Below are positions 1 to 64,000 of a stretch of DNA of 64,000 nt, piece after piece (position 1 is the stretch's first letter; each line of letters starts with the position of its first letter). The stretch is from Lysobacteraceae bacterium PS02340 (lineage in GTDB: Bacteria > Pseudomonadota > Gammaproteobacteria > Xanthomonadales > Xanthomonadaceae). The notes beneath the pieces are model-generated. The model was not told the DNA's origin, did not search any database, and saw only the letters and a program-made list of their open reading frames with translations. The stretch covers positions 62,001 through 126,000 of the forward strand of contig JASCOC010000011.1 of assembly GCA_029959605.1 (NCBI GenBank). Direction: 5' to 3'. The position numbers were made by a program, and so were the translations under genes.

Positions 1-48
1 CGCGCCGTGTATGCCTAGGGTCGGTCCATCGGTCCTGTGGAGATGGTC

Positions 49-990
49 ATGAGCTTCAGCGTCCAGTCGTCCAGCGTCACGCCGTCGAGCCTGCAGGCGA
101 TGCCGCCGCCGGATGTCCTGCGTGCGCAGTCGCAGGGCGCGCCGCCGCTGCCCACGGGCAGCTACCAGCTCGAACCCGGCTATCACCCGCAGCTCGGCGC
201 CCTGTTCGCGACCGGCGGGACTGCCGCGAACGCGGCGTCGTTCGACAGCCAGGTGCGCGGTCAGGAATCGCGGGCGATCGATCTGGACCTCATGCAGATC
301 TCCGCCGCGGTCTACGACCCGGCCGTGCAGCAAGTCGGCGACTGGAGCCGGGTCAGCGATGCGGACCTGATGGCCGCCGGTATCGACCCCGCACTGCTTG
401 AGAATCCGCAGAGCGGATTCCGCGCCGGCATCTACACCGACGGCGACGACAACCACGTGCTGGCGTTCGCCGGATCGAACGATCTGAAGGACTGGACCGG
501 CGCGAATTTCCGCCAGGGCGTGGGCTGGCAGTCCGAGCAGTACGACGAAGCCGTGCAGCTGGCGCAGCTCGCCTCCGCCGCCTATGGCGACGATCTGGCC
601 ATCACCGGACATTCGCTCGGCGGCGGACTGGCCGCGACCGCGGCGATGGCCGTCGATGGCGCTGCCGTGACGTTCAACGCCGCCGGCGTGCACGACCGCA
701 CGATCGAGGGGCTGGGTCTTGATCCCGCAACCGCCAAGGCCGACGCCGCCGATGGCCAGATCCGTCGTTACAACGTCGACGGCGAAGCGCTGACCAAGGC
801 CCAGCAGGACATCTGGGTGGTGAACAACATTCCCGATGCACCCGGCCACGAGATCGTGCTCGACGATCCCTCGCCGCTGACCGGATTCGACCGTTTCAAT
901 CCGATTTCGATCGTCTCCCACAGCATCGCCAAGCACATGCAGGACACGGTGATCGAAGCGCTGTCGCAGCAGCAGCCGTGGGCGAACTGA
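49..990 (+). CDS. Class-3-type lipase, putative effector (copy 1)
   Basis: Predicted alpha/beta-hydrolase of 313 residues. The nucleophile motif GHSLGGG places the serine at about residue 189. A C-terminal SHS (H301) is the likely catalytic histidine, because the same SHS precedes an alignable tail in the second lipase. There is no signal peptide or membrane segment, so a toxin role would need a dedicated secretion machine. The start at 49 is chosen because GTGGAG lies just upstream and the paralogues also begin MS; GTG at 37 and ATG at 43 are in-frame alternatives. It is followed after 50 bp by an ankyrin lipoprotein, and this lipase-ankyrin order recurs twice more. Unlike its paralogues it has no glycine-rich C-terminal extension. 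The lipase fold is well supported; the antibacterial effector role is inferred from context. Confidence 0.8.
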   Translation: MSFSVQSSSVTPSSLQAMPPPDVLRAQSQGAPPLPTGSYQLEPGYHPQLGALFATGGTAANAASFDSQVRGQESRAIDLDLMQISAAVYDPAVQQVGDWSRVSDADLMAAGIDPALLENPQSGFRAGIYTDGDDNHVLAFAGSNDLKDWTGANFRQGVGWQSEQYDEAVQLAQLASAAYGDDLAITGHSLGGGLAATAAMAVDGAAVTFNAAGVHDRTIEGLGLDPATAKADAADGQIRRYNVDGEALTKAQQDIWVVNNIPDAPGHEIVLDDPSPLTGFDRFNPISIVSHSIAKHMQDTVIEALSQQQPWAN

Positions 991-1040
991 TCTGATCCGT
1001 GTCGACGGGATGCCCGCGGCGGCTGTGTGAGAATGCGGGC

Positions 1041-1763
1041 ATGCGCGCCGCAGTCCTGAGCCTGTTGCTGATGTTGTCCGGCGCCGCCTGCAGTGGAGAC
1101 GCGATGGACGCTCGAGCCGCTTTCACCGATGCCAGCGCGGCTGCGCTGGCCGATGCCGTTGCCGACGACGATGCCGCCGCCGTGCGCACGCAGGTGCAGG
1201 CCGGCGCCGATCCGAACGCCCGCGGCGACCAGGGCGTGAACCTGTTGCAGATCGCGATGCTGGCCCAAGCCAAGGACGCGTTGGCGGCGCTGCTCGATGC
1301 CGGCGCCGATCCGAACGCGCCGGGACTCGGTGGCGCAACGGCGGTGCATGGCGCCGCGATCGCCGACGATCCGGAGTATCTGAAGATCGTGCTCGACCGC
1401 CGCGGCGATCCCGATGCGCGACACGGCGAAACGCATGCCACGCCGCTGGCGGGCGCGACGGGGCCGCGCACCGATGCGCAGTTCCGCATGCTGCTCGCGG
1501 CTGGCGCCGATCCAGGCGCCGCCGATCGCACCGGCAATACGCCGCTGCACAAGGCCGCGATGATCAACGCCGGCGACCACGTGCTGGCTCTGCTGGATGC
1601 GGGCGCGGACCCGCTGGCGAAGAACGCCCAGGGCGCCACCTTCCAGCGCTTCTTCTTCAAGACGCCCGATGCCCGTCTCAACGACGCGGCGCGCGCGAAG
1701 CGCGAGGCCGTGGTGGCGTGGCTGCAGGCGCATCAGGTGCGGCTCGAGGCCGGCGCCGACTGA
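1041..1763 (+). CDS. Ankyrin-repeat lipoprotein, putative immunity (copy 1)
   Basis: 240-residue protein with a hydrophobic leader ending in LSGAAC, an imperfect lipobox, then about five ankyrin repeats with typical AGADPNA and GNTPLHKAA elements. The C-terminal tail has GATFQ, a conserved leucine and REAVVAWL; the same tail pattern closes the other two ankyrin proteins here. Export to the periplasm, probably membrane-anchored, is predicted. It sits directly downstream of a lipase on the same strand. Ankyrin proteins are known partners or inhibitors in several bacterial toxin systems, so an immunity role against the neighbouring lipase is the best guess, but nothing in the sequence proves binding. 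The start at 1041 is chosen because it begins the leader; a GTG at 999 would add 14 residues without leader character. Confidence 0.75.
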   Translation: MRAAVLSLLLMLSGAACSGDAMDARAAFTDASAAALADAVADDDAAAVRTQVQAGADPNARGDQGVNLLQIAMLAQAKDALAALLDAGADPNAPGLGGATAVHGAAIADDPEYLKIVLDRRGDPDARHGETHATPLAGATGPRTDAQFRMLLAAGADPGAADRTGNTPLHKAAMINAGDHVLALLDAGADPLAKNAQGATFQRFFFKTPDARLNDAARAKREAVVAWLQAHQVRLEAGAD

Positions 1764-2142
1764 AGGTGGCGGCGACTGACGCGCCAGCCGTTCCGTCGCG
1801 CCGCTCGGCTCTAGAAGTCGCAAATGGTCCGTTGCTCTCGAGGCGGGCAACTGACCCTGCCACCGTCTGCACGACCCTGCACCGTTTCCGATGCGAGCGC
1901 AGCTGCCAGGCTTGATCCGGAGCGCGCCGAGTGCAGGAACGTGCAGGGCCGTCAGGTTCGACACCGCGTCCGATCGCGCATTTTCTGCACCCGTCGACGA
2001 TGCGGACTGCACACTGCCCGTGGCGTCCCGAACATTCGCAAAGCCGGTCCGACGACATTGACGCCCTAGTGCCCGCCCTAGATGGCAGCCGCCGACGCCC
2101 GCGTTAGCGTGGAGTCCTCGAAAGCCCGGGTGGAGCGCGGAC
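1764..2142. other. Intergenic gap between ankyrin 1 and lipase 2
   Basis: This 379-bp stretch shows no convincing gene. Short reading frames here lack ribosome sites and family features. Near its end are two CCCTAG hexamers (about 2065-2081), related to the CCTAGGGTC found upstream of lipases 1 and 3. It probably contains the promoter of the second lipase-ankyrin pair. Confidence 0.4.
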
Positions 2143-3807
2143 ATGTCCCTGACCATTGGCGATGGCATCGGTCGCGTCCAGGACACCTGGCGTCCGCAAC
2201 AGACACCGCTCCAGTCGTACAGCCCGCCGCTGCCGCCGCCGCAGAGTGGCGCCTACCGCCCCGACACCAGCTATCACCCGCAGGTGCAAGCGCCGGGCAC
2301 CGCGCCCGCGCAGGGCCAGGGGCAGGGCGGTACCAGCCCGTATGCGATTCCCGCAGGCAGCACGCTCGACGAGGTCGCCAGCGGCACGCAGGCGCAGCCC
2401 TTCGACGTGACCCTCTCGCAGCTCGCCACCGCCGTGTATGGCACGCGCGGCGCGCCGCCGCCGGGCTGGGAGGCGGTCAGCGACCAGCAACTGATGGACC
2501 AGGGCGTCGCCGATCCGCAGGCCTGGCGTCTGCAGTACCTCGGCGCCAACGATGCGGTGCCGAGCAACGCCCAGGAATTCCGCGCCGAGGTCTATACCGA
2601 CGGCGCCGGCAACTACGTGCTGTCCTATCGCGGCACCGCCGAGGGCGGCCCGGACTGGGAGAACAACTTCCGCCAGGGCCTCGGCTACGAGACCAATGAC
2701 GGCGACAAGTTCAGCGTCACCGCGGTCAACACCGCACGCGAGTTCGCGAACGTGTTCGGCGACAACGGCGCCAATTCCTCGAATCTCGCGATCACCGGCC
2801 ATTCGCAGGGCGGCGGCCTCGCCAGCGTCGGCGCGTTGGCCAGTGGCATTTCCGCCGTCACGTTCGATGCGTCGGGCATCCATCCCAATACGCTCGACCG
2901 CATCGGTATCGATCCGCAGGCCGCGCGCGACAGCGCCGAGGGTGGACAGATCCGGGCCTACTCCCTGTCCAGCGATGCGCTGACCAACGTGCAGGACAGC
3001 TGGGTGACCGGCATCGTCGCGCCGGATGCGCTGGGCACGCAAATCGTCGTCGACCCGACGGCTGCGGACGTCGACAACATGTTCTCCAATTACGGGCCGA
3101 TCGAAGGCTTCTCGCAGGCGCAGAGCGACACGCTCAACACGGTGGTCGAAGCCGCGCGCGATCCGGTGACCGGGCTGTTGATGACGACCGCGATCGCGCC
3201 GGTGACCACGGCCGGTGGCGCGCTCGTGGGCAGCCTGTTCGGCAATCCGCTCGGCGGCGCCGCAGCCGGCGCGCTGGCCGCACCCGCGCTCGTGTTCGGC
3301 GGCGGCGAACTCGCCTACGCCGCGATCAGCCACAGCCCCAACGCGCTGACCGCCGGCATGATCGAAGCGCAGCCGTGGCAGGCGGGCTACCAGAACCCGT
3401 CCTCCACCGGCCGCGATCTGCAGAACCTGCTGCCCGATGCGACCAAGGACGACTACGCGCGCAACGTGCATGACTTCGCCACCGACGTCGACACCGTGGT
3501 CGCCAACGAATTCGCCAACGGCCAGTACCTGCAGGGCGGTATCAGCCTGGCCGGTGACTTCGCCGAAGGCGCGTTCAATTCCGCCGGTGACACCATCGAT
3601 GGCTATGCCGACCAGCTGGCCGGTGTGGTCGACCGCAACATCGGCGGCTGGGGTGGCAGCGCGCTGTCGACCGTGATCGACGGGGCGGGCGATGTCGCCG
3701 AGTTCACCACCGACGTGGCCGGCCAGGTGACCGAGATCTTGGCCGACGGCGTGGGCTGGGAAGCTCAGGGCGCGACGAACTTCGTCGGTGGCCTGTTCGG
3801 CCGCTGA
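2143..3807 (+). CDS. Class-3-type lipase with glycine-rich insertion and tail (copy 2)
   Basis: 554-residue paralogue of the first lipase. The N terminus shares the Y-x4-YHPQ pattern with copy 1, the core shares YTDG and NFRQGLG, and the nucleophile motif is GHSQGGG (S221). Between the serine region and the SHS histidine (H397) lies an insertion absent from copy 1, including a hydrophobic glycine/alanine-rich stretch at roughly residues 340-390 that could insert into a membrane. The last 140 residues are glycine- and aspartate-rich with GDxxD patterns. No signal peptide. It is preceded by a GGTGGAG ribosome site and followed after 45 bp by an ankyrin lipoprotein. An effector lipase acting on membranes is inferred. 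No XVIPCD-type secretion domain was recognised. Confidence 0.8.
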   Translation: MSLTIGDGIGRVQDTWRPQQTPLQSYSPPLPPPQSGAYRPDTSYHPQVQAPGTAPAQGQGQGGTSPYAIPAGSTLDEVASGTQAQPFDVTLSQLATAVYGTRGAPPPGWEAVSDQQLMDQGVADPQAWRLQYLGANDAVPSNAQEFRAEVYTDGAGNYVLSYRGTAEGGPDWENNFRQGLGYETNDGDKFSVTAVNTAREFANVFGDNGANSSNLAITGHSQGGGLASVGALASGISAVTFDASGIHPNTLDRIGIDPQAARDSAEGGQIRAYSLSSDALTNVQDSWVTGIVAPDALGTQIVVDPTAADVDNMFSNYGPIEGFSQAQSDTLNTVVEAARDPVTGLLMTTAIAPVTTAGGALVGSLFGNPLGGAAAGALAAPALVFGGGELAYAAISHSPNALTAGMIEAQPWQAGYQNPSSTGRDLQNLLPDATKDDYARNVHDFATDVDTVVANEFANGQYLQGGISLAGDFAEGAFNSAGDTIDGYADQLAGVVDRNIGGWGGSALSTVIDGAGDVAEFTTDVAGQVTEILADGVGWEAQGATNFVGGLFGR

Positions 3808-3852
3808 GACTCACGGACCGCGCATGTGTCGTGCGTATGATCGGGCGCTGAC

Positions 3853-4584
3853 ATGACCCGCCTCCGCGCCCTGTCTTCGACCGTCCTTCTCCTCTGCGCC
3901 GCAGGGTGTGCACAGCCGTCCATGAGCAACGACGCATTCAATTCGCCGACGACGGCGCAACTGGCCGACGCCGTCCGCCGCGGCGATGCCGCCGAGATCC
4001 GCCGACAGCTCGAACACGTCGCCCCCGACACGCCGGGCAGTGACGGCGAGACGCTGCTGATGGAAGCGATCCGCCAGCGCCGTGCGGCCAGCGTGGATGC
4101 GCTGCTCGAAGGCGGCGCCGATCCCAACCGTGTCAATGCGCGCGGCGACACGCCGGTGCATGCCGCGGCGTTCTCCGGTGATCCGGCGATCCTGCGCGCG
4201 GTGATCGCCAAGGGCGGCGATGTCGACGTGGCCAACCCGCACACCGGCGCCACGCCACTGGTGCAGGCATTGCTGTCGCCGACCGCCGGCCAGGCCGAGG
4301 TGCTGCTCGATGCGGGCGCCGATCCCAATCTCGCCGATCGCAATGGCGACACGCCGCTGCACGTCGCCGGCCGCACCAACGGCGGCGCGGCGATCCTCGC
4401 GCTGCTGCGCAAGGGCGCCCGCCCGCAGACGGAGAATTCGCGCGGCGTGACCTTCCAGCACGAGTATTTCGGCTTCCCCGCGAACCTGCTCAACGACCGC
4501 GCCCGCGCCGAGCGGCGCGAGATCGTGGCCTGGCTCAAGACCAACGGCGTGCCGCTGGAAGCGAACGTCGCCGCGACGTACTGA
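3853..4584 (+). CDS. Ankyrin-repeat lipoprotein, putative immunity (copy 2)
   Basis: 243 residues. The leader ends in LCAAGC, an acceptable lipobox (A-A-G-C), predicting an exported lipoprotein. About five ankyrin repeats follow, with GADPN and GDTPLH elements. The C terminus repeats the family tail: GVTFQ, then L-N-D, RREIVAWL and V-P-L-E. It follows the second lipase by 45 bp on the same strand, so the two are probably cotranscribed. The periplasmic site fits a protein that would neutralise a phospholipase delivered to the periplasm by a sister cell. The role is inferred; the domain content and location are directly visible. Confidence 0.78.
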   Translation: MTRLRALSSTVLLLCAAGCAQPSMSNDAFNSPTTAQLADAVRRGDAAEIRRQLEHVAPDTPGSDGETLLMEAIRQRRAASVDALLEGGADPNRVNARGDTPVHAAAFSGDPAILRAVIAKGGDVDVANPHTGATPLVQALLSPTAGQAEVLLDAGADPNLADRNGDTPLHVAGRTNGGAAILALLRKGARPQTENSRGVTFQHEYFGFPANLLNDRARAERREIVAWLKTNGVPLEANVAATY

Positions 4585-4693
4585 GCCGCTGCCGCCCTGA
4601 ACGGGCGCGCCGCGACCTAGGGTCCGCACCAGCTGTCCTGCGCTGCCCCGGCCCCCTATCGTCGGGGCTATCGTTTCCGTAGGTGCGCGCGCC

Positions 4694-6343
4694 ATGAGCC
4701 TGTCCCCGGTATCCGGCAACAACACGCCCGTCGATCCGTTCCGCGATTTCGCGCTCGATCCGGCGCTGCAGGCCTCGTCCGCGCTGCAGCCGCGCACGCC
4801 CGCGAACGTCGACACCAGCGCCGGCTTCCCGCGCGGCGATGGCAGTTTCGCCGATTCGGTCCGCGGCACCGCGCCGCAGCCCGACCAGGATCTGCAGTTC
4901 GCCCTGATGGCGAACGACAGCTACACGCTGACCGGCCCCGATGGCGTCACCGGCACCGCGGCCGAAGCCGATCTGCAGGCCGCGGGCTGGAACCGTCTCG
5001 AGCCCAGCGCCGACGGCACGCATCTGGTCGATGCGCAGGGCAACCAGATCCCGATCTCGCCGGACGCGCTGCACGACGCGCAGACGGGCTTCGATGCGGC
5101 GATCTATCAGAACTCCGACGGCCAGTACGTCGTCGCCTATCGCGGCACCGACAGCTGGGGCCTGGGCGCCGGCGGCGATTCGCGCGCGAACGGCGGCCAG
5201 GGTCTCGGCATGGAGACCGCGCAGTATTCGCAGGCGATGGAGCTGGCGAACATCGCGGTGGACACCTTCGGCACCGGCAACGTCGCGATCACCGGCCATT
5301 CGCTGGGCGGCGGTCTCGCTTCGGCCGCGATGCTGGCCACGGATGTGCCGGGCGTGACCTTCAATTCCTCGGGCTTGAGCAACAACACGCTGACCGGCCT
5401 GGGCTTCAATCCGAATGCCGCGCGCGGCGAGATCGCCGACAGTGGCCAGATCCGCCGTTACGTCGTCGATGGCGATCCGCTGACGCTCGCGCAGCAGGAC
5501 ATCCCGATGATTCCGGTGCTGAGCATGTCGCCGCCGAACGCGGTAGGCACCGAGCTGCGTGTCGCGCCGCCCGAGGGCATGGGCCGCTTCGACATGCTCG
5601 GCCTGCACGGCGGTGGTGGCGACAATCCGTCCTACGTCGAAGCCCTGCGCCAGAACGAGGCGCAGGCGCCGGTCGATCGTTCGGGCACCAATCTGGGGCT
5701 GGCGCTCGGCACGCTCGAGAACATCGGTGAGCACAACCTCAATCAGCTGGGCTCGCTGGCCAACGGCATCGGCGGTCTCTATTCCGATGGCCGCTCCACG
5801 GTGACCGAGGCTGTCAGCGGCATCACAGATGCGGTGCAGAACGACTACGGCAACGGCCGCTATGTCGGCGGCACCTTCAGCATCGCCGGTGACGTGGTCG
5901 ACGGCGTGGTGGGTCTCGGTGGCGACGCGATTTCCAACACCCTGGGCACCGCGGGTGACGTGGTCGAAAACATCACCAATCTCGGTGGCAGCGTGCTGCG
6001 CGATCTCGGCGACCGCACCGGCTTCGATGCACCGTTCGATGCCGTCGCCAGTGGCGTCGAATGGACCGGCCGCGCGGTCGACACCGTGGCCGACACCGTC
6101 GGCGACGGTGCGCAGTGGGGGTTGGACAAGGTCGGTGACGGCGCCGAGTGGGTCATCGATCGCGCCGGTGACGGCGCCCAGTGGGTCGGCGACCGCGTGG
6201 TCGACGGCGTGACCTGGACCGGCAACCGCATCGCCGACGGCGCACGCGCGGTGGGCGATGCCGCCAGCTGGACCGGTGACCGTCTGGCCGATGGCGCGCG
6301 CTGGGCCGGTGAAAACCTCAACCCGGTCAACTGGTTCCGTTGA
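4694..6343 (+). CDS. Class-3-type lipase with 11-residue repeat tail (copy 3)
   Basis: 549 residues. The hydrolase core carries GHSLGGG (S203) and a candidate histidine at 305 in LGLHGGGG. The N terminus differs from copies 1 and 2 and has no signal peptide. From about residue 350 the protein is rich in GD dipeptides. From W457 to the end it becomes a clear 11-residue repeat with the consensus WxxDRxxDGAx (W475, W486, W497, W508, W526, W537). Such an 11-residue period can form an amphipathic helix lying on a membrane, as in apolipoprotein-like repeats. It is followed by the third ankyrin lipoprotein after 109 bp. A membrane-attacking lipase effector is inferred; a secretion signal in the tail is equally possible. 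Confidence 0.8.
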   Translation: MSLSPVSGNNTPVDPFRDFALDPALQASSALQPRTPANVDTSAGFPRGDGSFADSVRGTAPQPDQDLQFALMANDSYTLTGPDGVTGTAAEADLQAAGWNRLEPSADGTHLVDAQGNQIPISPDALHDAQTGFDAAIYQNSDGQYVVAYRGTDSWGLGAGGDSRANGGQGLGMETAQYSQAMELANIAVDTFGTGNVAITGHSLGGGLASAAMLATDVPGVTFNSSGLSNNTLTGLGFNPNAARGEIADSGQIRRYVVDGDPLTLAQQDIPMIPVLSMSPPNAVGTELRVAPPEGMGRFDMLGLHGGGGDNPSYVEALRQNEAQAPVDRSGTNLGLALGTLENIGEHNLNQLGSLANGIGGLYSDGRSTVTEAVSGITDAVQNDYGNGRYVGGTFSIAGDVVDGVVGLGGDAISNTLGTAGDVVENITNLGGSVLRDLGDRTGFDAPFDAVASGVEWTGRAVDTVADTVGDGAQWGLDKVGDGAEWVIDRAGDGAQWVGDRVVDGVTWTGNRIADGARAVGDAASWTGDRLADGARWAGENLNPVNWFR

Positions 6344-6452
6344 GTGCCGCGATTCCCGGCCGTCACCACGCCCGGGATCCCCGCACCCTGTCACGACGCC
6401 CGACTGCCGGTCGGGCTAGGCTGATGGCTTGTACCGCTTCGGGGGCCTCGCC

Positions 6453-7211
6453 ATGATGGGTGTCGCTTCGATCGCGCCATTTCCGCAGTGGCGGATCATC
6501 GCCTGCATCGTGTTGGCGCTCGCTGCCAGCGGCGCCTGCGCCAGACAAGGAACGAGCATGACCCAGGACCACGCCACCGATCCCGCCGCCTCCGCGCTGT
6601 CGCGCGCCGCGAGTGCGGGCGATGCCGCCGAGATCCGGCGCCTGATCGCCGACGGCGCCAATCCCAACGCCAAGGACACCCAGGGCTCGCCGCTGCTGCA
6701 GGCGGCGATCCTGCGCGGCGATCGTCGCGCGTTCCAGGCGCTGCTCGATGCCGGCGCTGACGCGACCACCGGCGCGGCCAACGGCAACACCGCCGTGCAT
6801 CTCGCGGCCATGCAGGATGACGCCAGCTATCTGAAGACCTTGCTGGCCGGTGGCGCGTCGGCCGACACACCCAATACGAAGAACGGCGAGACACCGCTGT
6901 TCAACGCGCTCGAAGCACGCAACGACGAGAACATCCGGCTGTTGCTCGACGCCGGCGCGCGTGCCGATGCGACCGACGCGTTCGGCGCGACCCTGCTGCA
7001 CAAGGCCGCACGCATCAACGCGACCGGCTGGGTGGTGCGCTTCCTCGAAGCCGGCGCCGATCCGACCGCCCGCGACCGCGTCGGCGTGACCTTCCAGCCC
7101 TCGTTCTTCCGCGCGCGCGACGCGGTCTTGTCGGCCGATGCCAAGCGCGACCGCGAGACCGTGCGCGAGTGGCTGGTCGCGCGGCAGATTCCGGTCGAAG
7201 ACAAGCACTGA
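6453..7211 (+). CDS. Ankyrin-repeat lipoprotein, putative immunity (copy 3)
   Basis: 252 residues. A hydrophobic leader runs to LAASGAC, a weak lipobox, and about five ankyrin repeats follow with DGANPNA, DAGAD, GNTAVH and LLHKAA elements. The tail repeats GVTFQ, a phenylalanine pair, RETVREWL and I-P-V-E, as in the two other copies. Start at 6453 (ATGATG) removes a nonconserved TTG-started extension. It completes the third lipase-ankyrin pair and is the last gene of the array; the next gene is on the other strand. An immunity role is inferred from position and predicted periplasmic location. Confidence 0.75.
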   Translation: MMGVASIAPFPQWRIIACIVLALAASGACARQGTSMTQDHATDPAASALSRAASAGDAAEIRRLIADGANPNAKDTQGSPLLQAAILRGDRRAFQALLDAGADATTGAANGNTAVHLAAMQDDASYLKTLLAGGASADTPNTKNGETPLFNALEARNDENIRLLLDAGARADATDAFGATLLHKAARINATGWVVRFLEAGADPTARDRVGVTFQPSFFRARDAVLSADAKRDRETVREWLVARQIPVEDKH

Positions 7212-7508
7212 TCGACGTGTCGCCCTGCGCGGGGAGACGCCTCCGGCAAATGCGCTCGCTTGCGTGCGCGCGCTCGCGATGTCTTACGGAACGCCAGCAC
7301 CGTCATCCCGGCGTAAGCCGGGAACCAGTGACTTCAAGTTGAACAGCCGGGAAGTCGTGAGTCCGGCACAAGGCGTGCGCACGCTCAGGTGAAAGGCCGG
7401 ATGATCAGCGCTTCGCGCTGTTGAAGCTCCGTGCCGGGCCACGCCTTGCGGACCACGAATTTCACGTTTCGCCAGGTCAGCCGCCAACCCGCTGCAACAG
7501 CTGCCCGG
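7212..7508. repeat. Gap with palindromic repeat
   Basis: This 297-bp gap between convergent genes has no convincing gene. At about 7301-7328 it holds a TCATCCCGGCGTAAGCCGGG element, a short palindrome followed by AACCAG. The same family, as GTCGCCCCxGCGxAxGCTGGG, appears twice near 22.3-22.4 kb. Such elements are common extragenic palindromes in this bacterial family and may help end transcription from the ankyrin gene. Confidence 0.5.
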
Positions 7509-8144
7509 TCAGGGCCATGCCGGCGGCGACGCCCGCCACGCCGCGAACACTTCGGCCAACGTCGCGCGTTCCGCAGCCGTCCAGTCGGGCAGCAGGGTCG
7601 AATAGCGCGCCGGATCGCTCCACAGCGTCGGTTCGGTACGCACTGCGGCGGCGTACCAGCGCACGGCCTCGTCGCGGCGGTCGGTCGACCACAGTCCGAG
7701 GGCCAGCGTCGGCGGCGCCCACGAGGGTCGCAGCAGTCGACCGTCCAGCGCCTGTCGCCACTGCTCCAGCGCGTCCTGGTGATGGCCGGCGCGATACAGG
7801 TCCCAGCCGTAGTTCCACTGCACCGCGCTGCGCAAAGGCGCGCGCGTCGACAGCGATGCGAGCGCCTGCGCGTACATCGCGCGCCCGGTGTCCGCGCGAC
7901 CGCTGCGCATCAGCGCCTGCGCCAGCTGCGCCCGCGCCTGGTCGGCATTGCGACCGTTGCGTTCGATCAACTGCAACAGCCGCGCATGGGTCTGGTCGTC
8001 GTCGCCGGCGATCGCGACGATCGGCGAGGCCGTCCGCGCATCGTCGTCGAAATAGAATTCGGCCGGCGCCGGCAACGTCTGTGCGCCGACAGTCGACGCG
8101 AACAGCAGCCCGAGCGCGCACAGGCCGGCACGCAGATATCCCAT
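7509..8144 (-). CDS. Secreted TPR-like repeat protein
   Basis: 211 residues with a clear signal peptide (MGYLRAGLCALGLLFASTVGAQ). The body is alpha-helical and shows tetratricopeptide-like features: NYGWDLYRAGHHQDALEQW, and a following helix pair ending in RWYAAAVRTEPT. It is expected in the periplasm. The start at 8144 is preceded by GGGGGAGAGGGTG, a strong ribosome site, and removes 15 nonsignal residues present in a longer frame. No enzymatic motif is seen. TPR proteins usually bind partners; the partner here is unknown. Confidence 0.65.
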   Translation of the reverse strand: MGYLRAGLCALGLLFASTVGAQTLPAPAEFYFDDDARTASPIVAIAGDDDQTHARLLQLIERNGRNADQARAQLAQALMRSGRADTGRAMYAQALASLSTRAPLRSAVQWNYGWDLYRAGHHQDALEQWRQALDGRLLRPSWAPPTLALGLWSTDRRDEAVRWYAAAVRTEPTLWSDPARYSTLLPDWTAAERATLAEVFAAWRASPPAWP

Positions 8145-8297
8145 CACCCTCTCCCCCGTGTGTCCGTTCCGTGTCGTGCGGATGACCACGACATCCCCGG
8201 CCCGATTGTAGCCATGGCGCGCGGGCAGGCGCCGCGACCGGGTTCACGGATGCCGCGCTGACGCGGTGCGATCACTCGCCGGAAGAACGCCGCGCGC

Positions 8298-8915
8298 TCA
8301 GCGCCGCCACACCAGGCAGCGGTTGTTCGACGGCATTGCGATGTCGCCGTGCAGATGCAGACCGATCTGCAACGCGAGCGCATCCACCGCTTCGAGATCG
8401 CGGATGCCCGACCGCGGATCGCGCGCTTTGAGCCAGCCGTCGAAATCGCGGTTGCTGTCGCTGGTGTACGTGCCGCCCACGTTGAACGGCCCGTAGACCA
8501 CCAGCGTCGCATCGTCGGCGAGCACACGGTCGAGGCCGGCGAAACAGGCTTCGACCTCGGGCCAGCCCATGATGTGCAGCGTGTTCGCGGTGAACACCGC
8601 ATCGAAGCGACCGTCGGCGGCCGTGGACGCAGGCCAGTCGGGCTGCGCGACATCGAGCGCGACCGGTGCGGGCGTGTTCGGCAGCGCGGCCTCGTCGAGC
8701 CAGGCCGCGATGCCCGACAGATGCGCCGCGCGTTCCGAGGTCTGCCAGCGCAGCCAAGGCATCCCCGCGGCGAAATGCACCGCGTGCTGGCCGGTGCCGC
8801 TGCCGATCTCGAGCACCTGCCGACGGTGTTCGAACTGCGCGCGCAGGACGTCGAGAATCGGCGCGCGATTGCGATCGCAGGACGGCGAGAAGGGTTTGTC
8901 GGGGGACATCGTCAT
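8298..8915 (-). CDS. DUF938 SAM-dependent methyltransferase-like protein
   Basis: 205 residues. Motif I of Rossmann methyltransferases is clear (VLEIGSGTGQHAVHFA), followed by a motif II/III region (FDAVFTANTLHIMGW) and the family-typical GPFNVGGTYTSDSNRDFD and NNRCLVWRR end. This matches the DUF938 family, whose substrate is not established. The first in-frame codon is a GTG at 8924; ATG at 8915 or 8909 is more likely. It lies downstream of, and on the same strand as, the DUF3253 and egt genes, so it may be part of their transcript. Confidence 0.8.
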   Translation of the reverse strand: MTMSPDKPFSPSCDRNRAPILDVLRAQFEHRRQVLEIGSGTGQHAVHFAAGMPWLRWQTSERAAHLSGIAAWLDEAALPNTPAPVALDVAQPDWPASTAADGRFDAVFTANTLHIMGWPEVEACFAGLDRVLADDATLVVYGPFNVGGTYTSDSNRDFDGWLKARDPRSGIRDLEAVDALALQIGLHLHGDIAMPSNNRCLVWRR

Positions 8916-8951
8916 GCGCGACACGATACGGCACGCGATCGCGGAGGCCGG

Positions 8952-9236
8952 TCAGCGCCTGGACGGATCGTCGGGCCAGCGCGGGCCGCGCCGCAGGCGG
9001 ACCGGGCCGGAGATCGCCGCGCCGGGATCGAGCACCGCGTCGCCCTGCGTGATCCGGATGGCACCCTCCGCCGCGAGCGCCTGCGCCACGCGGCGCACGC
9101 CCGGCATCGCGTTTCGCCAAGCCTCTTCGGGATACAGACGCCGTGCGACCTCGGACGGGCAGATGGACGCATCGAACGCGCGCGCCGCCAGCAGCGCGTG
9201 GATCTCCGCTGCGATGCGCGCATCGTCAGGGGTCAC
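8952..9236 (-). CDS. DUF3253 small protein
   Basis: About 94 residues with a GTG start at 9236, five bases beyond the egtD stop. The sequence has the DUF3253 pattern: an N-terminal helix (DARIAAEIHALLAAR), SICPSEVARRLYPEEAW, a VRRVAQALAAEG helix, and a short beta end with GPVRLRR. The layout resembles a small winged-helix fold. A longer frame to 9296 would overlap egtD and is less likely. Its function is not known. The close spacing suggests translation coupled to egtD. Confidence 0.7.
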   Translation of the reverse strand: MTPDDARIAAEIHALLAARAFDASICPSEVARRLYPEEAWRNAMPGVRRVAQALAAEGAIRITQGDAVLDPGAAISGPVRLRRGPRWPDDPSRR

Positions 9237-9240
9237 CAGC

Positions 9241-10224
9241 TCAGGCCGGCTGCAGCAACCGCAGGCCGAAACTCTCACCCTCGTCGTTCCAGCCATGCGT
9301 CACGCGCAGCCCGGCCTGTGCGGCCAGCGCGGAGAACGAGGCGTCGGTGTACTTCTGGCTGATCTCGACGTGCATGGCTTCGCCGGCGGCGAAATCGAAG
9401 GCGTGATCGGCGATGTGCACGGTCTGTGCGCGTTCGCTGACCAGGCTCGTTTCGATCCGCATGCGTTCGCGCGAATAGTGCGCGCGATGGCGGAAGCCGT
9501 CGGTGTCGAAATCGCTGTCGATCTCGCGGTTGAGCCGCGTCAGCAGGTTCACGGTGAACGCCGCGGTGACGCCCGCCAGATCGTTGTAGGCGGCCTCGAT
9601 GATCGCCGGGTCCTTGTCCAGATCGATGCCGATCAGTGCGCAGCCGGCATCGCCCATCGTGCCGCGCATCGAGCGCAGCAGACGCACGGCTTCCTCGTCG
9701 GAGAAGTTGCCGAGCGTCGAACCCGGGAAGAACACCAGCGTGCGGTGCGCACGCCGTTCGGCGCGCGGCAGCGGCACCGGACGGGTGAAGTCCGCGCAGA
9801 CCGGCAGCATCTGCACATCTGGAAAAGACTGGCCGAGGCGGGTCACGCTGTCCATCAACGCGGTGCGCGAGATCTCGATCGGCGTGTAGGCGACCGGCGC
9901 CGCCAGACCTTCGAGCAGCAGCTCGGTCTTGCGCCCGCTGCCGCTGCCGAACTCGACCACGTGCACACCGTCGCCGATCGCCTGCGCGATCGACGGCATC
10001 TGCGCTTCCATCAGCGCCAGCTCGACACGGGTGAGGTAGTACTCGGGTTGGTGCGTGATCGCCTCGAACAGGCGCGAACCTTCCGCGTCGTAGAAGTACT
10101 TCGACGGCAATGTCTTGGGCGTGCGCGACAGGCCGGCGATCGCATCGGCGGCGATGTCGTCGGGTTGCGGGCGCAGATCGGTCAGCGCGGCCTGCGCTCG
10201 GGCGCGGGCGATGGCGGCATTCAT
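9241..10224 (-). CDS. egtD: L-histidine N-alpha-methyltransferase (EgtD)
   Basis: 327 residues. Trimethylates the alpha-amino group of histidine to hercynine using SAM, the first step of ergothioneine synthesis in the cytoplasm. Family features are visible: SRTPKTLPSKYFYDAEGSRLF near the N terminus, EYYLTRVE, the SAM loop VVEFGSGSGRKTELLL, YTPIEIS, LVFFPGSTLGNF and a C-terminal HVEISQKYT. The length matches the family. The start codon overlaps the egtB stop by four bases (ATGA), so the two are one transcription unit. No egtA, egtC or egtE homologue is nearby, as is usual outside actinobacteria. Confidence 0.93.
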   Translation of the reverse strand: MNAAIARARAQAALTDLRPQPDDIAADAIAGLSRTPKTLPSKYFYDAEGSRLFEAITHQPEYYLTRVELALMEAQMPSIAQAIGDGVHVVEFGSGSGRKTELLLEGLAAPVAYTPIEISRTALMDSVTRLGQSFPDVQMLPVCADFTRPVPLPRAERRAHRTLVFFPGSTLGNFSDEEAVRLLRSMRGTMGDAGCALIGIDLDKDPAIIEAAYNDLAGVTAAFTVNLLTRLNREIDSDFDTDGFRHRAHYSRERMRIETSLVSERAQTVHIADHAFDFAAGEAMHVEISQKYTDASFSALAAQAGLRVTHGWNDEGESFGLRLLQPA

Positions 10225-11522
10225 GCGGAATCCTTGGCCAGGCGCAGACCGGCGAACTGCCACCGCGCATCGGAGGGGAAGAAATTGCGGTAGCTGGCGC
10301 GCACGTGGTCGGCGGAGGTCGCGCAGCTGCCGCCGCGGAGGACCCACTGCGCATCCATGAACTTGCCGTTGTATTCGCCCAGCGTGCCCGGCCAGGGCCG
10401 GTAGCCGGGATAGGCGGTGTAGGCGCTGGACGTCCATTCCCAGACGTCGCCGAACATCTGCTGGAGACCGGTCGCGGCAGTCGACGGCGCGCTGGGATGC
10501 AGCCGGCCGGAATCGACGAAGTTGCCGTCCACGGGCAGCGAGGCGGCCGCCTGTTCCCATTCGAATTCGGTGGGCAGACGCGCGCCGGCCCAGCGCGCGA
10601 ACGCATCCGCCTCGTAATAGCTCAGATGACACACCGGCGCTGCGGGATCGAGCGCGCGCCAGCCGCCCAGCGTGAACTCGGCTTCGCAGGCCTCGTTCCA
10701 GTACAGCGGTCGCGTCCAGCCACGGGCGCGTACGGTGTCCCAGCCCGCACTGAGCCACGCGCCCGCGGCGCGATAGCCGCCGTCTTCGATGAAGGCGAGA
10801 AACTCGGCGTTGCTGACCGGCCGGCTCGCCAGCGCATGCGCGGGCACCAGCACGCGATGGCGCGGCGATTCGTTGTCGTACGCGAAACCCGCATCGCCGG
10901 GCCATGCGGCATGGCCGACCTCCACGATCGATTCCTGCCGTGCGATCCAGCCGAGCGCTGCCGAGCTGCCCCCGGCCTGCGGCAGATCGTCGCGATAGGC
11001 GGGATGGAGCGGATTGCTGAAAAACGCATGCTTGATGTCGGTCAGCAGCAATTCCTGATGCTGCTGCTCGTGCTGCAGGCCGAGTTCGACGATGTCGAGC
11101 AGCCGCGCATCGAGATCGCCGCGCTGCAGTCGCGCGCGCATGCGTTTTTCGATGGCATCGCGGTAATCGGTGACCTGCGCGAGCGTCGGCCGCGACAACA
11201 CGCCGCGCTGCGGCCGCGCATGCATCGGTCCTGCGCTCTGGTAGTAACTGTTGAACAGGTAATCCCAGGCGGAATCGAAGGGCGTGTACGGACCGCCGTC
11301 GGCCAGCACGAAGCGTTCGAAGAACCAGGTCGTGTGGGCGAGATGCCATTTGGTGGGGCTGGCATCGGCCATGCTCTGCACCATGGCGTCTTCCGCGCCG
11401 ATGGGCGCGGCGAGCGCCGCACTGCGACCACGCACAGCATCGAAGCGCTGCGCGAGCCGGTGGCAACGCGCGTCGACATCGCCGACTCCGGAGGAGGGCG
11501 GAACAGGGGCATGCAGCGACAT
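10221..11522 (-). CDS. egtB: Ergothioneine biosynthesis sulfoxide synthase (EgtB)
   Basis: 433 residues. A nonheme-iron enzyme joining hercynine to a thiol donor (gamma-glutamylcysteine or cysteine) with oxygen. The N-terminal DinB-like domain has WHLAHTTWFFERF (H60/H63) and HEQQH (H151, H155), which supply the iron-binding histidines. The C-terminal formylglycine-generating-enzyme-like domain has NAEFLAFIEDGGY, RLPTEFEWEQAA, GDVWEWTSS and VLRGGSCAT. The start at 11522 begins MSLHAPV; longer in-frame starts lack family similarity. Overlaps egtD by four bases. Which thiol donor it prefers cannot be read reliably here. Confidence 0.93.
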   Translation of the reverse strand: MSLHAPVPPSSGVGDVDARCHRLAQRFDAVRGRSAALAAPIGAEDAMVQSMADASPTKWHLAHTTWFFERFVLADGGPYTPFDSAWDYLFNSYYQSAGPMHARPQRGVLSRPTLAQVTDYRDAIEKRMRARLQRGDLDARLLDIVELGLQHEQQHQELLLTDIKHAFFSNPLHPAYRDDLPQAGGSSAALGWIARQESIVEVGHAAWPGDAGFAYDNESPRHRVLVPAHALASRPVSNAEFLAFIEDGGYRAAGAWLSAGWDTVRARGWTRPLYWNEACEAEFTLGGWRALDPAAPVCHLSYYEADAFARWAGARLPTEFEWEQAAASLPVDGNFVDSGRLHPSAPSTAATGLQQMFGDVWEWTSSAYTAYPGYRPWPGTLGEYNGKFMDAQWVLRGGSCATSADHVRASYRNFFPSDARWQFAGLRLAKDSA

Positions 11523-11722
11523 CGGTGAAGTTTTCGTGTGGCTGCGTGACGGTGCCGTCGTCGGCACGCTTTCAGGAATTGCAGTGCGGATCACACGCGG
11601 CATGACCTTGAACGGACATCGGCGATGCGTCTTGGATAACGGAATTTCTACGGCACGGACCACGCCGGCACTACACGCAGGCGCCGATAGTGCACATCAT
11701 CATCCATACAAGGAGTTATCCG

Positions 11723-12031
11723 ATGCGACGTATTGCGCTTCCGCTGGCGGCCGCTATGGCTTTCGCGTTCACGGCCTGCAGCAACGATCCGCCGCCGCCG
11801 GATGTCCCGCCGACCGATCCGGCCCCGATGAACGACACGGCGGCGCCGCCGGTCGATCCCGCGACGGACCCGATGAACCCGCCGCCGACCGATCCCGCAT
11901 CGCCGACGCCGACCGATCCGACCATGCCGTCGCCGACGGATCCGATGACGCAACCGCCGACCGATCCGACCACCACGCCGCCGGCGACGCCGCCGGTCGA
12001 GGGTGAAGGCACCCCGACCAGCACCAGCTGA
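11723..12031 (+). CDS. Proline/threonine-rich repeat lipoprotein
   Basis: 102 residues. The leader ends in FTACSND, a lipobox-like site. The rest is low complexity: repeated PTDP and DPxxPP units rich in proline, threonine and aspartate, likely an extended chain without a fold. A textbook ribosome site (AAGGAG) lies eight bases before the ATG. The gene is divergent from egtB and ends at a strong intrinsic terminator, so it is a complete single-gene unit. It may be a cell-envelope spacer or surface lipoprotein. No family recognised. Confidence 0.7.
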   Translation: MRRIALPLAAAMAFAFTACSNDPPPPDVPPTDPAPMNDTAAPPVDPATDPMNPPPTDPASPTPTDPTMPSPTDPMTQPPTDPTTTPPATPPVEGEGTPTSTS

Positions 12032-12131
12032 TCCGCGCGTCCATACGAAACATCCCGTGCCCATGAGACCGGTCTGACGTCGCTGACGTCAGCGCCCCCC
12101 GGCGTAACTCTCTCTCCGACCGGTCCCAGTT

Positions 12132-12166
12132 GCCGTCCGCCCCTCCCCCGGGCGGGCGGCTTTTTC
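12132..12166 (+). terminator. Intrinsic terminator after the proline-rich lipoprotein
   Basis: An 11-bp stem (12132-12142 with 12150-12160, one G-U pair) with a seven-base loop is followed directly by TTTTTCTT. It lies about 100 bp after the lipoprotein stop and before the convergent HAD gene. Confidence 0.88.
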
Positions 12167-12216
12167 TTGTCGGATTCCCGCGCTCTCGCATCGCATCGAT
12201 CGAGCTACGCGCGCGA

Positions 12217-12855
12217 TCAGGCGGATGCGTGCGCTGGCCACGCCGCACCGCGATACGTGGCCACGTGGGCGAGCGCGAGCAGCGCATGATCCTCGTGTGT
12301 GTCGCCGTGCGCATGGACTTCGCGGTATGCGGCGAGGTCGTAACGCTCCCGCACCCGCCGCACCTTTTCGCCCGCCACGCATTGCGCGCCGGCGTAACGG
12401 CCGGTCAGGCGTGCACCATCGTTTTCGAGCGACGAACAGAAGAGGTCGAGCCCCTGCACCTCGCACCACGGTGCGAGATAGACATCGAAGCCACCGGACA
12501 CGACGACGATGGTGTCGCCTTGCGCGCGATGGGCATCGAGACGCGCCTGCATCTCCGGCCGCACCAGTGCCGGCAATACCGTGGCCGCAAAGCGGCGGCC
12601 GGCGTCTTCGACGGCGCTGCGCGGCAGACCGCGGAAGGCATAGCCGACCAGCAGGCTGCGCAGCGCGTGCACCGGTAGCAGCTTGAGCTTGTAGGCCAGC
12701 ACCGGCAGCGCGAACAGCAGCCTGCCGACGTGCAGGCGTCGCGGCGGTGTGGCGAAGCGCAGGAAATCCGGCAGTGTCTCGCGTGTGGTGAGGGTGCCGT
12801 CGAAATCGAACAGGGCCAGCACCGGACGCGCGTCGTGCGTGTCGCGCACGCTCAT
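12217..12855 (-). CDS. HAD-IB family phosphatase
   Basis: 212 residues. The haloacid dehalogenase nucleophile motif is LFDFDGTLT (DxDGT) near residue 15. Motif II is VVVSGGFD, and a motif III/IV region is HGDTHEDHALL. This is the HAD-IB subgroup that includes phosphoserine phosphatases and lysophosphatidic-type phosphatases; a hydrophobic segment follows the nucleophile. The exact substrate cannot be assigned. Its start overlaps the stop of the upstream MAPEG gene by four bases, so the two are cotranscribed. MSVRDTHD at 12855 is the likely start. Confidence 0.8.
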   Translation of the reverse strand: MSVRDTHDARPVLALFDFDGTLTTRETLPDFLRFATPPRRLHVGRLLFALPVLAYKLKLLPVHALRSLLVGYAFRGLPRSAVEDAGRRFAATVLPALVRPEMQARLDAHRAQGDTIVVVSGGFDVYLAPWCEVQGLDLFCSSLENDGARLTGRYAGAQCVAGEKVRRVRERYDLAAYREVHAHGDTHEDHALLALAHVATYRGAAWPAHASA

Positions 12856-13247
12856 GCGATCGACAGCGCCGCCTGCGCGATCAGCGCGACCACGCAGCCG
12901 AGCGCCGCGAACCACGCGAGACTGCGCAGCCAGGCGATATCCGCGACGTAGGCGACGCCGTGCAGCAGCCGCAGCGTGACGAATGCGACGGCCAGCATCG
13001 CGATGCGGTCATGCGCCACGCCGGCGAGCTGCGACAGCACCACGCCCGCCGCGAACGGGGCGAAGGCCTCCAGCGCATTGAGATGCGCGTTGTAGGCGCG
13101 CCGCAGCCGCGGATGCTCTTGGCGCGCGATCCAGCCGCGCGGATCGCGATTGTCGTAGCGCGGCGCCGAAGCCTTGGCGAGCGCGACCCAGCAGTAGGGC
13201 AGCAGCGCGGCGATCAGCACGCACCAGTAGGCAGTGGAGAGCGTCAT
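12852..13247 (-). CDS. MAPEG family membrane protein
   Basis: 131 residues with four predicted membrane helices. The pattern fits bacterial MAPEG proteins: an N-terminal helix, a charged loop with NRDPRGWIARQEHPRLRRAYNAHLNALEAFAPF (split here by function, one helix-bearing stretch), then VTLRLLHGVAYVADI and a final helix. MAPEG members include glutathione-dependent membrane enzymes, but bacterial relatives like this are uncharacterised. Coupled by a four-base overlap to the HAD phosphatase downstream. Confidence 0.8.
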   Translation of the reverse strand: MTLSTAYWCVLIAALLPYCWVALAKASAPRYDNRDPRGWIARQEHPRLRRAYNAHLNALEAFAPFAAGVVLSQLAGVAHDRIAMLAVAFVTLRLLHGVAYVADIAWLRSLAWFAALGCVVALIAQAALSIA

Positions 13248-13565
13248 CGGCTGGTTCCTTGAATCCCGGTCGGTGGCTTATCGCACAGCGGTATGCACCG
13301 TGTCGCCGCTGCAGTGCTCGAAGCCCTCCCCCGCGGAGGCGGGGGAGGGTTGGGAGGGGGCAAACGTGCCGATCAAGACGTGACGTCTCTCAAGAGCGGA
13401 AGCGAGCTCTTGATCTTCGCGTCTTCCGGGGGCTGACGGTTCGCCTGCACCCAACCCTCCGCCCGTGAAGGGCGCAATGCCCCGTGGACGGGGGGAGGGC
13501 CTGAAACAAAAAAAGCGGCGACATCACTGTCGCCGCTTTCGTCATGCAAGGCTGCAGGCGTTGCC
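13248..13565. repeat. Gap with GC-rich palindrome
   Basis: This 318-bp gap has no convincing gene. At 13324-13349 is an 11-bp perfect hairpin (CCCTCCCCCGC, loop GGAG, then its complement) followed by GTTGGGAGGGGG. A roughly inverted partner, CCCAACCCTCCGCCC, occurs near 13450-13465 and a GGGGGGAGGG run follows at about 13490. The pair resembles the inverted repeat elements near 20.2-20.4 kb. Confidence 0.5.
13507..13539 (-). terminator. Intrinsic terminator of the M28 peptidase gene
   Basis: A perfect 12-bp stem (13512-13523 with 13528-13539) with a TCAC loop. Read on the minus strand it is followed by a run of T (the A-run at 13508-13514). It lies 27 bp after the peptidase stop. Confidence 0.9.
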
Positions 13566-15263
13566 TTACGGCGCGCCACCCGCTTCGCTGCGCATCTGGT
13601 CGCGCGCGGCCTTGAAGGGGTTGCCCTCGTACCAGTTCGGCCACTGGCCGTCGTCGGCCAGCGTACGGCCCACGCCGTACAGCGCTTCGAGATCCTGCAC
13701 GACGCCGTCCAGGTTCCAGTCCGGGTTGTACTCGTCGCTGGGCTGGTGATAGCGCTTGGCGTAGTCGTCGGTCGCGGCCTTGCCACCCGCGGTGCCGCCG
13801 TCGACGAGATCGTTGCCGCCCTTCGCATACAGCGCCGGCACGCCGGCCTTGGCGAAGTTGAAGTGATCGGAGCGGAAGTAGAAACCACCGGCCGTATTGC
13901 CTTCCTCCACCAGCGTGCGGTTCTGCTGGTCGGCGTAGGTCTTGAGGATGTCCTCGAGTTCCGAGTTGCCCTTGCCGGTGACGACGAAGTCACGCGACGG
14001 ACCGGCGACGCTCATCGCATCGAGGTTGATCACGCCGACCGTCTGCGCCAGGCCGATGCTCGGCTGCGCCACGTAGTACTTGCTGCCCAGCAGGCCCGAT
14101 TCCTCGAGCGTGACCGCCAGGAACACCAGCGAGCGCTTCGGCTTGGGTTCGGTGGTGGCGAACTTCTCGGCGATCTCGATGATGCCGGCCACGCCGGTCG
14201 CGTTGTCGATCGCGCCGTTGTAGATCGTGTCGCCTTCACCCTCGTGCTTGCCCAGGTGATCCCAGTGCGCGAGATAGAGAATCGCCTCTTCCGGCGCCTC
14301 GTTGCCCGGCAGGATGCCGATCACGTTGCGCGAGCTCTTCTCGGCGATCGTGCTCTTGAGATCGAAACCGACCTTCGCGTTGAGCGGCACCGGCTTGAAG
14401 CCGCGCGTGTTCGCGGCCTTGATCTGTTCGTCGAGATCGAGACCGGCTTCGGCGAACAGCTGCTTGGCGACGTCGCCGGTGATCCAGCCCTGCGCCGGCA
14501 GGCGCGGTTCCGGATCGTCCTCTGCTCGCAGATCGAACTGCGCGCCCGACCAGGAATTCTTCACCACGTCCCAGCCGTACGAGGCGCCGGGCGTGTCGTG
14601 GATGATCAGCGCGGCCACCGCGCCCTTGCGCGCGGCTTCCTCGAACTTGTACGTCCAGCGACCGTAATAGGTCATCTTCTCGCCGTCGAACAGCGTCGCG
14701 TCGTTGGCGTGGAAGCCCGGGTCGTTGACCAGCATCACGACGGTCTTGCCCTTGAGGTCGAGACCGGCGTAATCGTTCCAGTTCTGCTCCGGCGCATCGA
14801 CGCCGTAACCGACGAACACCAGCTCGCTGTCGGCGACGTTGATCTCGGGTTGGCCGGTACGCGTGCCGATCACCATCTCGTCGCCGAACTTCAGATCGCG
14901 CGTGCCGGCGCTGTTGCTCAGGCGCAGCACGGTCGACGGATCGGCCGTGGTCTCGACCATCGGCACCGTCTGGTACCAGTCGTTGTTGTCGCCGCCCGGC
15001 TGCAGGCCGATGCGCTCGAACTGGGCCTTGATGTACTCGACCGTCTTGTCTTCGCCAGCGGTACCGGGCGCGCGTCCCTCGAACTCATCGGATGCCAGCA
15101 CGCGCACCATCTCGCCGAAATCGCCGGCGGTGATGTCGGGCGAGAACGTATGGGCGGCCTGGGCATCGGGCGGCGTGGCCGCATCCGGCGTCGCGGTCTT
15201 GTCGCCACACGCGGCGAGCACCAGCGCAGCCGGCAGCGCCAGCAGCAGAAGGGGTTTGCGCAT
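13566..15263 (-). CDS. Exported M28 family zinc aminopeptidase, lipoprotein
   Basis: 565 residues. The leader ends in VLAACGD, a good lipobox (L-A-A-C), so it is a predicted lipoprotein. A PA-like insert precedes the catalytic M28 domain. Likely zinc ligands and catalytic residues are in LAHWDHLG, GAIDNATGVAG, TLEESGLLGS, INLDAMSV and YHQPSDEYN. This order matches bacterial M28 peptidases that release N-terminal amino acids. The start at 15263 is chosen for the signal peptide; the longer frame upstream is translated repeat DNA. It is a single-gene unit with its own terminator. Confidence 0.9.
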   Translation of the reverse strand: MRKPLLLLALPAALVLAACGDKTATPDAATPPDAQAAHTFSPDITAGDFGEMVRVLASDEFEGRAPGTAGEDKTVEYIKAQFERIGLQPGGDNNDWYQTVPMVETTADPSTVLRLSNSAGTRDLKFGDEMVIGTRTGQPEINVADSELVFVGYGVDAPEQNWNDYAGLDLKGKTVVMLVNDPGFHANDATLFDGEKMTYYGRWTYKFEEAARKGAVAALIIHDTPGASYGWDVVKNSWSGAQFDLRAEDDPEPRLPAQGWITGDVAKQLFAEAGLDLDEQIKAANTRGFKPVPLNAKVGFDLKSTIAEKSSRNVIGILPGNEAPEEAILYLAHWDHLGKHEGEGDTIYNGAIDNATGVAGIIEIAEKFATTEPKPKRSLVFLAVTLEESGLLGSKYYVAQPSIGLAQTVGVINLDAMSVAGPSRDFVVTGKGNSELEDILKTYADQQNRTLVEEGNTAGGFYFRSDHFNFAKAGVPALYAKGGNDLVDGGTAGGKAATDDYAKRYHQPSDEYNPDWNLDGVVQDLEALYGVGRTLADDGQWPNWYEGNPFKAARDQMRSEAGGAP

Positions 15264-15904
15264 CCTGGAATCTCCGGAAAATCGTGGAGGCCGCACTATA
15301 CGTGCGTTCAGGGGGAGATGCTTTTTGAAGGGCGCTAGCTGCTGGTTTCGAGCCCCTCTCCCTCTGGGGTGAGGCGGCACGCTTGCGAGCCATTGGCTCG
15401 CGTGTCGACGAACGCCCTCGCACCAGTGCGAGGGCCGGGGCGCGGAGCGGGGGTTGGGGGGAGGGAGCTCTTCAAGCTCCATGCGTAAAACTCAGCCCTC
15501 ACCCGAAGCGCTGTGCGCTTCGACCTCTCCCAGAGGGAGAGGTGCCTGGCTTTCTAGTTGCGTTGCAGCGCACTTCGCACTGCCCGCTCTTGCTTTCGAG
15601 CCCCTCTCCCTCTGGGGTGAGGCGGCACGCTTGCGAGCCATTGCCTCGCGTGTCGACGAACGCCCTCGCGCCAGTGCGAGGGCCGGGGCGCGGAGCGGGG
15701 GTTGGGGTGAGGATGCTTTTCGGGCGCTACGTATAGAACTCAACCCTCAACCGAAGCGCTGTGCGCTTCGACCCCGGATCACGTCCGGGGCAGGCACTCT
15801 CCTAGAGGGAGAGGTGGTTGATTCCTGTGTACTGCGCGCACCGCGACTTCAATCTAGATCGCAAAGCGCAATCAAACACGCAGCCAAGCTGGTAGTTGAC
15901 GCCC
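15264..15904. repeat. Tandem duplicated repeat block (A-B-A-B)
   Basis: This 641-bp gap has no convincing gene. A roughly 115-bp element A (15350-15465) is repeated almost base for base at 15598-15712, each time followed by a B part containing GAAGCGCTGTGCGCTTCGACC (split palindrome GAAGCGC/GCGCTTC) and AGAGGGAGAGGTG (15497-15543 and 15741-15813). The unit period is about 248 bp. A third A copy lies at 19656-19766. Apparent reading frames here are translated repeat and should not be called genes. Confidence 0.8.
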
Positions 15905-16648
15905 TTATTCCTGCGGCGCCCGCGCGCTGTCGTACGGCACTGCGGTCGCGCCGCTGATCGCGCCGGTCTTCGCGCTCGTGTGCACATACAGCGTGACTTC
16001 GCGCTTGAACTCCAGCGGACCGTCGACGACCGCATCGGGTCCGATGATCACGCGCGGGTTGCGGCGGCTGATCGTCACCGGGAACCAGTTCGACGACGGC
16101 TTGTCGATCACCAGCTTGCCGCGCACGTGCGAGCCGGCGCCGATGGTGACATCGCCATTGACCGTCTTCACGTCGCCGGTGACCTCGGTGCCGACCATGC
16201 CGATCGCGCCATTGACCGTCGAGACGTTGCCGTCGATGCGGCCGCCGCGGTCGACGAAGACGCCGCCGCTGACACTCTCGACGTTGCCGCCCAGCTGCGC
16301 GTCGGTGCCGACGCGGATCGCGCCGTTGACCGTGGTCAGCGATTTGGCCTGCGCACGCGCGCCAACATTGATGCCGCCGTTGACGGTTTCCATGTCCTCG
16401 ACCGCGATGCCGTCGCCGGCGCGGATGCCGCCGTTGACGGTCTCTACGTCGCGCGCCTTCGCGCCGTCGCCGATGCGGATGCCGCCGTTGACCGTGCTCA
16501 GGTCGCGGTAGGTCTGGCCGGCTTCTGCCTCGACACCGCCGTTGACCTTGGAAATGTCCTCCTGCGCGAACGCGGCGCCGGTGGCCAGCGCAAGAGCGGC
16601 AGCGAGCAGCAGGGGGGCGGAGCGCAAGCGCGCAGGGGCAGGGGACAT
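15905..16648 (-). CDS. Periplasmic VNGG-repeat protein, bactofilin/adhesin-like
   Basis: 247 residues with a signal peptide ending ATGAAFAQ. The body is built of about nine repeats of 20-22 residues, each with a TVNGGIxxG core (KVNGGVEA, STVNGGIRIG, ETVNGGIRAG, ETVNGGINVG, TTVNGAIRVG, ESVSGGVFV, STVNGAIGM, KTVNGDVTIG). This regular spacing predicts a right- or left-handed beta-helix like those of polymer-forming or DUF4097-type proteins. The last 70 residues leave the repeat. Probably periplasmic. No catalytic motif. Single gene, divergent from gpmI. Confidence 0.72.
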   Translation of the reverse strand: MSPAPARLRSAPLLLAAALALATGAAFAQEDISKVNGGVEAEAGQTYRDLSTVNGGIRIGDGAKARDVETVNGGIRAGDGIAVEDMETVNGGINVGARAQAKSLTTVNGAIRVGTDAQLGGNVESVSGGVFVDRGGRIDGNVSTVNGAIGMVGTEVTGDVKTVNGDVTIGAGSHVRGKLVIDKPSSNWFPVTISRRNPRVIIGPDAVVDGPLEFKREVTLYVHTSAKTGAISGATAVPYDSARAPQE

Positions 16649-16752
16649 GGCCGTGACCTCGTGAATGGATGGGCGGGCCGGAACCCGTCGACAGGTAGCT
16701 TGCCCCCGCTTCGCTACAATCGCATCTGTCTTTCGTCACTGGGTCGATCGTC

Positions 16753-18303
16753 GTGCCGCACGCCGCCAGCTCTCCCCGTCCGCGCCCCGTCGTCCTGCTG
16801 ATCCTCGATGGCTGGGGGCACCGCGACGATCCGCGCGACAACGCCCTGGCGCTCGCCGACATCCCGAACTGGCGCCGTCTGCTGGCCGAGCATCCGTCCA
16901 CGCTGATCCACACCGAGGGCCGCCACGTCGGCCTGCCGGACGGGCAGATGGGCAATTCCGAAGTCGGCCACATGAACATCGGCGCCGGCCGCATCGTCTA
17001 CCAGGACCTGACCCGCATCGACGCGGCGATCGAGGACGGCAGCTTCTTCGACAACGCCGAACTGCTGGCCGCCTGCGATGCGGTACGCGGCAACAGCGGC
17101 ACGCTGCACGTCATGGGCCTGCTGTCGCCCGGCGGCGTGCACAGCCATGAGGCGCATCTGGCGGCGATGCTCGACCTCGCCGCGAAGCGCGGCGTCGCCC
17201 GCGTCGCCGTGCATGCCTTCACCGACGGCCGCGACATGCCGCCGCGTTCGGCCGAACCGAGCCTGCGCGCGTTGCAGGACCACTGCGCCGCGCTCGGCAA
17301 TGCGCACGTCGCCAGCGTGTCCGGCCGTTACTACGCGATGGACCGCGACAATCGCTGGGCGCGCGTGCGCCTGGCCTGGGATGCGATCGTCGATGCGACA
17401 TCGCCGCACCACGCGCCCGATGCGGTCGCCGCCTTGCAGGCCGCGTATGCGCGCGACGAGAACGACGAGTTTGTGCTGCCGACCGTCATCGATGGCGCCG
17501 CGCCGATGGCCGATGGCGACGCGGTCGTCTTCATGAACTTCCGCGCCGATCGCGCGCGCCAGCTGACGGCCGCGTTCGTCGACCCGGCGTTCAATGGCTT
17601 CGAGGCACGTCGTCTGCAGCTCGCGCGTTTCGTCTGCCTGACCGAATACGACGCGCGCCTGCCGGCGCCGCTCGCATTCGCGCCCGACAACCTGCCGAAC
17701 ACGCTGGGCGAAGTGCTCGGCGCGAACGGCCTGACCCAGTTGCGTATCGCCGAGACCGAAAAATACGCGCACGTGACGTTCTTCATGAGCGGCGGCCGCG
17801 AGGATCCCTATCCGGGCGAGGACCGCATCCTGGTGCCGAGCCCCAAGGTCGCCACCTACGACCTGCAGCCCGAGATGAGCGCGCCCGAGGTCTGCGACAA
17901 GCTCGTGCAGGCCGTGCGCGACCAGCGCTTCGACGTGGTGATCTGCAACTTCGCCAATCCGGACATGGTCGGCCACACCGGTGTGCTGGCGGCGGCGATC
18001 AAGGCCGTGGAAACGGTGGACACCGCGGTCGGCGAGATCGTCGCGGCCGTGCGCGCGCAGGGCGGCGAGCTGCTGGTCACCGCCGATCACGGCAATGTCG
18101 AAATGATGCGCGACCCGGAAACCGGCGAGCCGCATACCTCGCACACCGTCGGGCCGGTGGATCTGATCTACGTCGGCAGTCGTGACGTGCCCCTGCGCGG
18201 CGGCGGCGCACTGCGCGATCTCGCGCCGACGATCCTCGATCTGATCGGCGTCGAACAACCGGCCGAGATGACCGGCCGCAGCCTGCTGCAGGCCGCCGGC
18301 TGA
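16753..18303 (+). CDS. gpmI: 2,3-bisphosphoglycerate-independent phosphoglycerate mutase
   Basis: 516 residues. Interconverts 3- and 2-phosphoglycerate in glycolysis/gluconeogenesis using two manganese ions. Family motifs are LLILDGWG at the N terminus, the phosphoserine loop [46 protein letters not shown] and the late metal site [10 protein letters not shown] with HTSHTVGPV. Length matches the family. The start is GTG at 16753. Two bases separate it from the EnvC gene, so the two are cotranscribed, an arrangement seen in other gammaproteobacteria. Confidence 0.96.
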
Positions 18304-18305
18304 AC

Positions 18306-19553
18306 ATGTCCCGCGGCCGCGCGCTGCTGCTGGTCGCGCTGCTCGTCGCGGCGCTGCCTGCGCTCGACGCTGCCGCGCAGAACAGCCGCGAAACCGAGCG
18401 CCGCCTCGAGCGCGTGCGCAAGGAGCTGCGCGATGTCGCCGCCGAGCGCCGCCGCCTCGAAGGCCAGCGCGGTGCAGCGGCGCGCGATCTGCGTGCGGCC
18501 GACGAGCAGGTCTCGACCTCGGCGCGCGCGCTGCGCGACACGCGCATCAAGCTGGCCGAAGAACAGATCGCGCTGGAGAAGTTGCAGGCGCGCCGGGTGG
18601 AACTCGAATCCACGGTCGAGACGCGCCGCGCGGAACTCGCCGCGCTGGTGCGCGCCGCTTACACCGTCGGCGACGAAGCTGCGTTGAAACTGATGCTCGC
18701 GCAGGACCGCGTCGCCGATGCCGGACGCCTGCTGACCTACCACCGCTACCTGCAGCAGCAGCGCAGCACGCGCATCCACGAACTGCGCGCGGAAATGGAC
18801 GAACTCGACGGCATCGAAGCCGCGATCCAGGATCGCCGCGCTGCGCTCGAAGCCGCGCAGGTCGAGCAACGCGCGCAGCTGGCCAAGGTCGAAAGCGATC
18901 GCAGCCAGCGTGCCGAGGCAATGAAGGGTATCGAGTCGCGATTCAGCGATCGCAGTGCCCGCGAAAAAGCCCTCGGCCGCGATGCCCGCTCGCTGGAGCG
19001 CGTGCTCGCCCAGCTGCGCGAAGCGGCGCGTCGTGCCGAAGCCGAACGCCGCGCCGCCGCCGCCGCCGCGCGCGAACGCGAAGCGCGCGAGGCCCGTGAC
19101 GCAGCCGCGTCAGGCCGTCCGCGGCCACCGCCGCGTCCACCGACCCAGGTGGCCCGCACCAACGCACCGCAGGTCGGCGGCCTCGGCTGGCCGGTCAGCG
19201 GCAGTCTGCTCACCGCCTACGGCGGCAAGCTGCCGGACGGCCGCAGCAGCACCGGCATCTTGATCGGCGCACCCGCCGGCACCGCGGTGAAGGCGGTCGC
19301 CGACGGCACCGTGGTCTTCGCCGAATGGATGACCGGCTACGGCATGCTGCTGATCGTCGATCACGGCAACGGCTACATGAGCCTGTACGCGCACAACGAC
19401 GGCCTGCTCAAGAGCGTCGGCAACACCGTGCGCCGCGGCGATACCGTCTCCAGCGTCGGCAGTTCCGGCGGCCAGGGCCGCAGCGGCCTCTACTTCGAAC
19501 TGCGCCAGAACGGCACGCCGGTGAATCCGACGACGTGGTTGCAGCGGCGGTGA
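18306..19553 (+). CDS. envC: Murein hydrolase activator EnvC
   Basis: 415 residues. A signal peptide ends ALDAAAQ. A long coiled coil rich in E, R and A fills residues 25-265, then a proline-rich linker leads to a C-terminal LytM/M23 domain (GWPVSG to NPTTWLQRR). The zinc-binding positions are degenerate: the usual HxGxD is STGILIG, and the usual HxH is LYFEL, so it should not cut peptidoglycan itself. This is the hallmark of EnvC, which activates amidases at the division septum from the periplasm. Directly follows gpmI. Confidence 0.9.
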   Translation: MSRGRALLLVALLVAALPALDAAAQNSRETERRLERVRKELRDVAAERRRLEGQRGAAARDLRAADEQVSTSARALRDTRIKLAEEQIALEKLQARRVELESTVETRRAELAALVRAAYTVGDEAALKLMLAQDRVADAGRLLTYHRYLQQQRSTRIHELRAEMDELDGIEAAIQDRRAALEAAQVEQRAQLAKVESDRSQRAEAMKGIESRFSDRSAREKALGRDARSLERVLAQLREAARRAEAERRAAAAAAREREAREARDAAASGRPRPPPRPPTQVARTNAPQVGGLGWPVSGSLLTAYGGKLPDGRSSTGILIGAPAGTAVKAVADGTVVFAEWMTGYGMLLIVDHGNGYMSLYAHNDGLLKSVGNTVRRGDTVSSVGSSGGQGRSGLYFELRQNGTPVNPTTWLQRR

Positions 19554-19655
19554 GTGGCACTGGCTGAGCGCTGCTCGCCGCCTGCCTAAGCCACCCCTCA
19601 CCCCAACCCCGCTCCCGGTGGGAGACGGGCCAAGGCCCAGACGCTCGCAACGTAC

Positions 19656-19766
19656 GAGCCCCTCTCCCCTTGGGGTGAGGCGGCACGCTGGCGAGCCATT
19701 GGCTCGCGTGTCGACGAACGCTCTCGCGTCAGCGCGAGGGCTGGGGCGCGGAGCGGGGGGTGAGGG
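19656..19766 (+). repeat. Third copy of dispersed repeat A
   Basis: About 111 bp closely matching the 115-bp A elements at 15350 and 15598, in the same orientation, with shared blocks GAGGCGGCACGC, GAGCCATTGGCTCGCG and GGGGCGCGGAGCGGGGG. It lies in the 345-bp gap after envC. Just before it, CCTCACCCCAACCCCGCTCCC (19595-19615) is the inverted counterpart of its end. No gene is seen in the rest of the gap. Confidence 0.8.
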
Positions 19767-19898
19767 CAGACGCACGCGATGCACTGCTGTTGGGCGGATA
19801 CGCCGCGGCAATCCCCCACGTCCCCATTCCGCCTCCCCCGAGCGAACCCACCGCCCACGCACCACAACACTGCATCCGGATCCCCCGGAGTCCGGCGC

Positions 19899-20276
19899 AT
19901 GCAGTGCACTTCCGCCCAACTTCAGTTCGCGCGCCAAATCCGCCGCGAATCGACCGACGCCGAACGCCTGCTGTGGTTCCACCTGCGCGACCGGCGCCTC
20001 GGCGCGAAGTTCAGACGGCAACAGTCCGTCGGCCCCTTCATCGTCGACTTTCTCAGTCTAGAAGCCGCAGTGATCGTCGAAGTCGACGGCTCACAGCATC
20101 AGGAAGCGGTCGATGCAGGCCGCATGCGCTTTCTGGAACGTCGCGGCTTCCGCGTGTTGCGCTTCTGGAATCACGACGTCCTGGTGCGCACGGAATCGGT
20201 CCTCGAAGTCATCCTCGCGAGCGTCGCCCTCACTCCAACCCCTCTCCCGGAGGGAGAGGGGCTCAAACTGCGTTGA
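19899..20276 (+). CDS. DUF559 endonuclease-like protein ending in repeat sequence
   Basis: 125 residues. Features of the DUF559 (Vsr/restriction-like nuclease) fold are the RRESTDAERLLWFHLRDRRL helix region, GAKFRRQQSVGPFIVDF, and VEVDGSQHQ, which carries the acidic residues expected at the metal site. The C-terminal LTPTPLPEGEGLKLR is encoded by a palindromic repeat that has been read into the gene. The start at 19899 has GGAG nine bases upstream. DUF559 genes are often single and scattered between repeats. Function unproven; a relation to DNA repair or mobile DNA is a guess. Confidence 0.82.
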   Translation: MQCTSAQLQFARQIRRESTDAERLLWFHLRDRRLGAKFRRQQSVGPFIVDFLSLEAAVIVEVDGSQHQEAVDAGRMRFLERRGFRVLRFWNHDVLVRTESVLEVILASVALTPTPLPEGEGLKLR

Positions 20277-20362
20277 GCGGCTGTGTTCGGTTAATCGGAC
20301 TGGGCAAAACGCTTGCGCAGACGCAAGCCCCTCTCCCTCCGGGAGAGGGGTTGGGGTGAGGG
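20227..20362. repeat. Inverted repeat pair at the end of the DUF559 gene
   Basis: Two 37-38-bp elements face each other: 20227-20264 (CCCTCACTCCAACCCC onward) and 20326-20362 (AGCCCCTCTCCC to GGTTGGGGTGAGGG). The reverse complement of the first matches the second with about two differences. Each element also has an internal palindrome (CCCCTCTCCC / GGGAGAGGGG). The first copy lies inside the nuclease reading frame. Related palindromes occur at 13324, 15350, 15598 and 19656. Confidence 0.85.
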
Positions 20363-20541
20363 CCGCCGACCCCAGCACCTTCTGTGCGTGCGACTTCTTG
20401 CGCGCACCTCCAACAGGCCGACATCAAACCCACCCACAGAACTGAACATCCCCGCCCGCCTTTAACGCATTCACACACCCTGCCCGCATAATCGATCGAC
20501 GCGCGACCGCGCGTGTCGCCCGCCTTTCCCCGGAGTCCTGC

Positions 20542-22206
20542 ATGCGCGTGAGTTCACTGACGCTGGCCCTGTCCCTGCTGTTGTCGCCAGCCGCGTTCGC
20601 GCAGACCCCGCCGCCTGCCGAGACCCCAGCGCAGTCGCCCGGCGAGGCGTCCGAGCCCACGCCGCCTGCGACGGCGCCGAGCGAAACGCCGTCGGCTGCG
20701 GACGATGCCGAGATCCCCGTTGCCGCCAGCGATGATCCTGGCGCGATGGAGCAGGCCTCCAACCGCGTGCCGTTGCAGGAGATCCGCCGCTACGTCGGCG
20801 TGTTCAACGCCGTGCGCGAGGCTTACGTCGAACCTGTCGAAGACAGCAAGCTGATGTCCTCGGCAATCCGCGGCCTGCTGCTCGATCTCGATCCGCACAG
20901 CGTGTACATGCAGAAGGAAACCGCCACGGCCTTCGACGAGGGCACCGAGGGCGCGTACGACGGCATCGGTGTCGAGGTGATGTATCTGGGCGACGGCAGC
21001 ATGCGCGTCATCGCGCCGATCGACGGCACGCCTGCCGCGAAGGCCGGCATCCGCGCCGGCGACGTGATCGTCAGCGTCGACGGCCGCACGCTGACGCCAT
21101 CCGACAACGATGGCGCCGGCCCGCTGCGTGGCGCGCCCGGGACCTCGGTCACCGTCGGCGTCCTGCGCGATGGCGAAACCGCGCCGCTGGAAATCCGTGT
21201 CGACCGCGAAACCATCCGCGTCGTCAGTGTGCGCAGTCGCATGCTCGAGCCGGGCTACGGCTACGTGCGCGTGAGCCAGTTCCAGGTCGAGACCGCCGCC
21301 GATTTCGCGCGCAACATCGACGAACTCAAGCAGCAGGCCGGCGGCAAACTGCGTGGCCTCGTCATCGACCTGCGCAGCAATCCCGGTGGCCTGCTGACTT
21401 CGGCGGTGCAGATCGCCGACGACCTGCTCGACAGCGGCAAGATCGTCAGCACCCGCGGTCGCATCCCGATCAGCGATGCCGAGTTCAGTGCCACGCCGGG
21501 TGACCTGCTCGACGGCGCCCCGGTGATCGTGCTCGTCGACGTGGGCTCGGCCAGCGCCTCCGAAGTGCTGGCCGGCGCCCTGCGCGACAACAACCGCGCC
21601 CGCGTCATCGGCAGCCGCACCTTCGGCAAGGGCTCGGTGCAGACCGTGCTGCCGCTCGATAATGGCGACTCGGTGAAACTCACCACCGCGCGCTACTACA
21701 CCCCAAGCGGCCGTTCGATCCAGGCCCGCGGCATCGATCCCGACACCACCCTGCGCCCCGAGGGCGCGGAGACCGCCGACCCCAACGCCCCGCGCGCCGC
21801 CACCGTCTACACCGAAGCCAACCTGCCGGGCCACCTGCAGGGCGACGAAGAAGACGGCTCCACCGGCGGCGAAGCCCTGCCCGGCGACGGCCCGATCAAC
21901 GCCGCGCTCGCCGAACTGAAAAAGCCCTGGGTGCCGACCGCCCAAGTCCACGCCGAAGACACGCCCCCCGTCGTTGTCCCGGCAACCGAAACGCCTGCGC
22001 CTGCAACCGAGCCGACGCCCGCAACGGACGCAGCGCCGGAAACCACGCCGGCTCCGACATCCGAACCCGTTCCTGCAGCAGAGCCTGTTCCGGCAGCAGA
22101 ACCGGCTGAGACACCTGGGACATCGACGGAGTCTTCGACCTCCGAAGACTCGACGGATCCAGACGCGACGCCCGAGACATCCGAGCCCGCACCGCCGACA
22201 CCCTGA
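20542..22206 (+). CDS. S41 family C-terminal processing protease
   Basis: 554 residues. Signal peptide (to AAFAQ), a proline-rich linker, an N-terminal helical region, a PDZ domain (IGVEVMYL to VTVGVLRDG, about residues 135-215) and the S41 protease domain. The catalytic dyad is S338 in GSASASE and K363 in FGKG, with the expected 25-residue spacing. The last 130 residues are a low-complexity P/A/T/E tail unusual for the family. It probably trims periplasmic or envelope proteins by recognising their C termini. Single gene after the repeat block. Confidence 0.92.
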   Translation: MRVSSLTLALSLLLSPAAFAQTPPPAETPAQSPGEASEPTPPATAPSETPSAADDAEIPVAASDDPGAMEQASNRVPLQEIRRYVGVFNAVREAYVEPVEDSKLMSSAIRGLLLDLDPHSVYMQKETATAFDEGTEGAYDGIGVEVMYLGDGSMRVIAPIDGTPAAKAGIRAGDVIVSVDGRTLTPSDNDGAGPLRGAPGTSVTVGVLRDGETAPLEIRVDRETIRVVSVRSRMLEPGYGYVRVSQFQVETAADFARNIDELKQQAGGKLRGLVIDLRSNPGGLLTSAVQIADDLLDSGKIVSTRGRIPISDAEFSATPGDLLDGAPVIVLVDVGSASASEVLAGALRDNNRARVIGSRTFGKGSVQTVLPLDNGDSVKLTTARYYTPSGRSIQARGIDPDTTLRPEGAETADPNAPRAATVYTEANLPGHLQGDEEDGSTGGEALPGDGPINAALAELKKPWVPTAQVHAEDTPPVVVPATETPAPATEPTPATDAAPETTPAPTSEPVPAAEPVPAAEPAETPGTSTESSTSEDSTDPDATPETSEPAPPTP

Positions 22207-22554
22207 TCAGCGACAGGCACAGGCGACAGGCGATAGGCGACACGCTACGCATGAAGGGCGATGGGCCACTGGTCATTGCCGACTGACGCATTCGTCGCCC
22301 CGGCGCAGGCTGGGGCCCAGCGACTCGGCTTGCAATGTGTTCTGCAAGAGCGACTACAGACGGCGCGGCTCTCAGAGCCCGTCGCCCCAGCGCACGCTGG
22401 GTCCCATTTTGACGTTGCCTGAAACTTCAGCCGCCCAGCCGCCTGACCCACGCATCAAAGCCCGCCGACAACCAAGCGCTCAGCGCCGTCGCGCCGCCAT
22501 CGCCCGCTGCGCGCCGGGCCCAAGCGACTGTACTGAGAGCAACAAACGCACGAT
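22207..22554. repeat. Gap with two palindromic repeats
   Basis: No convincing gene in 348 bp. Two elements of the GTCGCCCCxGCGxAxGCTGGG family occur at about 22292-22317 and 22379-22404, in the same orientation, each followed by CCCA. They match the element near 7301 in layout. Confidence 0.6.
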
Positions 22555-22950
22555 CTAACTCCCCCGCGCCACCACCCACCACCCCAACCCCGACAGCAAC
22601 ACCCCAAGCACCACGCTTGCGATCACATACACCGCTGCCATCCCCACATCCCCACGGCGCAGCAACGCCAGCGTCTCCAGCCCGAACGCCGAAAACGTCG
22701 TGAATCCCCCCATGACGCCGACGATCAGCATTGCCCGCACGTCCGGCGTGAACCAGCCGTGCCGCGAGATTCCGCCCGCCATCAGCCCGGCGACCAGACA
22801 CCCCAACAGGTTCACCACGAACGTCCCCACCGGAAACCGCGGCGGCACGTCCGCGCTCGCGCCCGCAAACTGCAGCATCCACACCGACAGCTGATACCGG
22901 CACGCCGAACCGAACGCACCGCCGAGCGCGATCAACAACAGCCGGTTCAA
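22555..22950 (-). CDS. crcB: Fluoride channel CrcB/Fluc
   Basis: About 131 residues and four membrane helices. Family motifs are ALGGAFGSACRYQLS at the N terminus, PVGTFVVNLLGCLVAG (with the conserved GTxxVNxxG asparagine), VGVMGGFTTFSAF and a last helix with VLLSGLGWW. It exports fluoride as a dual-topology dimer. No ATG is in position; the TTG at 22950 gives a family-typical N terminus, and a GTG further upstream is possible. It lies downstream of tRNA-Arg on the same strand. No clear fluoride riboswitch is seen upstream. Confidence 0.92.
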   Translation of the reverse strand: MNRLLLIALGGAFGSACRYQLSVWMLQFAGASADVPPRFPVGTFVVNLLGCLVAGLMAGGISRHGWFTPDVRAMLIVGVMGGFTTFSAFGLETLALLRRGDVGMAAVYVIASVVLGVLLSGLGWWVVARGS

Positions 22951-23083
22951 AGCCGCTGCTCCGCAGCCCACGCACGGATACTGAGCACCGGCCAAGCGGT
23001 GGGAGCCAACACGTAAGAAAGGGAACAGGCCTGCGGCATCGGTCCTCGCACGCGGCCGGGACCGCACGGAACATCGCAGAAAA

Positions 23084-23160
23084 TGGCGCGCCTGGAGGGA
23101 TTCGAACCCCCGACCAATGGCTTCGGAAGCCACTACTCTATCCGGCTGAGCTACAGGCGC
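23084..23160 (-). tRNA. tRNA-Arg (CCG)
   Basis: 77-nt cloverleaf read on the minus strand. The acceptor stem is GCGCCTG with CAGGCGC and an encoded CCA end. The T arm contains GGTTCGAATCC, the D arm has AGCTCAGCCGGATAGAG, and the anticodon loop TTCCGAA places CCG at 34-36. It reads the CGG codon, common in this GC-rich genome. Confidence 0.95.
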
Positions 23161-23362
23161 GTCGTCCACGCCAAGCCGGAACAACGGGCAGGGCGGTCGC
23201 GCATTGTATCGAAAACTGCGGGTATTGAGACAGTTCCGCAGCTGTTCGGAAATAGCGCCGCAGGCGTGTTCTCCCGGTGAGTCACTGCGTGGTCGATTAC
23301 GGTTTGGCCTGTCAGGTTTCGAAGCAGCAGCATGGATCGACGCAGCATCTGTAACCCTGGTC

Positions 23363-24529
23363 TCAATCCCCGCCAAACAGGTCCCGACTGTACACCTTGT
23401 CCTCCACATCGCGGATCTCGTCGGTCAGGCGGTTCGCGAGAATCAGATCGGCCTGTCGCTTGAACGTGGCGAGATCATTGACGACGCGTGAGCGGTAGAA
23501 ATCCGGCGCATCGAGAACGGGCTCGTACACGATCACTTCGATGCCCTTGGCCTTGATCCGTTTCATGACGCCTTGGATGGCGGAAGCGCGGAAGTTGTCG
23601 CTGCCGGCTTTCATCACCAGGCGGTAGATGCCGACGACTTTCGGATTGCGACGCACGATGTCGGCTGCGATGAAATCCTTGCGCGTCGTGTTGGCCGACA
23701 CGATCGCCTGGATCAGGTTCTGCGGCACCGCGTCGTAGTTCGCAAGCAGCTGGCGCGTGTCCTTCGGCAGGCAGTAGCCGCCGTAGCCGAAGGACGGGTT
23801 GTTGTAGTGCCCGCCGATGCGTGGATCGAGACACACACCCTCGATGATCTGGCGCGTCTCGAGTCCATGCGTGCACGCATAGCTGTCGAGCTCATTGAAG
23901 TACGCGACGCGCATGGCGAGGTACGTGTTCGCGAACAGTTTGATGGCTTCCGCCTCCGTCGATTCGGTGAACAGCACGGGCACATCGGCCTTGAGTGCGC
24001 CTTCCCGCAGAAGCTCAGCGAATACAAACGCGCGTTCTGATCGCTCGCCGACCACGATGCGGCTCGGATAGAGGTTGTCCTGCAGTGCTCGGCCTTCGCG
24101 CAGGAACTCGGGCGAAAAGATGATCCGATCCGTGCCGAACATCGCGCGCACGCGCTCGGTGTAGCCGACGGGCACAGTCGACTTGATGATCATCGTCGCG
24201 TCCGGCTCGATCGCCAGCACGTTGGCAATGACAGCTTCGACGGATCGGGTGTTGAAGGTATGGGTCGCCGAGTCGTAGTTGGTGGGTGTCGCGATGACGA
24301 CGTACTCGGCGCCCGCGAACGCCTCTGCAGGGATCAGTGTTGTTCTGAAGTCGAGTTCGGGGCGCGCGAGGTAGGTCCTGATCTCCTCGTCGTCGAGCGG
24401 TGACTCGCGCCGGTTCAACGCCTCGACCCGCGCCGCATCGATGTCCAACGCGACCACGGTATGGCGCTGTGCCAGCAGCAGGGCATTGGAGAGGCCCACG
24501 TAGCCGGTACCGGCGATGGCGATGCGCAT
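23363..24529 (-). CDS. ugd: UDP-glucose 6-dehydrogenase
   Basis: 388 residues. Oxidises UDP-glucose twice to UDP-glucuronate with NAD, supplying surface polysaccharide. The N-terminal Rossmann motif is [29 protein letters not shown] and FSPEFLREG follow. [20 protein letters not shown] is the central-helix motif, and the catalytic cysteine lies in [10 protein letters not shown]. Length is typical of the short (388-aa) bacterial type. No other polysaccharide gene is adjacent in the window. Divergent from ubiA, with 123 bp between starts. Confidence 0.95.
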
Positions 24530-24652
24530 GCGCGTATCCGGTGGAGGCTCGCGGCGATGCTAGGTGGGCAATGTGTCGGCTTCGCGACCGGATGTCCCTC
24601 ACAGCCCGAGCGTGGCTGGGCGCCGCGGGCGCGCTGGTATCCTCCCATCGCC

Positions 24653-25573
24653 ATGCACGACTACGAACGCTTCTCCGAACCCGCCGTCCCACGCTGGCGC
24701 GAGCGCTTGCGCCAGTACTGGGTGCTGGTGCGCGGGGATCGGCCGATCGGCTGGTTGCTGCTGCTCTGGCCGACGTGGTGGGCGCTGTGGATTGCGGCCG
24801 GGGGCGTGCCGCCGCTGTGGACGCTGTTCGTGTTCAGTGCCGGCGTCTGGCTGACGCGCTCGGCCGGCTGCGTGATCAACGATTACGCCGATCGCTGGCT
24901 CGATCCGCATGTCGAACGCACCAAGGACCGGCCGCTCGCCAGCGGCGCGGTGCGTGGGCGCGAGGCCTTGCTGCTGTTCGCGGCGCTGATGCTGGTCGCG
25001 TTCGCGCTGGTGCTGACGATGAACTGGCTGACGGTCGCGATGAGCGTCGTCGGTGTCTTTCTCGCGGCGAGTTATCCCTATCTCAAGCGCCATACCTACC
25101 TGCCGCAGGTCTATCTGGGCATCTCGTTCGGCTGGGCGATTCCGATGGCGTTCGCGGCCGTGCAAGGCACGGTGCCGCCGATCGGCTGGGTCCTGTTCGT
25201 GGCCAACATCTTCTGGACCACCGGCTACGACACCTGGTACGCGATGGTCGATCGCGAAGACGACATCCGCGCCGGTTCGAAATCGACGGCGATCCTGTTC
25301 GGCGATCTCGATCTGGTCGCGCAGGGCGTGCTCTACGCGCTGGCGTTCGCGGCGCTCGCGCTGGTGGGGCGCGAGGCGGGGCTTGGGCCGAACTACTGGC
25401 TCGGCCTTGCGTTCGCCGCATTGCTCGTCGTCTGGGAATTCTTCGTCGCGCGATACCGCGATCGCAACGCCTGCTTCCGCGTGTTCCTGCACAACCACTG
25501 GGTCGGCATGGCGATCTTCGCGGGCATTGCGGCGCATTACGCGTTGCCGCCGGCGACAATGCTGCTGCGCTGA
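24653..25573 (+). CDS. ubiA: 4-hydroxybenzoate octaprenyltransferase
   Basis: 306 residues and about nine membrane helices. Transfers the polyprenyl chain to 4-hydroxybenzoate in ubiquinone synthesis at the inner membrane. The two aspartate-rich prenyl-diphosphate motifs are NDYADRWLD (after RSAGCV) and DREDD (after [11 protein letters not shown]). The start at 24653 gives the standard MHDYxRF-like N terminus; longer frames overlap the ugd promoter region. Single gene; the next gene is convergent. Confidence 0.94.
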
Positions 25574-25586
25574 CGTGCGGCGCGGC

Positions 25587-26471
25587 TCAGGCCGCGCGAG
25601 TCATGTGTTCGACCAACTTGCGCGCGACCGCCGGCAGACGCTCGAACGAGGCCACGCACAGGTGCATGCGGCGCGTCGCCCAGGCGTCCTGCAGCGGAAT
25701 CAGTCGCACGCGCTGGTCGAGTGCGAACGCGCGCACGATGTTGCGCGGCAGGACCGCCACGCCCAGGCCCGCTTCGACCATGCGATACACCGCATCGAAG
25801 CTGCGCACCTGCACGCGCAACCGCAGCGCGCCGCGCGCGGTCATCGCCTCGACCATCAGGCGCCGGGTCAATGCGGTGCTGCCCTCGAGCGCGACGAAGT
25901 CGTAGGCCAGCAGTTCGGAGAAGCGGACGCGGCTGCGGCGGATCGCGTAACTCGCCGGCACGATCGCGACCAGATCGTCCTGCCGGTAATCAAACACCGA
26001 CAGATCGTCGCAGTTGTCCTTGTCGACGATCACGCCGATGTCGGTCGCGCCGGCGCGCACCGACTGCACGATCTCGTGGCTCCAGCGCTCCTCGATGTCC
26101 ACGCGGACCTGCGGATGCAGGTTGGAGAACGAGACCAGGTCGTCGGGCAGAAACTGCGCCAGCGCCGAGGTGGCCGCCTGGATACGCACGTGCCCGGTGA
26201 TGCCGGCCGCGTAATCGCTCAGGTCCAGATCGATCTTCTGGACCATGTTGAGCAGTTGGCGGATCTGCGGAATCGCCGCCTTGCCGGCATCGGTGGGCTC
26301 CACGCCACGCGAGGTGCGCTTGAGCAGCTTCACCTTGTAGTGGTGCTCGAGCAGGGCGATGCGCCGGCTCGCGGCCGCCAGCGCGATGTTGGAAACCTCC
26401 GCCGCGCGCGAAATGCTGCCCATCTCGGCGGCGTTGAGGAACAGGGCGAGCGAGCTGGGGTCGGGCAGCAT
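25587..26471 (-). CDS. LysR-type transcriptional regulator
   Basis: 294 residues. The N-terminal winged helix-turn-helix reads FLNAAEMGSISRAAEVSNIALAAASRRIALLE. The effector-binding domain follows (VRIQAATSALAQFLPDDL to the end). Start MLPDPSS at 26471 puts the HTH at the usual place. It is divergent from the outer-membrane channel/GMC oxidoreductase genes, with 153 bp between, where a perfect LysR-like palindrome lies (26514-26528). It most likely controls that pair. The inducer cannot be read from the sequence. Confidence 0.9.
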   Translation of the reverse strand: MLPDPSSLALFLNAAEMGSISRAAEVSNIALAAASRRIALLEHHYKVKLLKRTSRGVEPTDAGKAAIPQIRQLLNMVQKIDLDLSDYAAGITGHVRIQAATSALAQFLPDDLVSFSNLHPQVRVDIEERWSHEIVQSVRAGATDIGVIVDKDNCDDLSVFDYRQDDLVAIVPASYAIRRSRVRFSELLAYDFVALEGSTALTRRLMVEAMTARGALRLRVQVRSFDAVYRMVEAGLGVAVLPRNIVRAFALDQRVRLIPLQDAWATRRMHLCVASFERLPAVARKLVEHMTRAA

Positions 26472-26513
26472 CGGGACAGGCCTTCGACGAGGTGGCTGCA
26501 CTCTACGCCTGCC

Positions 26514-26528
26514 TTCGCAATCTGCGAA
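26514..26528. promoter_or_regulatory. Candidate LysR operator, TTCGCA-N3-TGCGAA
   Basis: A perfect 6-bp inverted repeat with a three-base spacer lies 43 bp from the regulator start and about 97 bp from the channel gene start. It contains a T-N11-A core, the general LysR box. Binding by the divergent regulator is inferred. Confidence 0.5.
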
Positions 26529-26624
26529 ATCGGCGTGGACTGATTTCGAATTCCAAGTGGGCGCGGATGTGAAGACACTGCGAGCGCCGCCACCTGTCCG
26601 CGGCCATGTCCACGGGAGGGGATC

Positions 26625-27542
26625 ATGCAAGTCCAGCTTCACGCGTCCGCCGGGCGCCGTCTGTCGAATCGTCTTCGAAGCGCGCTGCGTCCTGCGCTAG
26701 TCGCTACCGCGCTGCTCGCCAGCGGCGCCGCCAGCGCTGTCGGCATCGATGCCGGCGATTACGTCGCCGCGCCCCCGGGCACCGATCTGTTCCTGATCTA
26801 CGCCCAGCATTCCGATGCCAAGGGGCTGTACGCCAACGGCAACCGTATCGACGACGACGCGCGCCTGGGCGTGGACCTGATCATGGGCCGCTACGTGAAG
26901 TTCGTCGAGGTCGGCGGTCGCACGCTCGACCTGCAAGTGCTCGCGCCATGGGTCCGTCTGCAGGGCGGCGGCAGCACCGCGGGCCTGGGCAGCACCAGCG
27001 GCATGGCCGACGTCATCCTGGTCAGCACGCTGTGGCTGGTCGAGGACAAGGACCAGCGCCGCTACTTCGGCGTTACGCCCTACGTCTGGCTGCCGACCGG
27101 CAGCTACGACCGCAATCGCGCGCTGAATCCAGGCGAGAACCGCTGGAAGGGTGCGCTGCAGGCCGTGGTCTCGCAGGGCCTGGGCGAGCACTGGACCACC
27201 GAGCTGTCGTTCGACGTGCAGGTGCACGGCGAGAACGACGAGTTCGCCGGCAACAACACCATGAAGCAGAAGGCGCTCTACGACACCCAGGGCTTCCTGC
27301 GCTACACCTTAAACCCGGCCAACGAACTGTCGTTGCGCGTGCGCTACCAGGCCGGCGGCGAAACCCGGGTCAACGGCATCGACCAGGACAACGAACTGGG
27401 CAACTGGTCCGCACTGGCGACCTACAGCCGCGCGCTGCCCGGCAACACCCAGCTGCTGCTGCAGGCCGGTCGCGACATCCGTATCGAGAACGGCTTCCGT
27501 GAGGAAAGCCGCGTGCAGTTGCGTTTTCTCAAGGCGTTCTGA
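26625..27542 (+). CDS. Outer-membrane channel of the phenol-degradation (MetA) family
   Basis: 305 residues. A signal peptide of about 38 residues ends near GAASA. The rest alternates short strands with aromatic ends, closing in the terminal phenylalanine (VQLRFLKAF) typical of outer-membrane barrels. DAGDYVAAPPGTDLFLIYAQH near the start, PYVWLPTGSYD, and QLLLQAGRDIRIENGFRE near the end match Phenol_MetA_deg-type proteins, which are found in aromatic degradation clusters. It is 29 bp upstream of a GMC oxidoreductase, so a joint role in taking up and oxidising an alcohol or aromatic compound is likely. Confidence 0.75.
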   Translation: MQVQLHASAGRRLSNRLRSALRPALVATALLASGAASAVGIDAGDYVAAPPGTDLFLIYAQHSDAKGLYANGNRIDDDARLGVDLIMGRYVKFVEVGGRTLDLQVLAPWVRLQGGGSTAGLGSTSGMADVILVSTLWLVEDKDQRRYFGVTPYVWLPTGSYDRNRALNPGENRWKGALQAVVSQGLGEHWTTELSFDVQVHGENDEFAGNNTMKQKALYDTQGFLRYTLNPANELSLRVRYQAGGETRVNGIDQDNELGNWSALATYSRALPGNTQLLLQAGRDIRIENGFREESRVQLRFLKAF

Positions 27543-27571
27543 TCACCATTGCCCGCTTCCTGGGAGGGAAC

Positions 27572-29284
27572 ATGAAATTCGGACACGATGACGAGACGGT
27601 CGCGAGCGCGATCGGTGCATACCGGTCGGGGCAGGTCAGCCGCCGCGGCTTCCTGAAAATGGCGACCGCTGCCGGCGTGGGCATCGGCCTGGCCGGTACG
27701 CTCGCGAGCATGTGGTCGCCGCAGGCGCGCGCGCAGTCCACCCGGACCAGCCCGGTGCCGCGTGGCAGCTTCGACTACATCGTCGTCGGTGGCGGCTCGT
27801 CGGGCGCCACGCTCGCCGGTCAGCTTGCGATGCGCAGTGGCGCGAGCGTGCTGCTGCTCGAGGCAGGCGTGCCCGATGTCGCGCCGGAGATCCACGACCC
27901 GCGCGACTGGCCCAAGGTGCTGGGCTCGCCGATGACCCGCGTGTTCAACACCACGCCGCAGATCCATGCCGACAACCGCAGCGTCGCCTGGCCGCGCACG
28001 CAGACCCTGGGTGGCTGCAGCGCGGTGAACTGCATGATCTACCAGCGCGGTCACGCCAGCGATTTCGACAGCTGGGCGCACGAAGGCTGCTACGGCTGGG
28101 ATTTCGCTTCCGTGCTGCCGACCTACAAAGCACTCGAAACCTGGCAGGGCGGCGCGAGCGAGTATCGCGGTGACGGCGGTCCGCTGTTCGTCACCCAGCC
28201 CGCGCCCGGACATCGCCACGACGGCGCCGAAGCCTTCATGGCGCAGGCGATCGCCATGGGCTATGCCGAAAACCCGGATTTCAACGGGCCGTCGATGGAG
28301 GGGCCGACCTGGGTCAACTTCACGATTTCCGGCGGCAAGCGCCAGTCTTCGGCAGTGGCGTTCCTGCATCCGGCGATGGAGCAGCGCGACAACCTCACCG
28401 TGTTGTGCGAGGCGCCGACGCTGGAGCTGGTGATGGAGCGCGGCCGCTGCGTCGGCGTGAAATACCTGCACGACGGCAAGCCGGCGGTCGTGCGCGCGAC
28501 GCGAGAGGTGGTGCTATCCGCTGGCGCGATCGCCTCGCCGTGGCTGCTGATGCTCTCGGGCATCGGGCCGGAAGCCGAGCTGCGCAAGCACGGCATCGCG
28601 GTCCAGCACGCCCTGCCGGGCGTCGGCCAGAATTTGCACGACCACGTGCTCGGCGGTGGTCTGAACTGGGAAGCGAAGGCGCCGGTGCCGGCATCGGAAT
28701 ACAACATGTCCGAGACCTACTTCTGGACGAAGTCCAACCCGGGCCTACGCGCGCCCGACATCAACACGCTCTACGTCAGCCTGCCGTTCCACACGCCGGA
28801 ACTGCCGGCCACGTTCGAGAACGGCTACTCAATCCTCACCGGTGTCATGCGGCCGTCCTCGCGCGGCGCGATCACACTGGCGTCGAAGGATCCGCGGATC
28901 GATCCGCTGGTCGATCCGGCCTACCTGTCGACCGAGCAGGACCGTCGCGCATTCCTGGCCGCGACCGAGCTCGGTCGCGAGATCGGCAACGGCGCCGCCT
29001 TCGACGGCATCCGCCGACGCGAGGTGCTGCCTGGTCCTTCGGTGAAGAGCAAGGCCGACATGGAAGCGTTCCTGCGAAAGGCCTGCGCGACGTTCTTCCA
29101 TCCGGTGGGCACCTGCCGCATGGGCACGGGCAGCGATGCGGTGGTCGATCCGGAACTGCGCGTGCACGGCGTCGACGGCCTGCGCGTGGCGGACGCCTCG
29201 ATCATGCCGTCGATCACCACCGGCAACACCAACGCGCCGTCGATCCTGATCGGCTGGAAGGCGGCGGAAATGCTCGCCGCCTGA
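27572..29284 (+). CDS. Tat-exported GMC family oxidoreductase
   Basis: 570 residues. The N terminus has a twin-arginine signal (SRRGFLKMATAAGVG to ARAQ), so the folded flavoprotein is exported to the periplasm. FAD-binding motif YIVVGGGSSGATLAGQLA, GMC signature 1 (TLGGCSAVNCMIYQRG), signature 2 (SAGAIASPWLLMLSGIG) and the catalytic C-terminal pair (His in FHPVGTCRMG, Asn in TTGNTNAPS) are present. It oxidises an alcohol and passes electrons probably to the respiratory chain. Substrate unknown. It is in an operon with the preceding channel and ends at a strong terminator. Confidence 0.9.
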   Translation: MKFGHDDETVASAIGAYRSGQVSRRGFLKMATAAGVGIGLAGTLASMWSPQARAQSTRTSPVPRGSFDYIVVGGGSSGATLAGQLAMRSGASVLLLEAGVPDVAPEIHDPRDWPKVLGSPMTRVFNTTPQIHADNRSVAWPRTQTLGGCSAVNCMIYQRGHASDFDSWAHEGCYGWDFASVLPTYKALETWQGGASEYRGDGGPLFVTQPAPGHRHDGAEAFMAQAIAMGYAENPDFNGPSMEGPTWVNFTISGGKRQSSAVAFLHPAMEQRDNLTVLCEAPTLELVMERGRCVGVKYLHDGKPAVVRATREVVLSAGAIASPWLLMLSGIGPEAELRKHGIAVQHALPGVGQNLHDHVLGGGLNWEAKAPVPASEYNMSETYFWTKSNPGLRAPDINTLYVSLPFHTPELPATFENGYSILTGVMRPSSRGAITLASKDPRIDPLVDPAYLSTEQDRRAFLAATELGREIGNGAAFDGIRRREVLPGPSVKSKADMEAFLRKACATFFHPVGTCRMGTGSDAVVDPELRVHGVDGLRVADASIMPSITTGNTNAPSILIGWKAAEMLAA

Positions 29285-29317
29285 AGCGCGTTCCGCCACG
29301 TCGATCGCTGCGGACCC

Positions 29318-29354
29318 ACGGCCCGCTCCCGCCTTCCGGGAGCGGGCCGTTTTC
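29318..29354 (+). terminator. Intrinsic terminator after the GMC oxidoreductase
   Basis: A perfect 14-bp stem (29318-29331 with 29337-29350) with a CCTTC loop is followed by TTTC. It lies between the convergent GMC and LysR genes. Confidence 0.88.
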
Positions 29355-29364
29355 ATGGCGCCGC

Positions 29365-30291
29365 TCAGCCCGACGGCTGCATCGCCCGCCGTCGCCTGAG
29401 CGGACCGAGGTCCTGGCGCACCAGCGCCACGAGGTTCTGCACCGCTGGCGCGCGCCGCACGTGCGCCGGATATGCCAGCCACAGCTGCGCCCGCGGCACT
29501 TCGCCTGCGATACGCACGTAGGTCACGCCCGAGGCATGCAGCTGGCACATCGACGCCGGGACCAGTGCCACGCCCACGCCGGCCGCGACCAGATGCACGG
29601 TCGATGCCATCTGCGGCGCTTCCTGGGCGATCCGCGGATCGAAGCCCGCCTGGCGGCAGGCGCTGATCATCGTGTCGTAGAGCAGGCGCCCGTTGCCACG
29701 CGGGTAGAGCACGAACGCCTCACCGGCGAGCTGCAGCAGATCGATCCGCTTCTGCGTCGCCAGCGGATGCCGCGACGGCAGCGCGATCCACAGCTCCTCG
29801 TCCGGCAGCTCGACCGTTTCCAGCCCCTCGCGTTCGCTGGCGGCTGCGCGCAGAAAGGCGACGTCGATGCGTTCTGCGCGCAGGTCCTCGAGCAACTGAC
29901 TGGTCGCCTGTTCGGCGAGATCGAGCGTGACGTCAGGATACAGCTCGCCGAAGCGGCGCACGATACCGGGGACAAGCGGATTGAACGACGCCGAACTGGT
30001 GAAGCCGATCCGTAGATGCCCCAGGTCGCCGCGCGCCGCGCGCTGGGCCGCGGCGATCGCCCGTTCCGCGTCCTCCACCGCGTCGCGTGCATGCGGCAGA
30101 AACGCCTGGCCGGCTTCGGTCAGGCGCACGGCGCGCGCATGGCGCTCGAACAGCGGCGTGCCGATCTCCGCCTCAAGCTGCTTGATCTGCTGGCTCAGCG
30201 GGGGCTGGGCGATTCCCAGACGCTCGGCCGCGCGGGTGAAATGCAGTTCTTCCGCGATCGCGATCATATAGCGCAGATGGCGGAGTTCCAT
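29365..30291 (-). CDS. LysR-type regulator, BenM/CatM-like
   Basis: 308 residues. The N-terminal MELRHLRYMIAIAEELHFTRAAERL, PPLSQQIKQLE is the pattern of the BenM/CatM/CbnR subgroup, which usually controls aromatic or chloroaromatic catabolism. The C-terminal domain has LRIGFTSSA and ELWIALPSRHPLA. It is divergent from the AtuA-DUF4387-ALDH operon, with 110 bp between starts, and is the probable activator of that operon. Inducer not assignable. Confidence 0.9.
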   Translation of the reverse strand: MELRHLRYMIAIAEELHFTRAAERLGIAQPPLSQQIKQLEAEIGTPLFERHARAVRLTEAGQAFLPHARDAVEDAERAIAAAQRAARGDLGHLRIGFTSSASFNPLVPGIVRRFGELYPDVTLDLAEQATSQLLEDLRAERIDVAFLRAAASEREGLETVELPDEELWIALPSRHPLATQKRIDLLQLAGEAFVLYPRGNGRLLYDTMISACRQAGFDPRIAQEAPQMASTVHLVAAGVGVALVPASMCQLHASGVTYVRIAGEVPRAQLWLAYPAHVRRAPAVQNLVALVRQDLGPLRRRRAMQPSG

Positions 30292-30296
30292 ATTCA

Positions 30297-30323
30297 GATC
30301 AGATCATAGTGAGCTGGATCATA
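30297..30323. promoter_or_regulatory. GATCA repeats in the LysR/AtuA divergent gap
   Basis: GATCA at 30297 and GATCATA at 30302 and 30317 are direct repeats spaced 5 and 15 bp apart, 6-32 bp from the regulator start. They might be part of the regulator's site or overlap its promoter. The evidence is only their repetition. Confidence 0.3.
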
Positions 30324-30401
30324 TATTGGACGAATCATGGGACCGGGCATAGCCTTGCAGCGCCCGGCTGGTGCCGGGTCGAACGTTGCCCAGGAGTCGT
30401 C

Positions 30402-31808
30402 ATGTCCATCGCCGCGCCGAGCCTCGAGGAGATCCGTGTGCTGTCGCCGACGGCGATCCTCGGCTACGGCTTTCCCATGGCTTCGTTCGACGCGGGCCTG
30501 GCGCTCGATCCGCACGTGATCGCGGTGGACGCGGGGTCGTCCGATCCGGGTCCGCATTATCTCGGCGCCGGCTATTCGTTCACCGACCGCGATGCGGTCA
30601 AGCGCGATCTCGGCATCATGCTGCGCGCCGCGCGCGCGCGGCGGATTCCCCTGATCGTCGGCTCCTGCGGCGGTGCGGGGGGCCAGCCACATCTCGACTG
30701 GACCCTGCAGATCCTGCTCGAGCTCGCGCGCGAGGATGCGCTGGCCTTCAAGCTGGCGGTGATCGACGCGGAGGTCGAACCGGCCGCGGTGCTGCAGGCG
30801 CTCGATGCCGGACTGCTGGCGCCGTGCGGCGAGTGGCCTGCATTGACCGGCGACGACGTGCGCGGCAGCAGCCGGATCGTTGCACAGCTCGGTGTGGAAC
30901 CGTTCGTCGAAGCATTGGCGCAGGGCGCGGAGGTGATCCTGGCCGGTCGCGCCTACGATCCGGTGGTGTTCGCGGCGTTGCCGGTGCTGCGCGGCTTCGA
31001 CCACGGGCTTGCGTTGCACATGGGCAAGATCCTCGAATGCGCGGCGATCGCCTGCACGCCCGGCAGCGGCAGCGACTGCATGATGGGGGTGCTGCGCGCC
31101 GACCACTTCCTGCTGCATCCACTGGACCCCGCGCGCGCGTGCACGGTCGCCTCGGTGGCGGCGCATACGCTCTACGAGAAGAGCGATCCGTACCACCTGC
31201 CGGGCCCCGGCGGTGTGCTGGATCTCTCAGCGACGCGCTTCGAACAGGTCGACGCGCGCACCGTGCGCGTGTCGGGCAGCCGACACGTCGAAGTGCCGTA
31301 CACGGTGAAGCTGGAAGGTGCGGCGCGCGTGGGCTATCGCACGATCTCGATCGCCGGGGTGCGCGATCCGGTCTTCATCGGTCAGGTCGAATCGATCGTC
31401 GACGCGGTGCGTGCGCGCATTGCCGACAACTTCCGTGACATTCCCACCGACAGCTATTCGCTGCTGTTCCGCCTCTACGGGCGAAACGGCGTGATGGGTG
31501 CGCTGGAACCACACCCGGGCACGGGCGCCCACGAACTGGGTATCGTCATCGAAGCGGTCGCGCCGACCCAGGCGCTGGCCGACACGATCTGTGGTTTCGC
31601 GCGCTCGACGATGCTGCATTACGGCTACCCGGGACGCGTGTCCACGGCGGGCAACCTCGCGTTTCCGTATTCGCCGTCCGATCTCAGGGCGGGCGAGGTG
31701 TACCGCTTCAGCGTCTATCACCTGCTGCCAGTCGAAGACCCGGTGGCACGGTTCCCGGTGCACTACGAAGCGGTCCGTCCGATGGTGCGTTGCGAGGCCG
31801 CGGCATGA
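30402..31808 (+). CDS. AtuA-like (DUF1446) protein
   Basis: 468 residues. The sequence has DUF1446/AtuA features: ILGYGFPMASFDAGL near the N terminus, DAGSSDPGPHYLG, LIVGSCGGAGGQPHLDW, LAGRAYDPVVFA, MGKILECAA and HYGYPGRVSTAGN. AtuA belongs to acyclic terpene utilisation in Pseudomonas, but the family is broad and its chemistry is not settled. The start at 30402 follows CAGGAG. The stop overlaps the DUF4387 start by four bases, a pairing conserved in many genomes. First gene of the five-gene catabolic operon. Confidence 0.82.
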   Translation: MSIAAPSLEEIRVLSPTAILGYGFPMASFDAGLALDPHVIAVDAGSSDPGPHYLGAGYSFTDRDAVKRDLGIMLRAARARRIPLIVGSCGGAGGQPHLDWTLQILLELAREDALAFKLAVIDAEVEPAAVLQALDAGLLAPCGEWPALTGDDVRGSSRIVAQLGVEPFVEALAQGAEVILAGRAYDPVVFAALPVLRGFDHGLALHMGKILECAAIACTPGSGSDCMMGVLRADHFLLHPLDPARACTVASVAAHTLYEKSDPYHLPGPGGVLDLSATRFEQVDARTVRVSGSRHVEVPYTVKLEGAARVGYRTISIAGVRDPVFIGQVESIVDAVRARIADNFRDIPTDSYSLLFRLYGRNGVMGALEPHPGTGAHELGIVIEAVAPTQALADTICGFARSTMLHYGYPGRVSTAGNLAFPYSPSDLRAGEVYRFSVYHLLPVEDPVARFPVHYEAVRPMVRCEAAA

Positions 31809-32125
31809 GTACGCGACTGATCGATCTGGCCAGCGTGATCCGCAGCAAGAACGCTGGCCCGGGCGAGCTCACGCTCGACATCATCTTCAAGACACGCGAG
31901 GCCTTCGACCGGGTGGTCTCGGCCGGATGGATCGACAAGGCGCTGATCGCGCGGCTCTACGGCCAGCGCGAACAGGACGTGCTGTCGGTGATCGCCTTCG
32001 AGCCGGCCTGGGCGATCAAGGCCACGCTGCGACGGCCCACCCCCTCGGGCACCGTCGGGGATACCGACATCTACGGCGCGCAACAGCATGCGCCCCTGCT
32101 CGGACTGGTGTTCGAGCACTACTGA
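31805..32125 (+). CDS. DUF4387 small subunit-like protein
   Basis: 106 residues. Family pattern: LASVIRSKNAGPGELTLDIIFK, RLYGQREQDVLSVI, FEPAWAIKATLRRP and GDTDIYGAQQHAPLL. DUF4387 nearly always follows an AtuA-like gene and is thought to form a complex with it; the reaction is unknown. Start at 31805 overlaps the preceding stop by four bases (ATGA), implying coupled translation. Confidence 0.85.
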   Translation: MSTRLIDLASVIRSKNAGPGELTLDIIFKTREAFDRVVSAGWIDKALIARLYGQREQDVLSVIAFEPAWAIKATLRRPTPSGTVGDTDIYGAQQHAPLLGLVFEHY

Positions 32126-32143
32126 CGCAATGAGGAACGATTG

Positions 32144-33583
32144 ATGGAACCGGGTTGCAACTACATCGAGGGCGGCTGGCGCGCATCGCAGGGCACCGCG
32201 ACGCTGCCGATGATCGAGCCGGCCACCGGCCAGGCCTATGGCCACATCGCCGACAGCGTCGCGCAGGACGTGGATGCGGCCGTGGCCGCCGCGCGCGCGG
32301 CCTACGACGGTGCCTGGGGCAGGCTGACCGCCACCGAGCGCGGGCGGATCATGTCGCGGTTCGCGACGTTGATCGAACGCGACGCGGCGTCGCTCGCAGC
32401 CACCGAAGCCCGCGACACCGGCAAGCCCGACGGTGTGGCCAGGGCCGACATCGTCGCACTGGCGCGCTACTTCGAGTTCTACGGCGGCGCGGCCGACAAG
32501 CTGCACGGCGAGACCATTCCCTACCTCGACGGTTACATGGTCGCGGTGGTGCACGAACCCTACGGCGTCACCGGTCATATCCTGCCGTGGAACTATCCTG
32601 CGCAGATGTTCGGCCGCACGCTCGCGCCCTCGCTCGCGGTCGGCAACGCGGTGGTGCTCAAACCGGCCGAAGACGCCTCGGCCAGCGCGTTGCAGCTGGC
32701 CGGACTGGCGAGCGAAGCGGGATTTCCGCCCGGCGCGATCAACGTGGTCACCGGCAGCGGTGCAGGCGCAGGCGCCGCACTCGCTTCGCATCCCGGCGTG
32801 GATTTCATGTCCTTTACCGGTTCGCCGCAGGTGGGCCAGATCATCCAGAAGCTCTGCGCCGACCACTTCATCACCTGCACGCTGGAGCTGGGCGGCAAGT
32901 CGCCGCAGATCGTGTTCGCCGATGCAGACCTCGACGCCGCGATCCCGGTGATCGTCAAGGCGATCATCCAGAACAGCGGCCAGACCTGTTCGGCCGGCAG
33001 CCGGCTGCTGGTCGAACGCAGCGCCTACGACACCGTAGTTGCGCGGCTCGCTGTCGCGTTCGCCGATGTGCGCGTGGGCGCGCCCGCGGCCGATCGCGCC
33101 TGTGGCCCGATCATCACCGCGAAACAGCAGGCGCGCGTGCAGCAGTTCATCGATCGGGCGCGCGCCGACGGCATCCCGGTGCTGGCCGAAGGCCGCATCG
33201 ATCCGGACGCGGATCCGGCCGGCTTCTACGTCGCGCCCACGCTGTTCGGACCCGTGCCGCGCGACAACGATCTCGCCCGCGAGGAAGTCTTCGGCCCCGT
33301 GCTCGCGGTCCTGCCGTTCGACGACGAGGCCGACGCGCTGGCGCTCGCCAACGGCACCGACTACGGCCTGGTCGCCGCGATCTGGACGCGCGACGGTGCC
33401 CGTCAGCTGCGGCTCGGCCGCAAGGTCCGTACCGGCCAGTTGTTCGTCAACTGCTACGGCGCCGGTGCCGGCATCGAACTGCCGTTCGGCGGCACGGGCA
33501 AGAGCGGTCACGGTCGCGAGAAAGGCTTTGCGGCAATGCACGACTTCAGCATCACCAAGACGATCGTCATCCATCACGGATGA
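32144..33583 (+). CDS. NAD(P)-dependent aldehyde dehydrogenase (first)
   Basis: 479 residues. All class motifs are present: ILPWNYPAQMFGRTLAPSLA, VLKPAED, FTGSPQVGQ, the glutamate in LELGGKSPQIVF, and the catalytic cysteine in NSGQTCSAGSRLLVE. EEVFGPVLAVLPFD and PFGGTGKSGHGREKG complete the C terminus. Oxidises an aldehyde to a carboxylate. It sits 18 bp after DUF4387 in the same operon and is not close to the second ALDH here (34420), so the two probably act at different steps or on different substrates. Confidence 0.92.
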   Translation: MEPGCNYIEGGWRASQGTATLPMIEPATGQAYGHIADSVAQDVDAAVAAARAAYDGAWGRLTATERGRIMSRFATLIERDAASLAATEARDTGKPDGVARADIVALARYFEFYGGAADKLHGETIPYLDGYMVAVVHEPYGVTGHILPWNYPAQMFGRTLAPSLAVGNAVVLKPAEDASASALQLAGLASEAGFPPGAINVVTGSGAGAGAALASHPGVDFMSFTGSPQVGQIIQKLCADHFITCTLELGGKSPQIVFADADLDAAIPVIVKAIIQNSGQTCSAGSRLLVERSAYDTVVARLAVAFADVRVGAPAADRACGPIITAKQQARVQQFIDRARADGIPVLAEGRIDPDADPAGFYVAPTLFGPVPRDNDLAREEVFGPVLAVLPFDDEADALALANGTDYGLVAAIWTRDGARQLRLGRKVRTGQLFVNCYGAGAGIELPFGGTGKSGHGREKGFAAMHDFSITKTIVIHHG

Positions 33584-33611
33584 GCGGTCACCTGCACCAG
33601 GGAGCCAGCAC

Positions 33612-34358
33612 GTGAAGTTCGAGAACAAGACCGTCCTTGTCACCGGCGCCGCCAGCGGCTTCGGCGAGGAAACCGCGCGGCGGTTCGCCGCGCACGGCGC
33701 GCGCATCGTCATCGTCGACCTCGACGGCGACAAGGCCGCCGCCGTCGCCGCGTCGATCAGCGCCGGACAGGCGATCGGCGTGCGCGCCGACGTCTCGGTG
33801 CGCGCCGACATCGACGCCGCGATCGCCATGACGGTCAAGGCCTTCGGCGTGCCCGACGTCATCGTCAACAATGCCGGCTACACGCATCGCAACGGTCCGC
33901 TGCTGGGCGTGGACGAGGCGACGTTCGACCGCGTGTTCGCGGTCAACGTGAAGTCGATCTACAACATGGTGCAGGCCGTGGTGCCGGCGATGCGCGACAA
34001 CGGCGGCGGCGTGATGCTCAACGTCGGTTCGGTCGCCGGCATCCGTCCGCGTCCGGGACTCACCTGGTACAACGCGTCCAAGGGCGCGACCAACACCCTG
34101 TCCAAGTCGCTGGCCGTGGAGCTGGCACCGTGGAAGATCCGCGTAAACGCCATCTGCCCGGTGATGGGGGTGACCGGCATGCTCGAAGACTTCATGGGCA
34201 TGCCCGACACGCCGGAGAACCGGCAGAAGTATCTCGGCTCGATTCCGCTCGGACGCTTTTGCGAACCGGCCGACGTGGCCGAAGCCGCTCTGTATCTGGC
34301 CGGCGCCGACTACATCACCGGCGTGGAACTGCCGGTCGACGGCGGCCGCACCATCTGA
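33612..34358 (+). CDS. Short-chain dehydrogenase/reductase
   Basis: 248 residues with a GTG start at 33612 preceded by GGAG. Classical SDR features: the TGAASGFG cofactor motif, D at the end of the second strand (VIVDLDGDKA) favouring NAD, NNAGYTH, a serine in NVGSVAG, and the YNASK catalytic tyrosine-lysine pair. The end (LAGADYITGVELPVDGG) is typical. Converts an alcohol and ketone; the substrate is not assignable. Fourth gene of the AtuA operon. Confidence 0.92.
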   Translation: MKFENKTVLVTGAASGFGEETARRFAAHGARIVIVDLDGDKAAAVAASISAGQAIGVRADVSVRADIDAAIAMTVKAFGVPDVIVNNAGYTHRNGPLLGVDEATFDRVFAVNVKSIYNMVQAVVPAMRDNGGGVMLNVGSVAGIRPRPGLTWYNASKGATNTLSKSLAVELAPWKIRVNAICPVMGVTGMLEDFMGMPDTPENRQKYLGSIPLGRFCEPADVAEAALYLAGADYITGVELPVDGGRTI

Positions 34359-34419
34359 CCTCCATGCGCGCGTCCGTGCGGAGGACGCGGGCATGCCCAC
34401 ACGACACCGGGAGACTGCA

Positions 34420-35871
34420 ATGAACGCGATGCCTCAACCCGCCACACACGACATTCTCGATCACCCGTTCAAGCTGTCGATCGACGGCGTACTGGTCGAC
34501 ACCGATGCCACCTTCGCGGTGTACAACCCCGCGAGCAACGCGGTGATCGCGCACGCACCCGAAGGCAGTCCGACGCAGCTCGACACCGCGGTCGCCGCTG
34601 CCAAGCGCGCCTTCAAGCACTGGTCGCAGTTGCCATGGTCCGAGCGCGCGGAATACATCACCCGCTATGCGGATGCACTCGAAGCGCGCAAGGACGATCT
34701 GATCACGCTGCTGACCCTCGAGCAGGGGAAGCCGCGGCACAGCATGGCGACCGGTGAGGTCGAGGCCGCGATCTACTGGGTGCGCGAAGTCGCCAAGCGT
34801 ACCCTGCCGGTGGAGACCATCGAGGACACCGCCGAGCATGTGGTCGAAGTCGCGCACGTGCCGCTGGGCGTGGTCGGTGCGATCACGCCGTGGAACTTCC
34901 CGGTGCTGCTGGGACTGTGGAAGGTCGCGCCCTGCCTGCTGACCGGCAACACCATGGTGCTCAAGCCTTCACCCTATACGCCGCTCACCTCGCTGTTCTT
35001 CGGCGAGATCGCGCAGTCGGTGCTGCCGCCGGGCGTGCTCAACGTCGTCTCGGGCGGCAACGATCTGGGGCAGCAGATCACCGAGCACGCCGACATCGCC
35101 AAGATCAGCTTCACCGGCTCCACCGCCACCGGCAAGCGCGTCATGGCCAGCGGTTCGGGCACGCTCAAGCGCATCACGCTGGAGCTGGGCGGCAACGACG
35201 CGGCGGTCGTGCTGGACGACGCGGACTGGAAGTCGATCGTGCCGACGCTGTTCTGGGCGGCGTTCGGCAACTCCGGGCAGTGGTGCATCGCGGTCAAGCG
35301 CCTGTACGTGCATTCGAGCATCCACGCGCAGTTCGTCGAGGCCTTCGTCGACTACGCGCGCCAGCAGGTCGTGGGCGACGGCATGGATCCCGTGACCAAC
35401 CTGGGCCCGATCCAGAACAAGATGCAGTACGGCAAGCTGCTCGACCTGTTCGCCGACGTGAAGAAGAACGGTTACAAGGTGCCGCTGGGCGGGACGATCG
35501 ACGAAAGCCTCGCGGGCAACTTCGTGCCGGTGACCATCGTCGACAACCCGCCCGAATCGAGCCGCATCGTGCAGGAAGAGCCCTTCGGCCCGATCCTGCC
35601 GATCCTGTCGTTCGACGACGTCGACGACGTGGTCGAACGCGTCAACGCCAGTCCGTTCGGACTGGCGGGCTCGGTGTGGAGCGGCGATCGCGCACGCGGC
35701 ATCGACGTGGCCAGGCGCCTGGACACCGGAACGGTGTGGGTCAACGAGATCCACATCCACGGCATCGACATTCCCTTCGGCGGCCACAAGCTGTCCGGCA
35801 TGGGCGTGGAAAACGGCCATGAGGGCCTGTGCGAGTTCACCAATACCAAGTCGTACATGTTCCACAAATAA
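34420..35871 (+). CDS. NAD(P)-dependent aldehyde dehydrogenase (second)
   Basis: 483 residues. ALDH motifs: ITPWNFPVLLGLWKVAPCL, LKPSPYTPLT, FTGSTATGKRVMA, LELGGNDAAVV, the catalytic cysteine in NSGQWCIAVKR, EEPFGPILPILSFDD and PFGGHKLSGMGVENG. The start at 34420 follows CGGGAG. It ends the five-gene operon; a 9-bp hairpin follows at 35891-35916. It might be the semialdehyde dehydrogenase missing from the meta-pathway genes at 47-52 kb, but that is only a suggestion. Confidence 0.9.
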   Translation: MNAMPQPATHDILDHPFKLSIDGVLVDTDATFAVYNPASNAVIAHAPEGSPTQLDTAVAAAKRAFKHWSQLPWSERAEYITRYADALEARKDDLITLLTLEQGKPRHSMATGEVEAAIYWVREVAKRTLPVETIEDTAEHVVEVAHVPLGVVGAITPWNFPVLLGLWKVAPCLLTGNTMVLKPSPYTPLTSLFFGEIAQSVLPPGVLNVVSGGNDLGQQITEHADIAKISFTGSTATGKRVMASGSGTLKRITLELGGNDAAVVLDDADWKSIVPTLFWAAFGNSGQWCIAVKRLYVHSSIHAQFVEAFVDYARQQVVGDGMDPVTNLGPIQNKMQYGKLLDLFADVKKNGYKVPLGGTIDESLAGNFVPVTIVDNPPESSRIVQEEPFGPILPILSFDDVDDVVERVNASPFGLAGSVWSGDRARGIDVARRLDTGTVWVNEIHIHGIDIPFGGHKLSGMGVENGHEGLCEFTNTKSYMFHK

Positions 35872-35890
35872 GCGCGGTGCGCTGCCGATG

Positions 35891-35916
35891 CGACGGGCGT
35901 TTTCCGGCGCCCGTCG
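35891..35916. terminator. Weak hairpin after the second ALDH
   Basis: A perfect 9-bp stem CGACGGGCG with CGCCCGTCG and an eight-base loop lies 20 bp after the stop. There is no T run after it, so termination may be weak or Rho-aided. Confidence 0.4.
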
Positions 35917-36072
35917 TCGTTGGCCGACGTCCATGCCCGGCCGGATGGCCGGGTGCGACGCCCTTCGACGTTGCGTTGGAATGGGGTGGCGCATGGCCCG
36001 GTTGCCCGCTACCGTCATCCCATCACCACGGCGGCGCGCGCAGATTTCCCGTCAGGACAGGGAAGTGGACGG

Positions 36073-37842
36073 ATGGCCCACATCGAACACGAGGCGGACC
36101 GGTTGGCATTGATCCGCAGCCTCGATCTGTTGGGGTTGCAGGGCACGCCGGATCTCGATCGCATCACCCGGCTCGCCGCGCAGGCGCTGGATGCGCCGAT
36201 GGCGCTGATCACGGTGGTCGAGGAGTTCGAACAGCATTTCATCTCGACCGTCGGCACGGACCTCAAGGCGACGGAGCGCGAGATTTCCGTGTGCGCGGTG
36301 GCGATCGAGTCCAAGGGTGTCTTCGAGGTCGAGGACCTCTCGCAGGACGCGCGTTTCGCACGGTTCCGCACCGTCACCGAAGACGGCATGCGTTTCTACG
36401 CGGGTGTGCCGCTCACGCTTTCGTCCGGTATGAATGTCGGCACTTTGTGTGTCGTGGATTTCGAACCGCGGCGCCTGTCGGACGCGCAGCACATCGCGCT
36501 GCGCACGTTCGCCGATCTCGCCGTGAACCAGATCCAGCTGTTGCGGATGATCGGTCGACGCGATCCGGTCACCGGCCTGCCGAACCGGCAGCAGCTGTCG
36601 GCAGACGTCGCGATCCGCAAGCGCCAGTCGATGTTCGGCACGATGCAACTGGTCGTCATCGACGTGCTGGAGTCCGGGGCATCGAGTCGTCTGACCCAGG
36701 CGCTGGGGCAGGGGCCTGCGGAGTCCATCATCCGGCAGGCGGCCTTCCGCATCCTGGACCTGCTAGACGACGACGCGCCGCTGTATCACGTGGACACGGC
36801 GCGCTTCGCGTTCCTGCTGCCCGACGAGGGCGGCGACGGCCTGCTCGGATTGCTGTCGGGCATGCGCAAACGCGTGATGCAGCCGGTGCACACGCACGGG
36901 CTCGACATGTCGGCGAGTTTCCACGCCGGTCTGGCGCCGTTCCACGGCGACGGCGAGGACGACGCCATGCGCATGGCGGTGACCGCCCTGCACGCCGCGG
37001 TCGAACGGGGTGTGCCGTGGTCGCACTACGATGCCGCGCGCGACGCCAGCCTGCGTCGACAGCACACGCTCGCGACGCAGGTCGATGCGGCGTTGCGCGA
37101 GCAGCAGTTCCATCTCGCGTACCAGCCCCGGCTGGACCTGGCGACCGGACAGGTGGCGTGGGTCGAGGCGTTGCTGCGCTGGGAGCATCCGACGCTCGGG
37201 ACCGTCGGGCCGAACGAGTTCCTGCCGATCATCGAGACCACCCCGCTGATGCCGCGCGTCACCCAGTGGGTGATCCAGCAGGCGCTCCGGCAACTGGCGG
37301 ACTGGGATGCGCTCGGCCACCGCATCGGCGTGTCGATCAATCTCGCCGGCGCCGACCTGGAAGACGGTCATATCGTCGAACGCGCATTCGCGCTGACCGA
37401 GCAGTACGGCGTGGAGGCGAACCGGATCGAGTTCGAGATCACCGAAGGCCACTGGTTGCAGGGCGAGGCCGTGGTGTCGCAGTTGCAGACGCTGCGCACC
37501 CTGGGCTTTTCGATCGCGCTCGACGATTTCGGTTCCGGCTACAGCAACTTCGCCTATCTCAATGCCTTGCCTGCGACGGCGATCAAGATCGACCGGTCGC
37601 TGGTCGACGGCATGGAAGCCGACGGACGTCGCGCGCGCCTGGTGCGCACGCTGGTGAGGCTCGGCGCCGAACTCGGTCTGCGCACCGTGGGCGAGGGCGT
37701 GGAGACCGAGGCGCAGCTGGAGCTGCTGCGTCGCTGGAAATGCGATGAAGCGCAGGGCTATCTGATCAGCCGCCCGTGCAGCCCGCAGGACCTGCGGACG
37801 TTCCTGATCGAGCGCGTGTCGACGCCTGCCATCACGTCGTAG
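36073..37842 (+). CDS. GAF-GGDEF-EAL protein, probable c-di-GMP phosphodiesterase
   Basis: 589 residues. GAF sensor at about 10-150, a diguanylate cyclase-like domain at about 160-310, and an EAL domain from about 340. The cyclase site is degenerate: the GGDEF position reads VDTARF, so no synthesis is expected. The EAL domain keeps EALLRW, the NLAG region, EITE, DDFGSGYSNF, KIDRSLV, GEGVET and AQGYLISRP, so it should cleave c-di-GMP. Start 36073 is chosen because MAHIEH begins just before the GAF domain. No signal peptide or membrane segment, so it is cytosolic. Single gene, convergent with comF. Confidence 0.88.
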   Translation: MAHIEHEADRLALIRSLDLLGLQGTPDLDRITRLAAQALDAPMALITVVEEFEQHFISTVGTDLKATEREISVCAVAIESKGVFEVEDLSQDARFARFRTVTEDGMRFYAGVPLTLSSGMNVGTLCVVDFEPRRLSDAQHIALRTFADLAVNQIQLLRMIGRRDPVTGLPNRQQLSADVAIRKRQSMFGTMQLVVIDVLESGASSRLTQALGQGPAESIIRQAAFRILDLLDDDAPLYHVDTARFAFLLPDEGGDGLLGLLSGMRKRVMQPVHTHGLDMSASFHAGLAPFHGDGEDDAMRMAVTALHAAVERGVPWSHYDAARDASLRRQHTLATQVDAALREQQFHLAYQPRLDLATGQVAWVEALLRWEHPTLGTVGPNEFLPIIETTPLMPRVTQWVIQQALRQLADWDALGHRIGVSINLAGADLEDGHIVERAFALTEQYGVEANRIEFEITEGHWLQGEAVVSQLQTLRTLGFSIALDDFGSGYSNFAYLNALPATAIKIDRSLVDGMEADGRRARLVRTLVRLGAELGLRTVGEGVETEAQLELLRRWKCDEAQGYLISRPCSPQDLRTFLIERVSTPAITS

Positions 37843-37845
37843 CGG

Positions 37846-38586
37846 TCACCGCACGCGCGCGCAGACCCAGGCCTCGATACGCTGCGCGCCCGCAAGTCTG
37901 AGCGCGCGCGCGGCCGCGTGCAGCGTCGCGCCCGTGGTCATGACGTCGTCGATCAGTACGACGTGTGCCGGCATTCCGGCCGGGCGCTGGACCGCGAATG
38001 CACTGCGCAGATTCCGTCGTCGCGCCTTCGCATCGAGTCGCGACTGTGGCGCAGTCGCACGCACGCGGCGCAGCAGATCGGTGCGCAGTGGCAGGCCGTG
38101 GCGACGGGCGAGCATGCGCGCGAGCTCCAGCGCCTGGTCGTAGCCGCGCTCGCGCAGTCGCGCGGTGTGTAACGGGATCGGCACCAGCGCAGCGGGACGC
38201 GCCGCACCTGCCGTCGCCTGCGCCAGGCAATCGCCGAGCAGCGCGCCGGCGGCGAGATCGCGATGGAACTTGAAGCGCGGCAGCAGCCGGTCGACCGGAA
38301 ATCCGTAATCGAACGCGGCGATCACCGCATCCAAAGGCGGCGGCCGATACAGGCAGGCGCCGCAGACCGGATCGGCCGTGGGCAGCGGCTGCGCGCAGCG
38401 CACGCAGGCGTGCGGCATCCAGGGCAGCGCGGCGGTGCAGGCGGGGCAGAGATCGCGCCCGCTTGCGCCGGGCTCGCGGCATACCAGACAGCGGCCCGGC
38501 AGCGCGGTATGCAGCAGGCCGCGGAGCCACTGGCGCCAACGCCCGTCAACCGGGGCGGGTGGATTCTGGTTGACAGCGCCGGGCAT
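37846..38586 (-). CDS. comF: ComF family protein
   Basis: 246 residues. The N-terminal zinc-finger region has CLVC, CPAC, CVRC and CGAC pairs. The C-terminal phosphoribosyltransferase-like domain ends in VVLIDDVMTTGATLHAAARAL, the PRPP-binding motif. ComF proteins act in natural DNA uptake, at the cytosolic side. Divergent from bioB, with 49 bp between starts; in several gammaproteobacteria comF and the bio genes are neighbours. Confidence 0.9.
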   Translation of the reverse strand: MPGAVNQNPPAPVDGRWRQWLRGLLHTALPGRCLVCREPGASGRDLCPACTAALPWMPHACVRCAQPLPTADPVCGACLYRPPPLDAVIAAFDYGFPVDRLLPRFKFHRDLAAGALLGDCLAQATAGAARPAALVPIPLHTARLRERGYDQALELARMLARRHGLPLRTDLLRRVRATAPQSRLDAKARRRNLRSAFAVQRPAGMPAHVVLIDDVMTTGATLHAAARALRLAGAQRIEAWVCARVR

Positions 38587-38635
38587 GCTTTCCAGACTGC
38601 CGGGCTTGTCCCGTCGTCACCGTCGGTAGATCGCC

Positions 38636-39712
38636 ATGTCCGTTGTCAGCCACGCCCGCGAAGCCGCCGGCCAGCCCACCCCCCTTCGTCACGACTGGTC
38701 GCGCAGCGAGATCGAGGCGCTGTTCGCGCTGCCGATGCCCGAACTGCTGTTCCGCGCCGCCAGCGTGCACCGCCAGCATTTCGATCCGGCTGAGGTCCAG
38801 GTCAGCACGCTGCTGTCGGTCAAGACCGGCGGGTGCCCCGAGGACTGCAGCTACTGCCCGCAGGCGCAGCGCTATCACACCGGCGTGCAGGCGACGAAGC
38901 TGATGGAGACCGACGCGGTGCTGGAGAAGGCCCGTCAAGCCAAGGCCGCCGGCGCCACGCGATTCTGCATGGGCGCGGCCTGGCGTTCCCCGAAGGACCG
39001 CGACGTGCCGAAGGTCGCGGCGATGATCCGCGAGGTCAAGGCGCTGGGTCTGGAGACCTGCGCGACGCTCGGCATGCTGACCGGCGAGCAGGCGCGCGCG
39101 CTCAAGGACGCAGGCCTCGACTACTACAACCACAATCTGGACACCGATCCCGAGTTCTACGATTCGATCATCCAGACCCGCGAGATCCAGGACCGCCTGA
39201 CCACGCTCGAACACGTGCGCGACGCGGGGCTCAAGACCTGCTGCGGCGGCATCGTCGGCATGGGCGAGACCGGGCGCCAGCGCGCCGGCCTGCTGCGCAC
39301 GCTGGCGAATCTGCCCTCGCATCCGGACTCGGTGCCGATCAACCGGCTGGTGCAGGTCGAAGGCACGCCGCTGCACGGTACGGAAGAGATCGATCCCTTC
39401 GATTTCGTGCGCACGATCGCGGTCGCGCGCATCCTGATGCCGCGCTCGATGGTGCGGCTGTCGGCCGGACGTCAGGACATGAGCGACGAGCTGCAGGCGA
39501 TGTGCTTCCTCGCCGGCGCCAACTCGATCTTCTACGGTGAGCAGTTGCTGACCACCGGCAATCCGGATACCGAGCGCGACATGGCATTGTTCGCGCGTCT
39601 GGGCCTTCGGCCGATGCAGGTGCACGTCGATGCCGAGCATCACGATCACCCCGGCACGGCCCACGTCGACATCATCGAACTGCCGCAGCACCCGCGGAGT
39701 TTCGCCGCATGA
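38636..39712 (+). CDS. bioB: Biotin synthase
   Basis: 358 residues. A radical SAM enzyme that inserts sulfur into dethiobiotin. The 4Fe-4S motif CxxxCxxC is C67, C71 and C74 in [10 protein letters not shown]. Further family motifs are [37 protein letters not shown] and SAGRQDM. First gene of a tightly packed operon; its stop overlaps the next start by four bases. No biotin-operon repressor site was recognised in the short gap to comF. Confidence 0.95.
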
Positions 39713-40071
39713 TTCCGTGGTTCGCCTGGGCCTATCTGGTGCTGCTGGCGCTGGTGGGTCTGAGCGGATTCGCGCTGACCGTGCGCGATGGACAGTCGAA
39801 GCTGCTGGCGATCGCACGTCTGGCTGCAGTCGGTGTGCTGGTCTGGGGTGTCGTGCTGTATTTCCGCGATGCAGGTGCGCATGTGCTGTTCGCCGGCGCG
39901 CTGTTCGTCGCGGTGCTGCTGCTCGCGCACAAGAGCGTGTCCGATGCGCAGGACGCTACGCGCATGAAGCTCGACCGTTCGGCTCGCGCCGGCGTGGCCA
40001 TCAATGGTCTCGTCGTGCTGCCTGCGATCGCGATGGGCGCCCTGGCGATCTGGGCCGGCCGTGGCGCCTGA
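39709..40071 (+). CDS. Small membrane protein within the biotin operon
   Basis: 120 residues with about four hydrophobic helices (near residues 5-25, 33-52, 58-70 and 95-115). No family recognised. The start overlaps bioB by four bases, and the end overlaps bioF by 11 bases, so it is surely translated with the operon. A role in substrate or product passage across the membrane is possible but unsupported. Confidence 0.65.
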
Positions 40072-41296
40072 GCGGCCCGATCTGCGCACGCGTGCGCGTG
40101 ATGCGCGCGATGCCCGAACGCAGGCGCAGGCACGTCGCGTGCGGCGCACGGTCACGCGTCGAGACGGCATGCGCTGCGAAGTGCTCGATACCGGCCGCGA
40201 TGCGCGCTGGCTGCTGAACTTCTGTGGCAACGATTACCTCGGCCTCGCCTTGCACTACCAGGTGTCCGGCGCGCTGCAGGATGCCGCGGCGCTGCATGGC
40301 GCGGGCAGTGGCGGCTCGCATCTGGTCAGCGGCCACCACGCGCTGCACGACGCGCTGGAACGCGAGATCGCCGACTGGCTGCAGGTGCCGGCGGCGTTGC
40401 TGTTCGGCAGCGGGTTCGCGGCGAATCTCGCGGTGTTGCAGGGGCTGCTCGGCGAAGGCGATGCCTGCGTGCAGGACCGTCTGAACCACGCCAGCCTGAT
40501 CGACGCCGCGCGGCTCGCCGGCTGTCGTCTGCGCCGCTATCCGCATGCCGATGCGCAGGGCGCATTGCGCCAGCTGCGCACCCTGCCGGAGGGCGCTGCC
40601 GTGCTCGCGACCGACGGCGTCTTCAGCATGCACGGCGATGTCGCGCCGTTGCGCGAACTGGCGATCGTCGCGCGGGTGCAGCAGGCGTTGCTGTACGTCG
40701 ACGATGCACACGGCGTGGGCGTGCTCGGCCCGGATGGCCGCGGCAGCGTCTCCGATGCACGGCTCGACATCGACGCGGTGCCACTGCAGCTGGTCACGCT
40801 GGGCAAGGCGCTCGGTGGGTGCGGCGCGGTGCTGGCGGGTGACGCGGATCTGATCGGCCATCTCGCCGAAACCGCACGCCCCTACATCTACACGACCGCG
40901 CTTCCCCCCGCAGTCGCCGGCGCCGCGCTGGCCGCGGTGCGGATCGCGCGCCAGGACCACTGGCGCCGCGAACGGCTGACCACACTGGTGCAGCGCTTCC
41001 GCGCACGTGCACAGCGTCGGGGGCTCGACCTGATGCCGTCCGACACGCCGATCCAGCCGCTGCGCTGCGGCGACAACGCGACGGCGCTGACGCTGTCCCG
41101 CGCGCTGGACGCGGCCGGTTTCTGGGTCGCCGCCATCCGCCCGCCCACCGTGCCCGAAGGTCAGGCACGTCTCCGCATCACGCTCAGCGCTGCGCATGCC
41201 GATGCCGATGTCGATGCGCTGGTCGATGCACTCGCCGCCGCACGCGATGCGCTGCCACCGGTGACTGCAGCCGCACCTGCCGTTCCGACGCCATGA
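40061..41296 (+). CDS. bioF: 8-amino-7-oxononanoate synthase
   Basis: 411 residues. A PLP enzyme condensing pimeloyl-ACP with alanine. Motifs: [48 protein letters not shown] and the lysine of TLGKALGG. Start is GTG at 40061. The C terminus carries about 20 extra proline/alanine residues. It overlaps genes on both sides (11 bp before, 4 bp after). Confidence 0.93.
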
Positions 41297-42297
41297 TCGA
41301 TCCGCAACACGACGCCCGCCGCGCCCTGCTCGCGGTCGGGATCGCACTCGCATCCGCGTTGTTCTTCACCATGACGTACGTGCTCAACCGCGCGAGCGCG
41401 AGCGGCGGCGGGCACTGGGCTTGGACGGCGTGCCTGCGTTACTTCATCACCCTGCCGTTGCTGCTGCCGCTGATGCCGTTGCAGGGCGGCGCGAAACCGG
41501 TGCTGCGCGCGATCGCCGCGCATCCGTGGGCGTGGCTGCGCTGCAGTGCGATCGGCTTTCTGTTGTTCTATTGCATGCTCTCGTTCGCGGCATCGAGCGG
41601 GCCGGCGTGGCTGGTCGCCGGCAGTTTCCAGTTCACGGTGATCGCCGGCATGTTGTGCGCGCCGCTGCTGTATCGCGATGCGCGCCGGCGCGTGCCGCCC
41701 GCCGCGCTCGGCATCGCCGCGGCGATCCTCGTCGGCGTCCTGCTGATGCAGTTCGGTCACGGCGGCCCCGGCCTCGATCGCGCGGGTTGGATCGCACTGC
41801 TGTGCGTGCTCACCGCGGCGGTCGCGTATCCGCTCGGCAATCGTCTGTTGCTGCTGCATCTCGAGCGCACCGGCGAAGACCTCAATGCCACCCAGCGCGT
41901 GTTCGGGCTCACGCTCGCCAGCCAGCCGTTGTGGCTGCTGGTGGCGGCGTTCGCCTGGAGTGAGGCCGGCACGCCGTCGATGTCGCAGGTGTGGCTGGCG
42001 GCAGGCGTGGCGCTGAGCGCCGGCGTGATCGCGACCATCCTGTTCTTCCAGGCGACCGGCATGGTCCGCCACAACCCGGTCGCGCTGGGCGCGGCCGAGG
42101 CGATGCAGGCGGCCGAGTTGCTGTTCGCGGCGTTCCTCGGTGCGCTGTTCCTGCAGGAGGCGTGGCCGCAGGGCCGTGCATTGATCGGCGCGGTGGTGGT
42201 GACGCTGGGCATCGTGGCGTTCGCGATCGTCGTCGCACGTCCCGCGGCCGGCAACGCGCGTCGCACGAAAGCGTTGCGTGGAGACAAGGGCGCATGA
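41293..42297 (+). CDS. EamA/DMT-superfamily transporter within the biotin operon
   Basis: 334 residues and about ten membrane helices, beginning [24 protein letters not shown] and ending before KALRGDKGA. It fits the multidrug-resistance-type DMT efflux group. Overlaps bioF by four bases and bioH by four. The operon position suggests transport linked to biotin or its precursors, but these transporters have broad substrates and this is unproven. Confidence 0.8.
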
Positions 42298-43082
42298 ACA
42301 CATTGGACAATCCGCACGGCCTGCACATCGAAGTGGCAGGCACGGGCGCACCGCTGGTGCTGCTGCACGGCTGGGCGATGCACGGCGGCGTATTCGCCGC
42401 GTTGCGCGAGCGCCTCGAATCGCAGCGCACGCTGTATCTCGTCGACCTGCCGGGCCACGGCCTGAGCCGCGACAGCACGCTGCCACTGGCGATCGATTCC
42501 GTCGTCGATGCGCTGGTCGATGCGCTGCCGCCCGCGCCGTGGCTGGGCTGGTCACTCGGTGGCCTGATCGCATTGCAGGCCGCGGCGCTGCATCCTCATC
42601 GCGTGCCCGCGCTGGTCATGCTGTGCGCCAGCCCGCGTTTCGTGCGCGGCCCCGACTGGACGCATGGCATGTCGCCGGAGATCTTCCGCGATTTCGCCAA
42701 GGGTCTGCGCAGCGACTACCGCGGCACGCTGGACCGCTTCATCGCGCTGGAGGCCTTCGGATCCGACGATGCGCGCAGCGAACTGCGCGCGTTGCGCGCC
42801 GAAGTGTTCGCACGCGGCGAGCCGGCTGCGCATGTGCTCGCAGACGGACTCGGCCTGCTGGAGACGTCCGATCTGCGCGCACACCTGCCGGCGCTGTCGG
42901 TGCCCAGCCTGTGGATGTCCGGTCGTCGCGACCGCCTCGTCGATCCGCGCGCGATGGAAGCTTCGGCTGCCCTCGCAAGCGGCGCCGTCGCCCACACCGT
43001 CGCGCATGCCGGCCACGCGCCCTTCCTGACCCACGCCGACGCGGTCGCCGCGCGTCTGCTCGACTTCCTCGACGCCGCATGA
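42294..43082 (+). CDS. bioH: Pimeloyl-ACP methyl ester carboxylesterase
   Basis: 262 residues. An alpha/beta hydrolase that removes the methyl group from pimeloyl-ACP methyl ester, ending the modified fatty-acid cycle. Motifs: VLLHGWAMHGGVF, the nucleophile GWSLGGLIAL (Ser), RRDRLVDPRA (Asp) and VAHAGHAPF (His). Overlaps by four bases with both neighbours. Confidence 0.92.
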   Translation: MNTLDNPHGLHIEVAGTGAPLVLLHGWAMHGGVFAALRERLESQRTLYLVDLPGHGLSRDSTLPLAIDSVVDALVDALPPAPWLGWSLGGLIALQAAALHPHRVPALVMLCASPRFVRGPDWTHGMSPEIFRDFAKGLRSDYRGTLDRFIALEAFGSDDARSELRALRAEVFARGEPAAHVLADGLGLLETSDLRAHLPALSVPSLWMSGRRDRLVDPRAMEASAALASGAVAHTVAHAGHAPFLTHADAVAARLLDFLDAA

Positions 43083-43981
43083 AACCGATTTTCGATCCCC
43101 GCCAGGTCCGCCGCGCGTTCTCGCGCGCATCGACGAGCTACGCCGGCGCCGCCGCCTTGCAACATGGCGTGGAAGCGCAGTTGCTCGAATCGCTCGAGTA
43201 TCTCGATGACCGTGTGCCGGGCGTCGTGCTCGATGTCGGCAGTGGCCCGGCGCATGCCGCGCTGGCGATGCGGCAGCGGTGGCCGAAGTCGCGCATCGTC
43301 GCGGTCGATCTCTCGCTGTCGATGCTGCAGCAGGCGCCGGTCCGCACCGGTTGGCGCGACCGTCTCGGCCTGCAGAAGCCCGTCGACCGGGTGTGCGCCG
43401 ATCTGCGCCTGCTGCCGTTCGCCGACAACAGCGTCGACCTGCTGTTCTCCAATCTGTGCCTGCAATGGGTGGAAGACCTGCCGTCGGCGTTCGCCGGTTT
43501 CCGCCGCGTGCTCAAGCCCGACGGCCTGCTGCTGGTCTCGACCTTCGGGCCGCAGACACTGATCGAACTGCGCGAGTCCTTCGGCGTCGCCGATGCGCAG
43601 CCGCACGTCAGCCCGTTCGCTTCGATCGCCGAATTCGGCGACGCGCTGATGCGCGCGGGATTCCGCAATCCCGTCGTCGACCGCGATGTCGCCGTGCACT
43701 GGCATCCGGACATGACCGCGCTGATGCGCGAGCAGCGTGCGATCGGTGCGACGAATGCGCTCGTCGAGCGGCGCCGTGCACTGACGGGGCGCGCGCGCTT
43801 CGCCGCCGCCGCCGCACACTACGAACAGTTCCGCACGGCCGAGGGCCTGCCGGCGAGCTGGGAGTGGATCACCGCGATGGCGTGGTCGCCGCCACACGGC
43901 GCGCCGATCCGCGAGGGTGCGGAAGAACTGGCGCGTTTCGATGCCGGTGCGATTCCGGTGCGGCGACGCAAGGCCGACTGA
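43079..43981 (+). CDS. bioC: Malonyl-ACP O-methyltransferase
   Basis: 300 residues. A SAM methyltransferase that caps malonyl-ACP to start pimelate synthesis. The N-terminal RRAFSRASTSYAGAAALQ is family-typical, and the SAM motif VVLDVGSGPAHAAL is present. SNLCLQWVEDLP and VSTFGPQTLIELRESF follow. Last gene of the operon; the next gene is convergent and 21 bp away. bioA and bioD are not in the window. Confidence 0.93.
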   Translation: MKPIFDPRQVRRAFSRASTSYAGAAALQHGVEAQLLESLEYLDDRVPGVVLDVGSGPAHAALAMRQRWPKSRIVAVDLSLSMLQQAPVRTGWRDRLGLQKPVDRVCADLRLLPFADNSVDLLFSNLCLQWVEDLPSAFAGFRRVLKPDGLLLVSTFGPQTLIELRESFGVADAQPHVSPFASIAEFGDALMRAGFRNPVVDRDVAVHWHPDMTALMREQRAIGATNALVERRRALTGRARFAAAAAHYEQFRTAEGLPASWEWITAMAWSPPHGAPIREGAEELARFDAGAIPVRRRKAD

Positions 43982-44002
43982 GTCGTCGCACGTCGCGACG
44001 CG

Positions 44003-45442
44003 TTACGCCACGCCGCCCTTCGCCAGCACGCTGTTGCGGCGCGAGTAGACCAGATACACCACGACGCCGAGCACGTTCCACGCCAGGAACCACAGCTGCG
44101 TGCGCGACGGCAGGCTCCAGAACAGATACAGGCAGCCGAGGATCGCGACCGGTCCGACCACCCACGCCAGCGGCGTGCGGAACACGCGCGGACGTTCGGG
44201 ATCGCGGTGGCGCAGCACCAGCAGGCAGACGGCCACCGCAGTGAACGCGGCCAGCGTGCCGGCATTGGCGAGCGCGGCGATCTCGTCCAGCCGCGCCACG
44301 CCTGCGAGCGCGGCGACCAGCACCGCGGTGAACAGCGTGATCGCCACCGGCGTGCCGGTGCGCGGATTGACCTTCGACAGGCCGCGCGGCAGGAGGCCGT
44401 CGCGCGACATGACGAAGAAGATGCGGCTCTGGCCGTAGAAGAACGCCAGCAGCACGGTCGGCAGCGCGATGATCGCGACCACGCCGATCGCGAGCGCAGC
44501 GGTGGGATGGCCTAGCTCGCGCATGATCAGCGCCAGCGGCTCGGCGCTCTTGCCGAACACCGCGAAGCTCATCGCACCCACCGCGGCCAGCGCGACCAGC
44601 ATGTAGATGATCGTACAGCCGACCATCGAGCCGACGATGCCGATCGACAGGTCACGTCCGGGATTCTTGGTTTCCTCGGCCGCGGTGGAGATCGCATCGA
44701 AGCCGTAGAACGCGAAGAAGATGATCGCGGCCGCCGCCATGACCCCGCGTTCGACGCCGTCGGCGCCGAGCGACTTCGGAAAGCCGAACGGCATGAAGGG
44801 TTCCAGGTTGGCCGCATCGAACGCCGGCAGCGCGACCGCAATGAACACGCCGAGCGCGATCAGCTTGAACACCACCAGCACCGCATTGAGCGTGGCGCTC
44901 TCGCGCGTGCCTGCGATCAGCAGGCCGGCGACCGCGAACGTGATCGCGATGGCCGGCACGTTGAGCGCGCCGCCGGCATGCGGCCCGGCCGCCAGCGAGG
45001 CGGGCAGGGTGACGTTCCAGCCGAAGTTCGTCTGCAGCCACTCGAGGAAGCCGACGAAGTAGCCCGACCACCCGACCGCGACCGTGCTCACCACCAGCGA
45101 GTACTCGAGAATCAGGCTCCAGCCCACGACCCAGGCGATCGCCTCGCCGAGCACCGCGTAGCTGTAGGTGTAGGCACTGCCGGCCGCCGGCATCATCGTC
45201 GACAGCTCGGCGTAGGCCAGCGCGGCGCAGGCGCAGACCACGCCCGCGATCATGAAGGACAGCAGCACCGCGGGCCCGGCCTTGTCCGCGCCGACGCCGA
45301 TCAAGGTGTAGATGCCCGTACCGACAATGGCGCCGATGCCCAGCGCGATCAGGTGCGGCCAGCCGAGCGTGCGGACCAGGCGACGGCCCTCCTCATGCTC
45401 GGTGATCCGGTTGATGTCCTTGCGTCGCAGCCAGGCCTGCAT
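44003..45442 (-). CDS. APC-family amino acid permease
   Basis: 479 residues and about 12 membrane helices. The start pattern DINRITEHEEGRRLVRTLGWPHLIALGIGAIVGTGIYTL is that of the cationic amino acid transporter/YfnA group. AYAELSTMMPAAGSAYTYSY and FFAFYGFDAISTAAEETKNP are the family's second and central motifs. Start ATG at 45442 is preferred to the TTG at 45451. Substrate is likely an amino acid; no nearby gene narrows it down. Confidence 0.9.
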   Translation of the reverse strand: MQAWLRRKDINRITEHEEGRRLVRTLGWPHLIALGIGAIVGTGIYTLIGVGADKAGPAVLLSFMIAGVVCACAALAYAELSTMMPAAGSAYTYSYAVLGEAIAWVVGWSLILEYSLVVSTVAVGWSGYFVGFLEWLQTNFGWNVTLPASLAAGPHAGGALNVPAIAITFAVAGLLIAGTRESATLNAVLVVFKLIALGVFIAVALPAFDAANLEPFMPFGFPKSLGADGVERGVMAAAAIIFFAFYGFDAISTAAEETKNPGRDLSIGIVGSMVGCTIIYMLVALAAVGAMSFAVFGKSAEPLALIMRELGHPTAALAIGVVAIIALPTVLLAFFYGQSRIFFVMSRDGLLPRGLSKVNPRTGTPVAITLFTAVLVAALAGVARLDEIAALANAGTLAAFTAVAVCLLVLRHRDPERPRVFRTPLAWVVGPVAILGCLYLFWSLPSRTQLWFLAWNVLGVVVYLVYSRRNSVLAKGGVA

Positions 45443-45588
45443 GTCGATCAACCGGTCGAGGTGAGGCGCGTAGTCTGTGCCATCGCCGGGGGCTTGGCGA
45501 GATGCGGCGCGGCATGCAGGCGGCGGTCATTCCGACGGCCTGGATCGATTCGCCACGGCCGGTTCGACCCGCGTTCGCGGGCGGCGCT

Positions 45589-46380
45589 TCAGTCCATCTG
45601 GAACCCCAGCATCGCGGAGATTTCGCGCGAGGTCCGCAGCAGGGATTCGACGTGCTGCGGATCGGCCGATGCCGGCAGGTAGTGGATCGAGCCCACGATC
45701 GCGAGCGTGCCGAACAGCGAGCCGTCGGCCTGCAGCAACGGCGCGGCGAGCGCGTTGATGCCGGTGAACAACTGCTCGGGTGCATCGGACCAGCCGCGTG
45801 CGCGGACGGCGTCGATCTCCGCGCGCAGTGCGTTCGCATCGGTGATCGACAGCGGCGTGCTTTGTGGCAGTGGCGCGGACAGGAAGCCGTCGCGCACGTC
45901 GTCGGGGCCGAAAGCGAGAACGACCTTGCCTTGCGCGCTGGTGTTGTGCGGAAAGCGGCTGCCGGGTCGCAGCGTGATCTCGATCGGCGAGGTGCCGCGC
46001 AGGAAGTCGATGACGATCACCGAGTCGTCGGCGTACGAGGCGATGACGATGGTCTGTCCGACCTCGTCGCGCAGGCGCTGCAGCGCGGGCTTGGCCAGCG
46101 TCATCAGATCGAAGCGGCCCACGCACGCGCGGCCCAGCAGATACAGCTGCCAGCCGACCCGGTAGTGGTTGCTGGTCGCGTCCTGGGTCACGTAGCCATG
46201 CTCGCGCAGCGCGCTCAGATGCCGGTGCGCGCGTGCCTTCGGCATGCCGAGCAGATGCGACAGCTGGGTCACGCCCAGACCCTGCGGCGCATTGGCCAGT
46301 GCCTCGATGACCTTCAGCGAGACGACGGCGGTCGGCAGTGCGGCATCGCCGAGATCGGTGGAGGGATCTGCGTTCTGCAT
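45589..46380 (-). CDS. IclR-family transcriptional regulator
   Basis: 263 residues. An N-terminal winged helix (TAVVSLKVIEALANAPQGLGVTQLSHLLGMPKARAHRHL) and the IclR effector domain with FDLMTLAKPALQRLRDEVGQTIVIA and NTSAQGKVVLAF. Start MQNADP is at 46380. It lies downstream of the cupin gene on the same strand and close to the aromatic operon; IclR members (PcaR, PobR, CatR types) often control such genes. The matching palindromes at 47149 and 47218 are candidate sites. Confidence 0.9.
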   Translation of the reverse strand: MQNADPSTDLGDAALPTAVVSLKVIEALANAPQGLGVTQLSHLLGMPKARAHRHLSALREHGYVTQDATSNHYRVGWQLYLLGRACVGRFDLMTLAKPALQRLRDEVGQTIVIASYADDSVIVIDFLRGTSPIEITLRPGSRFPHNTSAQGKVVLAFGPDDVRDGFLSAPLPQSTPLSITDANALRAEIDAVRARGWSDAPEQLFTGINALAAPLLQADGSLFGTLAIVGSIHYLPASADPQHVESLLRTSREISAMLGFQMD

Positions 46381-46447
46381 GGGTCGGTGACGTGTCTCTG
46401 GGAATCGATCGCGCGACGTGCGCCGTCGGAGGGTAACCCGCGCGCCT

Positions 46448-47122
46448 TTACGCGGGGAGTTCGATGTCGCGCTCGGCGAACACGCGATACGTCTGCACCT
46501 TCGGTGCGTCCGCGTCTTCGGGGCGTACGTAGCGGATCGAGCTGCGGCTCCGCACCGCACGCGGCAGCAGGAAGCAGCGCACGAACCGTGTCGGAGTGTC
46601 TTCCGTGGTCGGCGCGAGCACCGGCGCAGGGCCGAGTTCGAACCAGGCCTCGCCCGGTGCGTGCGTGTGTCGCGTGCCCTGGGTCTCGATCGAGATCTCG
46701 CCGCTCGCGCAGATGCGGATGCCCGGGCCCTGGTGCACGTGGGTCAGGGCGACGCCGCCGGGCGGAAAGCCCACCTCGTCGCAACGCATCAGCCAGTCGA
46801 AGCGCGGGTCGAGTGCGACGTCGGCTTCCAGCTTCAATGTGGTCGACGTCGAAGGCGCCGACGGCAACACAGGCGCCGCAGGTGTCGATGCCTCCGTCAG
46901 CTCCCACCGCCAGATCCGTGTATCCGTCTGGTCGCCGATCAGCGTGGTGCTGTCTTGGGACACGCGCGCGGTGCCGGCGGTCAGCCACTGCCCATCGTCC
47001 GGACCTTCCAGCGTCAGGCCGCCGTCCACCACATACAGCGCACGCGGCGTCGCCGGCAGAAAGACGGGCGGGCAGCCCGCAGGCAACAGGTCTTCGTAGA
47101 GACGCAGGGTCAGCGCGCGCAT
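46448..47122 (-). CDS. Double-cupin protein
   Basis: 224 residues. The second half has the cupin motif with HxH (THVHQGPGIRICASGE) and the later H-x4-E (HAPGEAWFE), giving a metal site. The first half has a similar but less complete cupin strand pattern (LYVVDGGLTL, WLTAGTARV), suggesting a bicupin. Start MRALTLR at 47122 has AGGAG upstream. Divergent from the MFS transporter across the twin palindromes. It could be a dioxygenase, isomerase or sensor; not assigned. Confidence 0.72.
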   Translation of the reverse strand: MRALTLRLYEDLLPAGCPPVFLPATPRALYVVDGGLTLEGPDDGQWLTAGTARVSQDSTTLIGDQTDTRIWRWELTEASTPAAPVLPSAPSTSTTLKLEADVALDPRFDWLMRCDEVGFPPGGVALTHVHQGPGIRICASGEISIETQGTRHTHAPGEAWFELGPAPVLAPTTEDTPTRFVRCFLLPRAVRSRSSIRYVRPEDADAPKVQTYRVFAERDIELPA

Positions 47123-47148
47123 GCAGGAACTCCTCGTGAGACTCATTT

Positions 47149-47165
47149 GTATCGACTGTCGATAC
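47149..47165. promoter_or_regulatory. Operator candidate 1, GTATCGACTGTCGATAC
   Basis: A perfect inverted repeat of two 8-bp arms with a one-base centre, 27 bp upstream of the cupin gene start. It shares GTATCGA-N4-CGATAC with the site at 47218. Probably bound by the nearby IclR regulator. Confidence 0.65.
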
Positions 47166-47217
47166 GAAATGAATGATGTGGATCATTGATCGAGACTTAT
47201 TGTATATTGATACACGA

Positions 47218-47234
47218 GTATCGATCAACGATAC
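47218..47234. promoter_or_regulatory. Operator candidate 2, GTATCGATCAACGATAC
   Basis: Same 17-bp layout as the site at 47149 (GTATCGA-N4-CGATAC), 62 bp upstream of the MFS start. The centre-to-centre distance is 69 bp. A related TGTAT-N4-ATACA lies between them at 47201-47214, near the likely promoter. Confidence 0.65.
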
Positions 47235-47295
47235 AAACGTGACAGACCAGTCATGCAGGTGCAGACCTGCTGCAACTCGCTCGGGAGGGCGTGCG

Positions 47296-48561
47296 ATGTC
47301 TCAAGACAGCAGTGCGGAGATGGGAAGCAACGCCCGCGGCGAGCGTTGGTGGAAGGGCGCCAGCAAGCAGCAGTGGCGCGCGTTCAATTCGGCCTATCTC
47401 GGCTGGATGCTCGACATCATGGATCTGATGTTGTTCGCGATGGTCATCAAGTACGTGATCGTCGATCTGGGCATGGACAAGTCCTCGGCCGGTCTGGTGA
47501 TGTCGGCCACGTTGATGGCGACGGCCGCGGGCGGGCTGGTGTTCGGCTTCCTCGCCGACCGTCTCGGACGCGCACGGTCGATGATGCTCAGCATCATCTG
47601 TTACTCGGTCGGCACTGCGCTGTGCGGTCTGGCCGACACGCTCGGCCAGCTGATGCTGTTCCGGATCATCGTCGGCCTCGGCGTGGGCGGCGAATGGTCG
47701 GCGGGCTCGGCGCTGGTCAGCGAGACCTGGCCGGCGAAGCACCGCGGCAAGGTGATGGCGTGGGTGCAGAGCGCATTCGCAGCCGGTTACGCGGCCGCCG
47801 CCGTGGTCGCGGCGCTGGTGATCCCGGTCGCCGGCTGGCGGTGGGTGTTCGCAGTCGGTCTGCTGCCGGCGCTGCTGGCGTTCTACGTGCGCCGCCACGT
47901 CAAGGAGCCGGACATCTGGCTCAGCCAGACCAGGCGACTGACGTTCGGCGAAACGGTGCGCGAGCTGTTCGGCGGGCCCTACGCGCGCAATACCTGGATC
48001 GGCCTGGCGTTCACCACGGCCGCGATGTGCGGCTACTGGGGACTGTTCACCTGGATCCCGACGTACCTGGCCACGCCGGTCGCCGAGGGCGGCCCCGGCC
48101 TGGATCTGGTCAAGTCGACGATCTGGATCGTGATCATGCAGGTCGGCGCGGCCGCGGGCTTCATCACCTTCGGCTACATCGCCGACCGGATCGGTCGCAA
48201 GAAAGCCTTCCTGTTGTTCTTCCTCGCCTCGGCGCTCGTCGTGCCGATCTTCGCGACCATCCGGTCGCCCGAGATGCTGATGGTCTTCGGCGTGGTCGTC
48301 GCCTACTTCGGCACCGGCTTCTACAGCGGATTCGCCCCGACGTTCGCCGAGCTGTTCCCGACGACGATCCGCGCCACCGCGCAGGGCTTCGTCTACAACG
48401 GCGGCCGCGCGATTGCCGCCGTCGCGCCGTTCCTCATCGGCTTCATCTCCACGCGCTATGGCGTCACCAGCGGACTGGTGACGACGGCCGCGTTCTTCGC
48501 GCTGGCCGGCCTGATCGTCTGGGTGTGCCTGCCCGAGACCAAGGGCCGCGAGCTCGCCTGA
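47296..48561 (+). CDS. MFS transporter, aromatic acid:H+ symporter-like
   Basis: 421 residues and 12 predicted helices. Features: an N-terminal GWMLDIMDLMLFAMV, the loop 2-3 motif GFLADRLGRARSMM, a central GVGGEWSAGSALVSETWP and a second loop IADRIGRKKAF. These fit the AAHS/benzoate-type MFS group that imports aromatic or dicarboxylic acids. Start at 47296 follows CGGGAG; longer frames reach into the operator region. First gene of the meta-pathway operon. Confidence 0.88.
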   Translation: MSQDSSAEMGSNARGERWWKGASKQQWRAFNSAYLGWMLDIMDLMLFAMVIKYVIVDLGMDKSSAGLVMSATLMATAAGGLVFGFLADRLGRARSMMLSIICYSVGTALCGLADTLGQLMLFRIIVGLGVGGEWSAGSALVSETWPAKHRGKVMAWVQSAFAAGYAAAAVVAALVIPVAGWRWVFAVGLLPALLAFYVRRHVKEPDIWLSQTRRLTFGETVRELFGGPYARNTWIGLAFTTAAMCGYWGLFTWIPTYLATPVAEGGPGLDLVKSTIWIVIMQVGAAAGFITFGYIADRIGRKKAFLLFFLASALVVPIFATIRSPEMLMVFGVVVAYFGTGFYSGFAPTFAELFPTTIRATAQGFVYNGGRAIAAVAPFLIGFISTRYGVTSGLVTTAAFFALAGLIVWVCLPETKGRELA

Positions 48562-48584
48562 CCCGACACCGATTGGAGAACCCC

Positions 48585-48788
48585 ATGCCCGTCATCCAGA
48601 TCACCGTGGTCGAAGGCCGCGATTCCGAACGCATCGAAGCCTGCATCCGCGACGTCGCGCGCGTCGTCAGCGCGACCCTCGATGCGCCGCTGCCGTCGAT
48701 CCGCGTCATGGTCCACGAAGTCCCGGCGAACCGCTTCGCCGTCGGCGCGCGGCTCAAGAGCGATCCGGCGCCGGAGACGGCAGCATGA
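48585..48788 (+). CDS. 4-oxalocrotonate tautomerase
   Basis: 67 residues. Begins MPVIQITVVEGRD with the catalytic N-terminal proline exposed after methionine removal, and has arginine in SIRVMVHEVPANRFAVGA. Family length is about 60-75. Converts 2-hydroxymuconate (enol) to 4-oxalocrotonate (keto). Four-base overlap with the hydratase gene that follows. GGAG lies before the ATG. Confidence 0.88.
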   Translation: MPVIQITVVEGRDSERIEACIRDVARVVSATLDAPLPSIRVMVHEVPANRFAVGARLKSDPAPETAA

Positions 48789-49564
48789 CCGTAGCGATCT
48801 CGACGCACGCCGATGCCCTGCACGCGGCGCTGCGCAGTGGCCAGCCGATCGATCCGCTGACCGGTCGCGTGGACGGACTCGATCTCGCCGGCGCCTACGC
48901 GATCGCGCAGGCCGGCATCGCCCATCGGCTCGCCGAAGGCGAGACCGTCGTGGGTCGCAAGATCGGTCTGACCAGCGTGGCCGTGCAGCGGATGCTCGGC
49001 GTCGACCAGCCCGACTTCGGCGTGCTGACCGATCGCATGGACCATTCGCGCAGTGGCGCCATTCCCGTCGACGGCATGATCGCGCCGCGTGCGGAAGGCG
49101 AGATCGCCTTCCATCTCAAGCGCGATCTCGCCGGTCCCGGCGTCACGCTGCACGACGTGCTGCTGGCGACGGAATCGGTGTCGGCGTGTTTCGAGATCGT
49201 CGACTCGCGGATCCGCGACTGGAAGATCGGCATTCTCGATACCGTCGCCGACAACGCCTCCGCCGCGGCCTTCGTCACCGGTGAGGCGCGCGTGTCGCCG
49301 ATCGGACTCGATCTGGGGACCTGCGGCATGGCGCTGGAGAAGAACGGCGCGCTGCTCTCGACCGGCGCCGGCGCCGCCGCGCTCGGCTCGCCATTGAACT
49401 GCCTGGTGTGGCTGGCGAACCAGCTGGGCCGGCTGGGCAGTGGCCTCAAGGCCGGCGACACGATTCTCTCGGGTGCACTCGTGCCGCTGACGCCTGTCGT
49501 CCGCGGCGACCACCTGCGCCTGCGCGTCGGCGGCATCGGCGCGGTGGACCTGCACTTCGTCTGA
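48785..49564 (+). CDS. mhpD: 2-oxopent-4-enoate hydratase
   Basis: 259 residues. Adds water to 2-hydroxypenta-2,4-dienoate, giving 4-hydroxy-2-oxovalerate. VGRKIGLTSVAVQRMLGVDQPDFGVL is the hydratase form of the motif; the decarboxylase paralogue at 51618 has the GMKMG form. EGEIAFHLKRDL, VDSRIRDWKI and DNASAAAFVTG follow. The gene symbol follows the mhp naming; dmpE or xylJ are equivalent. Confidence 0.9.
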   Translation: MTVAISTHADALHAALRSGQPIDPLTGRVDGLDLAGAYAIAQAGIAHRLAEGETVVGRKIGLTSVAVQRMLGVDQPDFGVLTDRMDHSRSGAIPVDGMIAPRAEGEIAFHLKRDLAGPGVTLHDVLLATESVSACFEIVDSRIRDWKIGILDTVADNASAAAFVTGEARVSPIGLDLGTCGMALEKNGALLSTGAGAAALGSPLNCLVWLANQLGRLGSGLKAGDTILSGALVPLTPVVRGDHLRLRVGGIGAVDLHFV

Positions 49565-49633
49565 TCGCACGGCGTCCCCTTCTTATCGGGCGCGGTCGCG
49601 CGTCCGGTTCTTCATCGTTTCGAGGAGTCACAC

Positions 49634-50578
49634 ATGCCCGTCAAGGCTGCCGTGATCGGTTCCGGCAACATCGGCACCGATCTGATGATCAAGATCCTGC
49701 GCCACGGCCAGGCACTGTCCATGGGCCCGATGGTGGGCATCGATCCTGCTTCCGACGGTCTGGCGCGCGCCCGCGCGATGGGCGTCGAGACCTGCGACGC
49801 CGGCGTCTACGGATTGACGATGTCGCCGGCGTTCGACGACGTGCAGATCGTGTTCGATGCGACGTCCGCCGCGGCGCACGTCCACAACGACGCGGTGCTG
49901 CGCGCGGCGCGGCCTGACATCCGCGTGGTCGATCTGACGCCCGCGGCGATCGGCCCATACTGCGTGCCGTCGGTCAATCTCGATGCGCATCTCGATGCGC
50001 CCAACGTCAACATGGTGACCTGCGGCGGCCAGGCGACGATTCCGATCGTCGCCGCGGTGGCAAGCGTGGCCACCGTGCATTACGCGGAGATCGTCGCGTC
50101 GATCTCGAGCCGCTCGGCCGGCCCGGGCACGCGCGCGAACATCGACGAATTCACCGAAACCACCTCGCGTGCGATCGAGGCGGTCGGCGGCGCGCGCAAG
50201 GGCAAGGCGATCATCGTGCTCAATCCGGCGGAGCCGCCGCTGCTGATGCGCGACACGGTCTACGTGCTGTCCGACGACGTGGACACCGCGCGTGTCGAAG
50301 CGGCGATCGAAGCGATGGTGGCGCGCGTCGCGCGCGACGTGCCGGGCTATCGCCTCAAGCAGACCGTGCAGTTCGAGCGCATCGAACAGCCGGTCAACGT
50401 GCCGGGACTCGGCCCGATGACGGGCCTCAAGACGTCGGTGTTTCTCGAGGTCGAAGGCGCGGCGCATTACCTGCCGGCCTACGCCGGCAACCTCGACATC
50501 ATGACCTCGGCCGCGCTCGCGACCGGCGAACGCATCGCCGCAACGCTGCAGGCCGCATCGCAGGAGACGCAGGCATGA
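49634..50578 (+). CDS. mhpF: Acetaldehyde dehydrogenase, acylating
   Basis: 314 residues. Converts acetaldehyde, NAD and CoA to acetyl-CoA. Rossmann start [19 protein letters not shown]; the catalytic cysteine is in [38 protein letters not shown] follows. It forms a channelled complex with the aldolase encoded next, whose start it overlaps by four bases. A 69-bp gap separates it from the hydratase gene. Confidence 0.94.
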
Positions 50579-51621
50579 GCGGCAAGACGCTCTACATCTC
50601 GGACGTCACCCTGCGCGATGGCTCGCATGCAGTGCGCCATCAATACACGGTCGCGCAGATGCGGCAGATCGCCGCGGCCCTCGACAAGGCAGGCGTGGAC
50701 TCGATCGAGGTCGCGCACGGCGACGGCCTGCAGGGCGCCTCGTTCAACTACGGCTTCGGCGCGCACTCCGATCTGGAGTGGATCGAGGCCGTCGCCGAGA
50801 CCGTGCAGCACGCCCGGGTCGCGACATTGCTGCTGCCCGGCATCGGCACCGTGCACGATCTGAAGGATGCCTACGCCGCCGGCGCGCGCGTGGTGCGCGT
50901 GGCCACGCATTGCACCGAGGCCGATGTCGCGCGCCAGCACATCGAAGCGGCGAACGCGCTGGGCATGGACGCGGTTGGCTTTCTGATGATGAGCCACATG
51001 GCCGAGCCGGCTGCGCTCGCCGCGCAGGCGAAGAAGATGGAGTCCTACGGCGCTTCGTGCGTGTACGTGGTCGACTCCGGCGGTGCGATGGGCATGACCG
51101 AGATCCGCGAACGTTTCCGCGCGTTCAAGGACGTGCTCGACAGTGCCACGCAGACCGGCATGCACGCGCATCACAACCTGTCGCTGGGCGTGGCGAATTC
51201 GATCGTCGCCGTCGAGGAAGGTTGCGACCGCATCGACGCCAGTCTCGCCGGCATGGGTGCCGGCGCAGGCAACGCGCCGCTGGAAGTCTTCATCGCCGCC
51301 GCTTCGAAACTCGGCTGGCAGCACGGCTGCGATCTGTATGCGCTGATGGACGCCGCCGACGACATCGTGCGTCCGTTGCAGGAACGTCCGGTGCGCGTCG
51401 ACCGCGAAACGCTGGCGCTCGGCTATGCCGGCGTCTATTCGAGTTTCCTGCGGCATGCGGAAGCCGCGGCGCAGCGCTTCGGCATCAGCGCCGTCGACAT
51501 CCTCGTCGAGCTCGGCAAGCGGCGCATGGTCGGTGGTCAGGAGGACATGATCGTCGACGTGGCCCTGGACGTCGCGCGCGCACGCGGTACCGCGGCCGCG
51601 CAGCCGGAGGTGGCGGCATGA
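50575..51621 (+). CDS. mhpE: 4-hydroxy-2-oxovalerate aldolase
   Basis: 348 residues. Cleaves 4-hydroxy-2-oxovalerate to pyruvate and acetaldehyde. [16 protein letters not shown] is the metal-binding start (R-D and histidine), FVHA-like [18 protein letters not shown] supplies the metal histidines, and VEVAHGDG and [17 protein letters not shown] are family motifs. Works with the acylating dehydrogenase encoded just before it. Overlaps the next gene by four bases. Confidence 0.94.
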
Positions 51622-52406
51622 GCCTGTCGCCCGCCACCATCGATGAGATCGCCACGCTGCTGCACGACGCCGAGCGCGACGTGCGCGACGTGGTCAAGGT
51701 CACCGACGCGCAGCCGGATCTCGATACCGAAGCGGCCTACCGCGTACAGGACGCGTTGCGTGCGCTCAAGCTCGCGCGCGGCGTGCGACTGGTCGGCATG
51801 AAGATGGGTCTGACGTCCTTCGCCAAGATGGAACAGATGGGCGTCGACACGCCGATCTACGGCTTCCTCGGCAGCGACAACGCGGTCGACGACGGTGCGG
51901 CGGTCGAGACGGCGGCGCTGATCCACCCCAAGGTCGAAGCCGAAATCGCCTTCGTCATGCGCGACGCCCTGCAGGGCCCGGAGTGCACGGTCGAGCAGGT
52001 GCTGGCGGCGACCGCCTGCCTGCTGCCGGCCGTCGAGGTTATCGATTCGCGCTACGAGAATTTCCGCTTCGACCTGCCGAGCGTCATCGCCGACAACACG
52101 TCGGCCTCGCGTTACGTGATCGGCTCGAAGGCCGCGTCCGCGGACGGGCGCGATCTGGAATCGATCGGCGTGGTGCTCGAGAAGAACGGCCAGGTGGTCG
52201 AGGTCGGTGCGGGCGCCGCGGTGCTCGGCAATCCCGCGCGCGCCGTTGCGATGCTGGTCGACATGCTGCATGCGCGCGGGCAGTCGCTGCCCGCCGGCAG
52301 CGTGGTGCTGTCGGGCGCGATCACGGCCGCGGTCGCGGTGGAGGCCGGCGACCACGTCCAGGTCCGCATCGACGGCCTCGGCTCGACCGGGCTGCGCTTC
52401 GTCTGA
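51618..52406 (+). CDS. 2-oxo-3-hexenedioate (oxalocrotonate) decarboxylase
   Basis: 262 residues. Paralogue of the hydratase but with the decarboxylase signature [55 protein letters not shown] and DNTSASRYV follow. Removes CO2 from 4-oxalocrotonate to give 2-oxopent-4-enoate, feeding the hydratase. In known systems the two form a complex. Four-base overlap with the aldolase gene. Confidence 0.88.
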
Positions 52407-52471
52407 ATCCACGACACACGTTTCGTCCGGCGCCATTCCGGCGCCGGCTGTCGCCCTGGGAGGGGAGCTTC

Positions 52472-53854
52472 ATGTTGAGATCGAACCGGAAGGGCGCGCG
52501 CCTGTCGCTCGCCCTGGCCCTCGCGGCCGCCTGCGCGGCGCCCGCTGCGGCGCAGGACATCGACGTCGCCGCGGTCGAAGCGCGTCTGGGCCAGATGGAG
52601 CAGGAGATGCGCGAGCTGCGCGCGCTGCTCGCAGCGCACGGCGGCACAGCCGTGTCGCCGGCGGTCGCACAGTCGTCGGCACCTGTCGCAACGGCGCCCG
52701 CCACAGCAGCCGCATCCGTCGCAGCAGCGCCGGCGCAGAAGACCGTGGCGATGCCGGGCGCGGCGCCGGGCACCACGTTCTTGTTCGGCGGCTTCATCAA
52801 GCTCGATGCGATGACGACCAGCACCAGCGACGGCAAGATCGCCGACGGCTCGGCCGGTCGCCTGTTCTACTTCCCGGGCGCGACGCCGGTCGCCGCGGAC
52901 GGGCAGGGCGCGCGCAGCACCTACAGCGATCTGCACGCGCAGTTCTCGCGCTTCTCGTTCGGCGCCGACACGCTGACCGACAGCGGCAACACCATCAAGG
53001 CCTACATCGAGGCCGACATGTACGGCGGCGGCAGCAACGCATTCGCCGGCAACGAGACCATCACCAACACCTATGCGCTGACGCTGCGGCAGGCCTACGT
53101 CAGCTACAACGGCTGGCTCGCCGGCCAGACCTGGTCGAATTTCCAGGACGTCGCTGCGCTGCCCGACACGGTCGATTTCACCGGGCCCTCGGAAGGCACG
53201 GTATTCAACCGCCAGGCCCAGGTGCGCTACACGCGCGGGCCGTGGTCGGTGTCGATCGAGAATCCGCAGACGACGGTCACGCCGTACCTGTCGCAAGCCG
53301 CGCGGTTCAACAGTGGCGACAATCGTGCGCCCGACGTGACCGCGCGCTGGATCACCCGCGGCGACTGGGGGCACTTCACCGTCGCCGGTCTGGCACGCAG
53401 CTTCCGCAACGGTGATGCGACCGCATCGGGCGCGGCGCTCAGTGTGTCGGGCCGCTTCAACGTCGGCGCCAGCGACGACATCCGCTACATGGTCAGCGGC
53501 GGCGACGGCATCGGTCGCTATCTCGGCTTCGCGCTCGGCAGCGACACCGTGCTCGACGCCGACGGCGGCCTGCACAGCCAGAGCGGTTACGGCGGATTCG
53601 CCGCGTGGCGGCATGCGTTCAACGCCAAGCTGCGCGGCAACGTCGTCTACTCGATCGCCTCGCTCGACAACGACGCACTGCTCACCGGCGGTTTCGTCAC
53701 CGAGCGCGCGCAGTCGTTCCGCGTGAACATGATCTATTCGCCGGCGCCGAAGCTCGACATCGGCGGCGAGATCAGCTGGGCCGACCGGCGCCTCGAAAAC
53801 GGCCTCGAAGGCGATCTGCAGCGCGTGCACACCCACGTCAAATACAGCTTCTAA
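52472..53854 (+). CDS. DcaP-like outer-membrane porin
   Basis: 460 residues. Signal peptide to AAPAAAQ, a short coiled-coil segment (VAAVEARLGQMEQEMRELRALL), an alanine-rich linker, then a beta-barrel ending in a terminal phenylalanine (HVKYSF). FLFGGFIKLDAM, FSFGADT and QTWSNFQDV match DcaP-type porins, which pass dicarboxylates and are trimeric with N-terminal coiled coils. It lies 65 bp after the decarboxylase in the same direction. GGGAGGGG precedes the ATG. Probably the outer-membrane entry for this operon's substrate. Confidence 0.85.
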   Translation: MLRSNRKGARLSLALALAAACAAPAAAQDIDVAAVEARLGQMEQEMRELRALLAAHGGTAVSPAVAQSSAPVATAPATAAASVAAAPAQKTVAMPGAAPGTTFLFGGFIKLDAMTTSTSDGKIADGSAGRLFYFPGATPVAADGQGARSTYSDLHAQFSRFSFGADTLTDSGNTIKAYIEADMYGGGSNAFAGNETITNTYALTLRQAYVSYNGWLAGQTWSNFQDVAALPDTVDFTGPSEGTVFNRQAQVRYTRGPWSVSIENPQTTVTPYLSQAARFNSGDNRAPDVTARWITRGDWGHFTVAGLARSFRNGDATASGAALSVSGRFNVGASDDIRYMVSGGDGIGRYLGFALGSDTVLDADGGLHSQSGYGGFAAWRHAFNAKLRGNVVYSIASLDNDALLTGGFVTERAQSFRVNMIYSPAPKLDIGGEISWADRRLENGLEGDLQRVHTHVKYSF

Positions 53855-53873
53855 GGGGCAGGCTTGCAGCGGG

Positions 53874-53898
53874 CCGTGCATCCCATGCGGATGCACGG
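53874..53898. terminator. Hairpin between the porin and TonB receptor genes
   Basis: A perfect 10-bp stem CCGTGCATCC with GGATGCACGG and a CATGC loop sits between two convergent genes. No T run on either side; may act in both directions with help. Confidence 0.45.
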
Positions 53899-53924
53899 CG
53901 TCCCGTGCGCTGCCGATCTGATCG

Positions 53925-55979
53925 CTACAACCGCAAGCTGAGCGACACGAAGGCGCTGCGGCCCGGCGCCGGCGAGAACATCGGCTGCGCTGTTTCCCAG
54001 AAGAAGCTGTCGTACCAGGCGTACGCGTATTCGCGGTCGGTCAGATTCTTGACCTGGACATCGACGCTCAGGCGTGGATTGATCCGGTACTTCGCGCTCA
54101 GGTCGAGCACGGCGAACTTGCCGAACTTCTCCGTCACATTCCGCTCTTCGAGGTAGTAATCGCCCTGGGCGCGTGCCTGCAGTCCGAACGCGAGCGCATC
54201 GCTGGCGCGGTAGTCCACACCGAGATTGCTGATGGTGCGTGGCGTCGCCGCGACCTCGTTGCCTTCGATCGACAGGCCGGCAGTGCGGCTGTCGCGTTCG
54301 ATCTTCGCTTCCTGGTAGGCGTGCGAAGCGCGCAGCGTCCAGCGCTCGCCGAGCTGCGCATCGATCTGCGCATCCACGCCGCGGCGGCGGGTCTTGCCCA
54401 GCACCACGGTCGTGCCGGTGGCGGACATGTTGGACACCTCGTTCTCGGCATCCTGCTGCCACACCGCGATGCGCGCCTGGCTGCCGGCGAACGGCGCGAA
54501 GCGCAGACCCGCCTCCATACCGGTGTTGGTCGAAGGCTGCATCGCCATCTGACCCGGCGTCAGATACGCGGGCGGCGTGGAGCCGGTCAGCACCTGGAAG
54601 GTGCGGCCCCAGTTCGCGTAGAGGTTGGTGTCCGGCGACAGCGCATAGACCACGCTGAGCTTGGGCTGGCCGATGGTGCGGTAGTCCTGCAGCGGCGCAC
54701 GCACGCCACCGGCCAGATGCGTCGCGCCATCAAAGCGGTCGACGCGATAGGCCGGCACGATCTTCAGGGCGTCGACCGGCTTCCAGATCGCCTGCACGTA
54801 GGCGCCGGTGTTGTCGAAGCTGTGGAAGTCGTCGTTCTGCACGCGTGCGGGCGGCGCGTCGAAATCGGTCGGCTCGGCGTAGTTGAAGCGCTGTCGCGTG
54901 TAGCCGTTGCGCTGTTGCTCGTAGTTCGCGCCGCTCTCGAACGTGAGCGTGTCGCTGGCGACCCAGGTCAGCGTGGCGAGCATGCCGGTCTGCTTTTCAT
55001 CCCAGACGCGACGCTGCCGCGGCGCATTGCCGGTGGGCAGATCGCTGAAGGTGACGCGGCGGTCGTCCTCGTAGCGGTTGTAGTAGAGCTTGCTGCCGAG
55101 CACCAGATTCTCGGCAAGCTTCAGATCCATGTGCACGCCGATCTGGCGCATCTCGCGGTCGTCGCCATCGTTGGCGTTGCGGCGGTCGGAACTGCGCCGG
55201 TCGACGGCCAGTTCTTCGGCGGTCATGAAGCCGGGTTCTTCGGCTTCCTGTTTGTACGCGCGCGCGGTCAGGCCGATGCGCATGCCGTCGTCGAGGCTGC
55301 CGTAGAACCACTTGCCGCCCAGCGAGTATTTCTCCGACGCATCGTGGTCGCGATAGCCGTCCGAGGCCTGCGCGCCGACGAAGTAGTTCTGCGCGAAGCC
55401 GCCACGCTCGCGGCCCACCGCGATCTGCGCCTCGCGCGTGTCGAAGCTGCCGTAGGTCAGGCGCGCATCGGTGTAGTCACCGCCCTGACGCGTGCCGAAA
55501 TTGATGTTGCCGCCGATGTTGTGCAGGCCGTAGCGCGGATCGTTGGTGCCGCGCACGACTTCGATGTAATCGATCTCCAGCGGAAACAGCATGTCGATGA
55601 AGCGCTGGTTGCCGCTGTTGACGTTGCTCGGAATGCCGTCAATCAGCGTCTTGATGGCATTGAGATAGCCCTCGCCATTGAACGCGCGAAAACTCACCTT
55701 GCCGGACTCCGCGCCCTGGCGCGTCTCGGTCAGCTGCATGCCGGGCATCTGCCCGAGCAGTTCCCAGCTCTGCGTCACCGTCTTGTCTTCGACCTGCTCG
55801 GCGCCCAGCACGTCGACCGACGTCAGCACTTCGTGGGCGGTCAGCTGGCCACGCGCCTGGTGCACGTGCACCGGCCCCATCGTGGTGGTGGCGCCCTGCG
55901 ACTGGGCGTGTGCAGCGGGCGAGATCAGGGCAGCAGCGATCGGGGCGAGCAGTGCGGCGGACAGGCGGTGGATCTTCAT
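53925..55979 (-). CDS. TonB-dependent outer-membrane receptor
   Basis: 684 residues with a signal peptide ending PAAHAQ. A plug domain follows (SWELLGQMPGMQL, IDGIPSNVN, IEVVRGTNDPRYGLHNIGGNINF), then a barrel to the terminal motif VSLSLRL. The YANWGRTFQVLTG and LRFAPF pieces are typical of the barrel. It imports a large or scarce substrate across the outer membrane; which one is unknown. A perfect palindrome at 56022-56038 lies 43 bp upstream of the start, suggesting metal-type control. It is divergent from a YitT gene. Confidence 0.92.
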   Translation of the reverse strand: MKIHRLSAALLAPIAAALISPAAHAQSQGATTTMGPVHVHQARGQLTAHEVLTSVDVLGAEQVEDKTVTQSWELLGQMPGMQLTETRQGAESGKVSFRAFNGEGYLNAIKTLIDGIPSNVNSGNQRFIDMLFPLEIDYIEVVRGTNDPRYGLHNIGGNINFGTRQGGDYTDARLTYGSFDTREAQIAVGRERGGFAQNYFVGAQASDGYRDHDASEKYSLGGKWFYGSLDDGMRIGLTARAYKQEAEEPGFMTAEELAVDRRSSDRRNANDGDDREMRQIGVHMDLKLAENLVLGSKLYYNRYEDDRRVTFSDLPTGNAPRQRRVWDEKQTGMLATLTWVASDTLTFESGANYEQQRNGYTRQRFNYAEPTDFDAPPARVQNDDFHSFDNTGAYVQAIWKPVDALKIVPAYRVDRFDGATHLAGGVRAPLQDYRTIGQPKLSVVYALSPDTNLYANWGRTFQVLTGSTPPAYLTPGQMAMQPSTNTGMEAGLRFAPFAGSQARIAVWQQDAENEVSNMSATGTTVVLGKTRRRGVDAQIDAQLGERWTLRASHAYQEAKIERDSRTAGLSIEGNEVAATPRTISNLGVDYRASDALAFGLQARAQGDYYLEERNVTEKFGKFAVLDLSAKYRINPRLSVDVQVKNLTDREYAYAWYDSFFWETAQPMFSPAPGRSAFVSLSLRL

Positions 55980-56021
55980 GCGCGGACAGGGCAGCGTGGC
56001 TGAACGGGCCGGCACTCTATC

Positions 56022-56038
56022 ATGTAATAACATTACAT
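56022..56038. promoter_or_regulatory. Palindromic operator candidate ATGTAATAACATTACAT
   Basis: 7-bp arms ATGTAAT and ATTACAT around AAC, AT-rich in a GC-rich genome. It is in the 131-bp divergent gap between the receptor and the YitT gene. Fur-family regulators (Zur, Fur) use sites of this kind; which protein binds is not shown. Confidence 0.6.
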
Positions 56039-56110
56039 TTAATGGCGCCCGTTTCGTGTCCTGCGCGGCCGGCGGAGCGGACATCCGGCGGCCGCGTCAT
56101 CGTTCATTCG

Positions 56111-56842
56111 ATGGCGGTCGGTTATGCTGCAACGCAACATCCGCCGTTCGCGCTCGTGTCCGCCATTCACGCCAAACCGTCCCAGCCCGATCCGCACGAC
56201 GCCGCCGAAGCCGAAGCGGCCGTCGCCGTGGCCGCGCCCGAGCCTTCGGCGCAGCGGCACACGCTGGTCGAAGACGTGCAGGGCCTGGTGCTGGCCAGTC
56301 TGGTCGGCGCGCTCGGCATGTCGATCTTGGCCACTGGCGGCCTGCTGGTCGGCGGCATCGCCGGCGTGTCGCTGCTGGTGCACTACGCCAGCGGCTGGAA
56401 CTTCGGCCTGCTGTTCGTGCTGATCAACCTGCCGTTCTACTGGATCGCGGTGCGGCGCATGGGCTGGGAATTCACCCTCAAGACCTTTCTCGCAGTCGGC
56501 GTGACCGGCTTCGTCGCCGACGCGATTCCGCGCTGGGCCGCGTTTGAATCGATGAGCCCCGCGTTCTCGGCGATCTTCGGCGGCGCCCTGGTGGGCATGG
56601 GCATCCTGTCCTTCATCCGCCATCGCGCGAGTCTGGGCGGCGTGGGCATCGTCGTGGTCTGGCTGCAGCGCAGCCGCGGCTGGAGCGCGGGCAAGCTGCA
56701 GATGGGATTCGACACCGTGCTGATGCTGGTCGCGCTGACGATCGTGCCGCCCGCGCAGGTGCTGTACTCCGCGCTCGGCGTGCTGGTGCTCAATCTGGTG
56801 CTGCTGTTCAACCACCGGCCCGGGCGCTACATGGGCGCCTGA
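56111..56842 (+). CDS. YitT-family membrane protein
   Basis: 243 residues from ATG 56111, or about 228 from a GTG at 56156; neither has a clear ribosome site. After an alanine-rich tail of about 50 residues it has five or six membrane helices: ILATGGLLVGGIAGVSLLVHYAS, LLFVLINLPFYWIAVRRMG, FLAVGVTGFVAD, FSAIFGGALVGMGI and VLYSALGVLVLNLVLL. It lacks the cytosolic domain of many Bacillus YitT proteins. Function in the family is unsettled. Divergent from the TonB receptor. Confidence 0.8.
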   Translation: MAVGYAATQHPPFALVSAIHAKPSQPDPHDAAEAEAAVAVAAPEPSAQRHTLVEDVQGLVLASLVGALGMSILATGGLLVGGIAGVSLLVHYASGWNFGLLFVLINLPFYWIAVRRMGWEFTLKTFLAVGVTGFVADAIPRWAAFESMSPAFSAIFGGALVGMGILSFIRHRASLGGVGIVVVWLQRSRGWSAGKLQMGFDTVLMLVALTIVPPAQVLYSALGVLVLNLVLLFNHRPGRYMGA

Positions 56843-56948
56843 GGGCGACGCTTCTGCGGCGCGACGACGTGCGCGGCCACCTCGGACATTCAGCCTGCGC
56901 TGCATAGACTCGGAGCCATCGGCCCGCCGGGCCCACGGGAAGTCTTCG

Positions 56949-57560
56949 ATGCGCCGGATCGTCCTCGCACCTCTGCTGTGTCTCGCACTCGCCGCGCCGG
57001 GCATCGCGTCCGCGCAGCAGTACGAAATCGACCTGTCGCGTCTCGATCCGGCCGCGGTGCTGTCGACCGGTGGCGACGTGTTGCGTCGCGCCTCGGCGCA
57101 ATCGGTCGACGACCTGTTCCAGGCCGTGCTGCAGTCCTCGCGAGAGCCGAAGGAATCGCGCGCGCTGTGCGCCCTGTTCGAGCCCGATGCGCGTCGCGAT
57201 CTCGCCGCGTTCCAGCGCACCGTCGACACGCTCGGTCCGGCCAGCCGCAACCGCTTCGCGAATGCGTTCACCAATGTCGCGATGAGCGGTCTGCAGGGAC
57301 AGCCGCAGACCTATGATCCCGCCGTGGCGCAACAGGTGCTGCGGTCCGCGGCGATCACCGCGACCTTGCTGCACGACGGTTTCATGCTCGGCCTGACGTC
57401 GACCGGTACCGACGATGCGAGTCGTCAGGCGCGCTGCCGTTCGTTCCGGCAGATGGTCGACGTGCTCAAGGACCAGCCGCAACCGCAACGCGTGCTCGCG
57501 ACGCGCTGGCTGCTCAACGAAGGTCTGACCCTCGTCGCCGACGCGCAACCGGCCGGTTGA
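56949..57560 (+). CDS. Exported protein of unknown function
   Basis: 203 residues. Signal peptide to IASAQ, then a mostly helical body with two cysteines (ALCALF and ARCRSF) that could form a disulfide in the periplasm. No family recognised. GGAAG sits before the ATG. Same strand as, but separate from, the YitT gene. Confidence 0.6.
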   Translation: MRRIVLAPLLCLALAAPGIASAQQYEIDLSRLDPAAVLSTGGDVLRRASAQSVDDLFQAVLQSSREPKESRALCALFEPDARRDLAAFQRTVDTLGPASRNRFANAFTNVAMSGLQGQPQTYDPAVAQQVLRSAAITATLLHDGFMLGLTSTGTDDASRQARCRSFRQMVDVLKDQPQPQRVLATRWLLNEGLTLVADAQPAG

Positions 57561-57822
57561 TTCGATGCGTGTGTGATGCGCCGGGCGATCGCGTGATGCG
57601 TCGTCCGATCGTCATATCGGGATCGATGTGGCTCGCGTACACTGAACGCTCTTCACACGCCGGCCATCCGGCGCACTGCGTTCGGAGTGCGACGGGAGCG
57701 CGGCCTGCGTGTATTCCACGCCTGATCCAGCCCGACTGTTCGGTGTCCGTGCAGTCCGATTGATCGTGCTCGCCGACCGCGGGCATTCGCGTCCGTGCAC
57801 GATCACGAAAGGCAGTGGCCTC

Positions 57823-58077
57823 ATGCAAGACGCGACGGTTCCTCCGGCGCCCCCCGGACGCGTGCGCACGCCACGTCAGGTGGTGCGCGATCTGCTCAAG
57901 CAATTGCAGAGCCGCCCCTTCAGCGGCGCGCGGACGTTCGAATGGACCGTCGACGTGCGCGGCATGACCGACGCGGGCTTCGAGGAGACCGTGGCGATGC
58001 TGGCGTCGCGTGGGTACCGGGCCGAGTACACGCCCAACGACATCCCCGGATTCGCGCACTTCATCCTGCGCTGGTGA
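57823..58077 (+). CDS. Small protein of unknown function
   Basis: 84 residues starting MQDATVPP at 57823, preceded by GAAAGGCAG. Positively charged helix (TPRQVVRDLLKQLQSRPF) followed by FEWTVDVRGMTDAGFEETVAMLASRGYRAEY, a strand-helix-strand pattern. No signal peptide. A longer frame from 57709 is unlikely. The 262 bp before it (57561-57822) hold no other convincing feature. Confidence 0.55.
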   Translation: MQDATVPPAPPGRVRTPRQVVRDLLKQLQSRPFSGARTFEWTVDVRGMTDAGFEETVAMLASRGYRAEYTPNDIPGFAHFILRW

Positions 58078-58095
58078 GCGCATGCGTCGGTGCGA

Positions 58096-58512
58096 TCAGC
58101 CGACCTGCGCGATCCAGTCTTCGAGATTGTAGTAATTCGTGACGCGCGCGATGCGCCCGTCGCGGATGTCGAAGAACGCGCCGCCCGGCAGCACGTAGCG
58201 CTGGCCGTTCGCGGTCGGCAGGCCGGCGTCGTCGGCGATGTAGGCGCCGTGCACCACGTACTCGGCAGCGGCGCGTGCGCCATCCAGTGACGCCATGACG
58301 ACGACGTCCTCCAGCCGCTCGCGATAGCTCGCGTCCATGCGCTGCATGAAGGCGACGAAGGCCGCGCGCCCGGTTTCGCGTGCGCCCTGGTTGAGATCGT
58401 GCGCGACGTCGTCGGTCAGCAGCGCGAGCATCGCGTCGCGATCGCCGGCATTGAACGCGGCGTAGTAGGCCTGCACCAGCTGCAGTGCGCTGGCCTGTGG
58501 GGTTCCGGTCAT
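58096..58512 (-). CDS. SnoaL/ketosteroid isomerase-like protein
   Basis: 138 residues. NTF2-like pattern: LVQAYYAAFNAGDRDAMLALLTDDVAHDLN at the start and YVLPGGAFFDIRDGRIARVTNYYN at the end. Such proteins fold as a cone-shaped barrel and bind small molecules; the activity is unknown. Its start overlaps the end of the YdcF-like gene by four bases, so they are coexpressed. Confidence 0.82.
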   Translation of the reverse strand: MTGTPQASALQLVQAYYAAFNAGDRDAMLALLTDDVAHDLNQGARETGRAAFVAFMQRMDASYRERLEDVVVMASLDGARAAAEYVVHGAYIADDAGLPTANGQRYVLPGGAFFDIRDGRIARVTNYYNLEDWIAQVG

Positions 58513-59135
58513 CGTCTGATTGCCTCTCGGGCCGCGTCCCACAGGTCGCGATGGAAGAAGTACACCTCGCGCAGCAGGAACTCGCGTTGGGTGCGGAAGG
58601 TGCGGAAACGCGTCGATGGGGTCGGCGAGCCGAGCGCGTCGATGCCCAGCCGTTCGCTGGCGCGCAGCGCGCGCGCCATGTGCAGCGGATCGCTGACGAT
58701 GATCACGCGATGCAGGCGATGGTCCTGCAACAGGCGCCGGGTCTCGACGAGATTTTCCAGCGTCGTGCGCGAACGCGATTCGATCAGGATCGCCGATTCG
58801 GGAATGTCCCGACGCAACGCATACCGCCGCGCGACCTGCGATTCGGAGAAGCGCGCCTTCGCGCCGCCGTAGCCGCCGGTGAAGATCAGCGTCTTCGCAT
58901 GGCCGGCGCGATAGAGATCGAGGCCGTGATCGATGCGGGCTTCGAATACCGGCGAGGGTTGCGCGTCGTAGGCGGCCGCGCCGAGCACGACGATGGCATC
59001 GGCCGGACCCGCCTCGTCGCGATTGCCGACGTGCACGATCCACGCGGCCACGCCCAGCAGCCAGATGGCCAGCAGCAGCACCAGCCAGAAGACGAAACGG
59101 AAGAAGCGGCGCATGGGGCCGCGTTTGCGCTTCAT
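58509..59135 (-). CDS. YdcF/DUF218-family membrane protein
   Basis: 208 residues. One N-terminal membrane segment (FVFWLVLLLAIWLLGVAAWIV), then the DUF218 domain with DAIVVLGAAAYDAQPSPVF, IFTGGYGG, ARFSESQVARRYALRRDIP, ESRSRTTLENLVETRRLL and VIIVSDPLHMARALR. Homologues include SanA/YdcF, linked to envelope permeability. Chemistry not established. Upstream of and coupled to the SnoaL-like gene. Confidence 0.87.
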   Translation of the reverse strand: MKRKRGPMRRFFRFVFWLVLLLAIWLLGVAAWIVHVGNRDEAGPADAIVVLGAAAYDAQPSPVFEARIDHGLDLYRAGHAKTLIFTGGYGGAKARFSESQVARRYALRRDIPESAILIESRSRTTLENLVETRRLLQDHRLHRVIIVSDPLHMARALRASERLGIDALGSPTPSTRFRTFRTQREFLLREVYFFHRDLWDAAREAIRR

Positions 59136-59151
59136 GGACTGCGCGCGCCGG

Positions 59152-60132
59152 TCATGACAGCCACAGCAGGCGATCGGGATCGACGTTGCCGCCGCTGAGC
59201 ACCAGGCCTACGCGCAGACCGGCGAAGCGCGAGCGGTTGGCGAGCACGGCGGCCAGCGCGATGGCCGACGACGGTTCGACCAGCTGCTTGGTGTGCACCG
59301 CGATCCGGCGCATCGCCGCGACGGTGTCGGCATCGTCCACCGCGATCACCTCGACCGGCGTGCCGTCGCTGCTGCGATGCGCGCGCAGGATCTCGAAGTT
59401 CGGCGCGCCCAGCAGGCCGCGCAGTCCGTCGCAGACGGTGTCCGGCACGAGCGTGTCGACGCGCGCGCCTGCCTGCAGCGAGCGCAGGGTGTCGTCGGCG
59501 CCGCGCGGCTCGGCCAGCACCAGGTGCGTGGCCGGCGACGCGTATCGCAGCGCCAGCGCCGTGCCTGAGGCCAGCCCGCCGCCGCCGACCGGCACCACCA
59601 GCACGTCGAGCGGCCCGGCCGCGTGCAGCAGTTCCAGCGCCGCCGTGCCCTGGCCGGCAATGACGTCGTGGTGGGTGTAGGGATGGATCAGCGTCGCGCC
59701 GGTCTGCACGCGCAGGCGTTCGCAGGCCGCCTCGCGCGCGGCGAGCGTCGGCGCGCAGTGGTGCAGCACGGCGCCATAGCCGGCGATCGCCGCGAGCTTC
59801 GCCGCCACCGCGCCTTCCGGCACGACGACGTGGCAGACCAGGCCGCGCGACGCGGCCGCCAGTGCCAGCGCCGCACCGTGGTTGCCGGAGGAGTGCGTCA
59901 CCACGCCGTGCGCGGCCGCGTCCGTGCCCAGCGACCACACCGCATTGGTGGCCCCGCGGAACTTGAACGCACCCGCGCGCTGCAGATGTTCGGCCTTGAA
60001 CTGCAGCGTGCAGCCGGCCGCATCGTCCAAGGTGCGGGCCCGCAGCACCGGCGTGAGATGCGCGTGGCCGGCGATGCGCGCGGCCGCGGCCAGCACATCG
60101 TCCGGCGTCGGCAGGGAAATCGTGTCCGTCAT
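59152..60132 (-). CDS. Threonine dehydratase/serine racemase-like PLP enzyme
   Basis: 326 residues. Fold-type II PLP enzyme: the lysine is in GAFKFRGATNAV, SSGNHGAALALAAA is the phosphate-side loop, PVGGGGLASGTALAL is the glycine loop, and LSGGNVD closes the C terminus. There is no regulatory ACT domain, as in catabolic threonine dehydratases and serine racemases. It deaminates or racemises a hydroxy-amino acid; which one is not assignable. Confidence 0.88.
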   Translation of the reverse strand: MTDTISLPTPDDVLAAAARIAGHAHLTPVLRARTLDDAAGCTLQFKAEHLQRAGAFKFRGATNAVWSLGTDAAAHGVVTHSSGNHGAALALAAASRGLVCHVVVPEGAVAAKLAAIAGYGAVLHHCAPTLAAREAACERLRVQTGATLIHPYTHHDVIAGQGTAALELLHAAGPLDVLVVPVGGGGLASGTALALRYASPATHLVLAEPRGADDTLRSLQAGARVDTLVPDTVCDGLRGLLGAPNFEILRAHRSSDGTPVEVIAVDDADTVAAMRRIAVHTKQLVEPSSAIALAAVLANRSRFAGLRVGLVLSGGNVDPDRLLWLS

Positions 60133-60272
60133 GGCACAAGCGTAACGGAGCGACCCCGGCGAATCACAGGCCGGACGCGGGATGAAGCGACCCGCACGTG
60201 GTCGAAACGCTTAAGGGCGGATTCAATGCTGCAGGCGGATTCTGGCTGCCTGATCGACAGGGGTGGACCGAC

Positions 60273-61040
60273 ATGATCCGCAAGGCTTTTCTGCTCGTTG
60301 CCTGCATGACGCTCGCCGGCTGTGCGACCTACGGCTACCGCGGCGGTAGTGGCGATTACTACTACGGCTCGCCCGGCACCACCTACCGTCACTACGGCGC
60401 GCCTTACGGCAGCCTCGGTTACGGCCGCGGCTATGGCTGGTACGGCGGCGCGGGTTACGGCGTGCCCTACGGGCGCTACGACGCGTGGAACCGCTATCCC
60501 TACGGCTACGGCGGCGGCTATTACCGGCCGCCGCCGGTGATCGTGCGTCCGGTGTATCCCGGTCGTCCGGGCGGGCATCGTCCCGATCGTCCGCCGTACG
60601 GGCACGGGCGCCCGGACCGGCCCGACCGTCCGGGCTGGGGCGACGGTCGTCCCAACCGACCCGATCGTCCCGGCTGGGGGGACGGCCGACCGGACCGTCC
60701 CGATCGTCCCGGCATGGGGCGCCCGGACCGCCCTGATCGCCCATGGGCCGGTCGCCCCGACCGTCCGGATCGCCCAGGCTTCGGCGGTCGTCCGCCCAGC
60801 GGTGGCGAGACCGGTCGTCCGGGTCGTCCCGGCGGTGGCTGGAGTGGTCGTCCGCCACGTGGGGATGGACCGGGGCGGCCGGAAGGTCAGCGCCCCGAGC
60901 GACCGTCGCGTCCGGAATTCCAGCGTCCGCAGCAGGCCGCGCCCGTGAGCCGCCCGCCGCCGGCGCGCACCGAATCGCGTCCGAGCCCGCGCGGCGAAAG
61001 GCGGACCACGATCACACCCCGGGAAGTCGAGCCGATTTAG
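60273..61040 (+). CDS. Gly/Arg/Pro/Asp repeat lipoprotein
   Basis: 255 residues. The leader ends in LAGCATYG, a classic lipobox. A YG-rich part (residues 20-95) is followed by tandem GRPDRPDRPGWGD-like repeats (about 105-190) and a basic R/P/G-rich end. Low complexity; likely an unfolded surface or periplasmic chain able to bind acidic polymers. Start MIRKAF at 60273 is chosen for the leader. No family recognised. Confidence 0.7.
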   Translation: MIRKAFLLVACMTLAGCATYGYRGGSGDYYYGSPGTTYRHYGAPYGSLGYGRGYGWYGGAGYGVPYGRYDAWNRYPYGYGGGYYRPPPVIVRPVYPGRPGGHRPDRPPYGHGRPDRPDRPGWGDGRPNRPDRPGWGDGRPDRPDRPGMGRPDRPDRPWAGRPDRPDRPGFGGRPPSGGETGRPGRPGGGWSGRPPRGDGPGRPEGQRPERPSRPEFQRPQQAAPVSRPPPARTESRPSPRGERRTTITPREVEPI

Positions 61041-61422
61041 GGCTTGCGCTGGCTAGAGCGGCGGAGGAAGCTTGCGCCCGAGTGACCGGCTGCGTCGGTT
61101 TCCGACGAAATGGTCACACCAGCTGTCGACGCCCGGCGGGGGAATACCGGATCCCCCCTGTTCCGCCTCCGCCGGGTGTCGGCTCTTGATCCGCGCATCT
61201 CCCCCGATGCACCGGTCACGAGCCCCAAAAAGATGGGGCCGGATGTCCCCCGACATCCGGCCCCGTGCTTCCCCGCAGCGTACTTGGCCAGCCCTGTTCC
61301 AATTCCGGCCGCGCCCCCCTTTCAGACGCTTGCCGCTGCGGGTGCGCCCACAACCACGCAGAAACTGTGCCAACTGTGGCGCGGTTCTGACGTGCGCCGC
61401 CGAACTCGCGGATAATCGCCCC
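61041..61422. other. Gap before mnmG
   Basis: 382 bp without a convincing gene. It holds a perfect 13-bp hairpin (61235-61264) described separately and must contain the promoter of mnmG, but no clear promoter boxes were recognised. Confidence 0.45.
61227..61264 (-). terminator. Terminator-like hairpin pointing to the minus strand
   Basis: Stem 61235-61247 with 61252-61264 (13 bp, loop CCCC). Read on the minus strand it is followed by ATCTTTTT (A-run at 61227-61231). On the plus strand there is no T run. No minus-strand gene ends here, so what it terminates is unclear. Confidence 0.6.
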
Positions 61423-63312
61423 ATGTCCAACGACTTCCACAGCTACGACGTCATCGTCGTCGGCGGCGGCCATGCCGGCACCGAGGCCGCGCTCGCGTCC
61501 GCGCGCGCCGGCGCCCGCACGCTGCTGCTCACCCACAACGTCGAAACCATCGGCGTCATGAGCTGCAACCCGGCGATCGGCGGCATCGGCAAGGGCCATC
61601 TGGTGCGCGAGATCGACGCGCTCGGCGGCGTGATGGCGCGCGCCGCGGACGCGGCCGGGATCCAGTGGCGTCGGCTCAATGCATCGAAGGGCCCAGCGGT
61701 GCGCGCGACGCGTTGCCAGGCCGACCGCAATCTCTATCGCGCGTTCGTGCGCCGCGCCGTGGAAGCGCAGCCGAATCTGACGGTCTTCCAGTCGGCGGTC
61801 GATGACCTCGTCATCGAAGGCGACGCCGTCCGCGGCGCGATCACCCAGACCGGCCTGCGCTTCGACGCGCCGGCGGTGGTGCTGACCGCCGGCACGTTCC
61901 TCGCCGGGCGCATCCACATCGGCGAGGCGCAATCGGCCGGCGGCCGCGCGGGCGATCCGCCTGCCGCCACGCTCGCCGCGCGCCTGCGTGAGCGCCCGTT
62001 CGTCGTCGACCGTCTGAAGACCGGCACCCCGCCGCGGATCGACGGCCGCACGCTCGACTACGCCGCGATGACCATCCAGCCGGGCGACGATCCGCGTCCG
62101 GTGTTCTCCTTCATGGGCACACGCGACGACCATCCGCGGCAGGTGCCGTGCTGGATCACGCACACCACCGAACGCACGCACGAGATCATCCGCGGCGCGC
62201 TGCACCGCTCGCCGATCTACTCGGGCCAGATCGAAGGCATTGGTCCGCGTTACTGTCCGTCGATCGAAGACAAGGTGGTGCGTTTCGCCGACAAGGCCAG
62301 CCATCAGATCTTCGTCGAGCCCGAAGGCCTCGATGTCGCCGAGATCTATCCCAACGGCATCTCGACCTCGCTGCCGTTCGACGTGCAGCTCGAAGTCGTC
62401 CGCAGCATCACCGGCTTCGAGCACGCGCACATCACCCGCGCCGGCTATGCGATCGAATACGACTTCTTCGATCCGCGCGGGCTCAGGAACACGCTCGAGA
62501 CGCGCGCCGTCGCCGGCCTGTATTTCGCCGGCCAGATCAACGGCACCACCGGCTACGAGGAAGCCGCCGCGCAGGGCCTGCTCGCCGGCGTCAACGCCGC
62601 GCGCCAGGTGCGCGGTCTTGATGCCTGGAGTCCGCGCCGCGACCAGGCCTACATCGGCGTGCTGGTCGACGATCTGATCACCCACGGCACCAAGGAGCCA
62701 TACCGCATGTTCACCAGCCGCGCCGAATACCGGCTGCAGCTGCGCGAGGACAATGCGGACCTGCGCCTGACCGAAGCGGGCCGCAGTCTCGGTCTCGTCG
62801 ACGACGCGCGCTGGGCGCGCTTCGATGCCAAACGCGAAAGCGTCGAGCGCGAGACCGCGCGTCTGCGTGGCCTGTGGGCGTCGCCGCGGAACACGATCGG
62901 CCACGATGTCGTCGCGACGCTGGGCATCGAACTGCGCCGCGAGAGCAACGGGATCGACCTGCTGCGTCGTCCCGAACTCGGCTACGCCGATCTCATGCGT
63001 GTGCCCGCGATCGGGCCGGGTGTCGAGGAAGCCGATGTCGCCGAGCAGGTCGAGATCGAAGCCAAGTATTCCGGCTATCTCGATCGGCAGCGCGTCGAGA
63101 TCGAACGCCAGCAACGTCAGGAAACGACGGAGATCGCCGAGACCTTCGACTACGCGCAGGTGCGCGGCCTGTCGGCGGAGATCGCGCAGAAGCTCGCGCA
63201 GGTGCGCCCGCTCACCGTCGGTCAGGCGCAGCGCATTCCCGGCATGACACCGGCGGCGATCTCGCTGCTGCTGGTGCATCTGGAACGCGCACGGCGCACA
63301 CACGCGGCCTGA
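61423..63312 (+). CDS. mnmG: tRNA uridine-5-carboxymethylaminomethyl modification enzyme MnmG
   Basis: 629 residues. With MnmE it modifies the wobble uridine of several tRNAs, using FAD. The FAD motif [82 protein letters not shown] and [18 protein letters not shown] are all present. Length is standard. Start MSNDFHS at 61423. mnmE is not in the window. Confidence 0.96.
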
Positions 63313-63366
63313 GCAACGCTCCTCCGGGTCACGCGTCGTCGTCGACGCTTCGTTCCAGGGTGTGTC

Positions 63367-64000
63367 ATGTCCAGTGGTCCTAGACGTTCCGGATTCCGTC
63401 CCGACACCGAGGCGGGTGCGCTGCGGTTGTCCATTGCGGCCACGGTGGTGGTGTCGGCGCTGGGCATCGGCTTCGGTCTGCTGTCGGGCTCGTTCTCGAT
63501 TGTCTTCGACGGCGTGTACTCGCTCGTCGATGGCGTGATGACATCGGTGGCGCTACTGGTCGCCAATCTGATCGCGGCGTCCACGGCCGCGGGTGCGGGC
63601 GGACGTCGCCTGGTCCAGCGCTTCACGATGGGGTTCTGGCATCTCGAGCCGATGGTGCTCGGCGTCAACGGACTGTTGCTGACCGGCGCGGCGGTCTACG
63701 CGTTCATTACCGCGATCGGCGTGTTGCTGTCGGGCGGTCGCGCGCTGAATTTCGATCAGGCGATCGTCTACGCCGTGCTGACCTTGAGCATCTGTCTCGG
63801 GATGGGGCTGCTGGGCCTGCGCACGAACCGCAGACTGAAATCGGACTTCGTCGCGCTCGATGCGAAAGGCTGGTTGATGTCGGGCGCGATCACCGCATCG
63901 CTGCTGGTCGCGTTCGTCGTGGGCGTCGCGGTCGAGGGCACGGAGCTGGCCTGGATCTCGCCCTACATCGACCCCACGGTGCTGGCACTGGTGTGCCTGG
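63367..64000 (+). CDS. Cation diffusion facilitator family protein (partial)
   Basis: At least 211 residues, cut by the window end. The first membrane helix is followed by LLSGSFSIVFDGVYSLVDGVMTS, with the aspartate pair (DGVYSLVD) typical of the metal site in this family, then FWHLEPMVLGVNG and KSDFVALDAKGWLMSG, which carries the second metal-site aspartate. It should export a divalent metal ion. Which metal cannot be said from a partial sequence. Confidence 0.82.
   Translation, partial: MSSGPRRSGFRPDTEAGALRLSIAATVVVSALGIGFGLLSGSFSIVFDGVYSLVDGVMTSVALLVANLIAASTAAGAGGRRLVQRFTMGFWHLEPMVLGVNGLLLTGAAVYAFITAIGVLLSGGRALNFDQAIVYAVLTLSICLGMGLLGLRTNRRLKSDFVALDAKGWLMSGAITASLLVAFVVGVAVEGTELAWISPYIDPTVLALVCL

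Follow-up and report, generated by a model that had tools for sequence, protein, structure and literature searches.

Two 17-bp palindromes in the gap between a cupin gene and a divergent MFS transporter gene appear to be operators of the IclR-family protein encoded beside the cupin gene, and would work as a local switch of one locus, not as part of a regulon. We put the probability of this whole reading, which was reached by comparing sequences, at about 0.8; it was lowered from 0.85 because the same predicted promoter pair is found in only 4 of the 17 gaps compared. The window, i.e. the whole stretch of DNA analysed, is 64,000 nucleotides long and comes from Lysobacteraceae bacterium PS02340; the features discussed are collected in Table 1. 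Taken as predicted, the result is ordinary but clean: a local IclR operator pair, one member of which would have three boxes, at an unusual fixed spacing.

Table 1. Features of the cupin/MFS locus, with window positions and strands
Feature	Position	Strand	Remark
IclR-family regulator, candidate binder	45589-46380	-	HTH_IclR and IclR_C above Pfam cut-offs
Two-domain cupin (bicupin), first gene of leftward transcript	46448-47122	-	Cupin_2 just below cut-off
Palindrome C, candidate cupin-side operator	47149-47165		centre 35 bp before cupin ATG
Predicted cupin/IclR promoter	47199-47228	-	-35 TTGATC 47223-47228, -10 TACAAT 47199-47204; consensus match only
Third box GTATCA (TGATAC on +)	47208-47213	-	half-site in direct orientation; first box of palindrome M is 21 bp away
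Palindrome M, candidate transporter-side operator	47218-47234		centre 70 bp before MFS ATG
MFS transporter, first gene of rightward operon	47296-48561	+	MFS_1
4-oxalocrotonate-tautomerase-family protein, 67 aa	48586-48789	+	E ~2e-11 to 4-OT (1bjp), 8e-21 to 7puo
Hydratase (DmpE-like)	48785-49564	+	348 bits against a cut-off of 409, below
Acetaldehyde dehydrogenase (DmpF)	49634-50578	+	above cut-off
Aldolase (DmpG)	50575-51621	+	above cut-off
Decarboxylase (DmpH)	51618-52406	+	above cut-off
DcaP-type outer-membrane porin	52472-53854	+	PF19577 above cut-off

The twin palindromes and their conservation

A sequence-only reading of the window had reported the two 17-bp palindromes with a distance of 69 bp from centre to centre, and both were located exactly where it had placed them: palindrome C is GTATCGACTGTCGATAC and palindrome M is GTATCGATCAACGATAC. 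The motif that they share had been given as GTATCGA-N4-CGATAC. The shared palindrome is real. Palindrome C is a perfect 8+1+8 palindrome and the arms of palindrome M are only 6 bp long, so the motif is better given with a 5-bp centre, as the 12 common letters GTATCG-N5-CGATAC. When the motif in its first form was searched on both strands of the window with up to 2 mismatches, 8 rows were obtained, four of them palindromes C and M, against 0.95 expected; none of 100 shuffles reached this number.

Then, we compared this gap, which separates the cupin gene from its divergent neighbour, across 17 distinct genomes. The set consists of the window, eight genomes of the same genus (L006-L011, L018, and L020), Xanthomonas massiliensis (L012), six other Xanthomonadaceae (L035-L038, L040, and L041), and one genome of the same class but of another family (L042). 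Six Luteimonas strains and X. massiliensis are the named relatives in which this cupin occurs, so that the host is probably a Luteimonas-like member of the Xanthomonadaceae. Both sites are present in 17/17 gaps with 11-12 of the 12 letters: palindrome M matches at 12/12 in 16 loci and at 11/12 in one, palindrome C at 12/12 in 10 loci and at 11/12 in 7. The distance between the centres is 69-72 bp (SD 1.0, n = 17), and the outer distances, from the sites to the start codons, have an SD of 15-16 bp (n = 17 on the cupin side and n = 16, without L038, on the MFS side; transporter and cupin starts were set by a script rule). The spacing is unusual, and it is strictly kept across the 17 genomes.

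Few invariant columns lie outside the two sites and the third box described below, and the sequence between the sites is poorly conserved across genera. The gene order IclR-cupin / MFS-tautomerase-dmpEFGH is kept in most loci, with flanks that vary between some of them, and both sites are retained in L040 and L042 though the partner genes change.

A third box and likeness to known IclR operators

Beside palindrome M we observed a third, direct half-site, which is a new observation and gives the predicted operator a three-box layout. On the cupin strand, GTATC comes after palindrome M, with four variable bases in between, and the step from the first to the third box is 21 bp, i.e. two turns. 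At least 4 of the 5 bases of GTATC occur at this exact offset in 13/17 loci; the box is missing in L008 and in the three genomes of genus g48. Among nine representatives, hand-picked to thin close relatives, seven have the third box, and in 2000 shuffles of the surrounding bases the maximum at any offset was four. A third, half-related palindrome, TGTATATTGATACA, had previously been proposed between the other two. The window does contain this sequence, but the relatives do not retain its symmetry, and it consists of the third box joined to a -10-like sequence.

According to the excerpts of PMC8222616 on which we draw here, the group-1 IclR motif is GKTYCRYW3-4RYGRAMC, three boxes in alternating direction occur in 32 orthologous groups, and the third box is needed for the binding of PcaU; the alternative dimerisation on three boxes is said there to require experimental validation. 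In a hand comparison, the sites agree with group 1 in being an inverted repeat of 17-18 bp (here 17 bp) with C-R at half-site positions 5-6, but depart from it at half-site position 3, where A stands in place of T in the first half of 16/17 M sites and 16/17 C sites. This suggests that the GTATCG half-site is an atypical group-1 member with A for T, as far as the motif is given in those excerpts.

The external half-site has a direct orientation (GTATC at +21 of palindrome M). The operators of the PcaU/PobR/HmgR type likewise combine an inverted repeat with an external direct half-site, in alternating boxes, and likewise adjoin a catabolic operon with the regulator gene nearby. However, the half-site is GTATCG here and GTTCG or TGTCCG there, the three-box site here has a second site 69-72 bp away, and the IclR protein scores 122.6 bits against the PcaR/PcaU/PobR model (NCBIfam TIGR02431), below its cut-off of 284.75.

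A second likeness is to the IclR tandem operators, in which two palindromes of one motif also share a single intergenic gap. As given in part of PMC8222616, a distance of 18-22 bp is the most usual one for tandem sites, and distances of about three and four turns are also over-represented. The centres compared here lie 69-72 bp apart, i.e. about 70 bp and not about 20, and not at whole turns.

Predicted promoters and the meaning of the spacing

A sigma-70-like scan of the gap identified the pair TTGATC-18-TACAAT on the cupin strand (9/12 letters, 0.2 expected). The predicted -35 sits inside palindrome M, the third box in the spacer, and palindrome C just downstream of the promoter. The same scan of the window gap gave no promoter on the MFS side. 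Thus, the earlier suggestion that the sites flank the promoters of both transcripts holds for the cupin side, where a pair was found, but not for the MFS side. Across the 17 gaps, the same pair is found in four (the window, L006, L007, and L009), other promoter-like pairs in three (L037, L038, and L040), and none in the remaining 10; a pair on the MFS strand occurs in L040 only. The promoter geometry is not established, because the pair is present in only 4/17 gaps.

In the mechanism that we propose, one IclR dimer would occupy each GTATCG-N5-CGATAC palindrome, with an extra contact at palindrome M to the third direct half-site 21 bp off. In the absence of effector, the protein would most likely repress both divergent transcripts, its own included, and the repression would be lifted by a pathway compound, either substrate or intermediate, which is probably a hydroxymuconate/oxalocrotonate-type dicarboxylate. 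We infer that cupin and iclR are co-transcribed. A protein on palindrome M would cover the predicted -35 and, together with the third box, the spacer of the putative cupin/IclR promoter; such an arrangement would speak for repression of this transcript and hence for autoregulation. The positions of the sites suggest that the MFS side is controlled as well.

Why the two sites are kept at this distance can be read in several ways. Slightly better than even, in our estimate, are the odds that they are two independent operators, one per promoter, with a spacing fixed by the length that divergent promoters need. This would agree with the overlap of palindrome M with the predicted cupin -35 in the window, and with the positions of the site centres, which are 20-80 bp from the gene starts, a span covered by the usual IclR site-to-start range (PMC8222616, in the part used). 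A geometry shared by all gaps is unsupported, however, and we rate this reading a little lower than we had at the outset because the same promoter pair occurs in only four of them.

Cooperative binding, in which an IclR tetramer (a dimer of dimers) would bridge the sites, bend or loop the intervening ~70 bp, and close both promoters, seems rather unlikely to us. It would account for a centre spacing so much tighter than the outer distances in the same 17 genomes and for the poor conservation of the intervening sequence across genera, and binding as tetramers is described for IclR-family proteins (PMC8222616, in part). On the other hand, 69-72 bp correspond to 6.57-6.86 turns at 10.5 bp per turn, which puts the two sites on different faces of the helix. 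DNA of 70 bp is stiff, and this counts against bridging. Furthermore, the published tandem distances are mainly 18-22 bp, those of about three and four turns being over-represented too (PMC8222616, in part). The sequence-only reading had seen room in this spacing for cooperative binding or looping. With 6.6-6.9 turns and a distance outside the 18-22 bp tandem rule, the data do not point to looping or tetramer bridging, although either may occur.

More doubtful still is a closed nucleoprotein unit composed of a three-box and a two-box operator, set 69-72 bp apart and off helical phase, in which the effector would switch IclR subunits between the two dimer arrangements allowed by three boxes and open both promoters at once.

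The IclR protein as the candidate binder

Whatever the role of the spacing, the reading that we prefer is that both palindromes are operators of the neighbouring IclR protein, which is very probably the best candidate binder of both. The protein scores 58.8 bits for HTH_IclR (cut-off 22) and 93.2 for IclR_C (cut-off 24), and its gene adjoins the cupin gene in 17/17 loci. Among 395 genomes of the family, an IclR ortholog at E<=1e-60 was found in 13, and a loose twin-site pattern, with the centre spacing free over 62-79 bp, in 14: these are 13/13 genomes with the ortholog and 1/382 without it, in a set of related genomes that are not phylogenetically independent and in which the cupin tracks the sites in the same loci. 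The lone match without an ortholog (G415) is rich in GC and lacks a GTATC half-site. When six relatives were searched over the whole genome, every exact single site fell in the cupin gap (6/6); the reversed pattern used as a control had a single exact match, in G502, among the six.

The named letters of the HTH segment MPKARxHRHLxxLR are invariant in 15/15 aligned orthologs (L018 and L020 were left out), the least similar of which is 52% identical. From the IclR fold, we take this segment to contain the recognition helix. The proposal that the IclR protein is the binder, made in the sequence-only reading, is thus well supported by conservation and co-occurrence, with the protein standing as a candidate.

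It is improbable that a regulator other than this IclR protein binds the palindromes. Binding by IclR is deduced from the comparison and the cupin accompanies the sites in just those loci where IclR does, which would leave room for such a regulator, but among the genes of the window IclR is the sole regulator mapped in all 17 loci, and the twin pattern is nearly confined to genomes with the ortholog.

Beyond the family, an IclR ortholog (E<=1e-45) was found in 3/369 genomes of a class sample, namely the own genome, G088, and G502, and in none of the other 53 genomes sampled from the order of G502. In a phylum sample the cupin occurs in 4/398 genomes. A distant cupin of the same phylum (35% identity; G1108, locus L102) adjoins a thiamine-pyrophosphate enzyme, and the 19 kb around it contain no IclR match and no site above 9/12. 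The plasmids searched gave no match to the cupin and IclR matches that were all below 60% identity, and the twin pattern was absent from the viral contigs searched.

Search for a regulon in the own genome

The own genome was searched as a draft of 3.70 Mb in 81 contigs. The exact motif GTATCG-N5-CGATAC is present in 2 copies, both in the cupin/MFS gap, against ~0.09 copies expected genome-wide and 2e-7 pairs within 100 bp (from the window dinucleotides). The idea that the palindromes are due to chance, are RNA hairpins or belong to a dispersed repeat can be set aside almost entirely, since palindromic 17-mers are fairly common (the window has six in which all 8 positions pair) but the genome holds just these two exact copies, the palindromes are kept in 17 gaps and across genera, and a promoter/terminator scan found no terminator-like site in the gap.

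It had been expected that a search for the motif would reveal the regulon and the upper pathway. This was not borne out: no exact copy exists apart from the two palindromes, and for the six copies with one mismatch no pathway link is evident. All six lie in long open frames as called by script, two of them in fusA-like and secA-like frames; by eye, a DUF2339 gene that follows a GAPDH gene likely starts ~15 bp downstream of one of the six (L062). From the list with two mismatches 12 regions were taken, and five of these, in addition to L003, were examined. Near-matches are more numerous than those of the reversed pattern: 8+8 against 1+1 at up to 1 mismatch, and 36+34 against 9+5 at up to 2. 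The excess may reflect base composition or weak further sites. No second regulated locus emerged from the whole-genome motif search.

Genes of the locus and the possible substrate

The cupin homolog of L042 is just above the Cupin_2 cut-off, and the window copy is above the cut-off of no curated family. Its predicted fold has a mean pLDDT of 83 (five models, 83 to 49), and the best structure matches reach a TM of ~0.5 with mixed functions. We did not retain its assignment to a known enzyme class: a PDB sequence search gave nothing useful, and the predicted fold suggests a bicupin and nothing more specific. The protein has a conserved HxHxGPGIR segment. Downstream of iclR lies a BcaP-like amino-acid permease (44003-45451); as a member of the unit it was discarded, with a tblastn match in 0/14 related loci.

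On the rightward side, the best NCBIfam model for the MFS transporter is the aromatic acid/H+ symport family, below cut-off, and the tautomerase has no Pfam match at E<=0.001. The lower meta-cleavage genes span 48785-52406 on the forward strand. As in the catechol meta-cleavage operons (dmp/aph), a tautomerase gene stands with the DmpE/F/G/H genes in the rightward operon; unlike in those operons, no ring-cleavage or semialdehyde dehydrogenase gene is among the annotated neighbours, and a transporter, a bicupin, and a porin are found instead. In L041 the porin gene lies on the far side of iclR, and L012, L040, and L042 gave no porin match. The simplest guess for the substrate is a dicarboxylate whose point of entry is 2-hydroxymuconate/4-oxalocrotonate or close to it.

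In L040 the MFS transporter and the tautomerase are kept and dmpEFGH is not adjacent; a DmpG-type gene (54% identity) lies elsewhere in that genome, and the surrounding 17 kb contain no site above 9/12. In L042 the tautomerase shares 60% identity with that of the window, and a DctPQM TRAP transporter takes the place of the MFS one; its dmp-like genes are on another contig, and the 19 kb fetched there contain no site above 9/12. In both loci the core of cupin, IclR, tautomerase, and transporter genes thus stands without adjacent dmpEFGH, so the cupin and the tautomerase may have their own substrate.

With this locus, a bicupin-tautomerase-transporter module for which word searches of the literature returned no description gains a sharply defined operator pair, a third box, and a candidate regulator. 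The 17 gaps are a natural set for asking why the IclR protein keeps its sites ~70 bp apart, and they also bear on whether the alternative dimerisation on three boxes discussed in the excerpts of PMC8222616 is real.

A possible upper pathway elsewhere in the genome

On contig 12 of the own genome, positions 10000-29000 (L096), a kynureninase and a 3-hydroxyanthranilate dioxygenase score above cut-off. An aldehyde dehydrogenase of the same cluster is nearest to the 2-hydroxymuconic semialdehyde dehydrogenase model, at 515 bits and below the cut-off of 693, and by eye an FAD-binding protein and an amidohydrolase resemble kynurenine 3-monooxygenase and carboxymuconate-semialdehyde decarboxylase. 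Co-regulation of this cluster through the palindromes was dropped, as no motif match with up to 2 mismatches is listed on its contig. The cluster could be an upper pathway ending in 2-aminomuconate, with a product that would feed the tautomerase/DmpH step.
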